A stretch of DNA of 64,000 nucleotides. It comes from Planococcus sp. MSAK28401. GTDB taxonomy: Bacteria; Bacillota; Bacilli; Bacillales_A; Planococcaceae. The notes under the pieces were generated by a model. That model made no database searches. It was not told the DNA's origin and worked only from the letters and a program-made list of their open reading frames with translations. Position numbers and translations under genes: made by a program. Positions 1 to 64,000 of the stretch are shown here, in pieces (within the stretch, counting starts at the first letter, position 1; every line of letters starts with the position of its first letter). The DNA lies in assembly GCF_018283455.1 (NCBI RefSeq), contig NZ_JAAMTH010000001.1, forward strand, positions 3,267,501-3,331,500. Reading direction: 5' to 3'.

Positions 1-1
1 A

Positions 2-934
2 GCGACCGGCAAAGGTGTATTGGGAGATACGAAAACATTCAATACTTTGGTCAACAGCAATGGTTCTTACCTGGTCGACCGCACGCGCGGCAACGGAATT
101 TTCACGTACGATGCCAAAAACCGCACACGTACGCCGGGCACGCTTTGGCTCGACAGCGATAATGTCTACAACGCCGCTTATGACGGCGCTGCAGTAGATG
201 CCCATACTTACGCTGGCCAGACCTACGATTACTTCCAGGATATCCATAGCCGCAATAGTTACGACGGCAACGGAGCTGAGTTGGTTTCCACTGTCCATTA
301 TGGCCGCAGCTATAACAACGCGTTTTGGAGCGGTTCGCAAATGGTCTACGGTGACGGTGACGGCACTACCTTCGTGCCATTATCCGGTGCACTGGATGTC
401 ATCGCGCATGAATTGACGCACGCCGTGACGGATACTTCCGCTGACTTGATCTACCAGAACGAATCCGGCGCAATCAACGAATCGATGTCCGATATTTTCG
501 GCACGCTTGTTGAATACCATTTCAATAACAAGCCCGACTGGCAAGTGGGCGAAGACATCTATACGCCAAACGTCTCGGGCGATGCACTACGCTCGATGGA
601 AGACCCGACTTTGAGCGGAGACCCGGATCATTACTCAAAACGCTATACGGGCACGGGTGATTACGGCGGCGTCCATATCAACTCCGGCATCAGCAACAAA
701 GCGGCGTTCCTGCTCGCCAATGGCGGCACGCATTACGGCGTGACAGTCGCTGGCATCGGCAACGATAAAGCGGGCGATATCTACTACCGCACACTCACGC
801 AATACTTGACGCCGAACTCCAACTACAGCCACTTCCGCGTTTCCACCATCCAAGCGGCAACGGATCTGTACGGTGCATCGAGTGCTGAAGTCGCAAGTGT
901 TAAAGCAGCGTTCTCGGCTGTCGGCGTCAACTGA
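2..934 (+). CDS. npr: Thermolysin-like M4 neutral metalloprotease (3' part)
   Basis: This is the C-terminal part of a secreted zinc endopeptidase of family M4 (thermolysin/bacillolysin). The frame is open from base 2, so signal peptide, propeptide and the start of the mature enzyme lie outside the window. The visible product begins near mature residue 10 of thermolysin (GKGVLGD). It carries HELTH at bases 407-421 (two zinc ligands and the catalytic Glu), the downstream Glu ligand in [12 protein letters not shown], and the active-site His in GGVHINSGI. The C-terminal helical domain is complete, ending in AFSAVGVN. A terminator follows at once. The family hydrolyses extracellular proteins before bulky hydrophobic residues. 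Identity is firm; only the 5' end is missing. Confidence 0.96.
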
Positions 935-1005
935 TCGATCGGCCAAAGCAACATAACGCAGCTATAAGCGCAGCTTTCATTTGCGTATCACTGCCTTATC
1001 AATAA

Positions 1006-1045
1006 ATAAAGCACAGCTGATTCCATTCAGCTGTGCTTTATTGCG
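1006..1045 (+). terminator. Rho-independent terminator of the protease gene
   Basis: A 12-base stem (AAGCACAGCTGA paired with TCAGCTGTGCTT) with a short loop lies about 75 bases after the protease stop and is followed by a T-rich end. Confidence 0.85.
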
Positions 1046-1062
1046 TTCATATTATTATCGGA

Positions 1063-1581
1063 TTATGGAATAATCACCAACGAAACAGCGCGTTCGCTCC
1101 CTTGTTCCGGCTCTTGAGCATGATAGTATTTTTCCATTAATGAACTGAGCTCCGACTGAAAATTGGCAAAAGAATCGTCTGTTAAATTCAGCTTCACTAA
1201 AGAAAATGTCGATTGATCCTGGGACTGCTCTTCCACGCTGCGCTCATGGTAATTTTTATAGTTTTGCAGAATGTACATAAAATAGTACGTGATGAACCGG
1301 ATTCTCTCGCTATAAGTAGCTGACTGCCAGTCTTCCTGGCTCACTTTATAAGCTTGCGTGTTCAGTGCATAGAGTTTTTCTTCCACTTTCCCGCTGCGGT
1401 TTATGCCCACCACTTTCAGCAAGTCATCCTCCACCATGGAATTCACGTGTCTGTACAAAGTCGCTTGCGACACTTCTTTCAATAGTTTATTCAGCTGCAG
1501 GATCGATAAGCCCTCATCAACATCGATCAATTCCAAAGCTATTTTAAACCTGACTTGGTTTTTAAATAAATCAAATTCCAT
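1063..1581 (-). CDS. Winged-helix (ArsR/PadR-like) transcriptional regulator
   Basis: A protein of 172 residues with an N-terminal winged helix-turn-helix (about residues 10-75, including SILQLNKLLKEVSQATLYRH) followed by a helical, acidic C-terminal half that probably dimerises or senses. The ATG at 1581 is chosen because AAAAAGGGG lies nine bases upstream; a TTG at 1587 is too close to that site. It is divergent from the yxlEFG-like unit, so it may control that unit or itself; this is inferred from position only. No ligand-binding motif is recognised. Family assignment rests on the HTH pattern. Confidence 0.7.
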   Translation of the reverse strand: MEFDLFKNQVRFKIALELIDVDEGLSILQLNKLLKEVSQATLYRHVNSMVEDDLLKVVGINRSGKVEEKLYALNTQAYKVSQEDWQSATYSERIRFITYYFMYILQNYKNYHERSVEEQSQDQSTFSLVKLNLTDDSFANFQSELSSLMEKYYHAQEPEQGSERAVSLVIIP

Positions 1582-1710
1582 GTGCAATGTCCCCTTTTTG
1601 AGTGCGCTTAATTAGCTATTATATATTCTTTCTGTTGATTTACCAACTCCACCTAAATGGCCGGCTGGCAGCGCGTAACCTGCTGAAAATAACGGGCATG
1701 CATAAAGTAG

Positions 1711-1745
1711 TTGACGTTTCTATTATCATTATTGATAATGATAAT
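1711..1745 (+). promoter_or_regulatory. Promoter with Fur-like inverted-repeat operator
   Basis: TTGACG (1711-1716), 17 bases, then GATAAT (1734-1739) forms a good sigma-A promoter. A perfect 11-base inverted repeat, ATTATCATTAT / ATAATGATAAT with a two-base centre (1722-1745), covers the -10 element. It reads as four GATAAT-type hexamers, two in each orientation, which matches the known hexamer model for Fur sites. Control of the yxlEFG-like unit by a Fur-family repressor is inferred. Confidence 0.65.
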
Positions 1746-1761
1746 GGAAAGGGTGATAATT

Positions 1762-2013
1762 ATGAATACTGATATTACTGCTTTACTGGAAATCGATTGG
1801 GCACAAATCCTGCCGTTCGCCTTGCCCATTATCTTCTTCAACTTATTGCTCATTGGCGTCGCACTGTACGACTGGTTTAAGCGGAAAGATCGGATTGCGG
1901 CACCGTATGCTTGGCTCGCCGCCATCTTATTATTCCAATCATTAGGGCCGATCTTGTATCTGGTCATCGGAAGGAAGGTCATTCGCCATGATTACAGTCG
2001 AGAAGCTTCATAA
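1762..2013 (+). CDS. yxlE: PLDc_N-type small membrane protein (YxlE-like)
   Basis: An 83-residue protein with two membrane segments (about 12-34 and 46-68), ending in an ILYLVIGRK motif typical of the phospholipase D nuclease N-terminal (PLDc_N) domain. The ATG at 1762 is set by GGAAAGGG eight bases before it. It overlaps the next gene by 26 bases and begins a three-gene unit with an ABC ATPase and permease, the same order as yxlE-yxlF-yxlG in the B. subtilis sigY operon. There YxlE is a negative regulator of SigY. No sigY or yxlCD is present here, so its role may differ. Confidence 0.75.
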   Translation: MNTDITALLEIDWAQILPFALPIIFFNLLLIGVALYDWFKRKDRIAAPYAWLAAILLFQSLGPILYLVIGRKVIRHDYSREAS

Positions 2014-2878
2014 GACGATCAAAAAACGAAAAATCTTGAGCGATGTCTCTTTTACGGTTGCACAGGGTGAATGCATTGGTTTATTGGGGCCAAACGGTGC
2101 CGGCAAAACGACGCTTATTAAATGCATGACTGGCGTTTTGCACTACGAACAAGGGAACATCGCCTTCCATTCCAAGCCTATTGCCCAGCACAAGCAAGAT
2201 ATCGGCTATTTGTCCCAGCATACAGACTTCAAGCCGTGGATGAGCTGCGGGGAATCGCTTCGTTTCTTCGGAAAACTATCAGGCCTGGATGCGGCAGTTT
2301 TACAGAAGGCTATCCCCGCGGTGCTGGCGGAAGTTGGGCTGAAGGATAAAGAAAGCTATAAAGTGGAGCAATTATCCGGCGGCATGAAGCAGCGGCTCGG
2401 AATCGCACAAGCCATTTTGCACGAGCCGCAATTGTTGATTTTGGATGAACCGGTCTCAGCTCTCGATCCGATCGGCCGGAACGAAGTGAAAAAATTGATC
2501 GCACGCTTGAAGAAACGGACGACCATCATCATTTCCACACATATCCTGGATGATGCCAGTGAGTTTTGCGACCGCTACATCGTGATCAAAGATGGCGCGA
2601 TTGCCGGAACCATCGACAGCCAACTTCAGCATGCAGACCGCACACAAGTTTTGGTGAAGACAGCGAAGATTCCCCCAGTAAGCGGCATTTGGGCCGGTGA
2701 TGGCGTGGCGCATATTGAAAGCCTGTCACCTACCGCTTTCCTTTTGACAGGGACTGAACAACTTGATTTGAAAAAAGTCGTTCATGACTTGGATGTACAA
2801 GAGCTGGATGTCACGTCCATCGAGTTTTATGAAAAAGGAATCGAGGAAATTTTCCTGGAGATGGTGTCGGACACATGA
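1988..2878 (+). CDS. yxlF: ABC transporter ATP-binding protein (YxlF-like)
   Basis: A 296-residue ABC ATPase with Walker A GPNGAGKT (34-41), signature LSGGMKQR (from about 129) and Walker B LLILDEP (from about 149), followed by a His-switch region. The roughly 80-residue C-terminal extension is usual for drug or lantibiotic-type exporters of the CcmA class. GGAAGGAAGG precedes the ATG by about nine bases. The stop overlaps the permease start by four bases, implying translational coupling. It should energise the following ABC-2 permease; the substrate is unknown. Confidence 0.88.
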   Translation: MITVEKLHKTIKKRKILSDVSFTVAQGECIGLLGPNGAGKTTLIKCMTGVLHYEQGNIAFHSKPIAQHKQDIGYLSQHTDFKPWMSCGESLRFFGKLSGLDAAVLQKAIPAVLAEVGLKDKESYKVEQLSGGMKQRLGIAQAILHEPQLLILDEPVSALDPIGRNEVKKLIARLKKRTTIIISTHILDDASEFCDRYIVIKDGAIAGTIDSQLQHADRTQVLVKTAKIPPVSGIWAGDGVAHIESLSPTAFLLTGTEQLDLKKVVHDLDVQELDVTSIEFYEKGIEEIFLEMVSDT

Positions 2879-3642
2879 CCAACTTTTATACGCTAACCCA
2901 AACCGAGCTGGCGGAAGCCGCAAAAGAATACAAATTTATTTGGCTGACATTGTTTTTCGTCATTTTGGGCGTCACCCAGCCTTTGGTCAATAACTATATG
3001 GACGTGATCCTCGAAAACGTGGGTGGCGCAGACGGCATCACCATTGACCCGAACCGGCCGATGCCGAGTTCCGGAGAAGTTCTTCTATCGACTATTTCCG
3101 GCCAGTTCAACCAAATTGGACTTATCATTTTGATCATCAGCTTCATGGGGCTCATTGCGTCCGACCGCAATAGCGGCATGCAGGACTTTATCTTGACCCG
3201 TCCGGTTGCCATTCCGTCTTATTTATTGTCAAAGCTTGCAGGCCACTGGCTCATCAGCATGTTCGCCATTGCCATCGGAGCCGCCGTTTCCTACGGCTAC
3301 ACGGTTTTTTTATTCGGTTCGTTCTCTTTTTCCGATTTCTTGTTATTTCTTTTGATGTATAGTTTGTGGATTCTCTACGTCATCAGCCTAGCGATTCTAA
3401 TCAGCACATTCATCAAGGGGCTCATTCTCATCGCAGTCACGACGATCGCCGTCTCCATTTTCTTGATCCTGATCAAAAGCTTCAACCATCTTGTGTTTCA
3501 GCTGTCCCCAGGCGGCGTCTTGAACGTCGCAGAAAACCAATTGCTGCCGGGTGGTGAGGTCAATCATTTCAGCATCCTGTCGTGTGGAGTGTTCATTGTG
3601 TTTAACATTTGGCTGGCCAAAATCAATCTGAACAAACAGTAA
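2875..3642 (+). CDS. yxlG: ABC-2 type permease (YxlG-like)
   Basis: A 255-residue membrane protein with about six hydrophobic segments and a large extracytoplasmic loop after the first (residues about 35-75), the usual layout of NosY/ABC-2 permeases. It overlaps the ATPase gene by four bases and closes the yxlEFG-like unit; a terminator follows 30 bases later. It probably forms the exporter with the ATPase. The Fur-like operator at the head of the unit suggests metal-responsive expression, which is unusual for this gene set. Confidence 0.8.
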   Translation: MTNFYTLTQTELAEAAKEYKFIWLTLFFVILGVTQPLVNNYMDVILENVGGADGITIDPNRPMPSSGEVLLSTISGQFNQIGLIILIISFMGLIASDRNSGMQDFILTRPVAIPSYLLSKLAGHWLISMFAIAIGAAVSYGYTVFLFGSFSFSDFLLFLLMYSLWILYVISLAILISTFIKGLILIAVTTIAVSIFLILIKSFNHLVFQLSPGGVLNVAENQLLPGGEVNHFSILSCGVFIVFNIWLAKINLNKQ

Positions 3643-3670
3643 GCGGGTTCCCTTTGCGCACTACAGAAAC

Positions 3671-3705
3671 TCAGTCCATCCATAACGGACTGGGCTTCTT
3701 TTTCG
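3671..3705 (+). terminator. Terminator of the yxlEFG-like unit
   Basis: CAGTCC and GGACTG pair around a nine-base loop, followed by GCTTCTTTTT. Confidence 0.75.
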
Positions 3706-3761
3706 ATCACCTAAAATCACCATCCTCCGGGATACTCATCAAAAAAACCACTTTCAAAATA

Positions 3762-3780
3762 GCGCAAAAATATTTTGCGC
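3762..3780. promoter_or_regulatory. Perfect palindrome upstream of nhaC
   Basis: GCGCAAAA-ATA-TTTTGCGC is a perfect inverted repeat in an AT-rich stretch about 110 bases before nhaC. It is not followed by a T tract, so an operator is likelier than a terminator. No regulator is assigned. Confidence 0.4.
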
Positions 3781-3887
3781 AAAAATTTTAGATATTTAAA
3801 TTTTTGAAAAAATCATTTGCACCTCTTCCAAGCTCATGGCAAAATAGTTGAAAAGGCTCTCATTATCTTGCATTGAGGAGATGGATC

Positions 3888-5357
3888 ATGAAAAATCAAC
3901 AGAAAATAGAAATTCCTTTTGTTATGGCGTTAATTCCATTCATCGTCATGATCAGCATCATGGCAATTACCATCATCAAATTTGGCGGTAGCCCGCACAT
4001 CCCGTTATTGATCGGTGCGGCTATTGCTGCCCTGATCGGCTGGCGCTACGGGTATAAATGGGAAATCATCGAAGAAGGCGCTTATAAAGGCATCCGCATG
4101 GCGCTTCCGGCGATTGTCATCATCCTTCTCGTCGGTTTGATCATCGGAGCTTGGATTGGCGGAGGGATTGTGGCAACAATGATCTATTACGGATTGAAAA
4201 TCATCACCCCTTCCCTATTCCTCGTGACCATCTGCATCATTTGCGCGATTGTCACTTTGGCCATCGGCAGTTCGTGGTCGACGATGGGAACGATCGGCGT
4301 CGCAGGAATGGGCATCGGCGTGAGCATGGGGATCCCTGCTGCCATGGTAGCAGGCGCGGTCATTTCCGGCGCTTATTTCGGCGACAAAATGTCCCCGCTG
4401 TCTGACACGACCAATTTGGCAGCTGGAATTACCGAAACCCCTTTGTTCACGCATATCAAGCATATGGTGTATACGACGATTCCTGGCCTCATCATTGCAT
4501 TAGTCGTTTACTTTATCCTTGGCAGGCAGTTTGCCGGCACTGCGGTGGATATCGGCAATATCAACAGCATCCTTTCCGCATTGGAAAGCAATTTCGTCAT
4601 CTCTCCTTGGCTTCTGCTCGTACCGCTCGCGGTCATCGTCTTGGTAGCGAAAAAAGTTCCTGCACTCCCGGCTTTGACGATCGGCGTGTTATTGGGCTGG
4701 CTGTGCTATGTATTTATCCAAGGCGGCAGCGTGGCCGATGCCGTCAATACGCTTCACGACGGCTTCGTGATTTCGAGCGGCAATGAAATGGTCGATAATT
4801 TGTTCAACCGCGGCGGCATCGAGTCGATGATGTACACGGTGTCCTTGACGATTGTCGCGATGATCTTCGGCGGCATTATGGAACAAGTGGGGATGCTCCA
4901 AGCCATCGTCAACCAAATTCTCAAGGTCGCGAAATCAGCGGGCAGCCTCATTGCCGCGACAATCGTTTCGGCCTTTTTCACGAATGCGACCGCTTCTGAA
5001 CAATACATATCGATTCTTCTCCCAGGTAGAATGTACGCCAAAGCGTATCGGGACAAAAAACTGCATTCGAAAAACTTATCACGGGCCTTGGAAGACGGCG
5101 GCACCGTCACTTCGCCTTTGATTCCTTGGAATACATGCGGCGTGTTTATCGTGGCGACTCTCGGCGTCAGCACTTTCGCCTATGCGCCTTACGCGATTCT
5201 GAACTATACCGTGCCGATTATCTCCATCTTCATGGCATTCTTTGGGCTAAAAGTTGAATTCTTGACCGAGCAGGAATTAAAAGCACTGGAGGAAAAAGAA
5301 GCACGGCAATCGTCAAAACCCGGCGACAGCGATGCTTCAGATTCTGTCCTGACCTAA
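3888..5357 (+). CDS. nhaC: Na+/H+ antiporter NhaC
   Basis: A 489-residue polytopic membrane protein of the NhaC family, which exchanges cytoplasmic Na+ for external H+ and supports salt and alkali tolerance. The family motif GDKMSPLSDTTNLAAG lies near residues 165-180, with a second conserved block around NATASEQY near residue 365. The start is the ATG at 3888 with TGAGGAG seven bases upstream; an in-frame TTG at 3873 lies before that site. The length is normal for NhaC. It is a single-gene unit, preceded by a GCGC palindrome and closed by a terminator. Confidence 0.95.
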   Translation: MKNQQKIEIPFVMALIPFIVMISIMAITIIKFGGSPHIPLLIGAAIAALIGWRYGYKWEIIEEGAYKGIRMALPAIVIILLVGLIIGAWIGGGIVATMIYYGLKIITPSLFLVTICIICAIVTLAIGSSWSTMGTIGVAGMGIGVSMGIPAAMVAGAVISGAYFGDKMSPLSDTTNLAAGITETPLFTHIKHMVYTTIPGLIIALVVYFILGRQFAGTAVDIGNINSILSALESNFVISPWLLLVPLAVIVLVAKKVPALPALTIGVLLGWLCYVFIQGGSVADAVNTLHDGFVISSGNEMVDNLFNRGGIESMMYTVSLTIVAMIFGGIMEQVGMLQAIVNQILKVAKSAGSLIAATIVSAFFTNATASEQYISILLPGRMYAKAYRDKKLHSKNLSRALEDGGTVTSPLIPWNTCGVFIVATLGVSTFAYAPYAILNYTVPIISIFMAFFGLKVEFLTEQELKALEEKEARQSSKPGDSDASDSVLT

Positions 5358-5364
5358 CTCAGGA

Positions 5365-5396
5365 AACATCAAGCTAATCAAAGCTTGATGTTTTTT
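5365..5396 (+). terminator. Terminator of nhaC
   Basis: ACATCAAGCT and AGCTTGATGT flank an AATCA loop and end in TTTTTT. Two close variants of this hairpin occur at 5632 and 7963. Confidence 0.85.
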
Positions 5397-5477
5397 GATT
5401 GTTGAAGAAGTCTATAATCCGCTATTAATTAAAACTGAGCTTCCCTTTTCTATATTCAAAATCAATGCTCTAGCTAA

Positions 5478-5605
5478 GTATTTGGAGAAGCGTTCGCTCG
5501 ACTCCAGTGGTAAAGCGAGACGACCGAGACCCCGCAAGGCGCAAAGCGACTGAGGAGGCTTGGGCGCGAGCCCACGGAAAGCGAGCGATAAGCTTCGGAA
5601 AATAC
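5478..5605. repeat. Structured GC-rich intergenic repeat, copy A
   Basis: About 128 bases of GC-rich sequence in an otherwise AT-rich gap. Outer arms pair (GTATTTGGAGAAGCG with GCTTCGGAAAATAC). The interior shares a core with copy B at 40484-40610: GACTCCAG, then AGCG-GA, GACC, GAGG and CCCACGGAAAGCG-type blocks in the same order. No protein reading frame is convincing. It may be a non-autonomous element or a structured RNA; function unknown. The rest of 5400-5857 holds only this repeat, the terminator at 5632 and the kinase leader. Confidence 0.6.
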
Positions 5606-5631
5606 GACTTCTTCACTTTCTCGACAACCTG

Positions 5632-5667
5632 AAAAACCTCAAGCTAATCAAAGCTTGAGGTTTTTTT
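5632..5667 (+). terminator. Terminator-type hairpin (second of three alike)
   Basis: AAAAACCTCAAGCT pairs with AGCTTGAGGTTTTT around AATCA. It follows repeat A directly, so it may end a transcript running through that repeat. Confidence 0.7.
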
Positions 5668-5857
5668 AGATCGCCGGGAATCCAGTCGCGATTCAAAAGA
5701 AAATTTTTTCAGATAAACATTTATTAACAAATAAAAGGATTGTAACTGTATGGATATAGTAATATTGTAGACAGATAAACAAAGTGATTCGAAAAGAAAT
5801 TTTAAAGGTATTTGCAGATGGACACCAACGATCAGTTGACGAGAATGGAGATATGAT

Positions 5858-7930
5858 ATGGTGAATGATCAATCGCGGTATTCGAGGCTTGCGAACATCA
5901 CACGCATTGTCAATACGAAGCTGGATTTGCATGAAGTGCTGCAGCAGGTCACGACGGCAATTTCCGAGGAAATTGTCCGATGCGACTCTGTCGGAATCTT
6001 TTTGCCAGAAGGCGATGGCACATACCGCGGGTTTGCGGGAAAGCCGGAAATGATGAGCGGCGTGACATTGCAATCGCAAATTATCGATCCGAAAACAGAC
6101 AACCTGGCAGCGGAATTAATAGCGACACGGAAAACCATTTACATAGCGGATACCTCCACAGATAACCGGCCGGACTTGAAGCCAGTGGGAGCTTTTCAAA
6201 TCAGCTCCCTATTGGCGCTGCCGATTTCCTACGAAACGGATTTTATGGGGATGGTGTTCCTGTTCGATTACGGCACGCCGATGAATTTGACGCAATCAGA
6301 AATTGAAAGCGTCGAAGCGTACGTAAATATGGCGGCAGTGGCGATACAAAACGCGAAGACCCTCAACCAAAAAGAGAAGTTGTTGACGGAAAAGCAATTG
6401 CTGCTCGACCTTAGCCGTGAACTGTCTTTCTGTTCGACGATCCAAGAAAGCCTGAATGTTTGCTTTGCCTATTTGAAACGGGCGTTTGGTGATGGGAATT
6501 TTGCGGCACACATCATAAAGCCGCCGAGTGGTAAAGGCGGCGCGCCGGTCCAATTTCACGCAGCTGATGGAAGGGCCGAACAGGACTGGCAAGAATCTCT
6601 CGCCACCATGGGGTTACCCACAAATTACCCGGAATTTGTGACACATGCTGTCTCACAAAAAGAGCCTATCCGGACGGACATGGGCGCTCATCACGAATTG
6701 CTGCTGCTTCCAATGATTGCTATGGGAAAAGTTGACGGCGTTGTCTCAGCCGTATGCAGCTGCGAAGCGTCAGAAAATGCCATTGATCTTCAGATTCCTT
6801 TCGCCCAAGCGATTATTGAGGCCACCGCGCCGGTTTTTTCGAATTTATTGTACATGGATCAATTGGAAGGAATGGTCGAAGAGCGGACAAGTGAACTGTA
6901 TGCTGCGAACAAGCGGGTCACGAGTGTCATTGAAAGTATCACGGACGGATTTTTCGTGCTAAATAAAAACTGGGAATACACCTATATCAACCAGCATCAT
7001 TTTTTGCCGAAAGGGAAAAAAGTGGATGAAGTGCTCGGCAAGAAGGTTTGGGATGTGTTTCCTGAAACTGTCAACACCCTCACTTACACCGAGTTCCATC
7101 GAGCCATGAACGACCGGGTGACGGTTCGCTTTGAGACACAATCGGATGTGGAAGATTTTTGGTTTGAAGTTACCGCCTATCCATTCGATGACGGCATCTG
7201 CTGCATGTTGAAAAACATCAAAGAAAAGAAAAAATACGAGAAAGAGCTGAAAAGGCTCGCCAATTTGGATTTGATCGGCCAGATGGCGGCAGGGATCAGC
7301 CACGAGATCCGCAATCCAATGACGACAGTGCGCGGTTTCCTGCAATTGATGTTGATGAACGAGCAATTGGAGCCGCATGCTGCGCATTTCAACCTGATGA
7401 TCGCTGAATTGGACCGCGCAAATGCCATCATCACTGAATTTCTGTCCGTTGGCAATACGCGGACTTCGGATATGAAAATGATGAGCTTAAACGCCATCAT
7501 CGAGGATATCTCACCGTTGATCAAAATCGATACAGCCAACCAGAACAAACAAATCCATATTTATACCCAGGAAGTGCCGGAACTACTACTGAACCATAAT
7601 GAAATCCGGCAATTGATCATCAATCTATACCGCAATGGGCTGGAAGCAATGGAAGAAGGGCAGACACTGACCATCGGGACCTATCCGGAAAACGAAAATT
7701 GCGTGGTGCTGGCCGTACAGGATCAGGGCAGCGGCATCGATCCCGCCATCATCGATAAAATCGGCACGCCTTTCTATACGACAAAAGATGAAGGCACGGG
7801 CCTCGGCCTGGGTATCTGTTACGCCGTGGCGGCTCGCCATAATGCCACAATTACCATCGAAACAGGACCCGAAGGCACCATCTTCTTCACGAAGTTTCCA
7901 GTTGAGCCAAAACCAGACGAAGAGCAATGA
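5858..7930 (+). CDS. GAF-GAF-PAS sensor histidine kinase
   Basis: A 690-residue cytoplasmic kinase without membrane segments. In order: GAF (about 20-165), a second GAF-like region (about 175-335), PAS (about 355-460, beginning SVIESITDGFFVLN), HisKA with the phospho-acceptor His482 in SHEIRNP, and HATPase_c (about 575-685) with DQGSGID and GTGLGLG motifs. The ATG at 5858 has GGAG seven bases upstream. No response regulator is adjacent, which is common for soluble Bacillales kinases feeding a phosphorelay such as Spo0F; that target is inference. It is a single-gene unit with its own terminator. Confidence 0.9.
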   Translation: MVNDQSRYSRLANITRIVNTKLDLHEVLQQVTTAISEEIVRCDSVGIFLPEGDGTYRGFAGKPEMMSGVTLQSQIIDPKTDNLAAELIATRKTIYIADTSTDNRPDLKPVGAFQISSLLALPISYETDFMGMVFLFDYGTPMNLTQSEIESVEAYVNMAAVAIQNAKTLNQKEKLLTEKQLLLDLSRELSFCSTIQESLNVCFAYLKRAFGDGNFAAHIIKPPSGKGGAPVQFHAADGRAEQDWQESLATMGLPTNYPEFVTHAVSQKEPIRTDMGAHHELLLLPMIAMGKVDGVVSAVCSCEASENAIDLQIPFAQAIIEATAPVFSNLLYMDQLEGMVEERTSELYAANKRVTSVIESITDGFFVLNKNWEYTYINQHHFLPKGKKVDEVLGKKVWDVFPETVNTLTYTEFHRAMNDRVTVRFETQSDVEDFWFEVTAYPFDDGICCMLKNIKEKKKYEKELKRLANLDLIGQMAAGISHEIRNPMTTVRGFLQLMLMNEQLEPHAAHFNLMIAELDRANAIITEFLSVGNTRTSDMKMMSLNAIIEDISPLIKIDTANQNKQIHIYTQEVPELLLNHNEIRQLIINLYRNGLEAMEEGQTLTIGTYPENENCVVLAVQDQGSGIDPAIIDKIGTPFYTTKDEGTGLGLGICYAVAARHNATITIETGPEGTIFFTKFPVEPKPDEEQ

Positions 7931-7962
7931 TAAATAAGCGTTCAGTTTCTCGGTAAACTGCA

Positions 7963-7999
7963 AAAAACCATCAAGCTAATCAAAGCTTGGTGGTTTTTG
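7963..7999 (+). terminator. Terminator of the GAF-PAS kinase gene
   Basis: AAAACCATCAAGCT and AGCTTGGTGGTTTT pair around AATCA, the same loop as the hairpins at 5365 and 5632. Confidence 0.85.
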
Positions 8000-8071
8000 T
8001 TCTATTTACAGAGTTTTATCGGGAGAGCAGCTTATTATTAAAAATTCACTCTCTCTTCTTTCGTGCCTGAC

Positions 8072-8722
8072 TTATTGCATGTCTTGAATCTCCACAAGTG
8101 TGCCTTGAATGATGTAACGTTCGGGGGCATAGCCAATATAATCAAATGGATAACAAGTGGTCAATGTTAAGGTCGCTTCATCTTTATCCACAATCACCGT
8201 TCGATCCTCGGCATCCGTTATCCAGATTTTCTCGACTGCGTACTCATAACGCTGCCCTTCGTACTCTAAAAATACAGAATCGCCTTTTTCCATCTCATCG
8301 AGTCCCGTGAAAACGGTATCGCGGTGGCCGCTCAAAACCGTATGCCGCTGTTGATCGGGCGTTGTGGTCCATTCGCTCACATACATGCCAACTCCTTGGT
8401 CGAGCGTTGCTTCATCCGCTCCCCAATAAGTGGAATAGCCCGTTTCAATAGCAGGAATCACTAACCGGCCGACTTCTTCGCCTTGCTCATAGTCATTCAC
8501 GTCGTTGCTCATTATAGGCGGTGGTTCTTGAACTGTAGTAAGAGAACTTTCAGGGGCCGGCTCATTAGACGGCTCCATGCTGCTTGACGCTATATGATTC
8601 CATCCTTCGATTTCTTGCAGCGACACCGTTTCAGCGGCCTGCGAACTCTGCCACCACTGGAAGCCAAAATACCCTGACATCAATAGACCTGCGGCAATCA
8701 TGATTGTATATACTTTGTTCAT
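8072..8722 (-). CDS. srtD: Class D sortase
   Basis: A 216-residue transpeptidase that attaches LPxTA-type proteins to the cell wall. It has an N-terminal membrane anchor (about 5-25), a linker, and a sortase domain with His133 (SGHRDT), Cys190 (LTTCYPF) and Arg202 (APERYI). The ATG at 8722 is chosen; its ribosome-binding site GAGGGAGG is about 13 bases upstream, and an in-frame GTG at 8737 overlaps that site. The gene directly upstream encodes a protein with an LPDTA sorting signal, matching the LPNTA-like specificity known for class D enzymes. A hairpin lies between the two genes. Confidence 0.92.
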   Translation of the reverse strand: MNKVYTIMIAAGLLMSGYFGFQWWQSSQAAETVSLQEIEGWNHIASSSMEPSNEPAPESSLTTVQEPPPIMSNDVNDYEQGEEVGRLVIPAIETGYSTYWGADEATLDQGVGMYVSEWTTTPDQQRHTVLSGHRDTVFTGLDEMEKGDSVFLEYEGQRYEYAVEKIWITDAEDRTVIVDKDEATLTLTTCYPFDYIGYAPERYIIQGTLVEIQDMQ

Positions 8723-8770
8723 GGAGCCGGCTTGCACCTCCCTCTTTATTGAAATGAATTATTACAGGAC

Positions 8771-8807
8771 AAAAAACCGTATACAGAGATACGGTTTTTT
8801 GTTTTTT
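8771..8807 (-). terminator. Terminator between LPDTA gene and sortase gene
   Basis: AAAAAACCGTAT and ATACGGTTTTTT pair around a six-base loop, with T tracts on both strands. It should end or attenuate transcription from the LPDTA gene into the sortase gene. Confidence 0.8.
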
Positions 8808-9724
8808 TATTGAGTCGTTGTGCGTCTTCTGAACAACAGCAGTCCAGCACCTAGAGCTGCCAAGCCCATTCCTGTGAACGCATATAACGGGTTGTTGCTG
8901 GCAGTGTCCGGCAATTCGCCGCCTTCCATTGGAACCGCATTATCCAGAACATCTTGTGGAACTGTAATCGGCTCTACGCCGTTGAAGTTACTGATCGTCA
9001 TGTCCGTGCTTTGAACTATGTTCAAGCTCTCACCGGCAGCTGAAATATCCATATCTACATGCATAGACATTTCCGTCAAATAGAACGTATCTTTTTCAAT
9101 GGTCATTTCATAGCTGAGGTCATTGAAATTGATCTCTTCCATCATACCTTCCATGGACATCGCTGAATCTTCTTCACCCATCATGGATTCAAAAGCAGCC
9201 ATAACTGCTTCCATCATTTCTTCTCCGTCGCCTTCATAGGTCAACTGGTAAGCGTCTCCTGTGTCTTCTACCGACATGTCTTCCCCTAGCGCTTCAGCCT
9301 GGGCCACTTGATCGCCGGCAGTCGACATCGCCATCAATTCATCCAAGCCTTCAGAAAGTTCGCTCGGCAATTTCACCCAACCTTGCATCGGGTCTTCCTG
9401 GTAAAAGCCCTCTTCTGTCCAGTAGGACTCCAAGGTCTCTTCTTGTCCATCAGGGCCGGAAGTCGTGACGGTCTGATGCATTGCAAACGGATTGAACGTC
9501 ACATCTTCTTTCGTATGAATCGGAATCGTCGTCGTTTCTCCAGTGGTAATGTCAGGCATCGTGATTTCCATAGTGGTCTCGCTGGAGTAACTATCGAGCG
9601 ATGACATCGCTTCGTTGGACTTTTGCAGTACGTCGACTGCACTCATTTCCTCAGCTAAAGCCGGTGTGGCACTCCCTACTGCAAGCACCGTCACAAAGGA
9701 GGCAGGTATCACTTTTTTCAACAT
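8807..9724 (-). CDS. LPDTA-anchored cell-surface protein (DUF6612-like)
   Basis: A 305-residue exported protein: signal peptide (about 1-24, cleaved near ALA-EE), an acidic domain resembling DUF6612 lipoprotein-type folds (about 30-255), then a sorting signal LPDTA at 271-275, a hydrophobic stretch and a RRR tail. The LPDTA motif fits a class D sortase, encoded next downstream. The domain is rich in Met, Glu and Asp. Its function is unknown; related domains occur in LolA/LppX-like lipoproteins, but no ligand can be read from the sequence. A weak AGGA lies about 12 bases before the ATG. Confidence 0.82.
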   Translation of the reverse strand: MLKKVIPASFVTVLAVGSATPALAEEMSAVDVLQKSNEAMSSLDSYSSETTMEITMPDITTGETTTIPIHTKEDVTFNPFAMHQTVTTSGPDGQEETLESYWTEEGFYQEDPMQGWVKLPSELSEGLDELMAMSTAGDQVAQAEALGEDMSVEDTGDAYQLTYEGDGEEMMEAVMAAFESMMGEEDSAMSMEGMMEEINFNDLSYEMTIEKDTFYLTEMSMHVDMDISAAGESLNIVQSTDMTISNFNGVEPITVPQDVLDNAVPMEGGELPDTASNNPLYAFTGMGLAALGAGLLLFRRRTTTQ

Positions 9725-10105
9725 GTAAACACGTCCTATTCCATAGTATTAAGAAGCCGGGATGAACTCTCATATATGTATGTACTTACCAATTAAGCCT
9801 CTTATAGTTCCTACTTCCCTATATCTTTTGGTTAAAACATTATGATAGTCACCTATTTGTGAAATTCAGTTTTGCTGAGTTTCGATTCTCTTTAATTCGT
9901 TAATCAAAAATGCGTTGAATGGTATAGTGAATGCCTGTTGCGTTTCATCTTGGTTTAAGATATTTTCCAATAATCCTGAATATAATACTTAGTGGCTAAA
10001 CGATTACTAAAACAATCGGTATCCGTTGCCTTCCAATTTATAGCCACAACTTTTTTGGACTTGTTTTTTGAATCCATCATGTGTAGTATTACATTTGTTG
10101 ATAAA
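9725..10105. other. AT-rich intergenic gap without a recognised gene
   Basis: The stretch holds the leaders of the divergent LPDTA-protein gene and zinc-binding lipoprotein gene. No open frame with a ribosome-binding site, hairpin or RNA motif stands out. Confidence 0.5.
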
Positions 10106-10120
10106 ACGTAATGATTACAC
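10106..10120 (+). promoter_or_regulatory. Zur-like operator
   Basis: ACGTAAT-G-ATTACAC is a 7-1-7 inverted repeat matching the Bacillus Zur consensus TCGTAAT-N-ATTACGA at 12 of 14 arm positions. It lies 15 bases before the ATG of a zinc-binding lipoprotein gene, where a bound repressor would block initiation. Regulation by zinc is inferred from the match and the gene. Confidence 0.7.
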
Positions 10121-10135
10121 TTTGTAGGGTTGTTA

Positions 10136-11179
10136 ATGAAGAATACTGTATTTATTTTGATGCTGATGCTGCTATTGGCTGCTTGTAGTCAGCCCGATAG
10201 CTCTACTGAAGATACTTCGGCTGCCGATTCATCCGAATCAGCTGAACTCGATATATTTGCTACTGCCTATCCGCTTGCTTACTTTGCCGAAAGAATCGGC
10301 GCGGAGCGAGTCAAAGTCCAATCAATTTACCCGGCTGGTTCAAATTTACATACTTTTGAACCGACACAACAGGACATGGTGGAATTGGCTGAAGCTGACC
10401 TTCTTTTTTACATCGGCCTTGGACTGGAAGGGTTTATTGATAGTGCAGAAAACACCTTAAGTAACGAAGACGTGAAATTAATCGCTGTTTCAAATGCTAT
10501 TTCTGATGAAGAATTGGAAAATGGCCAATTACATGAGCAGGAGGCCGACACTGCAGAAGCAAGTAAGGATCCTCATGCGGAAGATGGACATACTGATGAA
10601 GAAAGCCATAATCATGAGAACGGCTCAGAAGATAACCATGATGGACACGACCACGGTTCTACGGATCCACATTTGTGGATTTCACCGGTATTGAGCCAGA
10701 AGCTTGCCGAATCAATCAAAGATTCTCTTATAGAAGCGGATTCAGAGGGCGCTGAAATCTATGAACAAAATTACGCTGAACTTATTTCTGAGTTGCAACA
10801 GCTAGATGAATCATACAAAACATTAGCCAATACTACAGAAGAGAAAACTTTCTTCGTTTCCCATGCTGCTTTTGGCTATATTGCAAATACCTATGGTTTT
10901 GAACAGGTACCGGTTGCTGGACTAAATAGCGAGGATGAACCTACCCAACAAGAGCTGACCAACGTTGTTGATCTGGCTAAAGAAAAAAATATCGAATACA
11001 TTGCTTTCGAACAGAATGTATCCTCCAAACTGACCGAAGTGATTCAGAGTGAAGTAGGGGCAGAGGCTGTCGAGTTGCATAATTTAAGTGTCCTCACTCC
11101 CGAAAACGAAGATAACAATGAAACCTATTTCACCTTAATGGAAAAGAATCTAGAAACTTTGAGAATAATGTTGAAATAA
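10136..11179 (+). CDS. znuA: Zinc ABC transporter substrate-binding lipoprotein (ZnuA/AdcA type)
   Basis: A 347-residue cluster A-I binding protein. It has a lipoprotein signal (lipobox LAAC at about 15-18), the ATAYPLAYF start of the domain, a His/Asp/Glu-rich loop (about 138-178, containing HNHENG and HDGHDHG) and metal-site blocks TDPHLWISP, VSHAAFGY and AFEQNVS. It captures Zn2+ outside the membrane for a ZnuBC-type importer. The permease and ATPase genes are not adjacent, so it must use one encoded elsewhere. The ATG at 10136 is preferred over an upstream TTG. A Zur-like box lies just upstream. Confidence 0.9.
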   Translation: MKNTVFILMLMLLLAACSQPDSSTEDTSAADSSESAELDIFATAYPLAYFAERIGAERVKVQSIYPAGSNLHTFEPTQQDMVELAEADLLFYIGLGLEGFIDSAENTLSNEDVKLIAVSNAISDEELENGQLHEQEADTAEASKDPHAEDGHTDEESHNHENGSEDNHDGHDHGSTDPHLWISPVLSQKLAESIKDSLIEADSEGAEIYEQNYAELISELQQLDESYKTLANTTEEKTFFVSHAAFGYIANTYGFEQVPVAGLNSEDEPTQQELTNVVDLAKEKNIEYIAFEQNVSSKLTEVIQSEVGAEAVELHNLSVLTPENEDNNETYFTLMEKNLETLRIMLK

Positions 11180-11181
11180 TA

Positions 11182-11212
11182 AAAGCACCGCAATTTACCA
11201 TTGCGGTGCTTT
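11182..11212 (+). terminator. Terminator of the zinc-binding lipoprotein gene
   Basis: AAAGCACCGCAA and TTGCGGTGCTTT pair around a seven-base loop. Confidence 0.85.
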
Positions 11213-11259
11213 ACATTTCTTATTCTTTTACATATCCACGCTTGGACTCACGGGCCAAT

Positions 11260-12534
11260 TCATATCTGATCATCGGCCAGCCTGAAGCCGCCAAACTGCC
11301 AACGTTTATCCGGCGGAAAGAAATTGCGGTAAGTCGAACGAATATGGCTAGCGGGAGTGGCACAAGATCCGCCTCTTAAAATCATTTGATTGCTCATAAA
11401 TTTCGCATTGTACTCTCCAAGCGCCCCTTCTAGCGGCTTGCTTCCGGGATAAGAAGCATAGGCACTCGATGTCCATTCCCATACGTCCCCAAACATTTTC
11501 GCTAGTGTTGCTTCGTTCATTTCGCCGCGGGCAGCTGACGGATGGTAAAGTTCCTGTTCCATCGTATTGCCTTCAATGGCGATTCCTTGAGATGCATGCT
11601 CCCATTCAGCCTCAGTCGGCAGTCTTTTGCCTTTCCATCTGCTAAAAGCGTCTGCTTCATAAAAACTCACATGGCTGACGGGTTCATGGGGATTCAAGTT
11701 CTTTACTCCGCCAAGCGTGAAGATGCTCCACGCACCTTGCTCGTTTTTCAACCAATACAACGGCGCTTTCCAATTGTTCTTCTTCACAACTCCCCAGCCA
11801 TCCGAGAGCCAGTGTTCCGGCTGTTCATAGCCGCCTGCTTCGATAAACTCCAGATATTCTCCATTGGTTACAGGCTCTGTTGCCAATTGGAACGGTTCAA
11901 GCCAAACCTTATGGCGGGGGCTTTCGTTATCAAACGCAAATCCTTCCCCTTGGTGGCCAATCTCGACCAATCCGCCTTCAAACTCCACAAATGCCGCTGG
12001 TTTTCGTTCACTCGCCTGCGGTTCCGCTGATTTTAAATAGGTCGGAAACAACGGATTCACAAAAAAGTTGTACTTCACGTCCATCAGTATTAACTCTTGG
12101 TGCTGCTGTTCATGTTGCAGCCCCATATGAATCAATTGAGCCAGCTTTTTCTGAACATCTGAAGACTCGGTTTCGGAAAGCAATTCATGAATTTGCCCGT
12201 CTACATAATGGCGATAGGCGATGATTTCCCCAACAGTGGGCCTTGAGAGCACACCGCGTTCATGGCGAGGCTGGTATGGCCCGATGGTGTTGTAATACGA
12301 ATTGAACAAAAAATCGAACTCGGCATTAAACTCTTCATACGCGGGTTTGAATTCCTTTAAAATCATGCGCTCAAAAAACCAAGTTGTATGGGCAATATGC
12401 CATTTGGGCGGACTGACATCCGCATTGGATTGAATAATGAAGTCTTCTGGTTCCAGTGGCTCGATGAGTTCCATGGTGACTTTCCTAATTTCGGTGTAGC
12501 GGTCCAGTAAAGTCGCTTTATCCAACGTTTCCAT
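11260..12534 (-). CDS. egtB: EgtB-like non-heme iron sulfoxide synthase
   Basis: A 424-residue protein with a DinB-like N-terminal domain and a C-terminal formylglycine-generating-enzyme-type sulfatase-modifying domain (about 185-420), the EgtB/OvoA layout. The iron triad is visible: His49 in KWHIAHTTWFFE and the HX3HXE motif at His141-His145-Glu147. EgtB joins hercynine to a cysteine-type thiol using oxygen in ergothioneine synthesis. No EgtD methyltransferase is adjacent. The ATG at 12534 follows GAGGGAG; a GTG at 12552 overlaps that site. It lies 64 bases downstream of a betaine-type binding-protein gene on the same strand. Substrate choice cannot be settled from sequence. Confidence 0.85.
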   Translation of the reverse strand: METLDKATLLDRYTEIRKVTMELIEPLEPEDFIIQSNADVSPPKWHIAHTTWFFERMILKEFKPAYEEFNAEFDFLFNSYYNTIGPYQPRHERGVLSRPTVGEIIAYRHYVDGQIHELLSETESSDVQKKLAQLIHMGLQHEQQHQELILMDVKYNFFVNPLFPTYLKSAEPQASERKPAAFVEFEGGLVEIGHQGEGFAFDNESPRHKVWLEPFQLATEPVTNGEYLEFIEAGGYEQPEHWLSDGWGVVKKNNWKAPLYWLKNEQGAWSIFTLGGVKNLNPHEPVSHVSFYEADAFSRWKGKRLPTEAEWEHASQGIAIEGNTMEQELYHPSAARGEMNEATLAKMFGDVWEWTSSAYASYPGSKPLEGALGEYNAKFMSNQMILRGGSCATPASHIRSTYRNFFPPDKRWQFGGFRLADDQI

Positions 12535-12598
12535 TAAAAAACTCCCTCGCACTTTTTAGTTGTTTTTCAAGCCCTTCTTGGTTACGCTTTCTGTCTCC

Positions 12599-13501
12599 TC
12601 ATTCTTCGATCAATCCTTGTTCAACCAGGAACTCTACAGCTACATCTCTCGGTTGGGCATCGTCAGAATCCACACGGGCATTCATGGCCAGCATTTCTTC
12701 TTCGCTGATCTCCCCGGCGAGCCCGTTCAGCACTTCTTCCAACTCCGGATATTCTTCCAGCGTTTCCAATCTCACGACCGGTGCAGCGTCATATTTGGGA
12801 AAGAAGTTCATATCGTCTTCAGTCGTCGCCAAATCGAACAGCCCGATTCTGCTGTCTGTGGTAAATGCCGGGATAACGTCAATATCCCCGTTTCGTACAG
12901 CTTCATACATAATGGCTGGATCAAAGCTCTCTGTCGCAGAGAATTCAAATCCGTATGTTTCCTTCAAGTCTTCGTATCCGTCGCCTTCTCTCTCATAAAT
13001 CGAATGAGGCCCGCCGAACGTGACATCTTGCGAACGGGAGATCTCTGCCAGTTTGGAATACGTTTCTGCGTCAAAACCGCTGTCTTTTGAATAGGCTAAG
13101 GTATAGCCGTTTTCAAACCCAAGCGGCTCCAGCCATGTTGCGCCCAATTCTTCTTCGTAGCCTTCGCGCACTTGCTGAAGAACCTCTTCAGAAGATTGGC
13201 CGGCTTCCGATTCACGTTTGAGGACATCTTTTAACCCTGTGCCCGTGTACTCGACGTACATATCGATATCTCCCTGTTCCAAGGCAGGCGTCAATATGGC
13301 TACTTCCCCTAAGCCGTCCTGATATTCAACGGTATATTCTGAATGTGCCTCTATGTACTCTCCCAGAATATAAGGCAAGATATACTGTTCCGTCCATGGT
13401 TTGCCTCCAATAATAATTGGGTCTGTTTCTTCTGCACCTGAACTGCAGCCATACAAAGCTGCCGATGCCAATATTGAAATACCGATCAATTTTTTGTTCA
13501 T
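12599..13501 (-). CDS. Quaternary-amine type ABC substrate-binding lipoprotein (OpuCC/EgtU-like)
   Basis: A 300-residue lipoprotein with lipobox LYGC (about 15-18) and a type II periplasmic-binding fold of the OpuAC/OpuCC family, beginning IIIGGKPWTEQYILPYILGEY and containing the DMYVEYTGTGLKDVL block. The family binds glycine betaine, choline or carnitine; the EgtU binding domain for ergothioneine belongs to the same group. The ATG at 13501 has AGGAGGG seven bases upstream. No permease or ATPase is adjacent. It heads a unit with the EgtB-like gene, which suggests a histidine-betaine-type ligand (hercynine or ergothioneine). That is inference. Confidence 0.8.
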   Translation of the reverse strand: MNKKLIGISILASAALYGCSSGAEETDPIIIGGKPWTEQYILPYILGEYIEAHSEYTVEYQDGLGEVAILTPALEQGDIDMYVEYTGTGLKDVLKRESEAGQSSEEVLQQVREGYEEELGATWLEPLGFENGYTLAYSKDSGFDAETYSKLAEISRSQDVTFGGPHSIYEREGDGYEDLKETYGFEFSATESFDPAIMYEAVRNGDIDVIPAFTTDSRIGLFDLATTEDDMNFFPKYDAAPVVRLETLEEYPELEEVLNGLAGEISEEEMLAMNARVDSDDAQPRDVAVEFLVEQGLIEE

Positions 13502-13624
13502 GGCGATCCCTCCTAATTTTCTTATAGCCTCATTTATGGAATAAAACATGACTCCCCTCTATATTATCAGAATTTTCTAGGATAAATGTGAGATAGATAA
13601 CATTTTCTACTAGCTCTCACGGAC

Positions 13625-13658
13625 AAAAAAGAAGAAAATCGACTGCTCGATTTTCTTC
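13625..13658 (-). terminator. Terminator of the glutaredoxin-like gene
   Basis: GAAGAAAATCGA and TCGATTTTCTTC pair around four bases. On the minus strand the hairpin ends in six T, so it serves the leftward gene at 13771. The 110 bases between hold nothing recognised. Confidence 0.75.
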
Positions 13659-13770
13659 ACCCTCTACTTTTTATCCCATTTGCAAGACTTATTGGCAATT
13701 GACGGAAATGGATTGCGCCATGCAGCTAAACGAGTCCATTATTGTACATCGACTTCGTTGTAATGGTTTT

Positions 13771-13977
13771 TTAAAATTCACCGTTCATCATCTCTGCATA
13801 AGTGTAGTAAACGTTCCGATTTTTCAAAAGTGGAAAACCTTGTCTTTTTTTCTCACTAGGTACATTCTGTAGTAAATTGCGATGTTCGAAAACATTATAG
13901 ATTTGGTACGGGATGCCCATTTCATTCAACTTACTTTTCGCTTCTTCGCATTTGGTACATCCTGGGACGACAAACAA
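13771..13977 (-). CDS. Glutaredoxin/NrdH-like small thiol protein
   Basis: A thioredoxin-fold peptide of about 68 residues with a CxxC redox motif (VPGCTKCEEAK) near the N terminus and a TxxP-less C-terminal half (QGFPLLKNRNVYYTYAEM). The frame is open up to 14298, but that longer frame runs antisense through the Crp/Fnr gene and is unlikely. The TTG at 13977 gives a normal glutaredoxin start, with GGAAGG about 14 bases upstream; an ATG at 14028 overlaps the divergent gene's start. It probably reduces disulfides or acts as a thiol sensor. The neighbouring Crp/Fnr gene suggests a redox context. Confidence 0.6.
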   Translation of the reverse strand: MFVVPGCTKCEEAKSKLNEMGIPYQIYNVFEHRNLLQNVPSEKKRQGFPLLKNRNVYYTYAEMMNGEF

Positions 13978-13994
13978 ATTAAACTTATTTGACC

Positions 13995-14009
13995 TTCCGT
14001 AGAACGGAA
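13995..14009. promoter_or_regulatory. Palindrome between divergent glutaredoxin and Crp/Fnr genes
   Basis: TTCCGT-AGA-ACGGAA is a perfect 6-3-6 inverted repeat just upstream of both starts. It is a plausible site for autoregulation by the Crp/Fnr-type protein, although it does not match the canonical TGTGA half-site. Confidence 0.4.
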
Positions 14010-14026
14010 AAGAAGGGATATGAATC

Positions 14027-14707
14027 ATGGATAAACTGACACTCCTTTCGCACATCAATCTTTTCGACGAGCTGCCCATGGAAGACATGAAGTTAATCGA
14101 CAAAAACAGCATCATGACGCCCGTGAAAAAAGGAACACAAATACTCATCCCCGAACAGCCCTTAGATGTTTTGTTTTTCCTAAAGAAGGGACAGGTCCGC
14201 TTATACCGGATGACGTCCCAAGGGAAGCAGTTCACGACTGATATCCTTGTGGACGGCAATGTCTTTGGCGAAACAGAATCATTCATGCTGACAGACAAAC
14301 AAACTTACGCAGAAGCTATGACTGATTGCTATCTATGCACCATGGATAAAGGAAAATTCGAATCTTTCGTTCGATCTACCCCCGATGTCTCATTCAAACT
14401 CATCCAAATTTTGTCGAATCGCCTGAAAGAAACTTATGACTTGAGTGAAAAGATCGCACTCGGGGATGTCCGCTACCGAACGCTTTTCCTGTTGCTGAAA
14501 ATGAGCGAAAAAAGTGGAACACGAGACAAAGAATGGCAATCCATCAACATGAAAATCACCCACGAGGATATCGCGACAATGGTCGGCTCCTCACGAGAAA
14601 CAATTTCTCTTCTCATGAGCAAATTAAAAAAAGAGGGATTACTGAAGAAAACATTGTTTGGCTACTCTATCAAAGCCGATGAAATCAAGAGCATCCTTAT
14701 AGAATAA
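14027..14707 (+). CDS. Crp/Fnr-family transcriptional regulator
   Basis: A 226-residue protein with an N-terminal cyclic-nucleotide-binding-like barrel (about 10-125, VLFFLKKGQVRLYRMTSQGKQ then GNVFGE), a dimer helix (125-150) and a C-terminal Crp-type winged helix with ITHEDIATMVGSSRETISLLMSKLKKEG (about 175-205). No Cys cluster for an iron-sulfur centre and no clear cAMP-contact Arg-Ser pair is visible, so the ligand is unknown. GAAGGG lies nine bases before the ATG. It is divergent from a glutaredoxin-like gene and convergent with a membrane-protein gene. Confidence 0.88.
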   Translation: MDKLTLLSHINLFDELPMEDMKLIDKNSIMTPVKKGTQILIPEQPLDVLFFLKKGQVRLYRMTSQGKQFTTDILVDGNVFGETESFMLTDKQTYAEAMTDCYLCTMDKGKFESFVRSTPDVSFKLIQILSNRLKETYDLSEKIALGDVRYRTLFLLLKMSEKSGTRDKEWQSINMKITHEDIATMVGSSRETISLLMSKLKKEGLLKKTLFGYSIKADEIKSILIE

Positions 14708-14784
14708 TGGTTGTTTTCATCTTCTCAAAAAAGATCCTGTGAAAAAGTAAGGAGACTTACTTTTCGGGAATTGATAATCTCTTA

Positions 14785-14848
14785 TAAAAAAACCTTTCGC
14801 ATTCTACCAAGGCCATCGACTGGCCGATAGTGTGCAAAAGGTTTTTTT
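14785..14848. terminator. Bidirectional terminator
   Basis: AAAAAAACCTTT and AAAGGTTTTTTT form an outer stem with an inner GGCCATCGACTGGCC hairpin, between convergent genes. Both strands carry T tracts. Confidence 0.8.
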
Positions 14849-14856
14849 CCATTCTT

Positions 14857-15294
14857 CTAGGCATGCTTATGCATAAGACGGCTGAACACGGCGGCCAAAA
14901 TCAGTGAAAAGGCCAAGTGAGTAAGCAAACTCATTAGCTGCGCACTCGCGAACATTTCTCCAATCATTGGCCCCATTCCCATCATAACAGGCATTACCAG
15001 CAATGGTCCGATGAACCAAATAATCACGCCGTGAAGAACGCCCAGCACATAATAACGTGAAGACAACAAGGTCATCGCTCCATAGCCAAGCCCGAAAATC
15101 CAGCTGATCATCATATGCATCGTCCAACCAAGCACAACGCTTTCACTGCCAAGCATCGAAGCCAATACCGGCATCATCCCCATCACTTGCATATAAATCC
15201 CGAACGCTACGCCTGCGACTGTACTCCCAATCAATGAAGCTTTCACCAGCTTTGAGTAATTCGAAACAGTGGATGTTTGTCTCGAGACTACCAT
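14857..15294 (-). CDS. Four-helix integral membrane protein of unknown function
   Basis: A 145-residue hydrophobic protein with about four membrane segments (roughly 18-42, 52-75, 80-105, 115-138) rich in Met and Gly, and a HKHA tail. The ATG at 15294 follows AAGGAG by eight bases; the longer frame to 15360 has no binding site. The fold resembles small conserved Bacillales membrane proteins of the YagU/DUF1440 kind, but I do not recognise the family with certainty. It is convergent with the Crp/Fnr gene. Confidence 0.65.
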   Translation of the reverse strand: MVVSRQTSTVSNYSKLVKASLIGSTVAGVAFGIYMQVMGMMPVLASMLGSESVVLGWTMHMMISWIFGLGYGAMTLLSSRYYVLGVLHGVIIWFIGPLLVMPVMMGMGPMIGEMFASAQLMSLLTHLAFSLILAAVFSRLMHKHA

Positions 15295-15496
15295 TGTTCT
15301 CACTCCTTTTTTCTTTAGTATAGAACTGGCTCGTAAAGAAAAAAGTAAGTTATCTAACAATTTCGATATTTTTTGTTGAATAGTGAATTAAAAAAAGAGG
15401 TCAGGTATTCTGTATTTTTTTTAAGATTGATTACACACCTAAAGTCTTCTCCTACCCAAAGCCACTAAGTTTAATCTGCCGATAGTTGGAAACAGT

Positions 15497-15548
15497 AAAA
15501 CCCCAAATGGGAATCACTTTTTTAAAAGCGTCTCCCATTCGGGGTTTA
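15497..15548. repeat. IS3-end-like palindromic hairpin
   Basis: AAACCCCAAATGGGA and TCCCATTCGGGGTTT are inverted around ATCACTTTTTTAAAAGCG. The arms and loop match the left-end hairpin of the IS3 element at 30045 and the copies at 56644 and 61923. No transposase is nearby, so this is a solo end or miniature derivative. The gap 15295-15640 holds nothing else recognised. Confidence 0.6.
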
Positions 15549-15640
15549 GTTCAAAACTTTTTTCGCCCGTTTTATCTCAGGGTTTTATAAGAGAATCAAC
15601 CCTTTTCTGCTTTTAAACACTATCACGGGCATTTAACAAG

Positions 15641-16093
15641 CTATTCAGCTTGCTCTATATCTTCCGCTGGGCCAACTGTAGTTTCAAGGTCTGCAAAATC
15701 GTCAAAATCAGCGACGCTCATTCCGTGTTCATCTTGCACATAAGAATCAAATTCTGCGAACGTCCAATCAAGTGGCGTGAGATAATTCATTTCCAGCTCT
15801 GCTAGTTCAATATTGCCTAAGTCCATCTCTTCAATTACTTCTTCAGCAGCTTCGTCTGTTTCTTCCTCAATTTCATCTGCCTGCTCTTCATCAACATCAG
15901 TCTCTTCTTCTAATTCATCTGCTTGCTCTTCGTCAACATCTGTTTCTTCTTCTAATTCATCCGCTTGTTCTTCTGCTTCAAGAACTTCTTCCGGTTCAGC
16001 ATTTTCTAAAGTTTCGTCTTCACCACAGGCGGTCAAAATACTTATCGATAGCACCCCTAGAGCGCCTGTCTTGATCCATTTATTTTGAATCAT
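15641..16093 (-). CDS. Acidic repeat-containing lipoprotein
   Basis: A 150-residue lipoprotein with lipobox LTAC (about 20-23), then a highly acidic stretch with nearly three copies of a 14-residue unit (EEQADELEEETDVD) at about residues 38-80, and a C-terminal region with a conserved look (YLTPLDWTFAEFDSYVQ). A ribosome-binding site GGTGGAG lies just before the ATG. The repeats may form an extended or calcium-binding spacer; function is unknown. Two further acidic lipoprotein genes lie within 1.2 kb. Confidence 0.72.
   Translation of the reverse strand: MIQNKWIKTGALGVLSISILTACGEDETLENAEPEEVLEAEEQADELEEETDVDEEQADELEEETDVDEEQADEIEEETDEAAEEVIEEMDLGNIELAELEMNYLTPLDWTFAEFDSYVQDEHGMSVADFDDFADLETTVGPAEDIEQAE
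15863..15979. repeat. 42-base tandem repeat within the acidic lipoprotein gene
   Basis: Nearly three copies of a 42-base unit (15863, 15905, 15947) encode the 14-residue acidic repeat. The copies are close enough for slippage, so copy number may vary between strains. Confidence 0.75.
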
Positions 16094-16256
16094 AAGTCTC
16101 CACCTCTCTAAAAATTTGACTTACTATAAATAATACCCATTTGATTAAAATGATAAAATTTTGATTTTTCGGTAATCTTTTTGATGATTTTCAACTTCTT
16201 TTTCGTCAATCATCGGCGATAAAAAATGCACTTAATTATTTTCTATTGAAAAACAA

Positions 16257-16760
16257 TCAATTTCCAGAGGCCTCATACTCTTTTTCGTTACCATTTGGAT
16301 AGGTTACTTCAAGCTCAAGTGATTCGTAATCCTGATTTACGGAAAACACTTCTATAACTTGGCTGATGACTTCCTCATTTGCCATATCGACGTCTAATTG
16401 AAGTTCCATCAGCAAAGGCTTCATTTTGTCAAAAGCATCATTACCGGACAAGGATTCATTGGCCACTTTATTTTCATATCCTGCTTCCACCCGGTCACGA
16501 TCTTCTAAATAGACGACTTGTAAAGCATTATCTTGATCGCTATAGTCAACTTCCAGTTCAAATTCCGTAAATCCGAAAACTTTCCCGCCGATATTCTCAT
16601 CTTCGAGGCCTCCACCAGGGTTGGCATCCACTGGCCCTTGATAATCGACGGCTTCTCTTGTAACTGGCTGCGTAACTTCTTCCTCGATTCCACAGGCGCC
16701 TAGCAAAAGGGCAGAGGAAAATACAAATCCGATGGCAATGGGTTTTTTTATGATCATCAT
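16257..16760 (-). CDS. YusW-like lipoprotein
   Basis: A 167-residue lipoprotein with lipobox LGAC (about 19-22) and a YusW-type domain (about 60-165): FGFTEFELEVDY, a central VVYLEDRDRVEAGYENK block and a C-terminal LELEVTYPNG strand. The ATG at 16760 follows GGCGGGAAG; the longer frame to 16823 lacks a binding site. YusW proteins are found on Bacillales membranes; no activity is known. It lies on the same strand as the acidic lipoprotein gene downstream. Confidence 0.72.
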   Translation of the reverse strand: MMIIKKPIAIGFVFSSALLLGACGIEEEVTQPVTREAVDYQGPVDANPGGGLEDENIGGKVFGFTEFELEVDYSDQDNALQVVYLEDRDRVEAGYENKVANESLSGNDAFDKMKPLLMELQLDVDMANEEVISQVIEVFSVNQDYESLELEVTYPNGNEKEYEASGN

Positions 16761-16962
16761 ATCTTCCCGCCTTTCAATTTTGTCGTTTTTATTTAAATTC
16801 CCTATTTTTACGTTATTAATCATATAAAAACATCATTAAAAAATTATATTTATCACTAATTTATCATTTCAATCAAATAAACAACTTAATGCGTTTTTCT
16901 TCCACTTAGTCGGGTAACCATATAGAAAGTATAAAACATCATTTTATAGAAGGAGAGAGTTT

Positions 16963-17184
16963 ATGATGAAAAAATTGAAGTGGCCACTAAAATTAGGATT
17001 GAGCTTAACTTTATCTGTTGCTTTTCTTGGAGCTTGTGGTTTGGAAGAAGAACTAAAAGAAGAAGAACTTGAACATGATATAGAAGAGGATGTAGTTGAA
17101 CCCGTTGGAGAATTAGAAGAAGAAATTGAAGAAGAAGGCGTGGAAGATGCAGTAGAAGACGAAGTGGAAGAAAATGAAGAATAA
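16963..17184 (+). CDS. Small acidic lipoprotein
   Basis: A 73-residue protein with a lipoprotein signal (lipobox LGAC at about 22-25) followed almost only by Glu, Asp and Val. AGAAGGAGAGAG lies just upstream of two adjacent ATG codons. The mature part resembles the acidic stretch of the lipoprotein at 15641 but without the structured C-terminal region. Function unknown; possibly a surface charge or cation-binding peptide. Confidence 0.65.
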   Translation: MMKKLKWPLKLGLSLTLSVAFLGACGLEEELKEEELEHDIEEDVVEPVGELEEEIEEEGVEDAVEDEVEENEE

Positions 17185-17226
17185 TTCGTGTTGTTTACGT
17201 GTAAGAACCTTAGACGAAGAATGGTT

Positions 17227-17285
17227 AGCGCCCCTTTAAAGTGAGAGTTCAATTGTGTAACTAACTTTGAGGGGCTCTATTTTTG
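17227..17285 (+). terminator. Terminator of the small acidic lipoprotein gene
   Basis: AGCGCCCCT and AGGGGCTCT form the base of a long stem ending in TTTTT. Confidence 0.65.
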
Positions 17286-17545
17286 CCTTCTATCAATCTA
17301 TGTCGTCTCACTCTGAACTTCCGCAAATCTTGAATACATTTAACTCAAATAATCATTCTTTTACTTATCGCTTTTTCGGTTTCAACAAAAAGATGCTGAA
17401 ACGGTGGGCCTGGATCTGCTGGCTACTTGATTAATAAATGTCCATTCGTTTTATTATTTTCTCAAATCTAGTATCGGTTGGTCTAATGTTGCTTGCTTGG
17501 GTTAGAATTTGTTTCATTTCACAAAGTACGCTTTTCTATACAAAC

Positions 17546-17576
17546 AAAAAAGAAGCTCTTATTTGAGCCTCTTTTC
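17546..17576. terminator. Short hairpin in a gene-free stretch
   Basis: AGAAGCTC and GAGCCTCT pair around TTATTT, with A and T tracts on either side. The surrounding 17286-17653 contains no supported gene. Confidence 0.5.
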
Positions 17577-17653
17577 TAATGTTAAAAATTATATTAATTT
17601 TGGCTGGCAACCCATGGAGCTTAATAAATTCCCGTCCTAACTACTCTTATTTT

Positions 17654-17938
17654 TCAGGCTCTTGAAACAGTGGCAATCGGCGTTACGTAGTAAAGTTCTT
17701 TCGGGCAAACTTGAGATGCTCTATACAATTCCAGAAAGACGTCTTTCGACACTTCATACCGGTAAATACAATTGGGCAACTCCTTCATTTTTTTCGTTGC
17801 ATGCTCCATCTTCACTTCCTCTATATCTACCCACACCGATTCTACTTTTTCGGTATTTTTATGCCCGTTATCTGCCGTAAACTCGATGGTTAAACGAGTA
17901 AATAAAGTGATGAACAGTGTACCGTTTTCTTCGTGCAC
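17654..17938 (-). CDS. Hypothetical protein with uncertain start
   Basis: A soluble protein of at least 94 residues, ending ELYYVTPIATVSRA. It is not recognised. The GTG at 17938 sits only two bases after AAAGGA, which is too close. The frame stays open to 18005, where ATTAAAACG follows the strong site GAGGAGG; that would add SLASITYFFTRS-type residues and require an ATT start. The normal start may therefore be lost or non-canonical. It shows a strand pattern alternating with charged helices, like many small immunity or stress proteins, but no function is claimed. Confidence 0.45.
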   Translation of the reverse strand: MHEENGTLFITLFTRLTIEFTADNGHKNTEKVESVWVDIEEVKMEHATKKMKELPNCIYRYEVSKDVFLELYRASQVCPKELYYVTPIATVSRA

Positions 17939-18104
17939 GTCCTTTGAGCGCGTAAAAAAATATGTAATGGATGCTAAACTTACAGATTGATTCTGTGCCG
18001 TTTTAATCTACCTCCTCTTCCCTTACCGTCCAATAAAGTGCCAATTCACCGCAGTCCATGCAGCTCCTTATCTCCCTTAAAAGAATCTGTTAGTTGTTTT
18101 ACTT

Positions 18105-18908
18105 CTATTCACGCCCCAGCATTTTGGCCATATAAATTTCGTTGTGGAAATTATTTTGAATGAGGATGGATTCTTTCCGAACCCCTTCCGATACATACTT
18201 ATTCTTCTCGAAAAACTCGCGAGTCTGGACATCCGCTTCTAACACAATCACTTCAAAACGTTTGATACCTTTTTCGCCGGCCCATTCCTCTGCCTTTTGA
18301 AGTAGAGCGGATTCGATTTCTTTGCCTTGTGCAACTGCTTGGATAGCCAGCTGGACTTTAGCACGGTGAGTCGCTCGCTTTGAATCATTTCCTTCGATCA
18401 TCATATATCCGACCTGTTGCCCGTTCAAAATGGCCAACAAAATGACCGAATGACCGCTTTGGTTCCACTCAATGAGTTGCTTTCTCCATTGTTTGGTTGA
18501 CGTTTTCTGTTCCTCTTGCCCAACCATTGAAAAATTCGATTCTTGTTTTAGCTTTTGCTGTAATTCTGCTAGAAACCGCGCGTCCCCATGCAAAGCTGGG
18601 CGTATGAGTAAAATATCTTCGTCGCTTTCAATTGCTTGCCTTTCCTGTAAAGAATCCCTTCTTTCAAAAACAACATACCGGTTCGGTTCAACATGCTGCA
18701 CAAAATAGCCTGCATCCGCCCAAGCTTGGAAATGCTTTGCCGGCGCCTTCGTTTTTTTCCACCAGCTATAATTCAAATAAGCGGTATTCGGGAGACTGCG
18801 CCCTATTATCTTTTCAATTTCAGTAAACTCCAAAGTGATCGTCTGATTTTTCGATTCTGAAAAATAAGCCGCTAAGGGGATATATTTCTTTTCCAGTGTC
18901 ATATTCAT
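18105..18908 (-). CDS. DUF7662-like domain fused to GNAT acetyltransferase
   Basis: A 267-residue two-domain protein. Residues about 5-85 match the DUF7662 pattern (LEFTEIEKIIGRSLP, YSWW, then HFQAWADAGYFV). Residues about 100-265 are a GNAT fold (ILLIRPALHGDARFLAEL start, a glycine-poor AcCoA loop around QLAIQAVAQGKEIESALL, FFEKNKY near the end). AAAGGAAG lies 11 bases before the ATG. The fusion suggests a substrate-recognition module on an N-acetyltransferase; the acceptor is unknown. It is a single-gene unit. Confidence 0.72.
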   Translation of the reverse strand: MNMTLEKKYIPLAAYFSESKNQTITLEFTEIEKIIGRSLPNTAYLNYSWWKKTKAPAKHFQAWADAGYFVQHVEPNRYVVFERRDSLQERQAIESDEDILLIRPALHGDARFLAELQQKLKQESNFSMVGQEEQKTSTKQWRKQLIEWNQSGHSVILLAILNGQQVGYMMIEGNDSKRATHRAKVQLAIQAVAQGKEIESALLQKAEEWAGEKGIKRFEVIVLEADVQTREFFEKNKYVSEGVRKESILIQNNFHNEIYMAKMLGRE

Positions 18909-19117
18909 TAATTTATTTACTTCCTTTCAGTTACCGTTTATTTCAGTGCATTTCGGGGGAAATCCCCTCTTTATTAATCGCTTTCTATCGCTATTAAATT
19001 GCCCGTATTTACGCTGTCTTTCAGCAAGCGAGCTCATCGGCCACTGGGATAGAACACAAAAATCCTCGTTTCTCTTCGAAAAAGCAGTTAACTTGAGTTG
19101 TGGGACTGAATCACATA

Positions 19118-19159
19118 AAAAAAGCCGCAGAGATTCCGTTGGGGTTCTTTGCGGCTTTG
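19118..19159. terminator. Hairpin with flanking A and T runs
   Basis: AAAGCCGCAGAGA and TCTTTGCGGCTTT pair around a long loop. No gene ends directly beside it. Confidence 0.6.
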
Positions 19160-19531
19160 CTAATAGCGCTATTGTCTAAAGCATTTAACCAGTTCATATT
19201 ATGAAATTAAAGAAACGAATTCATAAATTACTATGAATAATAAATAATGACACAGATAATTAATACGAATATTTATAAACTATATTTTCAATCAACTAAA
19301 ATATTTATCCGCATAAGTTTTATTGTGTATTTTGATCTAAAAATACCCTAATTACTTATTTTTAATCCTGATAAAACCAAAAAATAAAAAAATAAGATAA
19401 AATGACATGACTTTAGTAATGAATAAACTCATGCTATATGTCCCGATTCTCTGAACCTGAATTCAAGATAGCTGGAGTCAATCTTCAAGAATCAATTTCG
19501 CTATTGATTAGGTTGAAACTTGCTTATACCC

Positions 19532-19579
19532 AAAAAAAGTGTGCAGCATCGAATAAATTCGATGCTGCACACTTTTTTG
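19532..19579. terminator. Strong isolated hairpin
   Basis: AGTGTGCAGCATCGA and TCGATGCTGCACACT pair perfectly around ATAAAT, flanked by A7 and T7. It looks like a bidirectional terminator whose gene has been lost. Confidence 0.7.
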
Positions 19580-19872
19580 TTTTTGCGACTATGCTATTTA
19601 ATATCTTCCTGAAACTCCAATAAAGATATGACTTATATTATTTAAAGAGCGTACACAATTAGGAGACGGGAAAGAGAAGAGTCCCCCTTTAGCCAAGGGG
19701 ATTGAGAAAAAAACAGTACCCAAAGCAGGTTTAGTTTCAACTTATCAGTGCGGGCAAGCAGCCTGAGAACGGCCTCAATGCGACCTTACACCATCTAGTT
19801 TCTATAGGGCACCTTCTAATAAGCTGTGATACATAAGCGTCTGTATTTTTTTAATTCATCTATGAAAAAACA

Positions 19873-20334
19873 TTATATTTTCAATTTCATTCCTTCATGA
19901 GAGGCTACAAAGCCCAGACGTTCATAAAACCGCAAGGCATCTCCCCGTTTTTTATCTGTCGTCAATTGAACCAAATGACAGCCTCGTTCTTTCGAGCGAT
20001 CAATCGCCCATTGAATAAGTTTTGTTCCTATTCCTTTACCGCGTACCGAAGGAGATGTTCTAACGCCTTCGATTGTAGCTCTCCATCCACCTTGGTAAGT
20101 CAGGTAGGGCGTGAATGTAATCTGCTGGATTCCAATAACTTCATTGCCGATGCAAGCTACTACTAATTCATTATTGGGATCTGAAGTAATAGCGTTAAAA
20201 GCTTCAAGATAACTATTCGGAAGCGGTTGTTCGTACACTTCTCTTTGGCTGCCCAAGGGATCATCAGCTAACATTTTTACTATGCTATCCAAATCATGAA
20301 TTGTTGCCATTCTAAAATCAATTTTAGTCTCCAC
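19873..20334 (-). CDS. GNAT family N-acetyltransferase
   Basis: A 153-residue single-domain GNAT: RMATIHDLDSIVKML start, central GIQQITFTP strand, AcCoA-binding loop VRGKGIGTKLIQWA, and the C-terminal KKRGDALRFYERLGF block. The start is the GTG at 20334, set by GGGAGG seven bases upstream; an in-frame ATG at 20379 has no binding site. It transfers acetyl from acetyl-CoA to an unknown amine. It is a single gene beside the repeat-rich region. Confidence 0.85.
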   Translation of the reverse strand: METKIDFRMATIHDLDSIVKMLADDPLGSQREVYEQPLPNSYLEAFNAITSDPNNELVVACIGNEVIGIQQITFTPYLTYQGGWRATIEGVRTSPSVRGKGIGTKLIQWAIDRSKERGCHLVQLTTDKKRGDALRFYERLGFVASHEGMKLKI

Positions 20335-20538
20335 ATGAATTCCTCCCTGCCGTTCTATTAAACTTACTGAAGCCGACATTACTATCTTTCCATTTCTTCT
20401 TATTCAAGCATATAACCTGGCATATCATTAGTAAAATTAATTAATTTAATGCTTAACCATAAGCTCTACTTATGTTCTACTGCATGAATTGCTATTCGAG
20501 ATAAGGTCATAATATCTTGAAATTTCATTTGAAAAATC

Positions 20539-20623
20539 GTTCGTAAAAATATAATTTCACAAACGGCAAAAGAGAAGGACCTTCAAATGAAGTTCCTTCT
20601 GCCAATAGCAATATGTAAACTAC
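20539..20623. repeat. P2 composite repeat, copy 1
   Basis: CGTTCGTAAAAATATA leads into a hairpin (AGAAGGACCTTC...GAAGTTCCTTCT) and the tail ATATGTAAACT, the three blocks of the P2 family. A degenerate P1 right half (TAAGTTACATTC) follows at 20671. Confidence 0.65.
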
Positions 20624-20772
20624 AGAAAACTGTCGCAATGCATTTACTCATACCATGCAAGCTTAAACATAAGTTACATTCAAAACACGAATTTCCACCT
20701 CAGTATAACTGGTTTTAAAAGTATGATAAGGTAAAAATATGGAAATCAATCATTAAGAAGGGAGTCAAGATC

Positions 20773-21360
20773 TTGCTAAAGAACCTATATAGAACTTCTA
20801 TGATTTCAATGATTATACTGTTTTTAGTTGTCATAGCAGCCTGCAGCTCCCAAACAGAAGAGACACAACAAGAAGATGTGGAGTCTAATAAAAAAGACGC
20901 TCAAGAAGAGTATCTAGGACGAAATCTTGAAATAGGGGTATTAGGCACACCGCCAGAAATAGACTCAGAGAAAATCACCTTCAGTACTGTGGAAATCGAA
21001 GAGTTGAGCATCGAAACAGTCGAACAATACGATAGTTTTTTCGTAATGGAAGAGTATTTAGAAAGGGCCGCTGATGGTCCCTACACTGAAGTATTTGCAA
21101 ATTCAGATGTCCTCTTTTTCTTCATCAAAACAGAGGCCTATTACTTTCCCTTCGTGAATGATGAGATAAGTTACACAGATTATTCCAAGAGAGTCCATGA
21201 TGAGGAAATCTTTTCTTTAGGTTATTACCCGGCAGCCGAAGAAGGTGCTTCAAGTTGGCAATTTAACATTTTAGCTAAAGATCTTGCTGAGGAAGAATAT
21301 GAAGAAGTTGTAAGAGGGCTTTATTACGAAATGTTCAATGTCATTAGAGATTTAAATTAA
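20773..21360 (+). CDS. Lipoprotein of unknown function
   Basis: A 195-residue lipoprotein with lipobox IAAC (about 21-24), a Gln/Glu-rich linker, and a soluble domain with FSTVEIEELSIETVEQYDSFF and a C-terminal helix (EEEYEEVVRGLYYEMFNVI). The TTG at 20773 is chosen because GGGAG lies eight bases upstream and no ATG fits. The family is not recognised. It opens a run of small genes with binding sites but odd starts, between two P2 repeats. Confidence 0.6.
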   Translation: MLKNLYRTSMISMIILFLVVIAACSSQTEETQQEDVESNKKDAQEEYLGRNLEIGVLGTPPEIDSEKITFSTVEIEELSIETVEQYDSFFVMEEYLERAADGPYTEVFANSDVLFFFIKTEAYYFPFVNDEISYTDYSKRVHDEEIFSLGYYPAAEEGASSWQFNILAKDLAEEEYEEVVRGLYYEMFNVIRDLN

Positions 21361-21471
21361 GTTACACTCTATCTAAATGAACAATCCATGTGAGAAAGAT
21401 TATATTTCTCCAAAATATTTGATCTTCTACGCTGGTGTGCAAGTGCATCCATATTAAGGAGTTAGGTAAAG

Positions 21472-21666
21472 ATGAAAGATAAAATACTGTATTTACTAGA
21501 TATAGGAATAATCGTTATCTCCGGTCTATCGCTACTGATTATTGCTATAAACACTTTTTACTTTGGAAAGGAATTCCCTCAATTTCCTGCTATGATTTTC
21601 GGGATATTAGCATTAGGAACAGTTATAAGAGTCATAACCAAATCAAAAAACGTTAGATATAACTAA
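21472..21666 (+). CDS. Small two-helix membrane protein
   Basis: A 64-residue protein with two membrane segments (about 5-27 and 36-54) and a basic tail. AAGGAG lies about ten bases before the ATG. Function unknown; size and context resemble immunity or transporter-accessory peptides. Confidence 0.6.
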   Translation: MKDKILYLLDIGIIVISGLSLLIIAINTFYFGKEFPQFPAMIFGILALGTVIRVITKSKNVRYN

Positions 21667-21764
21667 TAAGAGAAGAATCCACAAGATTTCACTTTCATAT
21701 TTTCGGTCTTTTATTTAAGGTTTTTGAATGCAACTTACTTAGGATTACAAAGGAGGGATATATT

Positions 21765-21968
21765 ATTAAACACTTTAAGAATAAGCGCTATTGGATACTA
21801 TTGCCCCCTTTTTCAATAGTTTTTATATCACTATTTTTCATTCCTGATGAGTACTACAAATCTTATTTCCCTCCTACAGTAGTCCTTTTACTTTGGGGTA
21901 CATACCATACTTGGAATTTTCTAGCTGATAAAAAGAATCACAAAAAAGATATGGATAATCACTCTTAA
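21765..21968 (+). CDS. Small membrane protein with apparent ATT start
   Basis: A 67-residue frame with two membrane segments (WILLPPFSIVFISLFF and a VVLLLWGTYHTW stretch) and a Lys/His/Asp tail. AAAGGAGGG lies eight bases before ATT at 21765 (another ATT at 21762), and no ATG, GTG or suitably placed TTG precedes the coding stretch. Either ATT is used, as known for infC, or the start codon was lost by mutation. A degenerate P1 half lies at 21723-21749, just upstream. Confidence 0.45.
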   Translation: MKHFKNKRYWILLPPFSIVFISLFFIPDEYYKSYFPPTVVLLLWGTYHTWNFLADKKNHKKDMDNHS

Positions 21969-22028
21969 ACTAGAGAAGTGCGCTAGTTCAAGAAGCTAGA
22001 AATTAATCATATAAAGGACACCAATATT

Positions 22029-22403
22029 ATTGAGAATCTTTCCGGTATATTTAATGCCATCTTGCGAAGATGGTTAGGTATCCAGAAACCAAAAGTATTC
22101 TCTTATAACCATGTAAATGATCAACATAAGAAAGTCGACTGGAGCATCAGAATCTTTTTTATTGCATTGATGGTATTAGGGTATTTCATTAATATGGCAA
22201 GGCTTCCTCAAGAACGCTATTTGCTCTTCGAAACGTGGTTTTTATTATTTGGGCTTATGTTCACGATGGAGATCGCGAGGGTGATCATGGAACGGAAATA
22301 TGCTAAGAATCCCAACGCCTATATTTATACACTTGGCCAGTTGGTTTTTATACTTATAATTATTGTTACACTCTTCTCGACTGACTTTTTCGGTATTTTC
22401 TAA
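22029..22403 (+). CDS. DUF4181-like membrane protein, N-terminally short
   Basis: About 124 residues. From residue about 25 it follows the DUF4181 pattern: FSYNHVNDQHKKVDWSIRI, a membrane helix, an LFETWFLLFGLMF helix, RVIMERKYAKNPNAYIYTLGQ and a last helix ending TDFFGIF. The family usually has an additional N-terminal helix, which is missing here. AAAGGA lies ten bases before ATT at 22029; the first standard start codon is a TTG at 22062 without a binding site. The gene may be 5'-degraded. Function of the family is unknown. Confidence 0.55.
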   Translation: MENLSGIFNAILRRWLGIQKPKVFSYNHVNDQHKKVDWSIRIFFIALMVLGYFINMARLPQERYLLFETWFLLFGLMFTMEIARVIMERKYAKNPNAYIYTLGQLVFILIIIVTLFSTDFFGIF

Positions 22404-22458
22404 CCTGATTGTTCAAGAGTAACCGAATGAAACTTCATTTAGATCTAGTTCCATCTCC

Positions 22459-22650
22459 TTAAGAAATTCCTCTATTTCTTTCTTGGATTTTAACGAGTCT
22501 AATGAGCCAGTATAAAGCAATCCACGGCAGAATAAATTTAGTGGTCCAGGCAATTGCATTCGGGAAAAAAACGATCGAATTAATGCCGATTGCTGATGCT
22601 AGTACCCACAAAAAAGCCATTATTATTACTACTAGTATAAAGTACTTCAA
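22459..22650 (-). CDS. Small hydrophobic membrane protein
   Basis: A 63-residue protein with two membrane segments (about 2-24 and 33-52) and a basic C terminus (KIQERNRGIS). The TTG at 22650 is set by GAGGGTG six bases upstream. Not recognised. A P1 palindrome lies 33 bases upstream of its start. Confidence 0.55.
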   Translation of the reverse strand: MKYFILVVIIMAFLWVLASAIGINSIVFFPNAIAWTTKFILPWIALYWLIRLVKIQERNRGIS

Positions 22651-22683
22651 TTAGTTCACCCTCTCTAAGCAAGGTCTAGTATT

Positions 22684-22717
22684 TGAATGTAACTGAAGTC
22701 ATATTATCTTACATTCA
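22684..22717. repeat. P1 palindrome, copy a
   Basis: TGAATGTAA and TTACATTCA, inverted around 16 bases (inner CTTA/TAAG partly degenerate). It lies between two leftward small genes. Confidence 0.8.
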
Positions 22718-22735
22718 CTTTCTCAAATTACCTTG

Positions 22736-23079
22736 TTATTTTCCTCTTCCAGATAAGCCCGGCTTAGTTCTATGCTCTCTTAAATTATATTTTTCTACTA
22801 TATAATTTTGTATTAAAGTTGCTAAAATCGCAATTAAAAAAACGATGAAACTGTTTATTAAGAGATAGTAACCTACTTGTATGCCATAAAATATTGCAAA
22901 AGCATCACGAATAAGAAATAGCGCTAGTACACCGCCGACTGTCCCAAATAAAATCGCTAATAATAGTATTGTAAAAGCTACAGAATATAGATTTTTCTTT
23001 TTTTTTGTAGGCTATAAACCCAATAATATTTGCGACAATTATAAAAAAAAACCATAAGTATTAAGAAAAAGTAAGTCAT
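22736..23079 (-). pseudogene. Membrane protein gene broken by two homopolymer indels
   Basis: Starting at ATG 23079 the frame breaks twice, at a run of nine A (23043-23051, T on the coding strand) and a run of nine T (22998-23006). Removing one base from each run gives a continuous protein of 113 residues with three or four membrane segments: VFFIIVANIIGFIAY, then FTILLLAILFGTVGGVLALF and SFIVFLIAILATLIQN, ending KPGLSGRGK. Either it is a decayed or phase-variable gene, or both runs were misread. The region has no other explanation. It lies between P1 copies a and b. Confidence 0.6.
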
Positions 23080-23158
23080 TTAACCCTGCCTTACATAATT
23101 TTAGTTTCTTGAATTTCAAAGTCATTGCCATAAAGACTTTCTTTTAATCTTTCGTAGT

Positions 23159-23191
23159 TGAATGTAACTTAAGTACGGTTAGTTACATTCC
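23159..23191. repeat. P1 palindrome, copy b
   Basis: TGAATGTAACTTA and TAGTTACATTC, inverted around a short centre, upstream of the broken membrane-protein gene. Confidence 0.8.
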
Positions 23192-23278
23192 ACTTTTCAA
23201 ACAACAACTCCCTTTAGACTAACACCATCTCCCATAATATGTATATGAAATAATTACCTTTACTTTCTTGAATAAAAT

Positions 23279-23390
23279 CGTTCGTAAGAGTACAGATTCA
23301 CAAAAAGGAGAGAAGATGTGCTTTGCACACCTTCTCTCCTTTGAAATACACATAACTTCCGGTAATCCGACATTATGTAAACGTATGGAT
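23279..23390. repeat. P2 composite repeat, copy 2
   Basis: CGTTCGTAAGAGTACA, then a hairpin (AAAGGAGAGAAGATGTG paired with CACACCTTCTCTCCTTT), then ACTTCCGGTAA and ATGTAAAC. All three P2 blocks are present. The hairpin can act as a terminator. Confidence 0.8.
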
Positions 23391-23510
23391 ATTAAAAATT
23401 TTTTTAACTTCCTATTTTTGGTGAAACGGATATTTTCAATCATTTTGTTTTATTATGGTTAGTAACAATATTAAACAAGACTATTCAATAGAATCTAAGG
23501 AGGTTACTTG

Positions 23511-24305
23511 ATGCACATATGGGCTAAGGAAGTCGAGGATGATTATAAGTTACCAATAACTTCAGAAGTAGAGATTGAAAAAATAGAAAGACAACTAGAT
23601 ATGGAATTGCCAGCTTCTTATAAAGAGATTCTTTTAGAACAAAATGGCGGTGCTATACAGTACAATTCAGTGAAGAAGAAAAGTCATCTTGAAACCAATG
23701 CGTACATTGAGATTAATCACATTTATGGTTGTGGTCAAAGTGGTATTTTAGATTCAGATTATCTCATTGATGAATGGGATCTTCCGAAAAATATTCTTAT
23801 TTTCAGCGGAGATGGGAATAGCTTTTTTGCTCTTGATTACAGAAAGGATTCAGTAAACCCTTCGGTGATTTATTTGGAACCAGAAACTGAAGAAATTATT
23901 GAAGTAGCCCATACATTTGATGATTTCTTAGATAACCTTTCGAAAGAAGAAGTGTTTTTCGAAAATAACGAAGACGACGAAGATTGGGGCACTTCTGAAG
24001 AAGCAGCTGAAACTATCTTTTCGGGGAATGATATTCTATTAATCGAAGAGACCTTATTAAATCTTCAATATCCAGAAAACCACAAATGGTATTTCGAACA
24101 ACTCTTGAAATGCACTACTCATTCAGAGGTACTAATTAGGGAAACTATTACTAATATCTTAAATAACAATCTTGAAATTTACATTATTGAGTCGGATAAA
24201 AAGTTGCATTTTCTACTTAAAGAAATAATCGAGAAATTAAGCATAGACAAGCACCAAAGCATAAGCTCAGGAGCCCGAGAAATGAGAAAAAGAATAAAAG
24301 TATAA
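23511..24305 (+). CDS. SUKH/SMI1-KNR4 domain protein
   Basis: A 264-residue protein. Residues about 12-150 show the SUKH-1 pattern: EVEIEKIERQLDMELPASYKEILLEQNGG, a central DLPKNILIFSGDGNSFFALDYR and VAHTFDDFLDNL. The C-terminal third is helical with a HEAT-like look (ETITNILNNNLEIYI). SUKH proteins are typically immunity proteins against polymorphic or contact-dependent nuclease toxins. No toxin gene is adjacent, so this is an orphan. The ATG at 23511 follows AAGGAGG by seven bases. Confidence 0.82.
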   Translation: MHIWAKEVEDDYKLPITSEVEIEKIERQLDMELPASYKEILLEQNGGAIQYNSVKKKSHLETNAYIEINHIYGCGQSGILDSDYLIDEWDLPKNILIFSGDGNSFFALDYRKDSVNPSVIYLEPETEEIIEVAHTFDDFLDNLSKEEVFFENNEDDEDWGTSEEAAETIFSGNDILLIEETLLNLQYPENHKWYFEQLLKCTTHSEVLIRETITNILNNNLEIYIIESDKKLHFLLKEIIEKLSIDKHQSISSGAREMRKRIKV

Positions 24306-24428
24306 ACACTTTTAAGGAAAAGGTATCTTATTTCCAATGTATGCTTCTTCTTTCAAGGATTCTCAGTGCTTGTAGGAGAATGTTCGGTAAATTTGCCAAA
24401 TACCAGGAGATTGAATGAATATTACACT

Positions 24429-24541
24429 TAAAAGAGACTTCTTCTAAACAGAGGAAGTCTTTTTTAAGTATTCTTCAACACCGAAGACGGACAATCTCTA
24501 GTTTAGCTTTACCACTTCCGATAAGGGGTCATATGTAAACT
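24429..24541. repeat. Partial P2 repeat with terminator hairpin
   Basis: AAAAGAGACTTC...GAAGTCTTTTTT is a terminator-type hairpin, followed by ACTTCCGATAA and ATATGTAAACTAA, the P2 tail. The GTTCGTAAAAG block is missing. The stretch 24541-24774 holds no supported gene. Confidence 0.6.
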
Positions 24542-24774
24542 AACTATAATATTTACTCATTAGTTCTGTGGCTATGTATCTGTTTCTAGATATTTGCCAC
24601 TTCTCAATTTTGGTTCGTTGTATGAAAACTAGCTTCTCTGTGAATCGGCCAAGCTGTTTTAAGACAGGCAGTTTAGTAGCTGTTTCTAGCTCAGAAGTGT
24701 TGAAAGGTATTTTTAGAGAGCTTTTCAAATTGTCTATAAATATATTTTTTCGTGGAATAGATTTGAAAATCACG

Positions 24775-25530
24775 TCAGGCTTCTATTTTGCGTTTACGTC
24801 TAAAAAGTAGCAAGCCTATCAAAAATAAAAATGTGAAGAGAATAAAGTAACTTATTAATCCCGTTATCGTAGCTAGAGTAGAGTTATTATAGTATGATGT
24901 TTGGTCGACAAAATACATACATAAACGATATGCAAAAGCACCGGGAATAAAATAGCCTTGTGATGCTCCGATAAAGAAAACAGATACAAAACCATAAATC
25001 ACACCAACCACGCTTGTTATAATAATGTTTCTTGACAGATTGATAACGATTGCTGCAACTGCAATTGTAATTGGCACCAGTAGTAAAACTTCAAGGAAAA
25101 ATCCTATGGTAATATCCATAAAACTTGTAGAGCTCGTTGTAATTTTCCCCATCCCTATAAGAATGGGAAAGAAGGCTGCAAGAAACAGGTACATAATCCC
25201 GGCAAATGCAAAAGCAATGATTATACCAACAATAATTTTCGAAAAATATAGCTTTGTTTTTGAATAACCATAAGTGATCCAGGTGATATAAGTTTGGTTC
25301 TTATACTCTTGATAGAACAACGAACCTATCAATATAAATACCACCATAGGAAAGAACATTGAAAACTGATTATTGATGAAAAAAAATAATTCATCTAGAG
25401 GTTTCTCGCTACCATTTAGGAATAACCCTAAGCTTCCAGTCAATACCGGAATAAGTGTTAGCAGCAGTAACATAAGCAAAAACCATTCTCTTTTGAGTTT
25501 GCGAAATTCATTTGCAATCAAAATTTTCAT
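24775..25530 (-). CDS. ABC-2 type permease (LanE/G-like), second exporter
   Basis: A 251-residue membrane protein with six segments, starting MKILIANEFRKLKREW, the usual cytoplasmic lead-in of ABC-2 permeases for peptide-antibiotic immunity. It overlaps the upstream ATPase gene by four bases. With that ATPase it should form an exporter or resistance pump. The unit lies downstream of a two-component system with its own ABC pair, as in lantibiotic-sensing loci. Substrate unknown. Confidence 0.82.
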   Translation of the reverse strand: MKILIANEFRKLKREWFLLMLLLLTLIPVLTGSLGLFLNGSEKPLDELFFFINNQFSMFFPMVVFILIGSLFYQEYKNQTYITWITYGYSKTKLYFSKIIVGIIIAFAFAGIMYLFLAAFFPILIGMGKITTSSTSFMDITIGFFLEVLLLVPITIAVAAIVINLSRNIIITSVVGVIYGFVSVFFIGASQGYFIPGAFAYRLCMYFVDQTSYYNNSTLATITGLISYFILFTFLFLIGLLLFRRKRKIEA

Positions 25531-26222
25531 GAAACACCCTCCTTTTGATGGGAGGTCATCATTTCTTCATACAGCTTTTCTAAATCCTGTTCATTTTCAA
25601 AAGTATTCGGTATGGTTTTGATGATTTTACCGTTTCTAATAAAAATAAATTCATCTGCAATCGCTGCTATTTCAGTAAGATTGTGACTTGATATCAAAAT
25701 ACAATGTTGCGGGGATTTCAGCTTATCTCTGAGCAAAACCCGTATCTCTTTAATCCCAATAGGATCAAGACCGTTTGTCGGTTCGTCAAGAAGCAGATAT
25801 TTAGGCGTACCCAGAAAAGCGCGAGCAATTCCTAAGCGTTGCTTCATGCCTAGTGAGAGCTGAGAAAACTTCTTTTTTCTCACTTCCCATAAATCTACTT
25901 GTTCCAAGGCACTTTGAATATCTGGTTGTGTTAGTTTCAGATATTGTGAGTGGAGCGCTAAGTTCTCCCCAATAGTCAAGTTAGCATAAAAGGCTGGGTA
26001 TTCAATCAGACTACCAAAATCACGGCTTGCTAATAGGCGATTATCCGAGCTGATTTTTCCTGAGTAAGCGGTCAAACCAAGTATAGACTTGAATAAAGTG
26101 GTTTTCCCTGACCCATTCGGACCCAGAAGTCCATATATTTTTCCATCCTTCAACTGTAAACTGATGCTATCCAATAATGTATTAGCGCCTATCGTCAAAC
26201 TCACATTTTCAATGTTCAGCAT
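25527..26222 (-). CDS. ABC transporter ATP-binding protein (LanF-like), second exporter
   Basis: A 231-residue ATPase with Walker A GPNGSGKTTL (about 34-43), the signature LSLGMKQRLGIARA, Walker B YLLLDEP and a His switch (ISSHNL). The L-G substitution in the signature (LSLGMKQ) and the length are typical of bacitracin or lantibiotic-immunity ATPases (BcrA/LanF). It is coupled by a four-base overlap to its permease and preceded by a small hydrophobic protein gene. Tandem 11-base repeats upstream suggest response-regulator control. Confidence 0.88.
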   Translation of the reverse strand: MLNIENVSLTIGANTLLDSISLQLKDGKIYGLLGPNGSGKTTLFKSILGLTAYSGKISSDNRLLASRDFGSLIEYPAFYANLTIGENLALHSQYLKLTQPDIQSALEQVDLWEVRKKKFSQLSLGMKQRLGIARAFLGTPKYLLLDEPTNGLDPIGIKEIRVLLRDKLKSPQHCILISSHNLTEIAAIADEFIFIRNGKIIKTIPNTFENEQDLEKLYEEMMTSHQKEGVS

Positions 26223-26241
26223 AAAGCGACACCTCTTTTTC

Positions 26242-26417
26242 TCATTGTGTTATCAGAAAAATGACGTAGGCGACAATATAAAACATAAAGGAAATCCCTG
26301 CCCATTTCGCATTTTTTTCAATCCCTTTAACCCATCTTTTAACAGACCGCTAATAGCAGCCAACAGCATAGAACCTAAAGCTAGCATGGCAATTACCAAA
26401 AAAATATTACTCAACAT
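26242..26417 (-). pseudogene. Small two-helix membrane protein with a one-base frameshift
   Basis: ATG at 26417 has AAAGGAG eight bases upstream. The unshifted frame gives 54 residues ending at 26253 with a hydrophilic, unlikely tail. Adding one base near the GGGTTAAAGGG stretch gives 58 residues with a natural second membrane helix (WAGISFMFYIVAYVIFLITQ) ending at 26242, 20 bases before the ATPase start. It heads the second ABC unit and may be an accessory or immunity peptide. Decay and sequencing error are both possible. Confidence 0.5.
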
Positions 26418-26464
26418 ATTTTTATCTCCTTTCCTCTTGTTTTTATCCTACCTAATAAGGTTAG

Positions 26465-26497
26465 GGATTCTTTAGGGAAAGTCTAAGGAAAGTGTAA
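26465..26497 (-). promoter_or_regulatory. Tandem 11-base direct repeats, probable response-regulator site
   Basis: On the plus strand GGAAAGTCTAA (26476-26486) and GGAAAGTGTAA (26487-26497) are contiguous 11-base direct repeats, with a weak third unit at 26465. One-turn direct repeats are the usual OmpR-family binding layout. They lie about 55-80 bases upstream of the second ABC unit and just after the kinase terminator. Binding by the regulator at 29172 is inferred. Confidence 0.6.
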
Positions 26498-26501
26498 GGT
26501 T

Positions 26502-26533
26502 CAAAAAAAAAGAGCTGACTTTTTCAGCTCTTA
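26502..26533 (-). terminator. Terminator of the two-component/ABC unit
   Basis: AAGAGCTGA and TCAGCTCTT pair around five bases; the minus strand ends in nine T. It separates the kinase gene from the second ABC unit. Confidence 0.85.
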
Positions 26534-26554
26534 ACAAAAATAATATTCGTGTCT

Positions 26555-27469
26555 TTACCATATAGAAGGGTCCTTTTCAAAAACGATTGTTATTGAAAAA
26601 TTTTTGTTCTCTAATGAAGCAGTTATGTCGCCACCGGTCTTTTCAATCAGTCGTTTTGCAATTGCTAATCCTAATCCAGTTGTTTTTTTACTTCTGGATT
26701 TATCGGTCGTATAAAAACGGTCAAAAATATGGGTTATATCTTCCTCCAGTACGGTACTGGAATGATTGGAAAATGAAATGGTATATCTCCGATTTCCCTG
26801 TGTAGAATGAATGACATAATTTCCTTCGCCGTATAGGAGAGCATTGTATACGACATTAGAAAACACTCGTTTAATTGCTTCCTTGTCCCCAAAAATAATA
26901 AAAGGTTCATTAGGGATAGAAATGGTTGGAACAAATCCTTTCTTTTCAAAATCTATGTAATAAGTGGCAAGCGTATCACGTAGAACATTGTTTAAGTCGA
27001 TTGGCTCATTGTTCAACTCCAACTCATCGGCTTCAACTCGTGCAAATTCGAAAAGCTGATCTAACAATTTTTTTACTGCAGTGATACGTTCTTCAATTAT
27101 CAGAACATGTTCTAATTGTTCTCCAGACAAATCCTCTTCTGATAATAATTGAATATATCCATTGGCCGTAGTGAGTGGAGTGCGCAAATCGTGTGATAAA
27201 CTGGTGATGGTTTCACGAAAGGCATTATTTTTACTTTCTATTTTGTGCCCCGTATTTCGATATTTACCCAACAATGTGTTAAGGCTTTCAATGAAAGCTA
27301 TCATTTCTTTATTCGAAGTACCTAAAGTAATTTCCTTTTGAGTATCTCGTTGTTCCAAATAAATCAGTTTTTTTCTTACCTCTTTAATCTGCCTCTGATT
27401 TAACAACAGTGCAGAAAGGAAATAAATACTAGCAATAGTTGCAATAAATGAGTAGGTTATCAGGATCAT
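26555..27469 (-). CDS. Sensor histidine kinase, lantibiotic-locus type
   Basis: A 304-residue kinase with one N-terminal membrane segment (about 2-24), a short linker, HisKA with SLSHDLRTPLTT (His near residue 93) and HATPase_c with DRFYTTDKSRSKKTTGLGLAIAKRLIEKTGG. The small or absent extracellular loop places it with intramembrane-sensing kinases that work with ABC transporters. It overlaps the permease gene by four bases and is the last gene of the regulator-ATPase-permease-kinase unit. It should phosphorylate the response regulator at 29172. Confidence 0.88.
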   Translation of the reverse strand: MILITYSFIATIASIYFLSALLLNQRQIKEVRKKLIYLEQRDTQKEITLGTSNKEMIAFIESLNTLLGKYRNTGHKIESKNNAFRETITSLSHDLRTPLTTANGYIQLLSEEDLSGEQLEHVLIIEERITAVKKLLDQLFEFARVEADELELNNEPIDLNNVLRDTLATYYIDFEKKGFVPTISIPNEPFIIFGDKEAIKRVFSNVVYNALLYGEGNYVIHSTQGNRRYTISFSNHSSTVLEEDITHIFDRFYTTDKSRSKKTTGLGLAIAKRLIEKTGGDITASLENKNFSITIVFEKDPSIW

Positions 27470-28251
27470 AACTTGCCCTTTTCCAAATGTTTAATATCGA
27501 AATGGCTAAAAGTAATTCTGGTCACAACAATAGAAATTATAAAATATGAAGCAATTGTAATCACGATACGGTCAATATACTGTGGGATTTGTTCTATTTG
27601 AAGACCATGTGACAGCCCTACAATCCAATATTGATATAAAGGATATGACATATCTAAAGCAGTTCCAATCTTTGTCAAATGTAACCACAGTACTCCAAGC
27701 AGAAAGACATTCACAAAAAAACTTACTGTTCGATTTCGCAACAAATAGCAGATCATCAATACGAAAGTAGTATAGGCACCGAGCGATAAAAATTGTATGA
27801 ACAGATAAGTTCCTATTTCAAAAATGGGAACTCCAATCTTGGAAATATTGGCCCATGTAGTAATAATCAGCGTATAGGCAAAGACAAGGCAAACTCCAAG
27901 ATAAAGCACCATTGCACATAAACAAGATAAGAGTTTCCCCCATAATATATCCGTTCTTTTGACGCCCTTTGACAGCAATACAGGATATAACCCTTGCTTA
28001 AAATCACTTGTTATATGAATGATCAAAAATAATAATAAAGGAGATAATATACTGTAGTCTGAAAATAAGTACTCAGTAAATCCTGCAATGGAGGGTGTTC
28101 CAGAGATTTCTCCTTTTTCATGTGCTCGAACTTGTTCAAAATTATAAGATAGTACTAATGCTAAGACAAAGAGTAATGCGAGGGATAAACAAACAATGAA
28201 TATTTTGCTTTTACGAACACGATATAACTCGCTTTGAAATACAGCAATCAT
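27466..28251 (-). CDS. ABC-2 type permease, first exporter
   Basis: A 261-residue membrane protein with six hydrophobic segments and a long first extracellular part (YNFEQVRAHEKGEISGTPSIAG). It overlaps both neighbours by four bases, so ATPase, permease and kinase are translationally coupled. With the ATPase at 28248 it forms the first exporter or sensor transporter of the locus. Transporters placed inside a two-component unit often act in sensing; that role is inference. Confidence 0.8.
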   Translation of the reverse strand: MIAVFQSELYRVRKSKIFIVCLSLALLFVLALVLSYNFEQVRAHEKGEISGTPSIAGFTEYLFSDYSILSPLLLFLIIHITSDFKQGLYPVLLSKGVKRTDILWGKLLSCLCAMVLYLGVCLVFAYTLIITTWANISKIGVPIFEIGTYLFIQFLSLGAYTTFVLMICYLLRNRTVSFFVNVFLLGVLWLHLTKIGTALDMSYPLYQYWIVGLSHGLQIEQIPQYIDRIVITIASYFIISIVVTRITFSHFDIKHLEKGKL

Positions 28252-29153
28252 CCCTTTTTCACTCCCATCAAATTTGTTATGTATATTTCCTCGTTCTCCC
28301 CAGTAATGGAGATTTCATCAACCGTTATCCCAGCAGATACCAAACTAGTATTTATAAAACCGGATTTCTCCAACACCTCAAAAACACGAATAGTATCATC
28401 TGAAAGAATTTCGTACTCAGGACAAATTTTTTCCAAAATAGAAGTTGCTTCTGTCGTCTGTTTAGTGCGGATTTTTATACATCGATTGCAGCGTTCTGAA
28501 AGTGTTGCCGCCGTGAATTCATCAACAATTCTTCCATTATTGATAATGCCATAACGAGTAGCTATTTTGGAAACTTCTTCATATCTTTGTCCCGTCAAAA
28601 ATATTGTCAAGTTTTCTCTTTTGGACAGGCGAAGCAAGAAATTCGAAATAAACCTTTTTTCGATTGCATCAAGGCCATTGAACGGTTCATCCATCAGCAA
28701 CAAATCTGGTTTTCCTAATAGGGCAACCGCAAGACTTAATTTGCGTTGGATCCCAAAGGGAAGCTTTCTCACTTTTTTCTTTTCAGTTATGTCTATATCT
28801 ACTGATCTTGCCAGTGAAGTTAAAGAGGAGATAGATGCAATTCCAAACACTTTTGCATAGTACTCCAAATTCTCTGCAATAGTGAAACTCATATTTAGGG
28901 ACGGCATTTTCGCAACATAACCTATTCGGGCGTACTCGCTTTGGACATCTGTACTCTCAAAGAATGTAAAGTTGCCAGAAGTCGCAGCGATGGAACCTGT
29001 CAGTATATTTAATAAAGTGGATTTCCCTGAACCACCGCGCCCCAACAAGGCGTATATCTCCCTAGCCTCTACTTTTACTGATACATCTCTAATGCCCTCA
29101 GAAGACGCGAAAATCTTCGATAAGGAATTTGTTCGTAATATTATAGTAGACAT
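28248..29153 (-). CDS. ABC transporter ATP-binding protein, first exporter
   Basis: A 301-residue protein with Walker A LGRGGSGKST (about 38-47), Walker B DLLLMDEP and a degenerate signature, LPFGIQRKLSLA in place of LSGGQ. The His switch is also altered (FLTGQRYEE in place of STH). A roughly 90-residue C-terminal extension follows. These changes may mean weak or regulatory ATPase activity; the second ATPase in the locus has standard motifs. GAAAGGGGTG precedes the ATG. It lies 18 bases after the response-regulator gene. Confidence 0.82.
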   Translation of the reverse strand: MSTIILRTNSLSKIFASSEGIRDVSVKVEAREIYALLGRGGSGKSTLLNILTGSIAATSGNFTFFESTDVQSEYARIGYVAKMPSLNMSFTIAENLEYYAKVFGIASISSLTSLARSVDIDITEKKKVRKLPFGIQRKLSLAVALLGKPDLLLMDEPFNGLDAIEKRFISNFLLRLSKRENLTIFLTGQRYEEVSKIATRYGIINNGRIVDEFTAATLSERCNRCIKIRTKQTTEATSILEKICPEYEILSDDTIRVFEVLEKSGFINTSLVSAGITVDEISITGENEEIYITNLMGVKKG

Positions 29154-29171
29154 CGTTTCACCCCTTTCAAT

Positions 29172-29849
29172 CTACTGCATCTTGAAACCCAATCCCCATA
29201 CCGTTTGAATATAGGTTTCATTAGGAATGACTTTACTTATTTTTTTTCTTAAATTGCTGATATGGACATTGATGGCATTTTCTTCGCCATCGAAATTCTC
29301 ATTCCATACGTTTTCATAAATAATATTTTTTGTGTATACTCTGCTAGGGTTTGTCATAAGCAGCCTTAGAATTAAAAATTCATAACGCGTGAGAAAAATT
29401 TGTTCATTTTTAATTTTCACTTCCAAGGTTGTACTGTTCAACGTTAAATCTTTAAAATACAAAACTTCTTCAGAGGCTGGTTTTCCTTTTTGGTATCTCC
29501 GCAGCACAGCTTCAATTCTTACAAGCATCTCTTTATTGTTAAAGGGTTTTGTTATATAGTCATCTGCCCCATGACGAATAAAATCGACTTTACTTTCAGT
29601 ATCGACTTTTGCAGAAACACCAATAACCGGTGTATCCGCAGATTTTTTTATTTTTTCTAAAACAAGTTCTCCAGATAAGCCGGGAAGCATTAAGTCGAGC
29701 AAAATCAGATCAAAGCCCTGTTGCTTTAATAAGAGAACGGCTTCAGTTCCTGAATATGCAGTTGTGGTGCTGTAGCCATTTTGAATAAGTAACTTCCGTA
29801 TCATATCGTTAATGAGCATATCGTCTTCTACAATTAAAATGTGTGTCAT
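29172..29849 (-). CDS. OmpR-family response regulator
   Basis: A 225-residue regulator: receiver domain (about 1-118) with the phospho-acceptor Asp in LILLDLMLPG and Lys in DYITKPF, then a Trans_reg_C winged helix (about 130-222) with SRVYTKNIIYENVW and AINVHISNLRKKI. The ATG at 29849 is preferred over the open frame to 29927; AGGTG lies about 13 bases upstream. It is the first gene of the unit and pairs with the kinase at 26555. Its likely target is the direct-repeat site at 26465-26497. Confidence 0.9.
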   Translation of the reverse strand: MTHILIVEDDMLINDMIRKLLIQNGYSTTTAYSGTEAVLLLKQQGFDLILLDLMLPGLSGELVLEKIKKSADTPVIGVSAKVDTESKVDFIRHGADDYITKPFNNKEMLVRIEAVLRRYQKGKPASEEVLYFKDLTLNSTTLEVKIKNEQIFLTRYEFLILRLLMTNPSRVYTKNIIYENVWNENFDGEENAINVHISNLRKKISKVIPNETYIQTVWGLGFKMQ

Positions 29850-29991
29850 TCTTTCAACACCTATCTTTGCTATTTGTTTACGATTCGTTTTGGTCCATAA
29901 ATAAAGAATATTCCCATTATACTTCAAAATAACTATACCATTATTTCCCTTAAAGGCTCGGTTAGTTATTGCTCTCGTATACTAAAAAGAA

Positions 29992-30044
29992 CTGTTAGTA
30001 GAAGTACATTTTCATAAAAAAGAGAAGATGTGCTGTCCATAGCC
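29992..30044. repeat. P2 composite repeat, left part, split by the IS3 element
   Basis: CTGTTAGTAGAAGTACA and AAAAAAGAGAAGATGTGC match the P2 head and left hairpin arm. The matching right arm and tail continue at 31537 after the insertion. Confidence 0.65.
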
Positions 30045-30156
30045 TGAACCGCACCCCAAATGGTAGACACTTTAAAAAAAGTGACCCATTTGGGGATTTT
30101 TCTATTTTCTGACCCCGGTATACTAAATTTAGCTAACTTGGACGGGAGAAGATCAG

Positions 30157-30582
30157 ATGAGTAAAATTACTTTCAATGAACACCAACAACGGGTCCTGGA
30201 GGCAAATCCGAATGTCGCTTCCGTATCCGATCGAGCGATTCAATATACGCCAGAATTCAAAATCCACGCGGTGAAAGAATACCAGACAGGCAAAGGCCCG
30301 GCCCAGATATTTAGTGAAAATGGATTTGATTTAACCGTTATTGGATCCAAAAAAGCGAGCTCATCCTTGAACCGGTGGCGGACGACGTTCAGGCTTTATG
30401 GAGAAGACGCTTTTTTCGAAGAGCGTCGTGGGAAGAACAGTACGGGCCGCCCTTCTGAGAAAGATCTTTCAGCTGAGAAAAAGCTGGAGAAAGCAGAAGC
30501 ACGCATCAAATACTTAGAAGCCGAAAATGAGTTGCTAAAAAAGCTCGAGCAACTCGAGAGGCAGGCGAAGAAACGCAGCTGA
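30157..30582 (+). CDS. IS3-family OrfA (helix-turn-helix protein)
   Basis: A 141-residue protein with an N-terminal HTH (about 25-75, EFKIHAVKEYQTGKGPAQIF) and a C-terminal leucine-zipper coiled coil (AEKKLEKAEARIKYLEAENE). OrfA binds the IS ends and, without frameshifting, limits transposition. The ATG follows GGGAGAAG-type sequence. The slippery site for fusion to OrfB lies in its last codons. Confidence 0.9.
   Translation: MSKITFNEHQQRVLEANPNVASVSDRAIQYTPEFKIHAVKEYQTGKGPAQIFSENGFDLTVIGSKKASSSLNRWRTTFRLYGEDAFFEERRGKNSTGRPSEKDLSAEKKLEKAEARIKYLEAENELLKKLEQLERQAKKRS
30537..30558 (+). promoter_or_regulatory. Programmed -1 frameshift signal of the IS3 element
   Basis: The heptamer A-AAA-AAG (30537-30543) is in phase with orfA and directly followed by CTCGAG-CAA-CTCGAG, a perfect hairpin. 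A -1 slip joins orfA to the orfB frame, giving the full transposase. Confidence 0.85.
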
Positions 30583-31484
30583 CCCCAGCGGAAAAATTTG
30601 AAGCCATCAATGCGGTGGTTCGGAAATTCCAACTGAAGAGGTTGGTAGAAACCCTTTGCCGTACAGCGGGAGTGAGCCGGAGTGGCTATTACGCTTGGCT
30701 AGAGAAAGTGGAACATCACGCTATTCGCGAAGAACAGGATTACCAGGATTACCTGTTGCTCAAAAGCATCTACGATGCGCATCGTGGGAAAATCGGGTAT
30801 CGCACCTTTTACATGGTCCTCTCTGAACTCTTGGAAACGCCGATGAATCATAAGAAAATCTTACGCCTCATGCGCAAATTCAATCTCTTTGCCAAAATCC
30901 GGCGAGCGAATCCCTATAAGCAGATCGCCAAAGCCACACAGGAACACACCGTCTGCCCTAATCTGTTGGACCGTAAGTTTGAACAAGATGAACCCGGCAA
31001 GGTATTCGTCACCGATATCACGTATCTACCCAACCGTTCAGGGCAAATGGCGTATCTGTCCGCCGTAAAAGATGTCGCCACCCGTGAAATCGTCGCCTAT
31101 GAAGTGACAACGACGCTTACGATGGAAATTGTGTATCGGACGTTACGAAAACTGAAGGAAGCATTGGATGGCAATGTTCATCCGGAAGCGATGATTCATT
31201 CCGATCAAGGCTTCCACTATACCCACCCTGAATACCAACAACGTGTGAAAGAGATGAAATTGACCCAATCAATGTCCCGCCGGGGCAACTGCCTCGACAA
31301 CGTCCCCATCGAATCTTTTTTTGGCCACTTTAAAGATGATGTCGATGTGAAACAAGCAACCAGTCTGGATGAATTGAAAGAGCTGGTGGATGTATACATG
31401 GCGTATTACAACGGAACACGCAAGCAATGGAATCTAAAAAAGATGACTCCGGCACAATACCGGAGTCATCTAATCGCAGCCTAG
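30543..31484 (+). CDS. IS3-family OrfB transposase domain
   Basis: The orfB frame follows the slippery site and has no good start of its own; it is read by -1 frameshifting as an OrfAB fusion of about 442 residues. It shows HTH_21 (LLLKSIYDAHRGKIGYRTF) and an rve integrase core with DDE residues in VFVTDITYLPN, MIHSDQGFHYT and NVPIESFFGHFK. All catalytic residues are present, so the element may be active. It ends 49 bases before the right end. Confidence 0.9.
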   Translation, partial: ARATREAGEETQLTPAEKFEAINAVVRKFQLKRLVETLCRTAGVSRSGYYAWLEKVEHHAIREEQDYQDYLLLKSIYDAHRGKIGYRTFYMVLSELLETPMNHKKILRLMRKFNLFAKIRRANPYKQIAKATQEHTVCPNLLDRKFEQDEPGKVFVTDITYLPNRSGQMAYLSAVKDVATREIVAYEVTTTLTMEIVYRTLRKLKEALDGNVHPEAMIHSDQGFHYTHPEYQQRVKEMKLTQSMSRRGNCLDNVPIESFFGHFKDDVDVKQATSLDELKELVDVYMAYYNGTRKQWNLKKMTPAQYRSHLIAA

Positions 31485-31536
31485 CTGCAGGGTACCTTTC
31501 TTATAAACTGTCCACTAAATGGGACGCGGATCAGCC

Positions 31537-31597
31537 TCTCCTCCCCCTTTCTATTTATGCAGCTTCCGATAACATCGTGATATGTAAACTAAATGGC
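31537..31597. repeat. P2 composite repeat, right part, split by the IS3 element
   Basis: CTCTCCTCCCCCTTT gives the right hairpin arm, followed by GCTTCCGATAAC and ATATGTAAACTAA, the P2 tail. From here to 31897 no gene is supported; the stretch is AT-rich. Confidence 0.65.
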
Positions 31598-31897
31598 GAA
31601 AATACTAATCAAGAAAATTTATATACAATATCTGGGCTGTATCTTCTTCAAAATCAAGTTAGGTTAATTTTTTAAAAATCCTTACGAAGACCCCTCCTTT
31701 AAATTTATCTATCGTACACTTTCATCCAAATTTATATGAGTTACACAATCGTTTAATGTTTTCGCAACTACTCAAAACTTAGGGCTACTATTTCCTTATT
31801 TTTTCCTTTCTTTTTTCATCTGAATCTTTCGACCCCAAATTTAGCGAAGAATATAATTCCAAAAGGGACCCAAAAATAATTTCAATAAGTAGAAACA

Positions 31898-32779
31898 TCA
31901 GTTACTACTGAAATCTAAATTGGTAGGCTGTGCCGGAAGATGTTCCTCTGAAAGCATGTTCGTTGTAGGGACTTTTTCCGTCACGACTTCAAAACGGAAG
32001 CCATCCGCCCATACTTTCCCCTTCCCGATCAGTAAAACACCGAAATGGATAGAACCACTATCTTCTGGTACATCTAAAACCAGTGAGTAATGGTTCCAGT
32101 CTGTCGTCCCTTGAATGGATCGATTATCCATATTATCGAACTGGACTGTGTCACCATTACCATTATCAATCCGAAGCCAAGCTCCGCATTTACTCGCATC
32201 TTCTGTTTTTAGGAAGCATGACAGCTTCAGTCGCTCCCCTTTATACTCATGAGCTCGGAATCCTTGCATCATTGTAGCGAATTGCTGTTCATTTGCATCT
32301 CCCTTTGCATATAGCAATCCTGAATGTGTTCCTGTGTGGCAGACAGTTGAATCTGTCGTCAGTCCATACATTTCTGGGTTAGATCCACTCAAACTCCACC
32401 CTTTAACCTGTTCACTAGTATTCATCTTTTTCTCCTCCTCCATCATTCTTACAATTTTCATCAGTTTTCGGTATTTTCCCGGCGGCACGGCGTACACTTC
32501 CTTAAAAGCTCTGGTAAATGCCTCCTGTGATTGAAAATGAAATAGAAAAGCAATCGTTAAGATCGTTTCATCGCTATGTAATAGAAGTATTGCAGCCATC
32601 GCCACTCGACGTAGACGGATGTATTCGCCAATCGACTTTCCCGTTTCTTCCTTAAAAATACGAAGTAAATGGAACTTTGAATAACCAATTACAGCCGGGA
32701 ACACATCAAGTTGGATTTCTTCCGTCAAGTTTCCTTCGATATAAGAAATGGTTTTCTGTGTAACTTCACTGTACTGCAT
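31898..32779 (-). CDS. AraC-family transcriptional regulator with C-terminal sensor-like domain
   Basis: A 293-residue protein with the AraC double HTH at the N terminus (about 5-105: LDVFPAVIGYSKFHLLRIFKEETGKSIGEYIRLRR and FHFQSQEAFTRAFKEVYAVPPGKYRK). A C-terminal beta-rich domain (about 130-285) resembles carbohydrate-binding or GyrI-adjacent jelly-roll folds (KLSCFLKTED, WNHYSLVLDVPEDSGSIHFGVLL). The ATG at 32779 follows GAGGTG by eight bases; a GTG at 32788 overlaps that site. It is probably a small-molecule-responsive activator; target unknown. Confidence 0.82.
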   Translation of the reverse strand: MQYSEVTQKTISYIEGNLTEEIQLDVFPAVIGYSKFHLLRIFKEETGKSIGEYIRLRRVAMAAILLLHSDETILTIAFLFHFQSQEAFTRAFKEVYAVPPGKYRKLMKIVRMMEEEKKMNTSEQVKGWSLSGSNPEMYGLTTDSTVCHTGTHSGLLYAKGDANEQQFATMMQGFRAHEYKGERLKLSCFLKTEDASKCGAWLRIDNGNGDTVQFDNMDNRSIQGTTDWNHYSLVLDVPEDSGSIHFGVLLIGKGKVWADGFRFEVVTEKVPTTNMLSEEHLPAQPTNLDFSSN

Positions 32780-33003
32780 CCTGTTCACCTCAAAATCATC
32801 ATATCGGAAATAATAGGTGGATTTTTGATTATTCTTGCTAAACTTATAGTCCGTCGGTTTAATTACATGTCTTTAATTTAATTTCAAACGACTTATTAAT
32901 GTTCTGGAGGGTTTCTTCCTTATTTAACTAAGCATATCATTCAATGCCACGAAGCTGATTTTTTAATTCCAGTAAAACGTTACGATACACCCAAAAAAAT
33001 AAC

Positions 33004-33080
33004 CCTTCGTAAAAGTACACTTCATCAAATAAAAAAAGAAGAAGCTTGAGCTTCTTCAGACAAATTTATGATATGCGAGT
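33004..33080. repeat. P2 composite repeat, copy 4
   Basis: CCTTCGTAAAAGTACACTTC, then AAAAAAAGAAGAAGCTTGAGCTTCTTC (a hairpin), then a degenerate tail TTATGATATGC. It lies between the AraC and M23 genes. Confidence 0.7.
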
Positions 33081-33106
33081 GGATATAGCCCTTTCTATCT
33101 TGACTA

Positions 33107-34099
33107 TTACTTAAAGAATTGACCAATTAGGCGAGGAATGAACAATAGTACATCCGACAAAGAAAACGCGATTTCAGCTTTCTCGACGTTATCAAGTGAA
33201 GGCTTGTTTGTATCGTTTTCCAACGGTCCTTGAGTAACCGTATCACCTTGAATTGGCTGGCTCCCATCTGTAAAACGGATACATAGCGATTTGCAGTTAT
33301 GTAGATCCGGAGAATTCATCACCTGAAAGTGAATATGCGGCTCTGATGAATTACCGGAATTGCCGCATAATCCAATAATCTCTCCTTGTTGAACCGTTTC
33401 TCCTTCTTTGACCCGAATTGAATTTTGCTTAAAGTGCGCCACTAAACTGTATTCATTAACAGAATGTTTAATTACGATAAAGTTTCCCGCTGGCTCGGAT
33501 TCATTCATATCGCCGGGCATGTTGTCCTTAATGCCGTCGACTACTTTAACGACTTGGCCATTAGCCGGCGCTGCAACCTCTTTGTTGAATGCATAATAGT
33601 TTTCGTTGCGCTTCCCATTTTCTCGAAATGTCCTTTCCTCCTTCATAACTACCAAATCATAAGCATACCGTTGGGATTCATATACATAGTGATAATTTAG
33701 AAACTCATTCTTGCCGCCCCAGAAAACGAACCACTCATCTGTAATCGGCATGATAAAACTGGTTTGTGTATAATTTCCATCACTTCGGGGATAGACCGTG
33801 TAAGGCTTCAAATAAATGCTGTGGATGATGTGGTCCTCGTCAAAAGAAACAAAAACTGTCTTTTTACCGCTGTTATCCAGCCAAATGCAATGCTTGAATT
33901 CAGCGATAGATGTTTTAGTAGTCATATGGTAATTATCTACACCTTGATTATAGGATTCCGCTAATTCACGGAAGTCTTCGAAGCTGATTAACTCCCTGAA
34001 ATCACTTGAACATTGGTTGTAAATGATTTCAAAATCGCCGTGTAAAAATCGGTTACCAAATTCATTAGGCTCTATCACTTCATCTATTTGCAGCCTCAT
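33107..34099 (-). CDS. M23-type peptidase with N-terminal DUF3887-like domain
   Basis: A 330-residue protein. Residues about 10-105 resemble the DUF3887 fold (FLHGDFEIIYNQCSSDFRELISFEDFRELAE). Residues about 145-290 are an M23/LytM domain: QRYAYDLVV near the first zinc site, SLVAHFKQNSIRVKEGETVQQGEIIGLCGNSGNSSEPHIHF with the HxH motif. No signal peptide is visible, unusual for a cell-wall hydrolase but common in this DUF3887-M23 subfamily. The ATG at 34099 follows AAGGAGG by eight bases. Possibly a peptidoglycan endopeptidase. Confidence 0.78.
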   Translation of the reverse strand: MRLQIDEVIEPNEFGNRFLHGDFEIIYNQCSSDFRELISFEDFRELAESYNQGVDNYHMTTKTSIAEFKHCIWLDNSGKKTVFVSFDEDHIIHSIYLKPYTVYPRSDGNYTQTSFIMPITDEWFVFWGGKNEFLNYHYVYESQRYAYDLVVMKEERTFRENGKRNENYYAFNKEVAAPANGQVVKVVDGIKDNMPGDMNESEPAGNFIVIKHSVNEYSLVAHFKQNSIRVKEGETVQQGEIIGLCGNSGNSSEPHIHFQVMNSPDLHNCKSLCIRFTDGSQPIQGDTVTQGPLENDTNKPSLDNVEKAEIAFSLSDVLLFIPRLIGQFFK

Positions 34100-34290
34100 T
34101 AAAGTTTCCTCCTTATTCCAACTATTAGTATCAACATGATAGTTCAGGATATATAAGTATACGAGCAACGTTCGGCTAAAGTTTCTGTTTTGTCGTTTCT
34201 ACTAAGTTTAGAATCCTGACTTTTAAAAATACTGACATTTAACAGTTGATCAGAGCTATCGAAATAACTCCTCTAATTTTCATTTGAATC

Positions 34291-34380
34291 TGTTCGTAAA
34301 AGTACACTACTACAATAAAAAAAGAGGAGAAATTTCAATTGAAGCTCCTTCTCTTGAGGTCTTGATATGTAAAATATACA
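34291..34380. repeat. P2 composite repeat, copy 5 (left flank of array 1)
   Basis: TGTTCGTAAAAGTACACTAC, then a hairpin (AAGAGGAGAAATTTCAATTG paired with CAATTGAAGCTCCTTCTCTT-type bases), then ATATGTAAA. A leader of about 110 bases follows that is homologous to the one after 54455. Confidence 0.8.
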
Positions 34381-34399
34381 CTTCACAATTCAGTCTCTA

Positions 34400-34491
34400 A
34401 AACCTCATAGAATAATCTTTTGAATGTATCATTTGTTCTAGCAAGTTCAATTTCGCTCGGTCTTCTGATTAAGTCAATGAAATGAAGAATC
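34400..34491. other. Array leader sequence, array 1
   Basis: Conserved with 54464-54550: both contain CTCTAAA, CTTTTGAATGTATCATTT, TTCTAGCAAGTTCAA and TTAAGTCAATG in the same order and spacing, directly before the first P1 palindrome. No open frame is shared. It may be a recombination, replication or promoter region; function unknown. Confidence 0.7.
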
Positions 34492-34525
34492 TGAATGTAA
34501 CTTACTTACACTTATGTTACATTCA
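34492..34525. repeat. P1 palindrome, copy c
   Basis: TGAATGTAACTTA and TTACATTCA arms; inner CTTATG slightly off consensus. First P1 of array 1, same variant as copy g of array 2. Confidence 0.9.
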
Positions 34526-34562
34526 AAAACCGTTTAGCATATTCGATATTTTATTACTTATA

Positions 34563-34571
34563 TGTTATACT
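34563..34571 (+). promoter_or_regulatory. Extended -10 element of higBA
   Basis: TG-T-TATACT ends seven bases before the ATG at 34578, so the transcript would start at or next to the start codon. No ribosome-binding site precedes the ATG. A leaderless toxin mRNA is inferred. Confidence 0.55.
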
Positions 34572-34577
34572 TGATGT

Positions 34578-34946
34578 ATGGAAAAGTCGAAATGGACAGT
34601 CAATGCATATAAAAAAGACAATGGCGAAAAACCTGCTGCCGAGTTTCTAGATTCGCTTCCTGCAAAGGAAAAGGCAAAGGTGTTACGCACCATTCAATTA
34701 CTGGGAGAGTTTGGTCCGATGCTGCGAATGCCACATCGAAGGCCAATCGATCAGGACATCTATGAACTTCGGACGATTTTAGGCAACAATATCTTTCGCG
34801 TGTTCCATTTCCATTACGAAAATGGCGAATTCATCTTGTTAAATGGTTTCCGAAAGAAAACTCAAAAAACACCGCAGAGTGAAATCGATCGTGCCAAACG
34901 CTATCGAGATGATTATTTACGACAAAAAGGGAGGGATTCGATATGA
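34578..34946 (+). CDS. higB: HigB/RelE-type toxin (Gp49-like)
   Basis: A 122-residue ribosome-dependent mRNA interferase of the phage-derived Gp49-like/HigB group (MEKSKWTVNAYKKDNGEKPAAEFLDSLPAKEKAK is abbreviated here to its motifs: PAAEFLDSL, LLGEFGPMLRMPHRRPI, YELRTILGNNIFRVFHFHY, FRKKTQKTP). It overlaps the antitoxin gene by four bases in toxin-first order, as is normal for higBA. Its start appears leaderless. This is the first unit of array 1 and the only rightward one. Confidence 0.88.
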   Translation: MEKSKWTVNAYKKDNGEKPAAEFLDSLPAKEKAKVLRTIQLLGEFGPMLRMPHRRPIDQDIYELRTILGNNIFRVFHFHYENGEFILLNGFRKKTQKTPQSEIDRAKRYRDDYLRQKGRDSI

Positions 34947-35269
34947 GTTTTTTGGAAAGCTACGTAGCAGAAAACTTAAAAGATCCGGAATTCGCCAAGG
35001 AGTGGGCGGACAGTGAACTGGAATACACACTCGCTCGTAACATCATTCGCCAACGAAATCGGCTAGGACTTACGCAAAGCGAAGTCGCTTTGCGTATGCA
35101 CACCAAGCAAAACGTAGTATCTCGCATTGAAAATGGAAGTCAGAATGTGACCCTGAAAAGTTTGAAATCGCTAGCTGCAGCCCTTCAGACGGATGTTCCT
35201 TCCCTGATGCAAGAATATGACGAGAAGCAAGACGAGAAAAAAACCAGTTCTGATCTCGTGAAAAGTTAA
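34943..35269 (+). CDS. higA: HigA antitoxin (XRE family)
   Basis: A 108-residue protein with an XRE helix-turn-helix (about 36-90, RLGLTQSEVALRMHTKQNVVSRIENG) that neutralises HigB and represses the operon. The N-terminal part (DPEFAKEWADSELEYTLARNIIRQR) is typical of antitoxins of Gp49-like toxins. The ATG overlaps the toxin stop and GGGAGG lies upstream. A strong terminator follows. Confidence 0.9.
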   Translation: MSFLESYVAENLKDPEFAKEWADSELEYTLARNIIRQRNRLGLTQSEVALRMHTKQNVVSRIENGSQNVTLKSLKSLAAALQTDVPSLMQEYDEKQDEKKTSSDLVKS

Positions 35270-35283
35270 CAATAGTGCATGGA

Positions 35284-35327
35284 ATAACCCCCGATTGGCC
35301 AGACGGCTGATCGGGGGTTATCTTTGA
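35284..35327 (+). terminator. Terminator of higBA
   Basis: ATAACCCCCGAT and ATCGGGGGTTAT pair perfectly, followed by a T-rich stretch. Confidence 0.9.
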
Positions 35328-35330
35328 TTT

Positions 35331-35364
35331 TGAATGTAACTTATTTGCTAATAAGTTACATTCA
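35331..35364. repeat. P1 palindrome, copy d
   Basis: Canonical: TGAATGTAACTTA, eight bases, TAAGTTACATTCA. Between the higBA unit and the leftward gene at 35378. Confidence 0.95.
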
Positions 35365-35377
35365 TTTTAAGAATTAA

Positions 35378-35839
35378 TTAATATTTAACAAAGGTAGTTA
35401 CACCATGCTCGGTAATGAAATTTCGATGGCTCAGTTCCTCTACCCACTTCTTCGGGTTCAACTGATAAAATCCAGATGAATCCCGGTATGTATAAGTTCC
35501 TGTATTCACCTCGATTGGTTCCGGATTTGATTGCATCTTTTCCTTGTATCTGAGGAATGCATGCTGATTTGGCACATGATAAACCTCCAGTACATCTCCG
35601 ATCTCCATATACTCTTCAATGTACTTTAGAAATAGCCGATTCCCTATCCCCTCCGCTTCGTAAATATATGGCAGAGAAAAAACGCCCTGAATTTCCTGCA
35701 GCCAACTGTCAACTGCTTCATGTACAGTAAAAAACATAAAATCTTCTTCTGTCGCAAATACTGTGCGCTGATTATATTCTTGAATCTCTGTTGGAATTTT
35801 GAATGGTTTTGAGGATGCTAGGAACGTAATTTCCGTCAT
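35378..35839 (-). CDS. Hypothetical cassette protein, 153 residues
   Basis: A soluble protein with strand-rich N terminus (MTEITFLASSKPFKIP), a central acidic region and a repeated aromatic pattern near the C terminus (GTYTYRDSSGFYQLNPKKWVEELSHR). Not recognised. GGGAG lies seven bases before the ATG. It is the only gene between P1 copies d and e, so it fills one cassette. Size and single-gene setting resemble orphan immunity proteins; no toxin is adjacent. Confidence 0.65.
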   Translation of the reverse strand: MTEITFLASSKPFKIPTEIQEYNQRTVFATEEDFMFFTVHEAVDSWLQEIQGVFSLPYIYEAEGIGNRLFLKYIEEYMEIGDVLEVYHVPNQHAFLRYKEKMQSNPEPIEVNTGTYTYRDSSGFYQLNPKKWVEELSHRNFITEHGVTTFVKY

Positions 35840-35885
35840 TTTTCAACTCCCTTTGCTTAGAAGTTTTATAAGGTATTCAGTATTT

Positions 35886-35918
35886 TGAATGTAACTTAAT
35901 TCATATTAAGTTACATTC
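35886..35918. repeat. P1 palindrome, copy e
   Basis: TGAATGTAACTTA and TTAAGTTACATTC arms, between two leftward single genes. Confidence 0.95.
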
Positions 35919-35924
35919 GGTTTA

Positions 35925-36371
35925 TCAGAATCGAGTGAAGTATGAATACTTGATATTGAACTTCCTCAACAAAATATCTTCTAGTTTAGTTAAATACTGG
36001 TCTACTGCTTTTAACAACACCTCAGAAACTATCGTGCTTTCGTGTTCAAATTCTTGCCAAATTGAAAAGAGCTGCCATTCATTTTCTCTTTTTCTAACAA
36101 AAGATAAAATAGGGCCTTCCCTTTCATCATGTTCCATCGTGAAGTAATAAAAATCATTTTCTCCTTCGGAATCTTTCACTCTCCACTCTTTTAAAGCAAC
36201 ACCCAGTTCAAGCAACGCTAAGGACGGTTCATGAAAGAAACACGAACGACCGATATGAATGGTTAATTCCCCTTGCACATCAATCAATAATTTTCCGTTT
36301 TTCTGTCGAATTAGCTTTTTATCCAAGTTCAATAACGGATCCAATTCAAAATCAATAGCCAGATTCTCCAT
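35925..36371 (-). CDS. Cassette protein with a paralogue in array 2
   Basis: A 148-residue soluble protein. From residue about 40 it is closely similar (by eye about 70 percent identical) to the frame at 54983: SCFFHEPSLALLELGVALKEWRVKDS, YYFTMEHDEREGPIL and LFSIWQEFEHE recur with few changes. The N-terminal 40 residues (ELDPLLNLDKKLIRQKNG) have no counterpart in the other copy. A binding site lies upstream of the ATG. The family looks like a small immunity-type protein; function unknown. It fills the segment between P1 copies e and f. Confidence 0.72.
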   Translation of the reverse strand: MENLAIDFELDPLLNLDKKLIRQKNGKLLIDVQGELTIHIGRSCFFHEPSLALLELGVALKEWRVKDSEGENDFYYFTMEHDEREGPILSFVRKRENEWQLFSIWQEFEHESTIVSEVLLKAVDQYLTKLEDILLRKFNIKYSYFTRF

Positions 36372-36413
36372 GCAATCACTCCTTCAGTACGTTTCTACTG
36401 GAATTTTTCAGTG

Positions 36414-36447
36414 TGAATGTAACTTAACTGCACTTAAGTTACATTCA
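36414..36447. repeat. P1 palindrome, copy f
   Basis: TGAATGTAACTTA, eight bases, TTAAGTTACATTCA-type arm. Between two leftward single genes; inner bases match copy j of array 2. Confidence 0.95.
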
Positions 36448-36465
36448 CATCCTCAACTTTATTGT

Positions 36466-36798
36466 CTATTTTTCAACTAACTCCGCTGCCCATTCTTTGA
36501 ACCAATCGGGTGGTAATTCCAATTTGGTGAGGTCCATTTTCATAAGCTGTTCATGTGAATAAAACTCGTACCAATATAAATCCCATTGTGCTTCAATATC
36601 CCGGGCAATACCAAAAGCTAATTGATCCTGGTCGTCTAAATCTTCTTCATCCCAAGCCATCGTTAAATTATCGCACCACATACAAAAATCAACTTGAGGA
36701 AATTTGTTTTCTTTCTTGCAAATCGTATCTAAAAGAGTCTTAAGATTTTCATATGAATAGGGAAGATTGATGCTGGTCTTATTCAAATTCCACTCCAC
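36466..36798 (-). CDS. Hypothetical cassette protein, 110 residues
   Basis: A soluble, acidic, Trp-rich protein (FCMWCDNLTMAWDEEDLDDQDQLAFGIARDIEAQWDLYWYEFY is its central part, cited here by MAWDEEDLDD and QWDLYWYEFY). The GTG at 36798 is chosen because GAGGAGG lies eight bases upstream. Not recognised. It is the last gene of array 1, followed by the bare P2 palindrome at 36923. Confidence 0.6.
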   Translation of the reverse strand: MEWNLNKTSINLPYSYENLKTLLDTICKKENKFPQVDFCMWCDNLTMAWDEEDLDDQDQLAFGIARDIEAQWDLYWYEFYSHEQLMKMDLTKLELPPDWFKEWAAELVEK

Positions 36799-36922
36799 AA
36801 CAAAGTCCTCCTCTTTTAATACGGTTCATCAGCAGAAAATTTAATGATTTTCATTTTTTACTAATAATACCATGTTGGAAAGTTGAAAATTATAATCGAA
36901 GAAAATTTATCAGAAAATAACC

Positions 36923-36948
36923 GTTCGTAAAAGTACACTTTTACGAAC
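36923..36948. repeat. P2 palindrome only (right flank of array 1)
   Basis: GTTCGTAAAAGT-AC-ACTTTTACGAAC, perfect 12-base arms. The hairpin and tail of full P2 copies are absent. The same bare form ends array 2 at 58092. Confidence 0.9.
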
Positions 36949-37045
36949 ACATAAGAAAATTAAAAGCTTTAATTAGACGCATGTGTAACGTTTTTTGAAA
37001 TTAATTTTATAAATATGTTACAATGTAAGAAAGAGGTGAGCAACC

Positions 37046-37696
37046 ATGGAACTCTACCAATATCTATTAGACGAATACGGATACGATGAACCCATTCTTA
37101 CCGAGCAACTAAAAGAGGATCTCCAGCTGAATCCCAGTACACTCAGGCAGTATATCAAGCGCCTTTCTGACAAGGGGCTGCTTGCGAAAGTCCAGAATGG
37201 CATCTATTTCATTCCCAAAAAGAAACCGATGTTTGGCTCGGCTATGCTAGATACAGACCAGATTGTTCGAAAGAAATTCTTGGAGAACCGGGATCGTATC
37301 ATCGGTTACAAGTCAGGCACCAATTTCGCCAATGCCTTGGGCCTGACTTCCCAAACAGCTGCGGTTGCGACTATCGTGACAAATAATGCTTCTGCTGCCA
37401 AGCGAGAAGTGAACATCTACAAAAAACGGTTTATCATTCGAAAACCGAGAGTGAACGTGAATAGATCCAACTATAAGCTTCTCCAAGTGCTCGATCTATT
37501 GAACAATTACGAGCAGTACAGCGAAAAACCGCTCGAAGCGGCGAAAGAGAAAGTCCTGACATATCTAGCGGACGTCTCAATGAATGAACGGGAAGTGAAG
37601 GGATATCTCAATGCATACCCGATAAAAACAAAACTGAGAGTATACGAATTGGGGTTATTTGATGCGATTGCACGAAGAGAACGAGCTGTTCAATGA
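37046..37696 (+). CDS. AbiEi/DUF6088-type antitoxin
   Basis: A 216-residue protein with an N-terminal winged helix (about 5-60, LTEQLKEDLQLNPSTLRQYIKRLSDKGLL) and a DUF6088-type C-terminal domain (GYKSGTNFANALGLTSQTAAVATIVTNN). Such proteins are the antitoxins of AbiE-type (type IV) systems and repress their own operon. GAAAGAGGTG precedes the ATG and a TACAAT-like -10 lies near 37019. It overlaps the toxin gene by 38 bases. Confidence 0.85.
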   Translation: MELYQYLLDEYGYDEPILTEQLKEDLQLNPSTLRQYIKRLSDKGLLAKVQNGIYFIPKKKPMFGSAMLDTDQIVRKKFLENRDRIIGYKSGTNFANALGLTSQTAAVATIVTNNASAAKREVNIYKKRFIIRKPRVNVNRSNYKLLQVLDLLNNYEQYSEKPLEAAKEKVLTYLADVSMNEREVKGYLNAYPIKTKLRVYELGLFDAIARRERAVQ

Positions 37697-38612
37697 TTTG
37701 GTCCGGTCAGCAGCTGCAGCGTATGGACTGCAGAATTTCCAGATTGAAAAAGATTATTACGTATCCCTGCTTCTGAAGCAACTGGTCTACATCTTCCCTG
37801 GCGTTGTATTTAAGGGCGGAACGTCACTCTCGAAGTGCTACGATGTCATCAAGCGTTTTTCGGAGGACTTGGATCTGAGCGTTCCGCTTGGAGAGAGCAA
37901 TAAGCTACCAAGAAGCGATAAAAGGAAATTGAAAATCGCGATTGAATCTGTAATTGAGGACCTCGGATTTATACTGTTAAATCCTGACGAAATCCGATCA
38001 GGTCGGGAATTCAATGAGTACGAAATTGCCTATCGTAAAGCATTTAAAGGCGACGACGAGATGTCCCCTCACATTCTTGTGGAAACGAATGTCGCCTATA
38101 AACCCTTTCCATTCGAACAGCTTGGGGTAAGCAATTACATCACGAAGTTCGTTATGGCTGCAGAAGGCGACGCAACGGAAAAAGAACGGTTTTTGGATGA
38201 ATATGAGATGAGACCATTTGCGGTGAATGTGCAGACAATTGACCGGACGTTTCTTGATAAAATTTTTGCCATCTGCGATTATTACGAAAAAAAAGAAAGC
38301 ACTCGCTATTCAAGGCACTTATACGATCTTCATATGATTTGGAGAAGTGGATTCGTCGATGCAGCAGGATTGAAACTGCTGATTTCTGAGGTGATCGAGA
38401 TTCGAAGAGATGGTCGGGACACGGCTTCCTGTCAGCCTGGTTATGAATTAAAAAACACATTGAACGAAATCATTCGTACCGCTTTCTATAAGCAGGACTA
38501 TAACCGCAATACGAAAACGTTCCTGGCAGAAGATGTGTCTTATGATGAAACCATCAATAGCCTGAAAAAAATTATCGATAGCGACTTTTTACCAACTGTC
38601 ATCAAAATCTAA
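37659..38612 (+). CDS. abiEii: AbiEii-type nucleotidyltransferase toxin
   Basis: A 317-residue protein of the AbiEii/AbiGii toxin family with the nucleotidyltransferase signature VFKGGTSLSKCYDVIKRFSEDLDL (GGTSLSK, then D-x-D). It uses NTPs to modify a cellular target, in known cases tRNA acceptor ends, and aborts phage infection when the antitoxin fails. The last codon is ATC and the stop TAA uses two bases of the inverted repeat of the following IS, so the IS defines its C terminus. The length is normal for the family, so few residues can be lost. Confidence 0.85.
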   Translation: MMRLHEENELFNDLVRSAAAAYGLQNFQIEKDYYVSLLLKQLVYIFPGVVFKGGTSLSKCYDVIKRFSEDLDLSVPLGESNKLPRSDKRKLKIAIESVIEDLGFILLNPDEIRSGREFNEYEIAYRKAFKGDDEMSPHILVETNVAYKPFPFEQLGVSNYITKFVMAAEGDATEKERFLDEYEMRPFAVNVQTIDRTFLDKIFAICDYYEKKESTRYSRHLYDLHMIWRSGFVDAAGLKLLISEVIEIRRDGRDTASCQPGYELKNTLNEIIRTAFYKQDYNRNTKTFLAEDVSYDETINSLKKIIDSDFLPTVIKI

Positions 38613-40395
38613 ACGGGGCTGTCCCATAAGCCCCTAAAATAAAGCAGACGGAGAAAAAGAATTTCTTTTTCTCCGTCTGTTTTTCATTTATTGGTGAGGT
38701 CACTGAAAGTAGCCGGCGCATGCCGGCTACTTTCAGGAGGTTGTGGGCCAATGCCACAATCCCGAACTCTGTATGCACTTTCTCTAAGCCCCGGAGGAGA
38801 AATCGGCGGAACGACCGATTGCCCTTGATATGACCGAACACACTTTCTACGTCAATTTTGCGTTGGGCGTAGATTTGTGTCTTCGTTTCATCTTCAAGAG
38901 CTGCTTTGGCCTTCGCTTTCATTTCTTCATAAATGGGATTCCATTGGACTTGTCGGTTGCCTTTTGCTTTCGTGCAGAGGGCTTTTAACGGACAATCCGA
39001 ACAGTCTTCGCATTCATAGATTTTTAAGTTTTGTTCGTAACCGGAGGCATTCTTTTTATTCAGGTATTTTTTAAATGCGACACGCCGACCATTCGGACAG
39101 ATGAAACAATCTTCCTCCTCTAGGTATGTCCAATTTTTCGCGTGTTTGATATTCTTCTTGTAACTCGCTGATTTTTCCTTCAGATACATTCCATATGGAA
39201 TGAGAAAGTCGAAATGCGGCTCTTTTTCATCGCCCAACGCATACAGGTAATTCTCTTCACTGCCATAGCCTGCATCGGCAATGACCGTCTTCGGCATGGG
39301 CAGGCTGGAAGCCGCTAGTTTCTCCAGATGCGGAAGAAAACAGCGCGTGTCCGTTGGTCGCTGATGTATCGAATAATAAAGAATGAACTGATTTTCTGTG
39401 GCCATTTGTACATTATAAGCTGCTTTCAATTGACCATTTTTCATGTGATCATCTTTCATTCGCATAAAGGTCGCATCCGGGTCTGTTTTCGAAAAGCTGT
39501 TTCGATCACCGAAGATCTCGTGGTACTGACTATATTTCTCCAGACGCGGAAGGAAATCTTCGCGAATCGCTTTGACCGGCTTTTTCCACTCACTGCGCTT
39601 GGACCGGAGTTGCTTTCGTTTTTCGGTATCGTCTTCCAGATCAAGGGCTTCCGTGAATGCGTCAATCTGTTCTTCCATGGCTTCCGCCATTTCTTCCAGC
39701 TGTTCAGGCGTTGCTTCTTCTACCTGTTCGTTGAGTGGAATCGCTTCAGCTGCGGCCAGTTCATGGATATGCTGAATCGTTTCGGCAATCTTTACCTTCA
39801 ACTTGCCTTCGAAATTCTGTGTCGCTTTTTTCCAGACGAATGAATACTTATTGGCATCAGCTTCAATTTTGGTGCCATCCAAAAAATAATGCTCCATAGT
39901 GATGTAGTTCTGTTCGATCAGCTGGTGAATCATCTGTTCAAAAAGGGAGTCCATCATCGCTTTTAAGTGGTCCGAACGGAACCGGTTAATCGTTCGGTGA
40001 TCTGGTTGTTGGCCAGCTGCGAGCCACATGGACGGAATGTGTTCAGTAAGTGTTTCTTCAATACCTCGAGAAGAATAGATTTTCTTCGAATAAGCGTAAA
40101 GGATAACTTTGGTCATCATCTTTGGATGGAAAGAGCTTCTTCCGCCGCCTTTATAGTGCGCGAAAAACAGCTCATCATCAATCAATTCCACCATTTCGTC
40201 GATGACCCGGGCGACATGGTTGGCTGGCACAAGATCTTGTATATCAAAGATGGCAAAGCCTTGTTGGTTGTTATAGGGAATGAACGTAGGACTCGCTTTT
40301 TTGGATAGCGGAACGCCAGTTCCTTCTCCCAGAGCGAGTGGAAATGCGGCTTGTTCAGTGTTATAATTTGAGGAAGTAATCTTCGGATTGCACAT
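38602..40395 (-). CDS. IS1182-family transposase
   Basis: A 597-residue DDE transposase: DUF772 N-terminal domain (FHPKMMTKVILYAYSKKIYSSRGIE), first Asp in YFLDGTKIEADANKYSF, second in VIADAGYGSEENY, a Cys-rich linker (CEDCSDCPLKALC) and the Glu region QRKIDVESVFGHIKGN. The frame runs through the left end of the element and stops at TGA (38602-38604) in flanking DNA, so its C terminus depends on the insertion site. GAAAGGACG lies near the ATG. Confidence 0.92.
   Translation of the reverse strand: MCNPKITSSNYNTEQAAFPLALGEGTGVPLSKKASPTFIPYNNQQGFAIFDIQDLVPANHVARVIDEMVELIDDELFFAHYKGGGRSSFHPKMMTKVILYAYSKKIYSSRGIEETLTEHIPSMWLAAGQQPDHRTINRFRSDHLKAMMDSLFEQMIHQLIEQNYITMEHYFLDGTKIEADANKYSFVWKKATQNFEGKLKVKIAETIQHIHELAAAEAIPLNEQVEEATPEQLEEMAEAMEEQIDAFTEALDLEDDTEKRKQLRSKRSEWKKPVKAIREDFLPRLEKYSQYHEIFGDRNSFSKTDPDATFMRMKDDHMKNGQLKAAYNVQMATENQFILYYSIHQRPTDTRCFLPHLEKLAASSLPMPKTVIADAGYGSEENYLYALGDEKEPHFDFLIPYGMYLKEKSASYKKNIKHAKNWTYLEEEDCFICPNGRRVAFKKYLNKKNASGYEQNLKIYECEDCSDCPLKALCTKAKGNRQVQWNPIYEEMKAKAKAALEDETKTQIYAQRKIDVESVFGHIKGNRSFRRFLLRGLEKVHTEFGIVALAHNLLKVAGMRRLLSVTSPINEKQTEKKKFFFSVCFILGAYGTAPFRF
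38645..38679. terminator. Hairpin inside the IS1182-type left end
   Basis: CAGACGGAGAAAAAG and CTTTTTCTCCGTCTG pair, followed by TTTTT on the plus strand. It lies within the transposase C-terminal coding region and can stop read-through from abiEii. Confidence 0.75.
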
Positions 40396-40483
40396 AAAAA
40401 TCGTCCTTTCTCTAATGGTGGTGTGGTAACTCCCATTTTACAGAAATGGACGATTTTTTTGTATCCTTTTTTCTTTTTAAACC

Positions 40484-40610
40484 GGCTGATGGGAATGGAG
40501 ACGGCGACTCCAGCGGGAACAGCGCGAGCCGAAGACCCTGGACTGAGCGAAGCGAGGGAAGAGGCTAAGGCCGTGCCCGCGGAAAGCGTCCGTCGAAATG
40601 GACATCAGCC
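40484..40610. repeat. Structured GC-rich repeat, copy B, inside the IS1182-type element
   Basis: GGCTGATG and CATCAGCC are the outer arms. The core (GGCGACTCCAGCGGGAACAG, GAGCCGAAGACC, GAGCGAAGCGAGGG, GTGCCCGCGGAAAGCGTC) matches copy A at 5478 block by block. Its position between the IS end and the transposase suggests a nested insertion or an acquired passenger. Confidence 0.65.
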
Positions 40611-40906
40611 TTTTCTTTAGAAGACGAAAATGGACTGCCCCTAAAAGTCACTTTTCATGACCTTTTGGGACAGCCCCGTTTATTGTCGAAAACCATGAAA
40701 GCTAAAATCTTTAAACAACTATCGAAAAGAGCGTAGTTCCTCCTCCTTCTTCTTGAGCTTCAGTGAGTCATCCGATTTCATTAGTAAGCGATTCTGCTTC
40801 CTATAAGCGATCTTATGTTACATTAGAACTCTTGAAATGCCTCTTCTCTCTTTATGTTCATGGAGCTTCAGTATTGTAATCTCTTAATTTTTCGCAGCTT
40901 TTTATT

Positions 40907-41929
40907 TTATGATTCTTCTTCAAGTAAATTTTCAAATATTAAATCTAAATCTGGTAACTCTTCTATTAGCTCCCTTTCCAACATCCAATCTGCAACGTTC
41001 TTCCAGTCTTCCTTACTTTGGCTGCCAAACCCTTCATCCGCTTTCATTCTTGGTAGCAAGATCGCCATACTTTCGTCTTCAACCTCTTTTGCTAAAGGGA
41101 AGTTAGCCTCATCTTGATTCTTCAGCAATAATTCCACTGCTTCCGTCGGATGTTCAGCCATCCATTCATACCCTTTCGATGCCGCTTTCCAAAAAGCGCG
41201 GATCTCTTCTTCTTTCCCTTCCCAGTTTTCATCGTTCGTCACGAGCACTAACTCATAATAAGGAGGAACACCATACTTCTCTGGATTCAATGTTTTTGTT
41301 TCAACTCCTTTACTGGCAAGTAAAGGTACCTCATGGTTTATATATGCACCTACAACTGCATCCACTTTTTCGCTCACCAAGGAAGATCCAAGCTCGAAAC
41401 CAACATCAATCATTTCCACTTTTTCCGGATTCCCTCCATCCTCGCTTACCATTGTTTTAATCAACGCTTCATTAAGAGGGATTCCAGGGTAGCCTACCTT
41501 CATCCCTTCTAAATCTGCAGGGCTCTCCATTTCACTATTCTCCAACATCACCACGTGATTTAAAGGCGATCGAACGATGGCTGCTACTGATTTAATGTTT
41601 ATGCCTTGATTTGCTCTCGCTGTGATTACGTCGGGCTGATAGGTGATTCCCAATGTCATCTGCCCAGATGCCACCATGTTAATCGGATCTGTTGGATTAG
41701 TTGGGAAATGAAGATTTACATCCAATCCCTGCTCTTCAAAGAAGCCTTTTTCCTCGGCTACATATAGGTAACTATGGACTGCGTTTGGATACCAGTCGAG
41801 CATCAGATCTATTTGTGCATTTTCTTCCTTTGCTTCCCCGCTTTCACTCCCGCATCCGCTCAGAATTATGCTAATTCCGAAAAGCGCACCTATAAATATA
41901 CTGTTCAATCGTTTGTTCCTGTATATCAT
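40907..41929 (-). CDS. thiY: ThiY, formylaminopyrimidine-binding lipoprotein
   Basis: A 340-residue NMT1/THI5-like lipoprotein: signal with lipobox LSGC (about 23-26), then IDLMLDWYPNAVHSYLYVAEEKGFFEEQGLDV and VGYPGIPLNEALIK. It binds N-formyl-4-amino-5-aminomethyl-2-methylpyrimidine for ThiXZ. The ATG at 41929 now directly follows an IS256-type insertion and has no ribosome-binding site in the IS end. Before insertion this ATG overlapped the thiX stop (ATGA). Expression is therefore probably reduced. Confidence 0.88.
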   Translation of the reverse strand: MIYRNKRLNSIFIGALFGISIILSGCGSESGEAKEENAQIDLMLDWYPNAVHSYLYVAEEKGFFEEQGLDVNLHFPTNPTDPINMVASGQMTLGITYQPDVITARANQGINIKSVAAIVRSPLNHVVMLENSEMESPADLEGMKVGYPGIPLNEALIKTMVSEDGGNPEKVEMIDVGFELGSSLVSEKVDAVVGAYINHEVPLLASKGVETKTLNPEKYGVPPYYELVLVTNDENWEGKEEEIRAFWKAASKGYEWMAEHPTEAVELLLKNQDEANFPLAKEVEDESMAILLPRMKADEGFGSQSKEDWKNVADWMLERELIEELPDLDLIFENLLEEES

Positions 41930-41932
41930 GTT

Positions 41933-43273
41933 GAGACCGTCAATAATTATGTGTAAATAAGTAAATCCTTTTCTTGTATGTATATCGATTAGGTTTGCTT
42001 GAACATCTCAGTCAGCTCTGCACGAGCTTGATCGAATCCGATATGGCAACGGGTGGAGAAGTTCTGGTTATAGATTTCGAACTGGGAAACCAGGAAGCGA
42101 TCCAAGGAATCTTCGTTCGGAAATTGCTCCTTGCGCTTGCTGTATTTCTTTACGTTCTTGTTGAACGATTCGATCAGGTTCGTTGAATAGATGCTTCGCC
42201 AAATGGATTTTGGGAAGCTGTAGAAAGTGAAAATATAGGGATTCGCTTCCAACGATTTCGCCACTTTGGGATAGGCCGTTTTCCATTTGTCGACAAAGGC
42301 TTTCAACGCTTTTTCACCCAGTTCTTGGTTCTCTGCCCGGTAGACCGATTTGAAATCATCCAGAATCTCCTTGCGATCGGTAACGCGAACTTTGTGGCGG
42401 ATCCCACGCGACAAGTGGACGCAGCACGCCTGATATTGAGCATCGGGAAAGACCGCGAAGATGCGATCAGTGATGCCTTTTAAGCCGTCGGAGATAAACA
42501 AAAGCACCTCTTCGACACCGCGCTCTTTCAAGTCCAACAGGACTTCTTCCCAAACAAATGCGGATTCCGTAGGTGCCACTGTATAGGCCAAGACTTCTTT
42601 TGAGCCGTCCTCTCGGATGCCAATCGTAATATAGACGGCTTCCTTCGAGACCGTGTCGCGCTTGAGGGCAATGTAAGTTGCATCCAGATAGACACACGCG
42701 TAACGCTGTTCTAACGGACGAGATTTAAACGCCTCGACCTGTTCGCTCATGACTTTCGTCATATTGGAAATGGTTTGTGGCGTGTAATGATGGCCGTACA
42801 TTTTCTCGATCAGGTCCGAAATCTCGGACATGGTCACGCCTTTTTGAAACATGTGAATAACGAAGGCTTCCAGCGTATCGTTTGAGCGCTTGTACGGAGC
42901 GACCGTCTGTTGGTTGAATTCGCCGTTCCGGTCCCGTGGCATCGAAAGCTCTAAATCCCCATACTCCGTATGGAGTGTCCGCGTGTAGACACCATTGCGT
43001 GAGTTGCCGGAATTAAACCCGATGCGGTCGTATTTTTCGTAATCCAGGAACGCTGTTAGTTCCGTTTGAAGAAGTGTATTCACCGCCGTCTCCAAATGTT
43101 TGCGAAAAACTTCGGAGATGTCTTCTTTTTTTACTAGAGCTTGCATAATATCTGTTGTAAACTGAGTCATAGGGAAGGCCTCTTTTCTGTGAATTGGTTG
43201 TGGTGACTTAATTCTACAAGAAAAGGTCTTCCTTTTTCTATTTATTCATTTACACAAGATATTTTACGCTCTC
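41933..43273 (-). mobile_element. IS256-family insertion sequence in thiXY
   Basis: A 1341-base element with inverted ends beginning GAGA: left GAGACCGTCAATAATTATG, right read inward GAGAGCGTAAAATATCTTG, both continuing into TGTGTAAAT. An 8-base target duplication ATCATGTT flanks it (41925-41932 and 43274-43281). It sits exactly on the overlapping thiX stop and thiY start. Confidence 0.95.
41989..43170 (-). CDS. IS256-family (mutator-type) transposase
   Basis: A 393-residue transposase: LELSMPRDRNGEF and LYG-like KMYGHHYTPQTISNMT in the N-terminal half, first Asp in CVYLDATYIALKRD, second in LLFISDGLKGI, C/H motif CCVHLSRG and the final Glu in STNLIESFNKNVKK. All catalytic residues are present, so it may be active. 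AAAGAGGCC lies before the ATG. It is read in the same direction as the thiamine genes. Confidence 0.94.
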   Translation of the reverse strand: MTQFTTDIMQALVKKEDISEVFRKHLETAVNTLLQTELTAFLDYEKYDRIGFNSGNSRNGVYTRTLHTEYGDLELSMPRDRNGEFNQQTVAPYKRSNDTLEAFVIHMFQKGVTMSEISDLIEKMYGHHYTPQTISNMTKVMSEQVEAFKSRPLEQRYACVYLDATYIALKRDTVSKEAVYITIGIREDGSKEVLAYTVAPTESAFVWEEVLLDLKERGVEEVLLFISDGLKGITDRIFAVFPDAQYQACCVHLSRGIRHKVRVTDRKEILDDFKSVYRAENQELGEKALKAFVDKWKTAYPKVAKSLEANPYIFTFYSFPKSIWRSIYSTNLIESFNKNVKKYSKRKEQFPNEDSLDRFLVSQFEIYNQNFSTRCHIGFDQARAELTEMFKQT

Positions 43274-43274
43274 A

Positions 43275-44033
43275 TCATGTTTCATTCCCCCATTTTAATA
43301 GCCATTTTTCTAATACAACAACTAATACAAATAACAATATCCCTGTTAACGAGAGCAATACAATCGGGGCGAATACACCTGCGCCGTCAAACTGCGTCAT
43401 CATTCTTCGACTGAAATAACCGAGCCCTTGCTGGGCGCCAAGCCACTCTCCTATTGCGGCTCCAATGACGCTAAGGGTTACTGCCACTCTTAACCCCGAA
43501 AAAAAAGAAGGCAGCGCAGATGGTATCGACAGCTTTAGAAAAATCTCTTTTTTCGTTGCGCCCATAGTCAACATTAATTCCCGAAGTTCTTTGCTTGCAG
43601 AGTTTAAACCATCAAATGTATTGACGGTGATGGGGAAAAAAGTTATTAATACCGTAACTGCCACTTTACTCCACATCGTATAGCCAAACCATAAAACAAA
43701 AATAGGGGCTAGAGCGATGATTGGAATTGTCTGAGATGCGATTAGCAAGGGATAAAAAGCGCGTTCAGCCGTTTTATTCCAAAACATCCAAGAAGCCAGT
43801 CCTACACCGAGCAATACTGAAAGAATAAGCCCCACTACAATAATTGAAACTGTCGCCGGCATATGCACGAGAAGCAGTGTTTCCCTTAGCTCCCAAAGCC
43901 GCACACCCACTTGTATAGGCGAAGGAAGAACAAAGGCGCGGTCTATGGTTTTTGCAATAAATTCCCAAGTCAATAGAAATAATAGAAAGACGCCCATAGA
44001 CAGTAAGTAATATTGTTCAATGAACCGTTTCAT
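43275..44033 (-). CDS. thiX: ThiX, thiamine-precursor ABC permease
   Basis: A 252-residue permease with six membrane segments and the EAA-like loop (LNSASKELRELMLTMGATKKEIFLKLSIPSALPSFFSGLR). With ThiZ and ThiY it imports formylaminopyrimidine. The stop TGA (43275-43277) lies inside the duplicated target ATCATGTT of the IS256-type element, so its coding sequence is intact. It lies 15 bases after thiZ. Confidence 0.9.
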   Translation of the reverse strand: MKRFIEQYYLLSMGVFLLFLLTWEFIAKTIDRAFVLPSPIQVGVRLWELRETLLLVHMPATVSIIVVGLILSVLLGVGLASWMFWNKTAERAFYPLLIASQTIPIIALAPIFVLWFGYTMWSKVAVTVLITFFPITVNTFDGLNSASKELRELMLTMGATKKEIFLKLSIPSALPSFFSGLRVAVTLSVIGAAIGEWLGAQQGLGYFSRRMMTQFDGAGVFAPIVLLSLTGILLFVLVVVLEKWLLKWGNET

Positions 44034-44048
44034 AACATTTTAGCCCGC

Positions 44049-44828
44049 TCACTTGATTCTTTTATCAAAAATTTCACCTTCCTTGCGAAATTGCTGAATC
44101 AACTCCCTTTTGGCTGAAAGAAGAGATGAATCGTTCATGACATCCTCCATCGTTCTAGGTCTGCTAAGGGAGATCTGCACTTCTTTCAATTTTGTCATCG
44201 GCGGAAGGGTAGTAACAAAAATACGGTCTGACATAAGCAATGCTTCATCCAGATCGTGCGTAATCAAAATGATAGTCTTCTTCAATAATTTCCATTGTTC
44301 CAATAACCATTCTTGCATGGCTAATCTGGAAATCGCATCAAGTGCACTGAAGGGTTCATCAAGCAGCAAAATATCTGCTCCAGTTAAGTAGGCCCGCATA
44401 AAGGAGACCCTTTGCTTCATTCCGCCCGAAAGCATACTCGGAAATAACGTTTCTGTTCCGTCTAATCCAAATGAAACAAAAAGAGGTGCAGCTTTTTTAT
44501 AAGCCTCTTTCTTATGAATCCCCTTTAGTTCTAGCGGCAGAATGACATTATCAATAATGGTGCGCCAAGGTATTAGAAGGTCTTTTTGCGGCACATAACC
44601 TATGTTTCCATCGCGTAATTTAATGGCCTGACCCCTGAGGAGCAAATCCCCCTTAGTTGGTTCTTCCAACCCCAACAGCAATCTGAATAATGTCGTTTTC
44701 CCTGACCCACTTGGACCGACCACACTTATAAACTCTTGGTTTTGAATCGAAAAAGACAAATCTTTAAAAATTTCTTCTTTCCCATAATGAAAATTTAAGT
44801 TATTGACTTCCAACAACGCCTTACTCAC
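44049..44828 (-). CDS. thiZ: ThiZ, thiamine-precursor ABC ATPase
   Basis: A 259-residue ATPase of the nitrate/taurine/thiamine-precursor group: Walker A GPSGSGKTTL (about 39-48), Q-loop GYVPQKDLLIPWRT, signature LSGGMKQRVSFMRA, Walker B ILLLDEPFSALD, His switch LITHDLDEA. The GTG start at 44828 overlaps the end of tenA by eight bases. It energises ThiX. Confidence 0.92.
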   Translation of the reverse strand: MSKALLEVNNLNFHYGKEEIFKDLSFSIQNQEFISVVGPSGSGKTTLFRLLLGLEEPTKGDLLLRGQAIKLRDGNIGYVPQKDLLIPWRTIIDNVILPLELKGIHKKEAYKKAAPLFVSFGLDGTETLFPSMLSGGMKQRVSFMRAYLTGADILLLDEPFSALDAISRLAMQEWLLEQWKLLKKTIILITHDLDEALLMSDRIFVTTLPPMTKLKEVQISLSRPRTMEDVMNDSSLLSAKRELIQQFRKEGEIFDKRIK

Positions 44829-45495
44829 TTACAGGCCACATCGTTTTGTGATAAGCCATATCCCAAAATAAATATTCAAACCTCGTAGTAGTCAAAAAGA
44901 TTTCTTCAAGCTTTACTAGTTCATTTTCTGGTTTGCCGGCCGTCAATTCGTCCAGCAAATCGATGCACCACTGCGCTGTTTGGCCAAACTCCTCTGAACT
45001 ATACATTCGGATCCACTCACCATATAGTGGGTGATCGGCTGCACCTGGAATGGCCGCAAGCTCTCTGCCGATTTCACGGTAACTCCATGTACATGGAAGC
45101 AATGCTGCTACCAATTCACTTACACTGCCGCTCTGTCCCACGTGAAGCATATAATGGGTATAAGCAAGTGTCACAGGGGAGGGGGATGCTTCCTCCAGTT
45201 CCTTTGCGCTAATCCCAAAACGTTCCGCATACTGGCGGTGCAATGCCATCTCTTCGTTCATAGTGGCATCCAGTAACTTGGCAAATTGTCCCATTGTTTT
45301 AACATCCTGTGACTTGGTGGCACCAATCGCAAACAACTTTGCATACTCGATTAAGTAAAGATAATCTTGAACCATGAAGAACCGAAACTTTTCTTTATCA
45401 AGAGACCCCTTCCCCATTTCGACTACAAAAGGGTGATTATGGTTGTTTCTCCAAATGGGTTGAAGGGTTGTATGTAATTTTTCGCTAAATTTCAC
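44821..45495 (-). CDS. tenA: TenA aminopyrimidine aminohydrolase
   Basis: A 224-residue TenA/Thi-4 protein. It hydrolyses 4-amino-5-aminomethyl-2-methylpyrimidine to HMP. Family marks include HPFVVEMGKGSLDKEKFRFFMVQDYLYLIEYAK, the active-site Cys in LLPCTWSYREIG and EFGQTAQWCIDLLDE with a conserved Glu near the end. The GTG start follows GGAG by eight bases. Placement between ylmB and thiZ fits a salvage unit. Confidence 0.94.
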   Translation of the reverse strand: MKFSEKLHTTLQPIWRNNHNHPFVVEMGKGSLDKEKFRFFMVQDYLYLIEYAKLFAIGATKSQDVKTMGQFAKLLDATMNEEMALHRQYAERFGISAKELEEASPSPVTLAYTHYMLHVGQSGSVSELVAALLPCTWSYREIGRELAAIPGAADHPLYGEWIRMYSSEEFGQTAQWCIDLLDELTAGKPENELVKLEEIFLTTTRFEYLFWDMAYHKTMWPVSE

Positions 45496-45507
45496 GTTGA
45501 TCGCTCC

Positions 45508-46797
45508 TCACTCTGCCTGCTTTTTCGTATGGCACCAAGTAAAAATAAAATACGCCATAACTTTAGAGAAATTCACCAATTCTTGTATCTCAATGGACTC
45601 GTGAACGCTATGGGCTTCTATCAACTGCCCCGGTCCATATACGACTGTCGGGATGCCTGCTTCCGCAAGCCACCCGCCATCGGTAACAGTCGCGGACACA
45701 CCAATAACAGCCTTTTCTGAAAATAAATGTTGGTGTGAAGCTGCTAAAGTCTTTACGCCTGTATGTTCCGGATTCACTTCAAAAGCTGGAAAGACCTCGC
45801 CTCTATCTTCTATCATTGAATGCCCACCCCATATAAAAGTGGGTGGATGTTCTTTTAGCCAAGAATCCGCTTTTGCAGCATTTAAAAGATGTTCTTCAAT
45901 TTCTTTGCTTACAGTTTCATAGGACTCATTCGGATAAAAATGTACGGTGATCCAGAGCCGGCACTCGTCCGCGATAAAAGCGGCATGCCTTCCTCCTTCA
46001 ATCACAGCCGGATTAATCGTATTTGTTCCTGGAGGATAACCCGGATAGCTTTTTGAAACCGCCCAATGACGCTCTAACTTCTGCAGACTTTCAATGATAA
46101 TCATCATTTTTTCAATAGCGCTTGCTCCTTGCGAAAGACCGCCACCTGCGTGAATCATCTGCCTGCGCATGGCATCATGATAAACTTTCGGATCTTTAAT
46201 GACCACCCAACCGGTGATCACCCCGCCCTGCCCTTGGATCTGCAGATCACTTGTATCAACTACAACCGCAAAATCCGCCTGGTAGCCCCTTTCGCAACAC
46301 TGCAGGGTGCCAGCTTCACCAACCTCTTCTCCTATAACTGATTGAAAAATAAGGTCGCCCGGCAATTCGATGCCTTGTTCATGAAAAAGTTTAAGGACAA
46401 ATAACGCAGCAGCCATCCCTCCCTTCATATCGGCAACACCTCGGCCTATAATTCGATCGTTTACAACTTCCGCCGTGAAGGGATCCGTTTTCCATACTTC
46501 TTCCGGCCTCACTTCGGCCACATCAATATGTCCATTGATGATCAAGCTTTGAAAAGACTTTCTTTCAGTCCCTTTTTTCACACCAACGATGTTTGGATCT
46601 CCCGGATACACATCCCATCGATCTGTTGCAAATGCTTGGCTTACTAAATACTGTTCAATCCACCCTTGTGCTTCAGCTGTGTTGCGAGCAGGCGGTGCCG
46701 GAGTTTGAAAAGAGATAAGTTGTTTAGTAAGATCAATCAATTCATCTTTTTTTAACTCGATTTCTTTGATTACTTGAAGCAACTGATTGTTTTGCAA
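45508..46797 (-). CDS. ylmB: YlmB-like formylaminopyrimidine deformylase (M20 family)
   Basis: A 429-residue M20 amidohydrolase with zinc-site motifs INGHIDVAEVRPEEVWKTDPF, GRGVADMKGGMAA and SVIGEEVGEAGT. It removes formate from the imported pyrimidine before TenA acts. The frame is open to an ATG at 46854, but that codon is part of the leader terminator hairpin. AAAGGAG precedes a TTG at 46797, taken as start. It heads the ylmB-tenA-thiZXY unit under a TPP riboswitch. Confidence 0.88.
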   Translation of the reverse strand: MQNNQLLQVIKEIELKKDELIDLTKQLISFQTPAPPARNTAEAQGWIEQYLVSQAFATDRWDVYPGDPNIVGVKKGTERKSFQSLIINGHIDVAEVRPEEVWKTDPFTAEVVNDRIIGRGVADMKGGMAAALFVLKLFHEQGIELPGDLIFQSVIGEEVGEAGTLQCCERGYQADFAVVVDTSDLQIQGQGGVITGWVVIKDPKVYHDAMRRQMIHAGGGLSQGASAIEKMMIIIESLQKLERHWAVSKSYPGYPPGTNTINPAVIEGGRHAAFIADECRLWITVHFYPNESYETVSKEIEEHLLNAAKADSWLKEHPPTFIWGGHSMIEDRGEVFPAFEVNPEHTGVKTLAASHQHLFSEKAVIGVSATVTDGGWLAEAGIPTVVYGPGQLIEAHSVHESIEIQELVNFSKVMAYFIFTWCHTKKQAE

Positions 46798-46832
46798 GAA
46801 GTTTAATTCTCCTTTCGATATGATTTCCTCCA

Positions 46833-46868
46833 CAAAAAAACACTTCTTTCCCATAGGAAAGAAGTGTA
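46833..46868 (-). terminator. Leader terminator of the TPP riboswitch (ylmB unit)
   Basis: CACTTCTTTCC and GGAAAGAAGTG pair around four bases with seven T after it on the minus strand. It is the OFF state of the riboswitch upstream. Confidence 0.9.
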
Positions 46869-46917
46869 AATGACTATAAAAGGTTAAGCCTCATGTGGAG
46901 ACAAAATTCTTCTGCCA

Positions 46918-47003
46918 TCTCTTCCCTCCGCTAGTATTAACTAGATCAGGTGAATAAGGGTCAAGACGAATGTCTTTCTCAGCTTTAAACAGCTCCCCTA
47001 GAG
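46918..47003 (-). ncRNA. TPP riboswitch upstream of ylmB
   Basis: On the minus strand: CTAGGGGAGC, CTGAGA, GACCCTT, ACCTGATCTAGTTAATACT and AGCGGAGGGAAG, the conserved THI-box blocks in order. It controls the ylmB-tenA-thiZXY unit by transcription termination at 46833-46868. Confidence 0.97.
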
Positions 47004-47383
47004 CAATTGTGCAATGAAGTTTTATTGTTACTTTAGTTCTATCATAAGGATTAAATAATTACAACCGGTCACTTCACTCTACTGTCATTATTTATATGAG
47101 ACAAGAAACTGTAACAATAAATCGAACCGAATCCGCTGCGCTTTCATTTTATAAAAGCTATCACTTTAAACTCGATGTATTGTAGTTTGTTTTTTCTTTT
47201 GCACATTTTGTATTTTATAATTGACTTATATACACAAAAGCACTTTCTAATTTAAAGTTCCATTTCGAACTTTCATTATTATTTCTCCTTAAATATATTG
47301 GCTAAAAGTGAAGATTGCTGACTAATTTTAAAAATAAAGGCGCTCGTAAAAGGAGATGGAAGCGTTTGAGCTTCGGTACCCCT
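47004..47383. other. AT-rich gap without a recognised gene
   Basis: Holds the promoter side of the riboswitch-controlled unit. A weak P2-like head (GCTCGTAAAAG) occurs near 47342. Nothing else is supported. Confidence 0.4.
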
Positions 47384-47412
47384 CAAAAAGAGTAGCATCT
47401 GCTACTCTTTCT
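47384..47412 (-). terminator. Terminator of the bacteriocin-like gene
   Basis: AAGAGTAGCA and TGCTACTCTT pair around two bases, followed on the minus strand by TTTTTG. Confidence 0.85.
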
Positions 47413-47440
47413 TTGTTGTATTCAACTACTTTGGAACGGA

Positions 47441-48214
47441 TCAATTACAAATTTGATCTGTCGCAGCTGTACAGCCGACACTGCCTATCAAAGCACAGAC
47501 AGCCGCTAAGCCTAAACCGCCAATCCCGGTAGTGATTCCCAGAGCACCCGCTGCAGCATAACACAACACGCCTCCACCGGTACCGCACAGAGCCCCAACT
47601 GCATATTCACAAAAAGAAGCATAAGCTCCAAATTCGTCTGCGTTCTTTCCAGCCTGCTGAATCTTATGTTCTGCAGAAGCGACAAAATCATCGTGGCTAA
47701 GCATCAAACCCTTTTCGTCAAAAATCGTCCCTGCTGTATCGACGGTAATGTCGTAAATTTCGGTTTGATTCCCGTCCAAGTTATAGAAGGCATTGATGCG
47801 TATTTTTCCTTGGTCTATATTTTCTGCATAGACCGCTTGATTCGTCAGTATATCCCCATTTTTTACATCATATGTGAATTGAACGTATGCGAGGTTATCA
47901 CTTGTTTTCGCAAGTCCTCCAAACACGAATTCAATATATGCAATATCGCCTTTGGAACCATCTACTGTGTTGATAATTATGTCACCTTTTGAAATTGAGT
48001 TAATTTTGGTGTTCTCTTTGTATGCCTGATACTCTTCTGTATTTTTTAACGCATTTCTGATTTGATTAAACTCATTTTGCTCGACATTCGATGTTCCTTT
48101 TTCAAACATTGAAGTTTCAGCATTGACAGCACCTACGGAACTAAATGCAGAAGAGACAATGAGAATAGCTGCTATTGCTAGCATCAGAACTTTTTCAAAA
48201 GGTTTGATTGACAT
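47441..48214 (-). CDS. Halocin C8-like bacteriocin precursor
   Basis: A 257-residue exported protein: signal peptide (about 1-32, ending VNAETS), a large soluble middle domain (35-200), and a C-terminal Cys/Gly/Ala-rich domain (about 203-257) with six Cys spaced like halocin C8 peptides (CEYAVGALCGTGGGVLCYAA, then AVCALIGSVGCTAATDQIC). In halocin C8 the C-terminal part is the toxin and the N-terminal part gives immunity; the same is likely here but inferred. A 32-residue membrane peptide gene lies 14 bases upstream. It sits between the two thiamine units and breaks their continuity. Confidence 0.65.
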   Translation of the reverse strand: MSIKPFEKVLMLAIAAILIVSSAFSSVGAVNAETSMFEKGTSNVEQNEFNQIRNALKNTEEYQAYKENTKINSISKGDIIINTVDGSKGDIAYIEFVFGGLAKTSDNLAYVQFTYDVKNGDILTNQAVYAENIDQGKIRINAFYNLDGNQTEIYDITVDTAGTIFDEKGLMLSHDDFVASAEHKIQQAGKNADEFGAYASFCEYAVGALCGTGGGVLCYAAAGALGITTGIGGLGLAAVCALIGSVGCTAATDQICN

Positions 48215-48228
48215 AATGAATATTCCTC

Positions 48229-48327
48229 TTAGTTTTTTCTTTTTTTTGAAATGAGCATGAAAGAAACAACCAAGGCATAAATAAACAGAAACAGTACAAC
48301 CCCTAATTCAATCCCTGAATCAAACAT
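48229..48327 (-). CDS. Short single-helix membrane peptide
   Basis: A 32-residue peptide with one membrane helix (GVVLFLFIYALVVSFMLI) and a basic tail (SKKRKN). AAGGAGGGAGG lies directly upstream of the ATG. It is cotranscribed with the bacteriocin-like gene, 14 bases apart, and may assist export or immunity; a small toxin is the alternative. Too short for family assignment. Confidence 0.55.
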   Translation of the reverse strand: MFDSGIELGVVLFLFIYALVVSFMLISKKRKN

Positions 48328-48597
48328 CGTCCTCCCTCCTTTTTCTTCCGTCATTCCTTTGATTTCCAATTAGAGATTATATAAACAATTAAAATCAATA
48401 AATACCCAAATTTAATAGATAATTTACATAAAATTTACTTTTTCATTATTATTTCAATTTCTTAAGTTTGAGCTCTAGTTCTTTTAAAGTATTCATCTCT
48501 TTATAAAAAGAACCTGTCTAAATGGATTATTAATATCCTGGCTTCAAAAAGTTAGAGTAGTTCAGTCCAATCAGACGAAAATATTTTTAAAAAAACA

Positions 48598-49617
48598 TTA
48601 GCTTAAATATCGGTGATATAAACTTTTAGCTTTGTCGATGCTCTTTGTGCCGTGGATTAAAACACGGCCGTCATTAAAAACAACTAGACGACAGTCGCTC
48701 GTTGTAAAAGAGAGCAAATAGGGATTACGAAAGACTTCCCTTCCAAGCTTCGATAAAACTGTGCTCAGCTTTCCTAAATCTCTATCCACTGGATGAGGAG
48801 GCCGGATTTGAACGGTGTCTCTTCCGCATAAAACAGCAGTTTTTAACTGGGACGAGTAAGAAAGATAAGGGTATGTCCGATTTTTTCCACAAGAAGGACA
48901 ATCCTTGTCCCATAACTTCCCCACATCAATAGATGAGTAATGGTTTTTCCAGAGGTCGAATGAGATAAGCTTTTTCCTTAACTGAGTTGAATCTTCCACT
49001 AAAATTTTCAGTGCCTCTGCTATCTGGATTGAAAGAACCATTTGAACAGCGGGACTGATGATGCCAACAGTATCACAGGTCAATCCTTCCATGGGCACAG
49101 CCTCAAGCAGACAATTTAAACATGGTGTGCTATCTGGAACAATTGTATAAGAGAGTCCATAACTGCCTACACAGGCACTATAAATCCAAGGAATTCGTTC
49201 TTTTTGAGAGATGTCATTTATGATCATTCTGATATCGAAATTATCACTCGCATCTAAAATCAAATCGACCCCATTTACCAGCGTTGTCATTTCTTTCACT
49301 GAAACATCCATGGTATGACTAATAATCTCTACATCAGAATTGACCAGCATTAAACGGCTCTTAGCTGCTACCGCTTTTGGAATTCGTTGTTCTGCATCCT
49401 TTTCCGTATATAGCTGTTGTCGCTGAAGATTGCTCCATTCCACATAATCCCGGTCAACGATGGTGAGTTTTCCTATCCCTGCTCTAACCAGCATTTCTGC
49501 ACTGCCGGCACCTAATGCTCCTGCACCGACAATTAAAACATGCTTCTTCTTTAATTTCTTTTGTCCCGCTATCCCAATCGGTTCGAAAAGTTCCTGTCGT
49601 GAGTATCTTTCGTTCAC
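48598..49617 (-). CDS. thiF: ThiF, sulfur-carrier adenylyltransferase
   Basis: A 339-residue E1-like enzyme that adenylates ThiS for thiazole sulfur transfer. It has the nucleotide loop [14 protein letters not shown] (about 31-44), [13 protein letters not shown], and zinc-binding Cys pairs (CLNC; CPSCGK). A C-terminal extension of about 80 residues ([17 protein letters not shown]) resembles the rhodanese-less tail of some Bacillales ThiF/MoeB proteins. Its start overlaps thiG by four bases. It ends the tenI-thiOSGF unit. Confidence 0.92.
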
Positions 49618-50381
49618 TTGTGGCTCATCTCTTCCACCGGACTACTCGGCGTAGCATATCGCCTTATCGGTATACGTCCAGCCTCATACCCGAGTCTTCC
49701 TGCTTGGATTGAAAGCTTCATTGCAAGAGCCATTTTTATGGGATCTTTCGCCCCGGATACTGCCGTGTTCAATAAGACTCCTGCTGCCCCCAATTCCATT
49801 GCAATGGCCGCATCAGAAGGTGTTCCAATCCCTGCATCGACAATGACAGGAACAGTTGTCTGTTCAATAATATATGATAAGTTTAAACGGTTGATGATTC
49901 CCTGACCCGAGCCAATGGGAGAGGCGCCAGGCATAATAGCATGACAACCTAATTCTTCAAGCCGTCTTGCGAGCAACACATCATCCGATGTATATGGTAA
50001 AACGGTAAATCCTTCTTTTAACAGTTCTTCAGATGCTTTCAGTGTTTCAATAGGATCGGGCAGCAAAGTTTTTTCACAGCCGATAACTTCCACTTTTATC
50101 ATGTCACAAAGACCCGATGCTCGAGCTAATTTCGCAATTCGGACTGCTTCCTCAGCACTCTTTGCTCCCGCTGTGTTGGGCAGTAACGAGTATTTTGCCA
50201 AATCCAACTTTTCAAGGAGGTTGGGTTGGCTGGCTTCAAAAATATTCATTCTCCGAACGGAAAAAGTTAAAATCTCAGTACCCGAAACATCAATCGCTGC
50301 TTTTTGGGTATCAAAGTCAGGATACTTTCCCGTTCCCAGCAATAATCGGGAAGAATACTCAAAATTATTTATTCTCAACAT
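49614..50381 (-). CDS. thiG: ThiG, thiazole synthase
   Basis: A 255-residue TIM-barrel enzyme forming the thiazole phosphate from DXP, dehydroglycine and ThiS thiocarboxylate. Marks: [13 protein letters not shown], the Schiff-base Lys in [20 protein letters not shown] and [19 protein letters not shown]. It lies one base after thiS. Confidence 0.97.
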
Positions 50382-50382
50382 G

Positions 50383-50586
50383 TTATCCGCCTCCTACAAA
50401 ATGAACTAATTCGATTTTATCTCCTTGAGAAAGAAGAGTTTCATTATGTTTTGCTTTCTCCAGTATTTCATTGTTTCTTTCAACAATTATAACTTTCTGA
50501 TTCAATTCAAAATACTGCAACAGATCCACTATAGTTGTTGTTCCATTTGGTACGTCCACTTGGGTTCCATTTACTGTTAACTTCAT
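50383..50586 (-). CDS. thiS: ThiS, sulfur carrier protein
   Basis: A 67-residue ubiquitin-like carrier. It ends FVGGG; the C-terminal Gly-Gly is thiocarboxylated by the ThiF route. It overlaps thiO by four bases. Confidence 0.95.
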
Positions 50587-51725
50587 TTACTCCACCTCTT
50601 GACGTTTCTATTTAAGATTTTTCGATTTACATGAAATGGGGTTATATCAATGGAAGGGCGGGTTCCCACAATTAGCTCGGCCATCACCTTCCCAGTAATT
50701 GGAGATAGTAAAATCCCATTCCTGAAATGCCCAGTCGCGATGTACAGTCCTTGATAAGCTGGGTGTTCACCTAAATAAGGCAGCCCATCAGCAGTCTGTG
50801 GCCGAATCCCAGCCCACGCCCTTTCCCATTCGGCTGTAACTATAGAAGGGACGAGACTTTCAGCCTTCTTAACCAATGAGGAAAGCCCTTCTAAAGTGAC
50901 TTGTTGGTTAAAGGTATAAGGTATGACTGTTGCTCCTACGACAATTCGTCCACCTTCTTTCGGGACAAGATAACAGCCTTCTGAAAAAACAGGTCCGGCC
51001 AATAGGGGTGTTTCCGACTTTACAGAAAAGCATTCTCCCTTTACCGGATAAGCTTCCAGGGACAACCCTGTAGCCTTCAATAATTTTTCGCTCCAAGCTC
51101 CTCCAGTCACCACCACTTTGTTGCTGAAAAAATCCCCCTCACTAGTGGCTACACCTGTCACTTTTCCTTCAGAGAAATAAAAAGAAGAAACTTCTACATG
51201 TTCTTTCAATACCGAGCCGAGTTCAGATGCAGATTTGATAAATCCCCATGTTAATCGAGATGCTGCTACTTGCCCGTCTCGTTCAAGATACATACCTCCC
51301 ATGATTTCCTTTGTTAATGAAGGCTCTCTATTCCTTGTTTCCTCGACTGTGAGCAGTTGCGCGCCCTCCCCGTTCTTCTCATAGATTCGGGCATCCCTTA
51401 CTTGGTTGGTTTGTTGCGTTTCAGTTAAAGCAACTTTTAAAATGCCCTGATTTTTTAATTCAATATCAATTCCACTGAGCATCTTCAATTCTTCAGCAAT
51501 TCCACTAAACATCGCCCTGCTCTTCTTTGCCAACTGAAAAAGCGGACCTACACCATCAAATTCCACTTGTGCACCCAACATCCCAGCCGCAGCTCCAGAC
51601 GCTTTACTCGCAAAACGATCTTTTTCCAAAAGCAAAACCTTTAATCCTTCTTTTGCCAAGTTATATGCGATGGCGCCACCATTCACTCCGCCACCCACTA
51701 CAATGGCATCATATGTTTTGTTCAC
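50583..51725 (-). CDS. thiO: ThiO, glycine oxidase
   Basis: A 380-residue FAD-dependent DAO-fold oxidase giving the iminoglycine used by ThiG. Rossmann motif IVVGGGVNGGAIAYNLAK (about 7-24) and the C-terminal GHFRNGILLSPITG are visible. Stop overlaps the thiS start by four bases. It follows tenI by 30 bases. Confidence 0.95.
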   Translation of the reverse strand: MNKTYDAIVVGGGVNGGAIAYNLAKEGLKVLLLEKDRFASKASGAAAGMLGAQVEFDGVGPLFQLAKKSRAMFSGIAEELKMLSGIDIELKNQGILKVALTETQQTNQVRDARIYEKNGEGAQLLTVEETRNREPSLTKEIMGGMYLERDGQVAASRLTWGFIKSASELGSVLKEHVEVSSFYFSEGKVTGVATSEGDFFSNKVVVTGGAWSEKLLKATGLSLEAYPVKGECFSVKSETPLLAGPVFSEGCYLVPKEGGRIVVGATVIPYTFNQQVTLEGLSSLVKKAESLVPSIVTAEWERAWAGIRPQTADGLPYLGEHPAYQGLYIATGHFRNGILLSPITGKVMAELIVGTRPSIDITPFHVNRKILNRNVKRWSK

Positions 51726-51755
51726 TAACCTTCCTCCAAACTGTTACGAATATCC

Positions 51756-52364
51756 TCATTCCTTTGTCAAAGACGTCCGATACGACTGTACGGTCTTTAA
51801 AGGATCTGCGTCTTCCAACACCCCCGACATCACAGCAATCCCCTTCGCTCCAGCTTTAACTACTTCGGGCGTAAGGTCCGGAGTAATTCCACCAATGGCA
51901 ATCACTGGTATATCGACTGACTCAACTATGATTCTCAGGTGTTCAATTCCTCTAGGGGATAGACCTGGCTTCGATTGTGTCGGATAGATATGGCCAAAAA
52001 ATAAGAAATCAGCTCCATTTTTTTCTGCTAGTCGTGCTTCCTCAGCGGAGTGGATAGAACACCCCGCTTTTACATGCGGAAACGTTTTTTTTACAAGTTC
52101 GACTGGCAATGAGTTTGAAGCCAGTTGAATGGAATTGATATTTGCAGCCATTGCCACATCGATACGGTCATTCATAACTATTTTTGAACGTGGTACTTTT
52201 TTATCGATCAATAGTTGGATCAATTGGTATATATCTTTAGCACTTCTCGCTTTTTCCCGCAGATGGATAAAATCTATATAAGGATGAATTTGACTAAGAA
52301 TGTCTGCTAGTTCCTCGGCCCTTTGATTGCCCGTAGAGATTAGATGCAGTTCCCCTGTTTTCAT
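51756..52364 (-). CDS. tenI: TenI-type thiazole tautomerase (ThiE superfamily)
   Basis: A 202-residue TIM barrel of the ThiE/TenI family with IDFIHLREK, NDRIDVAMA, GCSIHSAEEA, GPR-like LSPRGIEHL and AIGGITPD. The family motifs do not separate ThiE synthase from TenI cleanly, but position before thiO and the sequence style fit TenI, which aromatises the thiazole. The ATG at 52364 follows AAAGGAGG by five bases; an upstream frame to 52397 is ignored. First gene of the riboswitch-controlled unit. Confidence 0.85.
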   Translation of the reverse strand: MKTGELHLISTGNQRAEELADILSQIHPYIDFIHLREKARSAKDIYQLIQLLIDKKVPRSKIVMNDRIDVAMAANINSIQLASNSLPVELVKKTFPHVKAGCSIHSAEEARLAEKNGADFLFFGHIYPTQSKPGLSPRGIEHLRIIVESVDIPVIAIGGITPDLTPEVVKAGAKGIAVMSGVLEDADPLKTVQSYRTSLTKE

Positions 52365-52421
52365 CTTTGCCTCCTTTATAGGTGCCTTGAAATTCAACGC
52401 CTGATAACAACGCTACTAAAT

Positions 52422-52453
52422 AAAAAGAACCACCCCGACGTCGGAGTGGTTTT
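52422..52453 (-). terminator. Leader terminator of the TPP riboswitch (tenI unit)
   Basis: AACCACTCCGACGTCGGGGTGGTT hairpin (cited by arms AACCACTCC and GGGGTGGTT) followed by CTTTTT on the minus strand. Confidence 0.9.
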
Positions 52454-52488
52454 ATAGTATCCCTAATAGAAACAGCATACAGTAACCA

Positions 52489-52567
52489 CTTCCCTACGCT
52501 AGTCTCAACTAGATCAGGTTCAAAGGGTCCGGATTGTATCCGTCTCAGTCTAATGGACTCCCCTAGT
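52489..52567 (-). ncRNA. TPP riboswitch upstream of tenI-thiOSGF
   Basis: On the minus strand: CTAGGGGAGTC, GACTGAGACGG, GGACCCTTTGAACCTGATCT, AGTTGAGACTAGCG and GTAGGGAAG, the THI-box blocks. It controls the tenI unit through the terminator at 52422-52453. Confidence 0.97.
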
Positions 52568-52661
52568 GCTTTAATTATTCAGTTTTTTAGTATATCTACA
52601 AACAGCCTAACACCTCTAGAAATATTTATCTAGTCATTATAAGAACTATGATACCATATAA

Positions 52662-52688
52662 GTTAACATTTATTGAAATAAGGTTAAC
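52662..52688 (+). promoter_or_regulatory. BirA-like operator
   Basis: Two GTTAAC hexamers (52662-52667, 52683-52688) are separated by 15 bases and flanked by A/T, the arrangement of Firmicute BirA boxes. They lie 20-46 bases before the bioY ATG. Biotin-dependent repression is inferred. Confidence 0.75.
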
Positions 52689-52707
52689 ACAATTGAGGGA
52701 GGATAAA

Positions 52708-53277
52708 ATGACAGAATCTAATTTCAAATTGAGAATGATGATTATTACAGCTTTATTTGCAGCAATCATCGGAATACTGGCACAGGTGACAATCCCACTG
52801 CCTTTAGTCCCGATCACAGGACAAACACTTGCAATCGGTTTGGCTGCAACAATTTTAGGGGCCAAATGCGGAACTTTATCTGTTGTAGTTTATTTGGGGT
52901 TGGGTGCAATTGGCATCCCTGTTTTTGCTCAAATGTCAGGTGGGCTCGGTAGCTTATTCGGACCGACCGGCGGATATCTAGTCGGTTTTATTCCGACCGC
53001 TTTCAGTATTGGTTATTATCTCGAAAAAACGAGCTTTACGTTTATCAATGCCATAATTGCCAATGTCATCGGTATGTTTATGGTATTGACTGTGGGAACT
53101 GCCTGGTTGAAGATTTTCGCCAATCTTTCGTGGACCGGAGCATTAATGGGTGGATTTGTCCCTTTCATTTTAGTCGGTCTTATTAAAGCTGGGCTTGCCG
53201 CTTGGATTGCAATCTCAGTAAGAAATCGTTTGAAATCCGCTGGTCTTTTATATTTAGAAGACAAAAAAGCACTTTAG
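52708..53277 (+). CDS. bioY: BioY, biotin ECF transporter S component
   Basis: A 189-residue membrane protein with six segments and BioY marks: AQVTIPLPLVPITGQTLAIGLAATILGAKCGTLSV and GSLFGPTGGYLVGFI. It binds biotin and works with the shared EcfAAT module, encoded elsewhere. The ATG at 52708 follows GGGAGGATAAA; the open frame to 52648 has no binding site. The BirA-like operator overlaps its leader. Confidence 0.96.
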   Translation: MTESNFKLRMMIITALFAAIIGILAQVTIPLPLVPITGQTLAIGLAATILGAKCGTLSVVVYLGLGAIGIPVFAQMSGGLGSLFGPTGGYLVGFIPTAFSIGYYLEKTSFTFINAIIANVIGMFMVLTVGTAWLKIFANLSWTGALMGGFVPFILVGLIKAGLAAWIAISVRNRLKSAGLLYLEDKKAL

Positions 53278-53296
53278 GTTAGCTATTGTAATCCTT

Positions 53297-53395
53297 AATA
53301 AGAATACAACATACATAAAAAGAGAAAGAAGAAGGGTTTTGTTCCGACTCTTCTTTCCCTTTCTGTTTATGCTACTACTGATAAGTGATGAAATG
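53297..53395. repeat. Degenerate P2 repeat downstream of bioY
   Basis: A hairpin (AGAGAAAGAAGAAGGG with CTCTTCTTTCCCTTTC) then TACTGATAAGTGATGAAATGTAAA, the P2 tail pattern. It may serve as bioY terminator. Confidence 0.5.
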
Positions 53396-53437
53396 TAAAT
53401 CAAAAATATTTATAAATAGAAGACTGGCTATTTTTTG

Positions 53438-53471
53438 AAAGCAACTTAATTTGTCATTAGGTTACTTCGAA
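53438..53471. repeat. Degenerate P1 palindrome
   Basis: TGAAAGCAACTTA and AGGTTACTTCGA form a decayed P1 about 45 bases after the P2-like tail, the same order as in both arrays. Confidence 0.45.
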
Positions 53472-53529
53472 TCAAAAGAAAACAACAACTTGCTAAAATG
53501 AAGTATCATCAAGGAATTGCGAGAATTTG

Positions 53530-53970
53530 CTAACGAATGAATGCCAATTCTCTCTCAGCGAGGGCATCCTTTAACCATTGAGGGTGCATTCTCAGTAAGT
53601 CTTTCGGTAAGTTTTGTGGTTCAAAAAACTTTATTTCTAGTGACTCGGAAGAATTACAACGCAGGTCGCCGCCAGTGATTTCAGCAAGAAAACAAGTTGT
53701 GATAAAATGTACTACTCGGCCATTTGGATAAGCAAATACCTGCGAGTCAGGATCAGAGTACACCCCAATTAGCTTTATAATTTTTACATCTAAATTAGTT
53801 TCCTCCTTCACCTCTCTGATAGCTGCTTCAGAAACTGTTTCGCCTATTTCTATATGTCCTGAAGGAATACCCCATAACTTTACATCTGACCTTTTCTGCA
53901 ACAAAACCTGTTTTTCCTCGTTTAAGATAATAACTGCAACGCCAGCTGTTAAATCATCAATTCTTCTCAT
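53530..53970 (-). CDS. NUDIX hydrolase
   Basis: A 146-residue NUDIX protein. The Nudix box GHIEIGETVSEAAIREVKEETNLDV fits GX5EX7REUXEEXGU with the final G replaced by N. It begins LTAGVAVIILNEEKQVLLQKRSDVKLWGIPSG. It hydrolyses a nucleoside diphosphate linked to X. The ATG at 53970 follows AAGGAGG by eight bases; the frame to 54030 runs into the leader terminator. Control by an upstream ykkC-type RNA points to a nucleotide-diphosphate substrate. Confidence 0.9.
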   Translation of the reverse strand: MRRIDDLTAGVAVIILNEEKQVLLQKRSDVKLWGIPSGHIEIGETVSEAAIREVKEETNLDVKIIKLIGVYSDPDSQVFAYPNGRVVHFITTCFLAEITGGDLRCNSSESLEIKFFEPQNLPKDLLRMHPQWLKDALAERELAFIR

Positions 53971-53993
53971 CCTTTCAACCTCCTTAAAATAAT

Positions 53994-54062
53994 AAAAAGG
54001 CCCGAAGAGAAAGAATTCAACGCATACCAAATACGTTGAACCTTTCCCCTCGGACCTTTTAT
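53994..54062 (-). terminator. Leader terminator of the NUDIX gene
   Basis: A long hairpin (AAAGGTCCGAGGGGAAAGG with CTTTCTCTTCGGGCCTTTTT, inner TTCAACG/CGTTGAA) ends in TTTTT on the minus strand, 25 bases before the ribosome-binding site. It is the expected expression platform of the riboswitch upstream. Confidence 0.85.
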
Positions 54063-54093
54063 GTCAATAGGTGCCTTTTACATATAGCAAAAG

Positions 54094-54148
54094 ATGCAGC
54101 CCTCGGTCACTGACCTATCTACTTTAGATAGCGGAACCCTAGCTGCAA
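54094..54148 (-). ncRNA. ykkC-family riboswitch, probably the NUDIX-associated (subtype 2c, NDP) class
   Basis: On the minus strand: stem TGCAGC / GCTGCA enclosing CTAGGGTTCCG, a CTATCT-AAAG-AGATAG hairpin, then GTGACCGAGGGC. CTAGGGTTCCG and the ACCGAG block are ykkC hallmarks. Subtype 2c RNAs, known to sense ADP/CDP-type nucleotides, typically precede NUDIX genes, as here. Subtype is inferred from gene context; a strict call needs alignment. Confidence 0.75.
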
Positions 54149-54354
54149 TTTTCCAGTTCAGTTTTAGTATACAGCTTAGACTTTGAAGATAAAAGATATT
54201 ATTTTCCTAAATATTCTTAATTTTAAGGGTTTCACTTCCCAAGTTCAGTGGGAGTGATCGAAATCGATCTTCGAGAGAAGCACTCCTTTTGATTCGTGGC
54301 CACCATCAACGTGACTTCATCTAAAATATACCTTGTATTAAGAACATGCTAACC

Positions 54355-54455
54355 GTTCGTAAAAGTACACTTCTACGAATAAAAAGAGGAGGAACTTTAA
54401 ATGAAGTTCCTCCTTTCAATATATTTTGAAATACTATGCCCTTAATATGTCGGCT
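54355..54455. repeat. P2 composite repeat, copy 7 (left flank of array 2)
   Basis: CGTTCGTAAAAGTACACTTC-TACGAA palindrome, then a hairpin (AGAGGAGGAACTTTAAATG with GAAGTTCCTCCTTT), then a degenerate tail TTAATATGTCGG. The leader at 54464 follows. Confidence 0.85.
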
Positions 54456-54463
54456 CTAAAGCC

Positions 54464-54550
54464 TTATCTTATAAGCTTTTGAATGTATCATTTTTTCTAG
54501 CAAGTTCAACTTTTCTTCTTCTTCATATTAAGTCAATGGAATCAGGGATT
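54464..54550. other. Array leader sequence, array 2
   Basis: Homologous to 34400-34491 (CTCTAAA, CTTTTGAATGTATCATTT, TTCTAGCAAGTTCAA, TTAAGTCAATG). It joins the P2 copy to the first P1 of array 2. Confidence 0.7.
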
Positions 54551-54584
54551 TGAATGTAACTTACTTAGACTTATGTTACATTCA
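54551..54584. repeat. P1 palindrome, copy g
   Basis: TGAATGTAACTTA and TTATGTTACATTCA arms, the same variant as copy c, which also follows the leader. Confidence 0.95.
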
Positions 54585-54600
54585 GATTCACTAATTTTTC

Positions 54601-54903
54601 CTAGGGTTCTGAAATTCCATTAGCAACCATTAACAAGAATATGAAGCCCGACAATACTAAGAAGAAAACGCCGTTTGCAAGTACACTAAAGAGAATAATC
54701 GGTATCTTTTTTGTTCTGATCCCCAAAAACATAGCGACCAAAAAACCAATGTCGATTAATAAATACAACACAATACTGATCCATAAATTCGTATTGGGAA
54801 ACTGTCTGAAAATCAGCAGAATCGCTAATGCAACAACAGGCAAAATCATGGTTAGAATAATTGGTTTTGCTTCGTTCTGACCTTCTTGAACTTGAGTTCT
54901 CAT
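54601..54903 (-). CDS. Three-helix membrane protein (cassette gene)
   Basis: A 100-residue protein with three membrane segments (about 14-32, 40-60, 68-95). GGAGG lies seven bases before the ATG. Not recognised. It is the single gene between P1 copies g and h; a small membrane immunity or transport role is possible but unproven. Confidence 0.65.
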   Translation of the reverse strand: MRTQVQEGQNEAKPIILTMILPVVALAILLIFRQFPNTNLWISIVLYLLIDIGFLVAMFLGIRTKKIPIILFSVLANGVFFLVLSGFIFLLMVANGISEP

Positions 54904-54943
54904 GCTTTCACCTCCGGTTCCTTTCCTTTTGTAGAAACCACTT

Positions 54944-54977
54944 TGAATGTAACTTAATTGCTAATAAGTTACATTCA
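54944..54977. repeat. P1 palindrome, copy h
   Basis: TGAATGTAACTTA, eight bases, TAAGTTACATTCA; canonical. Confidence 0.95.
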
Positions 54978-54982
54978 GATTG

Positions 54983-55324
54983 CTATAACTTAATAAAATC
55001 TGAGTACTGGATATCGAACCTCTTGATTAGTGTTTCTTCTAACTCAGTCAAATATCGATCCACTGCTTTCAGTAAAATATCGGTGGTTATCGTCTCTTCA
55101 TGTTTAAATTCTTGCCAAATCGAAAAGAGATGCCACTTATTTTCGCTTTCTTTAATAAATGCTAAGATTGGTCCTTCTCTTTCATCATGCTCCATTGTGA
55201 AGTAATAAAAGTTGGCGATTGCATTTGAATCTTTCACCCGCCATTCTTTCAAATGGACTCCTAATTCAAGTAGCGCAAGAGCAGGATCTCTAAAGAAGCA
55301 AGAATGATCAATTGAAATATTCAA
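54983..55324 (-). pseudogene. 5'-truncated paralogue of the array 1 cassette gene at 35925
   Basis: About 113 residues closely match residues 38-148 of the protein at 35925 (SCFFRDPALALLELGVHLKEWRVKDS, YYFTMEHDEREGPIL, LFSIWQEFKHEETI). Homology continues upstream of the TTG at 55324 (VEGELNIS against VQGELTIH) and stops near 55340. There the sequence changes into a 34-base palindrome, and no ribosome-binding site or start remains. The N-terminal third has been replaced, so it is probably inactive. Confidence 0.7.
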
Positions 55325-55352
55325 TTCTCCCTCTACATTGGGCGCACTTACA

Positions 55353-55386
55353 CACCAATAAAATACGATCGTATTTTATTGGTGTC
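55353..55386. repeat. Perfect 34-base palindrome at the array 2 break point
   Basis: ACACCAATAAAATACGA and its exact complement TCGTATTTTATTGGTGT, with no spacer. It marks the boundary where the cassette gene is cut. It could be a recombination site or the end of an inserted segment. Confidence 0.75.
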
Positions 55387-55489
55387 GTGCTCCACTTTTA
55401 CAAGTGGTTTAAAATTCGCTGCACTCATGTATTAGTTAAGGTCAAAATCTATTAAAAGAGAGAAGTAGGAAGGAAGAAAAGAGCATAAG

Positions 55490-55614
55490 GAAAACATGAT
55501 ATCACTTGTCGTGATATATCAGGCAGAGCCTGATGTTTTAGTGATATCGTGTTTAATTAGTAATTGCACAGTTTATGCATATCTTTCAATTTGAAATTGT
55601 ATAGTTTGTGCATA
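55490..55614. repeat. Cluster of nested inverted and direct repeats
   Basis: AACATGATATCAC (left) pairs with GTGATATCGTGTT; inside, ATCAGGC-AGA-GCCTGAT. Then two 20-base direct repeats, AATTGCACAGTTTATGCATA (55562) and AATTGTATAGTTTGTGCATA (55595), 33 bases apart. No gene overlaps. The layout is like a resolution or replication control site; no such protein is encoded nearby. Confidence 0.55.
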
Positions 55615-55699
55615 CTGGGTCCAGTTATAAAAATGGTTACCTGATAATGTTTTTATTCTTAGCATACGCTATAAGTGTTTTGGTGGCGGTACCCGTATC

Positions 55700-55733
55700 A
55701 AAAAAAGCGCTCCTTGAATAAGAAGCGCTTTTC
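55700..55733. terminator. Terminator of the small membrane-protein gene at 55741
   Basis: AAAAGCGCT and AGCGCTTTT pair around an 11-base loop with A/T tracts on both sides. Confidence 0.75.
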
Positions 55734-55740
55734 TAACTGA

Positions 55741-55914
55741 TCAGTTTTTTGTAGACTTTGAAAAGTTTATTCTTGATCCAATCGCGATAACAATAATTGC
55801 TACTAATCCTATGATGTTAATAGTTGTTCTAGTGGTTTCACTATCAACAAATAGATTAATAAAAAATGAACCTGCTACTATCAATACAAGAAGAAAAAAT
55901 AGACTTTTTTTCAT
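55741..55914 (-). CDS. Small two-helix membrane protein beside a secreted peptide gene
   Basis: A 57-residue protein with two membrane segments (LFFLLVLIVAGSFFINLF and IIGLVAIIVIAIG) and a basic C terminus. AGGAGG lies five bases before the ATG. It is divergent from the secreted protein gene at 56001, which suggests a toxin/immunity pairing. No family is recognised. Confidence 0.6.
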   Translation of the reverse strand: MKKSLFFLLVLIVAGSFFINLFVDSETTRTTINIIGLVAIIVIAIGSRINFSKSTKN

Positions 55915-56000
55915 AATGTCCTCCTATTAAATCCAAAATATGTTAACGTTATTTGTGAGGAAAATAGTTACATACAAGTACAGTGTAAAGGAGTACTCTA

Positions 56001-56618
56001 ATGAAGAAAAGTCTAAAACAATTGGTTATTGCAATGTGTTTATCTTTAATTTTTACTACAGTCTTTGCTATACCAGTAGCTAGAGCAGAAAAAAACGCTG
56101 ATGTTTCTGATGAACAAATTAATTCAGAAGTTGAACAAATGAAGGAAACATTAGATCCTTTATTAAAGTTAATTGACCAAATGCCGGAAGAAGTTGCTGA
56201 ACAAGGCATTGACTCTGGTGTGAAATGGTTAAATCAAAATAAAGGTGATGAATTTAAAGAATATAAATTTGTGGCCGATGGCGAAAATTTAAAAACTATT
56301 GAAATAAAAGAACCTGGTCAAATATCTACAATGAGCGTTTGGTCATGTATTTCTAGTGCTGGTAAAGCTCTAGTGATCAATGCGTTACCATGGGCGAAAA
56401 TTTTAAAAGTGAAGAAAGCTGCCAAATTAATGGGTGGTTTAAACTCTATGACAAAAACTATTATCACGGCATACAAACACCAAAGAAACTTAGGTCTTTC
56501 TAAAACAAGTTCAATTAAAAAAGCTGTAACTTTATCAACAAAAGCATTACCAAGTGAAACACAAAAAGCTGTTTTAGAGTTTTTTAGTTTAGGTGATGTA
56601 GTAGATAATTGTTTTTAA
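56001..56618 (+). CDS. Secreted bacteriocin-like protein (SdpC-like architecture)
   Basis: A 205-residue exported protein: signal peptide (about 1-30, cleaved after ARA), an acidic helical propeptide-like region (31-105), then a hydrophobic/basic helical part (about 110-165, WSCISSAGKALVINALPWAKI and KKAAKLMGGLNSMT) and a C-terminal DNCF. Two Cys bracket the last third. Length and order resemble SdpC-type killing factors, but sequence identity is not evident by eye. AAAGGAG lies seven bases before the ATG. It lies within the segment that interrupts array 2. Confidence 0.5.
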   Translation: MKKSLKQLVIAMCLSLIFTTVFAIPVARAEKNADVSDEQINSEVEQMKETLDPLLKLIDQMPEEVAEQGIDSGVKWLNQNKGDEFKEYKFVADGENLKTIEIKEPGQISTMSVWSCISSAGKALVINALPWAKILKVKKAAKLMGGLNSMTKTIITAYKHQRNLGLSKTSSIKKAVTLSTKALPSETQKAVLEFFSLGDVVDNCF

Positions 56619-56643
56619 AGACAAACATCAACCGATTGCGATT

Positions 56644-56701
56644 GAACTGAACCCCAAATGGCAGACACTTTAAAAAGTGCCCCCCATTTGGGGTTCAGTT
56701 C
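56644..56701. repeat. IS3-end-like palindrome used as terminator
   Basis: GAACTGAACCCCAAATGG and CCATTTGGGGTTCAGTTC are perfect 18-base inverted arms around an inner CACTTTAAAAAGTG. It starts 26 bases after the secreted-protein gene and matches the left-end hairpin of the IS3 element at 30045. Confidence 0.75.
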
Positions 56702-56799
56702 AGTACCCTTTTGCGAGCGTTTTTTTATTACGGTATCGCGAAAGTGGTAGGTATATATTTGATGAATTTCAGGAAAGCATCCTTTTTTACATCACGTTT

Positions 56800-56833
56800 T
56801 GAATGTAACTTAATTCACAATAAGTTACATTCA
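56800..56833. repeat. P1 palindrome, copy i
   Basis: TGAATGTAACTTA, eight bases, TAAGTTACATTCA; canonical, seven bases from the stop of the next leftward gene. Confidence 0.95.
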
Positions 56834-56839
56834 TCGCCG

Positions 56840-57298
56840 TTATTCTATGCCCTGATTTATTTTAGTAACTTTCAGATAAAGTTTAAATTGCTTATAAATC
56901 TGTTCAATATTTTCATTAGATCTGAGTTCAGCATCACGTTCAATGCCATGAACTAGGGCTTTTAGTAAATCGTTAAGCTGGCACTTATTTATAAAAATTC
57001 TTTCAGTTTTTAAATCATCACCTTTTACATAAATGGTTAGGGTCACATTTCTTTCATCGATTAATTCAAATTCCCATCTGTATTCAATCGGTTCATCCAA
57101 CATAATAAAGTCGATTTTCTTCCTCGGAAATGGAGCCAGATTCGGGACTATCTGATAAACAGCATTCAGTAATTCTTCTAAAGGATTATTGAGGAGGTAG
57201 GAACAGAGAAACTCAAAATTGTGACTGCCAATACAAATGTGTCCTGATGCCCAGCCATTATCGAGGTGTTTATACTGGAACTTAACGTTATGTGACAT
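56840..57298 (-). CDS. Hypothetical cassette protein, 152 residues
   Basis: A soluble protein starting MSHNVKFQYKHLDNGWASG, with FEFLCSYLLNNPLEELLNAVYQIVP and a strand-rich middle (YRWEFELIDERNVTLTIYV), ending in a long charged helix. The ATG at 57298 follows GGAGG by nine bases; the frame to 57364 only reads through P1 copy j. The pattern recalls small Imm-type immunity proteins, but no family is assigned. It fills the segment between P1 copies i and j. Confidence 0.65.
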   Translation of the reverse strand: MSHNVKFQYKHLDNGWASGHICIGSHNFEFLCSYLLNNPLEELLNAVYQIVPNLAPFPRKKIDFIMLDEPIEYRWEFELIDERNVTLTIYVKGDDLKTERIFINKCQLNDLLKALVHGIERDAELRSNENIEQIYKQFKLYLKVTKINQGIE

Positions 57299-57344
57299 TA
57301 ACTTTTCCTCCTCCTTTGCTTTAAATTCTCTTAATTTAATAAAG

Positions 57345-57378
57345 CGAATGTAACTTAACTGCACATAAGTTACATTCA
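57345..57378. repeat. P1 palindrome, copy j
   Basis: GAATGTAACTTA, about eight bases, TAAGTTACATTCA; inner bases like copy f of array 1. Confidence 0.95.
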
Positions 57379-57437
57379 GTTCCTAGCGTTTCCTTGAAAC
57401 CTTGCTCTTAGATGCCACAGTGACTTATGTACTTCAG

Positions 57438-57953
57438 TTAATCCCAGTGATTAAAGATGATTTGTCCTATCGTTTCAGGTTTCCAATAAGCGATTTGTTC
57501 CAATTCGGCACTGTTTAATTCCATCTTCAATAACGAACTTTGGTCAACTGAAGCGTTGAGTACCGCTGTACCGGTTACCTGATAGAAAGAATCAAAAAGG
57601 GCATGAAGGGCTGGCACATCGATGAACTTAATATCCCCAAGTTCAACGGAAGATGCAAAAGTCAGGTAAGGGTAATGCTCATTCAACAGGATATAAATTA
57701 ACTCCTTGGATATCTCGACTTGAGCACAGTAAAAATTGGCGGGATATTGAGGTGGACTTATGCTTATAACTCTTCCTCTAATGCGAGATACAAAATCGAA
57801 GCACAATTGCTTGAATTGCTTCCCGTTTAGACTTCGTGGTTCACTATCCTCAGCCCGATAAAAACCTGTGACACCACTGGGGAGATTCATACTGTGTTCA
57901 CCACCCATTTCGCATAAATTAGTGTATGGCAAATTAGCTTTACCGTTCGCCAT
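57438..57953 (-). CDS. Hypothetical cassette protein, 171 residues
   Basis: A soluble protein beginning MANGKANLPYTNLCEMGGEHSMN, with GFYRAEDSEPRSLNGKQFKQLCFDFVSRIRG and a C-terminal SLLKMELNSAELEQIAYWKPETIGQIIFNHWD. The ATG at 57953 has only a weak AAGAAG upstream; the frame is open to 57983. Not recognised. Last gene of array 2, next to the bare P2 palindrome. Confidence 0.6.
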   Translation of the reverse strand: MANGKANLPYTNLCEMGGEHSMNLPSGVTGFYRAEDSEPRSLNGKQFKQLCFDFVSRIRGRVISISPPQYPANFYCAQVEISKELIYILLNEHYPYLTFASSVELGDIKFIDVPALHALFDSFYQVTGTAVLNASVDQSSLLKMELNSAELEQIAYWKPETIGQIIFNHWD

Positions 57954-58091
57954 TTCAAATCTTCTTATTGAACTGAAATACAAAAATTTAGGGCATCAGT
58001 CAAAGCTTTCTACTTACAAAAATTTCTAGCTTATATATTCTTAATATACATAGACACTATGGGAAAGGCTAGTTCAATTTGCAATTAAAGC

Positions 58092-58117
58092 GTTCGTAAA
58101 AGTACACTTTTACGAAC
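58092..58117. repeat. P2 palindrome only (right flank of array 2)
   Basis: GTTCGTAAAAGT-AC-ACTTTTACGAAC, identical to the right flank of array 1 at 36923. Confidence 0.9.
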
Positions 58118-58148
58118 AGTTTAATAATGGCTAAAAACAATCAAAAGA

Positions 58149-58213
58149 GCGTTCGTAAATGTACCAAACGACTTTGCGAACGTTCGCGAAGTTGCATAAA
58201 CTTTTCCGAACGC
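58149..58213. repeat. Second P2-related inverted repeat with nested palindrome
   Basis: GCGTTCG and CGAACGC form the outer arms; inside, GCGAAC-GTTCGC (58176-58187) is a perfect palindrome. It starts 32 bases after the P2 palindrome and lies just upstream of a TATAAT element at 58222. Confidence 0.6.
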
Positions 58214-58258
58214 TTTTCAGGTATAATAGGAGGAAAGAATCATTTATAGAGGTAAATT

Positions 58259-58435
58259 ATGGAACATCGTATAATTGGTCCTGTGGCGCTTGTATTTACT
58301 GCTGCTGTAACTGCCGTAGTAGCCGCAGTTCAGGCATATGGTTCGAACGATATGACATTAAAAATAACTTGGATCTTATCGCCCACTGCTAATCCGAACA
58401 TAACTTGTCAAATCGTAAGTAAATGCAGGATGTAG
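58259..58435 (+). CDS. Small protein with one membrane segment
   Basis: A 58-residue peptide: GPVALVFTAAVTAVVAAVQAY is hydrophobic, followed by a short polar domain with two Cys (NITCQIVSKCRM). GAGG lies six bases before the ATG and a TATAAT sits at 58222. Not recognised. It is followed 29 bases later by another small membrane-protein gene. Confidence 0.5.
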   Translation: MEHRIIGPVALVFTAAVTAVVAAVQAYGSNDMTLKITWILSPTANPNITCQIVSKCRM

Positions 58436-58464
58436 ACGAATTAATACCTTTGAGGTGTATTACA

Positions 58465-58641
58465 ATGGAAATGAACAAGAAACTTAATTTGAGTATTATA
58501 ATAATGATAATTTGTGTTGGAGTAGCAAGTGCTATTAATATTTATTTTATTGACAACTTATTAATCGAAATTTTGGTTTGGATTATCATAGGTACGTGTC
58601 TACCAATGGCTATAGGTCTCAAACTACTTCGGAAGAAATAG
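58465..58641 (+). CDS. Small two-helix membrane protein
   Basis: A 58-residue protein with two membrane segments (LSIIIMIICVGVASAINIYF and ILVWIIIGTCLPMAIGL) and a KKK-type tail. GAGGTG lies seven bases before the ATG. Not recognised; likely cotranscribed with the peptide gene at 58259. Confidence 0.55.
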   Translation: MEMNKKLNLSIIIMIICVGVASAINIYFIDNLLIEILVWIIIGTCLPMAIGLKLLRKK

Positions 58642-58671
58642 TAGAGGGAGAAATACTTAACTTATCAAATG

Positions 58672-58710
58672 AAAAAGACTGTCGGATTTAACTAATCTGA
58701 TAGTCTTTCC
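58672..58710 (+). terminator. Terminator of the small-gene pair
   Basis: AAAGACTGTC and GATAGTCTTT pair around a loop, followed by CCTTC. The stretch 58711-58969 holds no supported gene, only a short leftward frame (58711-58808) that may be a gene remnant. Confidence 0.6.
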
Positions 58711-58969
58711 TTCATTCACTCCCTGTATCCTTAACGATTTCGATTATGCCTTCTTTACTGTTCCAGTCTTCTTCAATAAGGATCGCTTCGCTCGTTATCG
58801 TTCCGGTCAAACACAAGCATAACGCTGTTTATACTTAAGCTCTATGAAGTGTTTATTTAATATAATTGAAATTAACGTTTTCCAAAAACCAGAAAGGAAA
58901 ATTATTTAAAATATCAATCAGTAGATTGTCTCTATCTTTCTACTTGATTTGATTAGGAATAATTCGGTA

Positions 58970-59734
58970 ATGAGGATGAAAAAAATTCTAAACAAAAAAA
59001 ACCTATTCATCTTGCTTTTCACACTGGCTTTACTCGTCATTCTGAGCTTCGCCATCTCTTTTATATGGTCTCAAAATACATTTGAAGCGGTAGATGCTGA
59101 TCAAATCGAAATGGAGGAAGTTATCGAACCTGAGGACGGATGGTATATCTATAGAGCAGAAAATGCCGAAAAAGGTTTGATTCTCTATCCTGGTGCAAAA
59201 GTCGAGCCTGAAGCATATGCATATTTAGCACAAGAATTATCCAAACAAAATATCACAGTTGCTATTCCTTCAGTCAGATTAAATTTATCAATTTTAGATG
59301 TGTCAAAAGCGGATGAAATAATAGAAAGTGACGACAGCATCGAGTGGTATGTTTCGGGCCATTCCATGGGAGGCGCAGCGGCAGCTATGTATGCCGATCA
59401 GCATTTAGATCGCGTAAACGGACTCATATTACTTGGGGCATACGCAGCAAGCAATGACTATTTAAGTGAATCCAACTTACCCGTTTTATCCATAAGCGGT
59501 TCAGAGGATGGCTTAAGTACGCCTGAAAAAATTAAGGAAAACAGCTCGAACTTACCGCAAACAACAGATTTCATTGAAATTCCAGGCGGAAATCACGCTT
59601 ATTTTGGCGTATATGGGAGTCAATCCGGCGACAATGAGGCGCAGATCACCGTTAGTGAACAACAAGAAATCATTGTCGATTTAATTGTTGATTGGTTAGA
59701 AAATGATCATTCTTTAAGCCAAAGTGGGTCATGA
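58970..59734 (+). CDS. Membrane-anchored alpha/beta hydrolase
   Basis: A 254-residue protein with an N-terminal membrane anchor (about 10-32) and an alpha/beta-hydrolase domain of the YqiA/DUF-type: GLILYPGAKVEPEAYAYLA, nucleophile in SGHSMGGAAAAM, Asp in SISGSEDGLSTPEK and His in PGGNHAYFG. The ATG at 58970 is chosen; AGGA lies 11 bases upstream. An extracytoplasmic esterase or lipase is likely; substrate unknown. Confidence 0.82.
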   Translation: MRMKKILNKKNLFILLFTLALLVILSFAISFIWSQNTFEAVDADQIEMEEVIEPEDGWYIYRAENAEKGLILYPGAKVEPEAYAYLAQELSKQNITVAIPSVRLNLSILDVSKADEIIESDDSIEWYVSGHSMGGAAAAMYADQHLDRVNGLILLGAYAASNDYLSESNLPVLSISGSEDGLSTPEKIKENSSNLPQTTDFIEIPGGNHAYFGVYGSQSGDNEAQITVSEQQEIIVDLIVDWLENDHSLSQSGS

Positions 59735-59836
59735 AAATTTATTAGTTCTATTCAATAGGGAATTGTATTTGATATAGGCAATCTTCTATTTTCGTAACTA
59801 AGGTCATATTATCTATATGGCTTTTTTTGATTTCTC

Positions 59837-59886
59837 TTGATTTTTTAAACCAAATCAAATAATATTACGTTATACGATATAACGTA
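59837..59886 (+). promoter_or_regulatory. Promoter and palindromic operator of the padR unit
   Basis: TTGATT (59837), 17 bases, TAATAT (59860) forms a promoter. TACGTTATA-CGA-TATAACGTA (59866-59886) is a perfect inverted repeat at the transcription start, with a further GTAAT half-site after it. Autorepression by the PadR protein is inferred. Confidence 0.65.
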
Positions 59887-59918
59887 AAACGTAATAAAAA
59901 TTGAAAGGAGGAGAAAAT

Positions 59919-60221
59919 ATGGTTAAAAGTAAATTCTCAGAGCCTTCCCTGTTGATTTTGATCAGTCTGGCTGAACAAGATCGGCATGGCTACGCGATTA
60001 TGGAAGATATTGAAAAGAACTACAATATCAAGTTAGGACCAGGCACATTGTATGGAGCGATTTCGCGTTTAGAAAAAGCCGGTCATATCAGTGCTGTTGA
60101 ATCTCAGGAGCGCAAAAAACCTTATCGATTAACAGAGGAAGGGCACGCCTATTTAACCGAGCAAATTAGGGAAATTCAGAAGGTGACCAATATAGGAATG
60201 AAGAGACTAGGAATAACATGA
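59919..60221 (+). CDS. PadR-family transcriptional regulator
   Basis: A 100-residue winged-helix repressor: LLILISLAEQDRHGYAIMEDIEKNYNIKLGPGTLYGAISRLEKAGHI is the PadR core, with YRLTEEGHAYL in the wing. The ATG at 59919 follows AAAGGAGG by seven bases. It overlaps the next gene by four bases. A palindrome lies at the promoter. Confidence 0.92.
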   Translation: MVKSKFSEPSLLILISLAEQDRHGYAIMEDIEKNYNIKLGPGTLYGAISRLEKAGHISAVESQERKKPYRLTEEGHAYLTEQIREIQKVTNIGMKRLGIT

Positions 60222-60667
60222 GATGGCTTATTTATCTATATCCCAAGACTTGGCGGAAACGTTATGGTGACGAGTTAACCGACATATTAAAGCAAACAGA
60301 TGCGTCGTTCAAAACCATCATGGATCTCTTCACAGGCATTATGGATGCCTGGCATATAGAGATAAATGAAAAGTACAATTATGGCTACCGCATCGTTCAA
60401 TTGTTAGTGGCAGCCACCATAGTCAATGCTTTTCTTGTTTTGAATTTAAAACCATTAGGGGAGGCTACCGAAGTGAATATCTTTGCAACGATTGTCGTAT
60501 TAATTGCTATGTTGTCCTTATTTTTGTCTGTTGTTACCCTTGGAGTGAGTATATATAAGTATGGTCGAGAAGGTTTTACCCTCAAACCCAAATTATCAAA
60601 AACAGCGGTTGGTTTAATGGGTGTTTATGGCGTGTTTATCACGACATTTCTAGTTCTCATTAATTAG
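60218..60667 (+). CDS. Membrane protein partner of the PadR regulator
   Basis: A 149-residue protein with a cytoplasmic N terminus (MRWLIYLYPKTWRKRYGDELTDIL, a motif common in PadR-linked membrane proteins) and three membrane segments (about 63-80, 88-112, 128-147). Translationally coupled to padR by an ATGA overlap. Such pairs are frequent in Firmicutes next to transport or stress genes; the exact role is unknown. Confidence 0.75.
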   Translation: MRWLIYLYPKTWRKRYGDELTDILKQTDASFKTIMDLFTGIMDAWHIEINEKYNYGYRIVQLLVAATIVNAFLVLNLKPLGEATEVNIFATIVVLIAMLSLFLSVVTLGVSIYKYGREGFTLKPKLSKTAVGLMGVYGVFITTFLVLIN

Positions 60668-60852
60668 AATGGTTACTTAATACGGCTAATATTGATAATT
60701 ATGCGATATTTGGACTTTGTTTAATCGCTATTTACTTTTGGGTTTCCAATACGAACTCAAAGTTTTACTTGATTACGTTTCTTCCAATTATTTTTGATTG
60801 CCAAAAGACATCAAAAGATATATTGAATGGAAACAGAAAAAATCAGATTCTG

Positions 60853-60885
60853 CCTCCCAGCATTAAGTTGCTTGGGAGTTTTTTT
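60853..60885 (+). terminator. Terminator-type hairpin
   Basis: CTCCCA and TTGGGAG pair around a 12-base loop, followed by seven T. Confidence 0.7.
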
Positions 60886-61008
60886 AATGGCAAATACGTT
60901 TTCACTCATATAGTAATAGTTTACGACAATAAAATTTATAGGCAACTCACGATATATCAATTATAATTGGAAATAATATGTAACATTATGGAATTACGGG
61001 GGTATCTG

Positions 61009-61893
61009 ATGGGTACATATAAAGAGTATGAAAACCTACTTAAGATGTCTTATAACGAAACCGTTGAATTTTTGCTCAAGAAGTACGGCCCGTCTAAATA
61101 TGATTATTTCAGCGAAAAGTCGTATCGACGATTTATGAATGGCGAGATTAAAAACATCACATCGGGGAAATACAAACGAACTAGTGAGGGACTATATTGC
61201 CATCACATCGACGAGATCAAAGAATTAAAGATATCGGATCAGTGGTTCATTAAAGAAAACAAAATTCCATTCGAATACCAACGGAAAGAGAGGTTGGTTT
61301 ATTGCGATTTGATTGAACACGCCATCCTGCACGTCTTAATAATTAAAGAGGCACCGCCTGAACTTGGAGCAATGGGATACGATGCTTATTTAAAACCAAT
61401 GATTGAAGAATGGTATGTAGACAAATATATCCCCAAACCTGAGTGGATGAAGGCCTGTCGCCAAAGAGCCTTTCTAAGCGACGACGAAGCCATCCTTATT
61501 GTGAAAATGATGGAAAAATCATTAGGCAGAACTTATCACGATACACCGTTCGATTTTTACGAGGCGAGACGTAGAAGGAACGAGGAATTCAAAGAAGAGA
61601 TGGCAGAACGTCGCAGAAAAGCAGATAAAGAGTGGGAAGAAATATCGAAGGTCTATAGAGAACGAGAAGAACAGGCTCAAAAGAAAAAAGTGGAAGAGTT
61701 TTATTACACTTATCCAAAATTTAAGGATATGGGCATACACCTTGAAACTCCACGAACGAAAGTGATTGGCTTACTATATGACTACAAATATAAGGATACT
61801 TATAAAACGAAAAAAGAACTTAGCTTAGCAATGAACCCTTTTATCAAAGACAAGCTTTTCGAAGAGTTATATTTGGCGCTTGAGAATAACTAA
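61009..61893 (+). CDS. HNH-like His/Cys motif protein with charged coiled coil
   Basis: A 294-residue protein. The first half carries LYCHHIDEIKELKISD and RLVYCDLIEHAILHVLIIKE, an HH-ID...EHxxLH arrangement reminiscent of HNH/His-Me finger proteins in phage and mobile DNA. Residues about 185-235 are a highly charged helix (RRRRNEEFKEEMAERRRKADKEWEE). The ATG at 61009 follows CGGGGG by six bases; the longer frame to 60967 lacks a site. Nuclease function is a guess from the motif. An IS3-derived miniature element follows 30 bases later. Confidence 0.5.
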   Translation: MGTYKEYENLLKMSYNETVEFLLKKYGPSKYDYFSEKSYRRFMNGEIKNITSGKYKRTSEGLYCHHIDEIKELKISDQWFIKENKIPFEYQRKERLVYCDLIEHAILHVLIIKEAPPELGAMGYDAYLKPMIEEWYVDKYIPKPEWMKACRQRAFLSDDEAILIVKMMEKSLGRTYHDTPFDFYEARRRRNEEFKEEMAERRRKADKEWEEISKVYREREEQAQKKKVEEFYYTYPKFKDMGIHLETPRTKVIGLLYDYKYKDTYKTKKELSLAMNPFIKDKLFEELYLALENN

Positions 61894-61922
61894 AAAAAGA
61901 AGCGTCTTGAGGCTTCCAGCGC

Positions 61923-62031
61923 GAACTGAATCCCAAATGCAGGGCACTTTTTAAAGTGTCTACCATTTGGGGTTCAGTTCATTAGCTGCCGGGTGTTTTT
62001 ATTAAATTGTCCACTAAATGGGGCTCAGTTC
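61923..62031. mobile_element. Miniature IS3 derivative (both ends, no transposase)
   Basis: GAACTGAATCCCAAATG...CCATTTGGGGTTCAGTTC forms the left-end hairpin (61923-61980). Twenty-six bases on, TTGTCCACTAAATGGGGCTCA (62008-62028) matches the right end of the IS3 element at 30045 (CTGTCCACTAAATGGGACG). The whole is about 109 bases, consistent with an internally deleted relative. It can also terminate transcription from the gene at 61009. Confidence 0.7.
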
Positions 62032-62145
62032 AAATGCTGATCACGGTGGGTTTTTTATTAGTCCTGATTTAGCATAGTTTAGTTGATAACCCCTATTGAA
62101 TAGGGTATATTTAAGAGAGTATATGTCACCCGTTAAGAGGTATGT

Positions 62146-62508
62146 ATGAAAAGAACCTTTGTCTATGTAGAAAACTTTGATCAAAATTGGAAAAAGCAAG
62201 GACTAGGGGCTGCTGAACAGCGCGAACTCGAACTTCAACTGCTGACCGATCCTGGACAAGGGGACGTCATCACGGGGACCGGTGGCCTTCGGAAAATGCG
62301 TTTTTCACCGGAACGTGAACATCAAGGAAAAAGTGGTGCGTATCGTATCATTTACTTGGATATCCAGACGTCCTCCCATACGATTTTGCTGCTGATTTAC
62401 GCGAAGAACCAACAAGGCAATTTGAAACCAGACCAAAAGAAAGCGCTCAAGCAATTGGTAGACCAATTAAAGAGCTTTTATAGTTCTGAAAGGATGGATG
62501 ACCAATGA
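62146..62508 (+). CDS. RelE/HigB-type toxin (NadS-pair style)
   Basis: A 120-residue RelE-superfamily mRNA interferase: LELQLLTDPGQGDVITGTGGLRKMRF, SGAYRIIYLDIQ and ILLLIYAKNQQGNL fit the RelE/HigB pattern. AAGAGG lies five bases before the ATG. The gene overlaps the antitoxin gene by four bases, toxin first. Confidence 0.88.
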   Translation: MKRTFVYVENFDQNWKKQGLGAAEQRELELQLLTDPGQGDVITGTGGLRKMRFSPEREHQGKSGAYRIIYLDIQTSSHTILLLIYAKNQQGNLKPDQKKALKQLVDQLKSFYSSERMDDQ

Positions 62509-62828
62509 ATGAAGACCAATTGTTTCACGAACTAAAAACGAGTCTAGGGCAAGCGATTGAATACGCAGAAGGCAATTCGACCAAAGCCCGCAAGAAAACG
62601 GTCGCGATCAAAGAACTCGCCACTTTTTCTGCGCAAGAAATCAAGGACTTGCGTCTACAGATGAACTTAACACAGAAGTCATTTGCGGCCTTGATGGGCG
62701 TTTCCACTAAAACAGTAGAAGCATGGGAACGAGGAACAAACCATCCGAGTGGTACGGCTCGCCGTTTGTTGGAAATTCTGAAAAACGAACCTCATGTTGC
62801 GGAAGACCAACAAATCGTCTCTGTCTAA
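62505..62828 (+). CDS. XRE-family antitoxin (HigA/NadS-like)
   Basis: A 107-residue protein with an MqsA/NadS-type C-terminal HTH (about 43-95: IKDLRLQMNLTQKSFAALMGVSTKTVEAWERGTNHPSG). It neutralises the RelE-type toxin and should autoregulate. A terminator shared with the convergent AbrB-like gene follows. Confidence 0.9.
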   Translation: MNEDQLFHELKTSLGQAIEYAEGNSTKARKKTVAIKELATFSAQEIKDLRLQMNLTQKSFAALMGVSTKTVEAWERGTNHPSGTARRLLEILKNEPHVAEDQQIVSV

Positions 62829-62840
62829 TCCAGTCCAACC

Positions 62841-62882
62841 AAAAAAGCGTACCCGGCTGTTCAATCATGGCCGGGTACGCTT
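62841..62882. terminator. Bidirectional terminator
   Basis: AGCGTACCCGGC and GCCGGGTACGCT pair around about 12 bases between convergent genes. Confidence 0.9.
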
Positions 62883-63134
62883 CTATTCGTCACTCATGTA
62901 TTTCACAATTTGCTTTAGGCCCTCTTTGCTGATCCAGGCTTCGCCAATCCGAATGGCTTCTTCCGTAACTTTCCCCGTCACGGCACAGACATAGCGTTGT
63001 CGATGAGGCTCGACGATAATTTGTCGATCGTTATGTGTGATATCGACCAAATCGCCTTCGTGCAGCTGAAATATCTCTAAAATCTCTTTTGGGATCACAA
63101 TACGTCCTAAATTGTTAAGCCTTTTTGTATGCAC
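62883..63134 (-). CDS. AbrB/SpoVT-family regulator
   Basis: An 83-residue protein with an N-terminal swapped-hairpin AbrB domain (KRLNNLGRIVIPKEILEIFQLHEGDLVDI) and a C-terminal half with one Cys (YVCAVTGKVTEEAIRIGE). AbrB-type proteins are transition-state DNA binders. The GTG at 63134 follows GGGGGAAG. A 27-residue frame lies 11 bases upstream, then a palindrome, so the three form a probable autoregulated unit. Confidence 0.88.
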   Translation of the reverse strand: MHTKRLNNLGRIVIPKEILEIFQLHEGDLVDITHNDRQIIVEPHRQRYVCAVTGKVTEEAIRIGEAWISKEGLKQIVKYMSDE

Positions 63135-63145
63135 ACTCTTCCCCC

Positions 63146-63229
63146 TTACTCTTGCTTCGTAATGGCTTCTATCTCCTGATCGATTTCCTTCAATTTGATT
63201 GCTTTTTTCACAATGTCTATATTTTTCAA
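63146..63229 (-). CDS. Small charged peptide upstream of the AbrB-like gene
   Basis: A 27-residue frame (KNIDIVKKAIKLKEIDQEIE is its start) predicted to be one amphipathic helix. AAAGGAG lies eight bases before TTG at 63229; an in-frame ATG at 63247 overlaps that site. It stops 11 bases before the AbrB-like GTG. It may be a coupled leader or small partner protein. Confidence 0.45.
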   Translation of the reverse strand: MKNIDIVKKAIKLKEIDQEIEAITKQE

Positions 63230-63247
63230 GTTGTTAGCTCCTTTCAT

Positions 63248-63266
63248 TTGTTAGAGACTCTAACAA
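63248..63266. promoter_or_regulatory. Palindrome upstream of the AbrB-like unit
   Basis: TTGTTAGAG-A-CTCTAACAA, perfect 9-1-9 inverted repeat, next to the ribosome-binding site of the small frame. A candidate operator. The stretch 63267-63608 holds nothing else recognised. Confidence 0.5.
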
Positions 63267-63608
63267 GTGAAAAAGTTTCAATGATACTTTTTATATTTAT
63301 TTTTAAAACTTCCTAATTTCCGATATGATTTTCGAGCTCTTCAGAAATTTCATTTCTTCCCTACTTTCTTTTCAAAAGAAACATATAAGGCTATTTAAAG
63401 TTTGATAGGAGGAATAGTAACATTCCAAGCCAGTCAACATTGCTAGGATTTATCTTTTTTCTCAAGTGTACAACATGAAAATAGAATTTTTTGTAAAAAA
63501 TAAATTTGAAGCGTTAGTAAATGCATGAACCGACTTTACACACGCTCTTCAATTAACCCCATCCCCCTGTTTCCGCAGCGAAGGATCCTCAAAAATTTTT
63601 AACCAAAG

Positions 63609-63639
63609 AAAAACTGCCGGGAAGCTTCCCGGCAGTTTT
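63609..63639 (-). terminator. Terminator of the MMPL transporter gene
   Basis: AAAACTGCCGGGAAGC and its complement form a near-perfect hairpin ending in T on both strands. Confidence 0.9.
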
Positions 63640-63647
63640 AGCTATCT

Positions 63648-64000
63648 TTAGATGGAGTTTTCTCCAGTATTCGTGCGTATCGCTTTATCTTTATCTTTTT
63701 CATTCAATTCGTGGAGCAATTTTTCGCCTTCAATGTCTAAATCCGGAAGAATCTTGTCGAGCCATTTCGGCAGCCACCAGATTTTGTCGCCGAACATCGA
63801 CATGACGGCCGGCACGAAGATCATGCGGATGAGGAAGGCATCGACGAGGATGCCGAATGCTAAGGCAAATCCGATTTGCTTGATCATGATGTCATCCGTG
63901 AAGATAAAGCCGGAAAATACCGAGACCATGATCAATGCGGCGGCGACCACGACTTTACTCGCTGTCTTGTAGCCGCTGACGATGGCCCCATCGCCTTTTT
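63648..64000 (-). CDS. MMPL/RND-family transporter (3' part)
   Basis: The C-terminal 117 residues of an MMPL-type membrane transporter; the frame runs off the right edge. It shows VVVAAALIMVSVFSGFIF, the family pair GFALAFGILVDAFLIRMIFVPAVMSMFG and WWLPKWLDKILPDLDIEGE. MMPL proteins export lipids, siderophores or drugs by proton exchange. Only the last two membrane helices and the acidic cytoplasmic tail are present in this window. Confidence 0.92.
   Translation of the reverse strand, partial: KGDGAIVSGYKTASKVVVAAALIMVSVFSGFIFTDDIMIKQIGFALAFGILVDAFLIRMIFVPAVMSMFGDKIWWLPKWLDKILPDLDIEGEKLLHELNEKDKDKAIRTNTGENSI

Follow-up and report, generated by a model that had tools for sequence, protein, structure and literature searches.

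What are the short, near-identical palindromes that separate single genes in the genome of Planococcus sp. MSAK28401, and what could move the genes that lie between them? We addressed this question starting from a stretch of 64,000 nucleotides of this genome (hereafter, the window).

Gene arrays with two kinds of palindromes

The preliminary description of the segment at 34291-36948 (array 2) had listed, in this order, a repeat denoted P2, a leader, a second kind of repeat, P1, a higBA gene pair, further P1-gene units and a terminal P2. The coordinates bear this out: P2 and the leader are followed by P1, a higBA-like pair, three successive units of P1 and one gene, and a P2 palindrome (Table 1). 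The P1 sites, at 34492, 35331, 35886 and 36414, have the dimensions originally given, about 34 bases with 13-base arms and an 8-base loop; their arms contain 0-1 mismatch, and the 8-base centre is found in all four. The same plan was said to recur at 54355-58117 (array 3). The layout and the homologous leader stand, whereas slot B of array 3 is a 1.8 kb segment with more than one open reading frame (ORF), and the P2 copy at 58092, the right end of this array, is not bare as had been described, since more P2-like repeats come after it. The stretch at about 20539-23305 appears to be a third array that has decayed.

Table 1. Positions of the arrays and their parts in the window
Feature	Positions	Strand	Details
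P2-P2 segment, one gene 33107-34168	33005..34291	-	missing in L241 between flanking gene and array
P2, left boundary of array 2	34292..34317	+	GTTCGTAAAAGTACAC half exact, right half degenerate; resembles serine-resolvase res subsite I
Leader of array 2, P2 to first P1	34318..34491	+	hairpin 34322-34355, then accessory element
Accessory element TGAATGTATCATTT, array 2	34421..34434	+	begins 71 bases before first P1
P1 type 1, array 2	34492..34525	+	centre CTTACACT
Slot A cassette: Gp49/RelE-type toxin and HTH antitoxin	34526..35330	+	ORFs 34578-34946, 34943-35269
P1 type 2, array 2	35331..35364	+	centre TTTGCTAA
Slot B cassette, one gene 35378-35839	35365..35885	-	family match: none
P1 type 3, array 2	35886..35919	+	centre ATTCATAT
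Slot C cassette, DUF7878 gene 35925-36371	35920..36413	-	family match
P1 type 4, array 2	36414..36447	+	centre ACTGCACT
Slot D, one gene 36466-36798	36448..36922	-	family match: none
P2, right boundary of array 2	36923..36948	+	perfect 12-2-12 palindrome
P2, left boundary of array 3	54355..54380	+	–
Accessory element of array 3	54480..54493	+	–
P1 type 1, array 3	54551..54584	+	centre type
P1 type 2, array 3	54944..54977	+	centre type
P1 type 3, array 3	56800..56833	+	centre type
P1 type 4, array 3	57345..57378	+	centre type
res-like site, right boundary of array 3	58092..58215	+	P2 palindrome and more P2-like repeats (by eye); no resolvase gene after
Probable decayed array	20539..23305	+	a degenerate P2 on either side; remnants of P1 at 20670, 21358, 21725, 22684, 23159

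As a 34-bp 13-8-13 palindrome, P1 occurs in 53 copies in the genome that contains the window (control, 0). Its arms are symmetric, with left and right alike and 0 mismatches in many copies. Half-arm matches in the window (at most 2 mismatches) number 27 against 2.4 expected, a count that none of 100 shuffles reached. In a collection with one genome per species, P1 was detected in 45 of the 46 Planococcus genomes (reversed-pattern control, 0) and, family-wide, in 46 of 261 genomes, 45 of these being Planococcus. The genome scan for P1 yielded at least 118 stretches, which were treated as a sample. Viral contigs contained no exact P1 match, and a phage origin was set aside on this ground.

Cassette turnover, site order and slots

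The counts of cassette homology, segment ORFs and site order cover the window and loci L016-L031, L044-L052 and L083-L200; L001-L015 and L032-L043 (duplicates of own-genome stretches) and L053-L082 (3-kb pieces) were left out. By our own ORF rule, 198 of the 234 segments between P1 sites contain one ORF. Homologous P1-P1 segments are also present in other species; the comparison gave 118 homologous pairs, all 118 in the same orientation, and the homology spans at least 90% in 105 of them. This homology ends at P1: both flanks are unrelated in 61 of the 75 cassette pairs with at least 85% identity, at a flank threshold of 120 that was passed by one of up to 200 random pairs (score 207; 99th percentile, 30). 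In array 2, the slot A cassette is 94.4% identical across 805 bases to its slot A counterpart on contig C7 of the same genome, and the slot C cassette is 98.4-98.6% identical to cassettes of L096, L118 and L176, the flanks being unrelated. One other species (L241) has the same locus, with both flanking genes kept and different cargo in the array. The recurrence of whole P1-gene units with unrelated flanks, together with the cargo difference at L241, supports the original view of the locus as a cassette array; judged from these sequence comparisons, the cassettes are mobile, with P1 as their boundary. Mostly isolated P1 repeats without gene turnover, named in the preliminary description as the outcome that would defeat the cassette idea, were not found, as 109 of the 153 chains (some of them truncated where a fetched piece stops) contain at least two typed sites.

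Another candidate for a shared locus, L240, was rejected because its left neighbour alone matches and is itself a P2-P2 segment. A search with the flanks of array 3 gave L242 and L243, neither of which holds P1 or P2. Among 132 cargo proteins, PADLOC identified eight defence families with one member each, and defence was set aside as the main cargo theme.

Could P1 and P2 be ordinary intergenic palindromes, such as terminators, operators or MITE-like elements, with turnover brought about by homologous recombination in the flanking genes? P1 does lie near gene 3' ends (median, 35 bp), and unrelated short repeats are frequent in the region. Yet this explanation, which we consider highly improbable, would have to accommodate the end of homology at P1 in pairs with both flanks unrelated and the uniform orientation of homologous segments, as well as the ordered centres and the linkage to a recombinase described below.

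The P1 centres fall into four types. Among neighbouring sites, 200 pairs are ascending, 11 are of the same type and 14 are descending, whereas shuffled site order gave a mean of 84 and a maximum of 106 ascending pairs; because the types were first read in the window's own genome and refined on the full set, this test is not fully independent. An earlier count with other type rules gave 183 ascending pairs against 26 that were not. Orientation agrees in 225 of the 229 neighbouring pairs, and the genes mostly face the first site (36 of 45 in slots 2-3 and 65 of 70 in slots 3-4). Homologous cassettes are also mostly found in the same slot: this is true of 56 of the 71 pairs (25.5 expected; 0 of 5000 shuffles), which are not independent of each other; the family-level test is safer, and here 20 of the 29 cassette families are confined to one slot (7.9 expected; maximum, 18). 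With all slot labels considered, 114 pairs share both site types in 54 cases, the right one only in 14, the left one only in 6 and neither in 40 (for this and the family count, two repeat copies of C4 cassettes were also dropped). Across the sampled loci, these counts show a rule of order and orientation and a slot preference, although slot fidelity appears partial rather than strict. The P1 centres look like addresses.

A candidate recombinase and a probable route of exchange

The absence of an integrase, pointed out at the outset, is true of the window; however, small contigs of the same genome carry six copies of a candidate recombinase gene (C3, C4 with three copies, C6 and C7). The gene encodes a 188-aa tyrosine recombinase and adjoins the P1 arrays of these plasmid-like contigs, which probably are plasmids. 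The protein contains the catalytic domain PF00589 (3.4e-22), and R48, K72, H136, R139, H162 and Y171, which we take to be the catalytic residues by role, are invariant across 17 aligned homologues. Upstream of the gene, 10 of 17 homologues, down to 46% identity, have a 13-8-13 palindrome that scores above every one of 100 shuffles; in 2 it ties with the best shuffle, and in the remaining 5, none lies above the shuffles. In distant homologues, these palindromes deviate from P1 in the inner arm. The two sets of 17, both chosen among 60 listed records out of 2324, are not identical, the residue set being without B. smithii (L203) and with C7. At the level of sequence, part of the family has cognate palindromes, and we infer that the candidate recombinase cuts P1.

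Of 15 Planococcus plasmid records among the matches listed, five were fetched (L044, L045, L046, L048 and L050), and all five have one to four P1 sites. Also among the matches listed, a Lysinibacillus plasmid on which cfr and lsa(B) are annotated encodes a recombinase 88% identical to that of the window's genome and carries a P1 site; thus, parts of the system occur outside Planococcus. On the plasmids, a MerR-like gene comes after site 4, and its remnants adjoin site 4 on the long contigs L240, L245, L166 and L195. Contig C4 consists of two copies of a 7.03-kb plasmid and one C3, with the junctions at site 1 or next to it. As both plasmids share an identical stretch of 327 bp that begins with site 1, homologous recombination can explain C4, and it was set aside as proof of site-specific recombination.

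Alternatively, P1 could be a pdif-like site of the host XerC/XerD, as in the dif modules of Acinetobacter, with the small recombinase only resolving plasmid multimers, a proposal that we regard as quite unlikely. The chromosome encodes two tyrosine recombinases, which at 302 and 305 aa match XerC/XerD in size; the small recombinase, detected at E 1e-40 in 18 of the 46 genomes of the genus, is missing from the assemblies of 27 of the 45 P1 genomes; and TTATGTTACAT, one arm of some first sites, is close to what we presume to be the XerD arm. At odds with the proposal are the near restriction of P1 to one genus, XerCD being general among bacteria; the divergence of the upstream palindromes along with the enzyme in part of the small-recombinase family; and the presence, by eye, of separate dif-like 28-mers in many P2-containing leaders. 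The asymmetry of the known sites also argues against it: pdif has distinct XerC and XerD arms and a 6-bp spacer, whereas P1 arms are alike (PMC13141974). In that paper, the XerC/XerD of the host are held responsible for dif modules, and C and D modules alternate. The dif modules of Acinetobacter Rep_3/OrfX plasmids, as presented there, resemble the P1 arrays in having genes between short recombinase sites and reactions between like spacers, and the shared setting of Rep_3 plasmids with higBA and cointegrates favours XerCD (PMC13141974). Compared with the modules as described there, the Planococcus sites are symmetric (13-8-13), of one orientation and ordered in centre type, and come with a candidate dedicated recombinase, chromosomal arrays, a first-site accessory element and outer P2 (PMC13141974). 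Identity of P1 with pdif was set aside given the symmetric arms, the agreement in neighbour orientation (225/229) and the lack of alternation.

The reading that we prefer, with a probability of roughly three in four, is that cassettes are exchanged between like-typed P1 sites via plasmid cointegrates, with the small tyrosine recombinase as the enzyme. P1 would be the core site of this plasmid-borne protein of about 188 aa. Its gene would sit on small Rep_3 plasmids, next to an array that usually has no more than four P1 sites, and arrays on chromosomes and larger plasmids, which have no recombinase gene, would be served in trans. The centre would act as the address; with types running 1, 2, 3, 4, neighbouring sites are unlike, so a cassette would not easily be lost as a circle. 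A plasmid array may pair with a chromosomal one at sites of the same type, where a crossover would fuse plasmid and target into a cointegrate; a second crossover, at another type, would resolve the cointegrate and swap the cassettes that lie between the two crossovers. The first site and the accessory element about 71 bases upstream may constitute a specialised primary site, and P2 would form a second layer around a number of chromosomal arrays, bounding larger units.

The accessory element (at most 3 mismatches) is present at 83 of the 146 first sites, against 3 of the 241 internal ones. This distribution also fits an integron-like route, in which cassettes would excise as circles with their own right-hand P1 and insert at the first site, array exchange being minor. 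The excess of right over left among pairs with a single shared site type (14 versus 6) and the direction of the recombinase gene, away from the array like intI, point the same way. However, insertion at one end is not expected to preserve the 1-2-3-4 order, and circles should, judging from known tyrosine recombinases, be disfavoured for a cassette whose two sites differ in centre. We deem this route unlikely and retain exchange through cointegrates as the best reading.

Known systems and the P2 layer

Integrons hold diverse, mostly one-gene cassettes and have a specialised first site and an intI gene directed away from the array; some of their arrays are enzyme-free. The P1 arrays are similar in their mostly one-gene cassettes, which have diverse cargo and move singly, special first site, outward recombinase gene and enzyme-free arrays, but differ in symmetric sites without an attC core, ordered site types, and genes of slots 2-3 and 3-4 that face the first site. 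The initial statement that this is not an integron is upheld: the recombinase scores 33.7 bits against the integron integrase model TIGR02249 of NCBIfam (cut-off, 265), and in P1, reading by eye finds GTTACAT, not the attC core, which we take to be GTTRRRY.

Cre/lox likewise combines a plasmid recombinase with a 34-bp 13-8-13 site and serves multimer resolution. Solibacillus and Peribacillus plasmids each have one 13-8-13 palindrome adjoining a recombinase homologue, whereas in Planococcus, unlike Cre/lox, the site is multiplied to four ordered types with cargo in between. In recombinase-mediated cassette exchange and MultiSite cloning, both engineered, incompatible centres of otherwise like sites set order and exchange. 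To our knowledge, addressing by site centre is known only from such engineered exchange; the Planococcus arrays would be a natural case if the proposed mechanism holds.

We see even chances that the arrays represent a third, independent natural cassette system, with a catalytic-domain-only plasmid recombinase, symmetric sites with ordered addresses and slot-wise exchange between plasmid and chromosome, nested in a serine-resolvase system that mobilises larger units. A search of the open text of PubMed Central, which does not extend to subscription journals and preprints, found no description of it. If true, integrons and dif modules would have a Gram-positive counterpart, present in 45 of the 46 genomes of one genus, and this makes testable whether natural centre mismatch keeps a cassette array stable yet exchangeable.

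P2 bounds both arrays of the window, where its half-site (at most 3 mismatches) occurs 12 times against 0.54 expected; among 135 leaders, just 14 have P2 (at most 2 mismatches) no more than 300 bases from the first site. In serine resolvase systems of the Tn3 kind, res subsites I to III lie upstream of the resolvase gene. At four loci, the P2 palindrome and further repeats lie directly upstream of a putative resolvase gene, the ORF starting at base 169 from P2; these are four of 22 sites chosen by hand from 106 P2 contexts (some places occur twice through overlapping pieces), with subsites assigned by eye. One of the four ORFs was checked and matches PF00239 (1.1e-25). Unlike the Tn3-kind res, lone P2 copies are found at segment ends without further repeats. 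P2 looks like the subsite of a serine-resolvase res site where crossover takes place, and a resolvase may act at it.

Among the 33 P2-P2 segments, compared across the window, L016-L031 and L083-L200, leader homologies start at P2. The right-end homologies of L122/L133, of L084 with both and of L100/L120 end at P2 or at most 17 bases off, and that of L137/L156 ends near P2 on one side only. Many of the leaders that contain P2 also hold separate 28-mers that, by eye, are dif-like.

Array layout and cargo at a shared locus

The preliminary description had proposed an array in which a P2 palindrome is followed by a leader and by cargo genes separated by P1, a 34-bp palindrome with 13-base arms, and a second array of the same plan; both were confirmed (see the table). 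P2 resembles the crossover subsite of a serine-resolvase res site. Matches to a half-arm of P1, and likewise matches to half of P2, occur in the window far in excess of chance. A probable third array, decayed and containing small genes, lies at 20539-23305. The short repeats at about 31530-31593 and 32993-33063, which have matches at numerous positions across many of the genus's genomes, belong to a separate repeat family.

Features of the window arrays, and examples of leaders with a dif-like 28-mer
Feature	Position	Arrangement	Cargo
Array 2, left end	P2 at 34292	P2, then leader, then P1 type 1	
Array 2, slot A		between P1 type 1 and type 2	toxin-antitoxin-like pair
Array 2, slot B		between P1 type 2 and type 3	
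Array 2, slot C		between P1 type 3 and type 4	DUF7878
Array 2, slot D and right end	P2 at 36923	P1 type 4, slot D, P2	
Array 3	54355-58117	plan as in array 2	
dif-like 28-mer, examples	L111:1699, L133:7738, L134:5401		

In L241, a stretch of another genome of the genus (G010), both genes flanking array 2 are retained (91% and 87%), as are a homologous leader (69%) and P1 sites of types 1, 3 and 4; apart from leader and sites, no stretch between these flanks matches array 2 by DNA. The P2-P2 segment of the window at 33005-34291 is absent from L241. In L240 (G028), this segment and the next P2 are retained (85%) and followed by a four-site array with cargo differing from that of the window, but the right flank has no match to that of the window, so that L240 may be another locus; it is not counted as a second shared locus. 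Different cargo at a shared locus is shown in one case, L241. Two genes at 36984-38612, presumably AbiEi/AbiEii-like, adjoin array 2 and are also found beside the array in L241.

Distribution and order of P1 sites

The genome of the strain contains 53 P1 sites (at most 3 mismatches) and none of the reversed pattern. P1 was detected in 45 of the 46 genomes of the genus, this one included, with no matches in the controls; family-wide, it is present in 46 of 261 genomes, 45 of these from this genus. Scanning named genome contigs yielded at least 118 stretches with P1, and among the matches listed, 114 had Planococcus or Planomicrobium in their titles. Outside the genus, P1 occurs in stretches titled Gracilibacillus (L094), Exiguobacterium (L184) and Bacteroidetes MAG contig (L086). 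Contig C2 of G001 (31,009 bp; L249 and L250) contains a unit of roughly 15.5 kb twice in nearly identical form, where P1 types recur several times in an array longer and less ordered than usual.

Most P1 centres belong to one of four types, namely CTGCAC, TTCACA, TTGCTA or a less strictly defined TTA group, and various others form a tail. Adjoining sites share orientation in 225 of 229 cases, and their types are ascending in 200, the same in 11 and descending in 14; strict ascent is seen in 88 of 109 chains (against a mean of 16.6 and a maximum of 27 in shuffles), with types that were read first from the strain's own genome, which is within the tested set, and refined on all data. Cargo shows a slot preference: the slot is retained in 56 of 71 homologous cassette pairs in standard slots (expected 25.5), and 20 of 29 cassette families are confined to one slot (expected 7.9). 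Slot fidelity over all labels is lower (54/114).

In many arrays, whether on plasmid-like or on long contigs, the first site is distinguished by the element TGAATGTATCATTT 70-72 bases upstream (83/146 first sites vs 3/241 internal sites). Of 135 leaders, 14, including both in the window, have a P2 half-site (at most 2 mismatches) no more than 300 bases from the first site, mostly near -200.

Mobility of the cassettes

By our own ORF rule, 198 of 234 distinct P1-P1 segments contain one ORF and 13 none. The 221 main ORFs form 139 families, 95 of them singletons; 132 cargo representatives matched 69 Pfam families, with at most two members each among the 25 listed. Homologous cassette pairs invariably share orientation (118/118), and in 105 of the 118 the homology extends over 90% or more of the longer cassette. 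Among the 75 pairs with at least 85% identity, the 300-bp flanks are unrelated on both sides in 61, one flank is related in 6, sequence is missing on one side in 6, and both flanks are related in 2, one of which is a repeat inside contig C4 of the strain. Cassettes in L096, L118 and L176, contigs that also encode the recombinase discussed below, share 98.4-98.6% identity with the window's slot C cassette, and one in L199, a piece of a 596-kb contig, shares 95.1%. The window's slot A cassette has a counterpart at 94.4% identity in slot A of contig C7. These comparisons indicate that P1-P1 segments are mobile cassettes; together, their unrelated flanks and the other cargo at L241 support the cassette interpretation originally put forward.

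Recombinases, plasmids and P2

PF00589 has 12 matches in the strain, six of which are one small type (open frames of 193-199 aa) on contigs C3, C4, C6 and C7. Pfam detected Rep_3 and MerR_1 on both C3 and C6, with Mob_Pre in addition on C3; similar genes were spotted by eye on C4 and C7. In this putative P1 recombinase only the catalytic domain was matched (residues 32-175), its predicted catalytic residues are unchanged in 17 aligned homologues, and the closest solved sequences are of the XerA, XerD and XerH types. A 13-8-13 palindrome upstream of the gene beats 100 shuffles in 10 of a set of 17 homologues that differs in one member from those aligned, ties the best shuffle in 2 and is not above shuffles in 5; the plasmid palindromes of Solibacillus, Peribacillus, B. 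velezensis and B. badius have an inner arm unlike that of P1. The ancestral state was plausibly a plasmid system with a single site. A match to the gene at E 1e-40 is reached in 18 of the 46 genomes, which have a median of 12.5 P1 sites vs 10 in the others (Mann-Whitney p 0.015), in part because recombinase plasmids bear arrays themselves.

On plasmids, a MerR-like gene comes after site 4. Broken remnants of such a gene adjoin site 4 in L240, a full-length match (55%) starts within 10 bases of it in L245, on a 3.77-Mb contig, and short fragments lie as near in L166 and L195. These would be traces of exchange between plasmids and chromosomes. Contig C4 may be another such trace: it comprises two copies of a 7.03-kb plasmid, 6 single-base gaps apart, together with a copy of C3 that differs once in 8393, and the junctions lie at or beside site 1. 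They may also be due to homologous recombination or to an assembly effect.

As judged from sequence, the P1 system would work like dif modules and integrons, although defining tests of each came out negative; with fair probability it forms a separate class.

Leader homologies begin at P2, and certain right-end homologies stop at or near it. Inspection by eye of 106 listed contexts distinguished two main forms. P2 followed by a second palindrome lies immediately upstream of a serine-resolvase ORF in 4 of 22 loci inspected, contigs C9 and C10 included (one of the four ORFs was checked by Pfam). P2 followed by a hairpin often has the dif-like 28-mer, ACTTCCGATAA-N6-ATATGTAAACT as read by eye, after it in many leaders; this is possibly a Xer site.

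The first 33.6 of 81 kb of the Lysinibacillus capsici plasmid pFN9D (L047) consist of repeat units roughly 13.5 kb long, all annotated with rep and cfr/lsa(B), which are either a tandem multimer or an assembly effect. Two of the units contain a P1 site as well as the small recombinase, and the recombinase search matched 7 places across the record.

Follow-up and report, generated by a model that had tools for sequence, protein, structure and literature searches.

The thiXYZ-tenA-ylmB genes form the formylaminopyrimidine salvage operon of Bacillus-type bacteria. Insertion sequences of the IS256 family show a reported preference for A/T-rich targets, and for ISCth4 and IS256 a circle-junction promoter has been described, with its -35 and -10 halves located in the two ends of the element (PMC7780238). 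In E. faecalis, experiments have shown that the first start site of the IS256 transposase has an antisense RNA (PMC10266640). Termination-reinitiation between neighboring genes requires an overlap or a very short spacing, and in E. coli and H. volcanii coupling is nearly lost once the genes lie about 20 nt apart (PMC10666635).

The window studied here, i.e. the whole 64,000-nt stretch of DNA analysed, contains such a salvage operon in the order deacylase-tenA-thiZ-thiX-thiY after a TPP riboswitch, which is the gene set of a thiXYZ-tenA-ylmB operon. Its features are:

46906-47009, minus strand: TPP riboswitch heading the operon, found in the window
45508-46854, minus strand: M20 ArgE/DapE-type deacylase, ylmB-like (profile match)
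44821-45495, minus strand: tenA, thiaminase II (TIGR04306)
44049-44828, minus strand: thiZ-like ATPase (profile match)
43275-44033, minus strand: thiX-like permease, the end of which carried the thiY ribosome site (GGGGG) (profile match)
40907-41929, minus strand: thiY-like lipoprotein with an NMT1/THI5 domain (profile match), whose gene no longer has a Shine-Dalgarno site

The listed ATG of the deacylase falls in the riboswitch terminator, and its true start probably lies downstream. Domain and neighbors give ThiY its name, and binding of formylaminopyrimidine is putative. A Halocin C8 precursor-like protein (47441-48214, minus strand; NF040679, 291 bits with a cut-off of 200) is encoded between the two TPP-switched operons of the window.

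The thiX-thiY junction is split by an insertion sequence, the parts of which are as follows:

43274-43281: target-site duplication, thiX-side copy, containing the thiX stop (ATCATGTT)
41933-43273, minus strand: IS256-family element of 1341 bp, co-oriented with the operon (end and copy comparison)
43240-43273, minus strand: left terminal inverted repeat (IRL); its TAAAAT is the -10 half of a circle-junction promoter (comparison with PMC7780238)
41989-43170, minus strand: IS256-family transposase of 393 aa, the sole ORF of the element (profile match)
41933-41966, minus strand: right terminal inverted repeat (IRR); its TTGACG at 41938-41943 is the -35 half, to which thiY adds no -10
41925-41932: target-site duplication, thiY-side copy (ATCATGTT)

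The element boundaries were read in the window by comparing the two ends. The 8-bp direct repeats flanking the element read AACATGAT on the coding (minus) strand and enclose both the thiX stop (…GAA ACA TGA, stop at 43277-43275) and the thiY start (ATG ATA, from 41929), leaving both coding sequences whole at a present spacing of 1345 nt. When the element was removed in silico, the empty site …AAATGGGGGAATGAAACATGATATACAGG with an ATGA overlap was obtained. A preliminary description of this DNA had placed an IS256-type element exactly on the thiX/thiY overlap, with a duplication holding both codons and an ATGA overlap before insertion. The coordinates proved correct to the base, the transposase matches the family and both codons lie in the repeat; the observation is real and all its structural claims hold.

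The transposase scores 380 bits against NF033543 (IS256; cut-off 150 bits) and 387 bits against PF00872 in the profile search. A single ORF lies between imperfect terminal repeats (GAGAGCGTAAAATATCTTGTGTAAATGAATAAAT / GAGACCGTCAATAATTATGTGTAAATAAGTAAAT), as in the IS256 family. The genome carries nine near-identical full-length copies and one partial copy of 76% identity, and perfect 8-bp duplications flank seven of the nine. Two other copies (L002 and L003) are identical to the window copy over 1341 bp, so the insertion is recent. Some other species of this genus carry copies of 94-99% identity, and relatives on Priestia plasmids, about 73% identical in DNA, are annotated as ISBame1. In a circle junction of 5-6 bp, the half-promoters TTGACG and TAAAAT would stand 17-18 nt apart. 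The element is a known kind of insertion sequence and the insertion is ordinary.

Three further observations concern insertion sequences in this genome. Two full-length copies, L008 and the above-mentioned identical copy L002, have no matching 8-bp duplications, which suggests recombination or a deletion at one side. The 84.7-kb contig C10 (G000:C10) holds two 26-bp exact copies of the element end only (L011 at 11810-11835 and L012 at 6652-6677), which are possibly remnants or MITE-like ends. Downstream of thiY, an IS1182-family transposase is encoded at 38602-40395 (minus strand), and thiY now lies between two insertion sequences.

The exact position could be mechanistic if the element sought out stop/start overlaps or translation starts. 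Its placement fits that idea: a crude ORF count, in which some overlaps are probably spurious, gives about 8 stop/start overlaps per 64 kb, and a crude estimate puts a duplication enclosing a whole overlap at roughly 4e-4 per random insertion. Among 14 duplications (those of the window copy and related copies), however, no motif is shared and none of the 13 others contains ATGA, several copies lie within ORFs or between genes, and only a general A/T preference is seen (71% A+T in the 14 duplications versus 60% in the window), in line with the 8-9 bp, A/T-rich duplications without strict motif of IS256 elements. We therefore give overlap targeting almost no credence. The position is also unremarkable given that nine copies and many genomes were scanned, and the exact landing on the overlap looks like chance. 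Selection for an insertion that lowers ThiY alone while keeping the deacylase, TenA, ThiZ and ThiX would account for the sparing of all other operon genes; yet no benefit is in evidence, the case concerns one genome and other recent copies are scattered in it, which makes selection highly improbable.

We searched relatives for the uninterrupted junction, as the preliminary description had proposed. Among 35 other genomes of the genus, only G024 contains a clear thiY orthologue (77%); the remainder show a paralogue of 31-33%, matches weaker than that or no match, so the operon is accessory in the genus. In G024 (L015), the nearest relative that has the operon, the junction reads AAGTGGAGGAATGCGAAATGAAACAG, with an uninterrupted ATGA overlap and GGAGG within the thiX end, where Shine-Dalgarno pairing amounts to -9.3 kcal/mol. 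Relatives lacking the overlap had been named as evidence that would refute the earlier reading. The closest relatives do overlap (ATGA in L015 and L020, TTGA in Metabacillus, L044), whereas in the more distant L016, L018, L019 and L021 thiX and thiY are separated without overlap.

The consequences for thiY follow from the loss of its upstream region. The predicted duplex with the 16S rRNA tail at thiY changes from -8.8 kcal/mol in the empty site to -3.9 kcal/mol after insertion, with a mean of -3.8 kcal/mol for random 20-mers from the window, and the predicted ribosome site has been shifted 1.35 kb away. These energies agree with the earlier claim that thiY lost its upstream site, now about 1.3 kb distant, and has no ribosome-binding site in the IS end. 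A strong outward promoter in that end could have countered the claim, but a promoter scan of the minus strand facing thiY found no outward promoter at all. A hybrid promoter at the IS tip was likewise rejected: no -10 lies 16-18 nt from TTGACG, and AGGAAC stands at 17 nt.

We consider it probable that an active IS256-family element recently transposed by chance into the thiX-thiY overlap of this TPP-riboswitch salvage operon, with the 8-bp duplication keeping the stop and start codons and hence both proteins fully encoded. The insertion cut thiY off from the Shine-Dalgarno stretch in the thiX end, and termination-reinitiation coupling would be lost as well, judging from distance limits that come from other species (E. 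coli and H. volcanii). Transcription of thiY by read-through is likely, since the element is co-oriented and contains no obvious terminator, and little ThiY would be translated; a strong reduction of thiY translation is the most likely outcome.

Nearly neutral effects would be expected if thiY were still adequately expressed, through read-through or IS transcription combined either with Shine-Dalgarno-independent initiation at its ATG or with a start at the TTG of codon 8. The start region has become more accessible (opening cost of 3.9 kcal/mol after versus 7.5 kcal/mol before insertion), so that some Shine-Dalgarno-independent initiation at the ATG may occur. The co-oriented element, the AGGA upstream of TTG codon 8 (-4.3 kcal/mol) and the intact thiY ORF point the same way. 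Against this, Shine-Dalgarno pairing does not exceed background, no promoter matches, and a start at TTG codon 8 would drop the positively charged start of the signal peptide; the identical copies indicate a recent insertion, after which an intact ORF is weak evidence. Adequate expression thus appears unlikely to us, and reduced translation remains the preferred reading.

The insertion at this position would be tolerated since ThiY alone is hit and there are other routes of uptake. ThiC (PF01964) was found neither in the window genome nor in any of the 46 genomes searched in the genus; 13 of 14 control genomes gave a match. Consequently, the pyrimidine must be salvaged or made another way, or thiamin imported, and salvaged pyrimidine matters. 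The window also contains a TPP-switched thiazole operon (tenI-thiO-thiG-thiF). Seven TPP riboswitches occur in the genome, and the other TPP-switched loci, most of whose names were read from sequence instead of profile searches, comprise tenA-thiM-thiD-thiE-thiW-like genes, a second thiY-thiX-thiZ ABC set, a ThiT-like gene and YkoEDCF-like (YkoFEDC-like) genes. The second thiY-type transporter and the YkoEDCF-like set may buffer the loss of this operon's ThiY. At separate loci (L093, G000:C1:2882500-2890500; L136-L145), a lipoate-ligase/LipM-like gene with lipA behind it is preceded, at about 90 nt, by a TPP riboswitch (78 bits) and its following terminator; the riboswitch is present upstream of 10 of the 20 orthologues scanned, all in the same genus.

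The leader of the element contains a further candidate feature:

43170-43240, plus strand: predicted antisense RNA across the transposase start, a stem-loop followed by a T run (structure and covariation)

The arms of the leader inverted repeat co-vary among relatives (GGAAGACC/GGTCTTCC, GGAAGTCC/GGACTTCC, GGGAATGCC/GGCATTCCC and GGAATAAATC/GATTTATTCC). Own-arm duplexes average -19.5 kcal/mol versus -6.7 kcal/mol when shuffled, and in most of the distant relatives own arms gain 4-10 kcal/mol over foreign arms; the window's own arms, in which one sense-strand pair is an A-C mismatch, show no gain. RNAalifold returned no consensus structure for the gapped leader alignment, and the covariation claim is based on own-versus-foreign duplex energies. 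A sense-strand hairpin shielding the transposase start from read-through is the less preferred interpretation, because in most homologues the fold of the antisense strand is the better one (summed -662 versus -561 kcal/mol) and has more G-U pairs, a T run follows its stem, and nearly all Rfam hits fall on it. The leader repeat best fits a stem-loop RNA running antisense to the start of the transposase. The window scores 25.7 bits for RF02592 (Spy392987) and 24.2 bits for RF02847 (Ref64), below the gathering thresholds of 47 and 44.3, and the homologue IS905 (L125) scores 75.3 bits for RF02592 on the antisense strand; the leader looks like these antisense RNAs, and we do not assign it to either family. 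A literature search on these Rfam sRNA names found nothing relevant.

The co-orientation of the element inside a TPP-riboswitch operon places the transposase downstream of a thiamin-starvation signal. Read-through could then raise transposition at low TPP, with the convergent antisense RNA as a buffer and thiY output depending on transcription through the element, a scheme we hold to be very doubtful.

The locus offers a clean natural experiment on translational coupling, in which nothing but the stop/start overlap and the ribosome site has been pulled apart, with both coding sequences whole. It also suggests a possible way to lower one vitamin-precursor transporter subunit alone, in an organism without ThiC.

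Compared with known systems, the operon resembles the Bacillus-type thiXYZ-tenA-ylmB operon in gene content, tenA and deacylase neighbors and TPP riboswitch, but differs in its split thiX-thiY junction. The element shares its transposase, single ORF, imperfect inverted repeats and 8-bp A/T-rich duplications with the IS256 family (ISBame1, ISEf1, ISLgar5, IS1310, IS905 and ISCth4), whereas its DNA is about 73% identical to the ISBame1-type copies of Priestia. Its TTGACG/TAAAAT half-promoters are like those in the ISCth4 ends (PMC7780238), and they are the feature seen here of a putative circular intermediate (copy-out/paste-in). The leader RNA, which would cover the ribosome site and start of the transposase in antisense, is comparable to the site-1 antisense RNA of IS256 in E. 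faecalis (PMC10266640) and to IS10 RNA-OUT, although in contrast to these it is predicted from structure and covariation.
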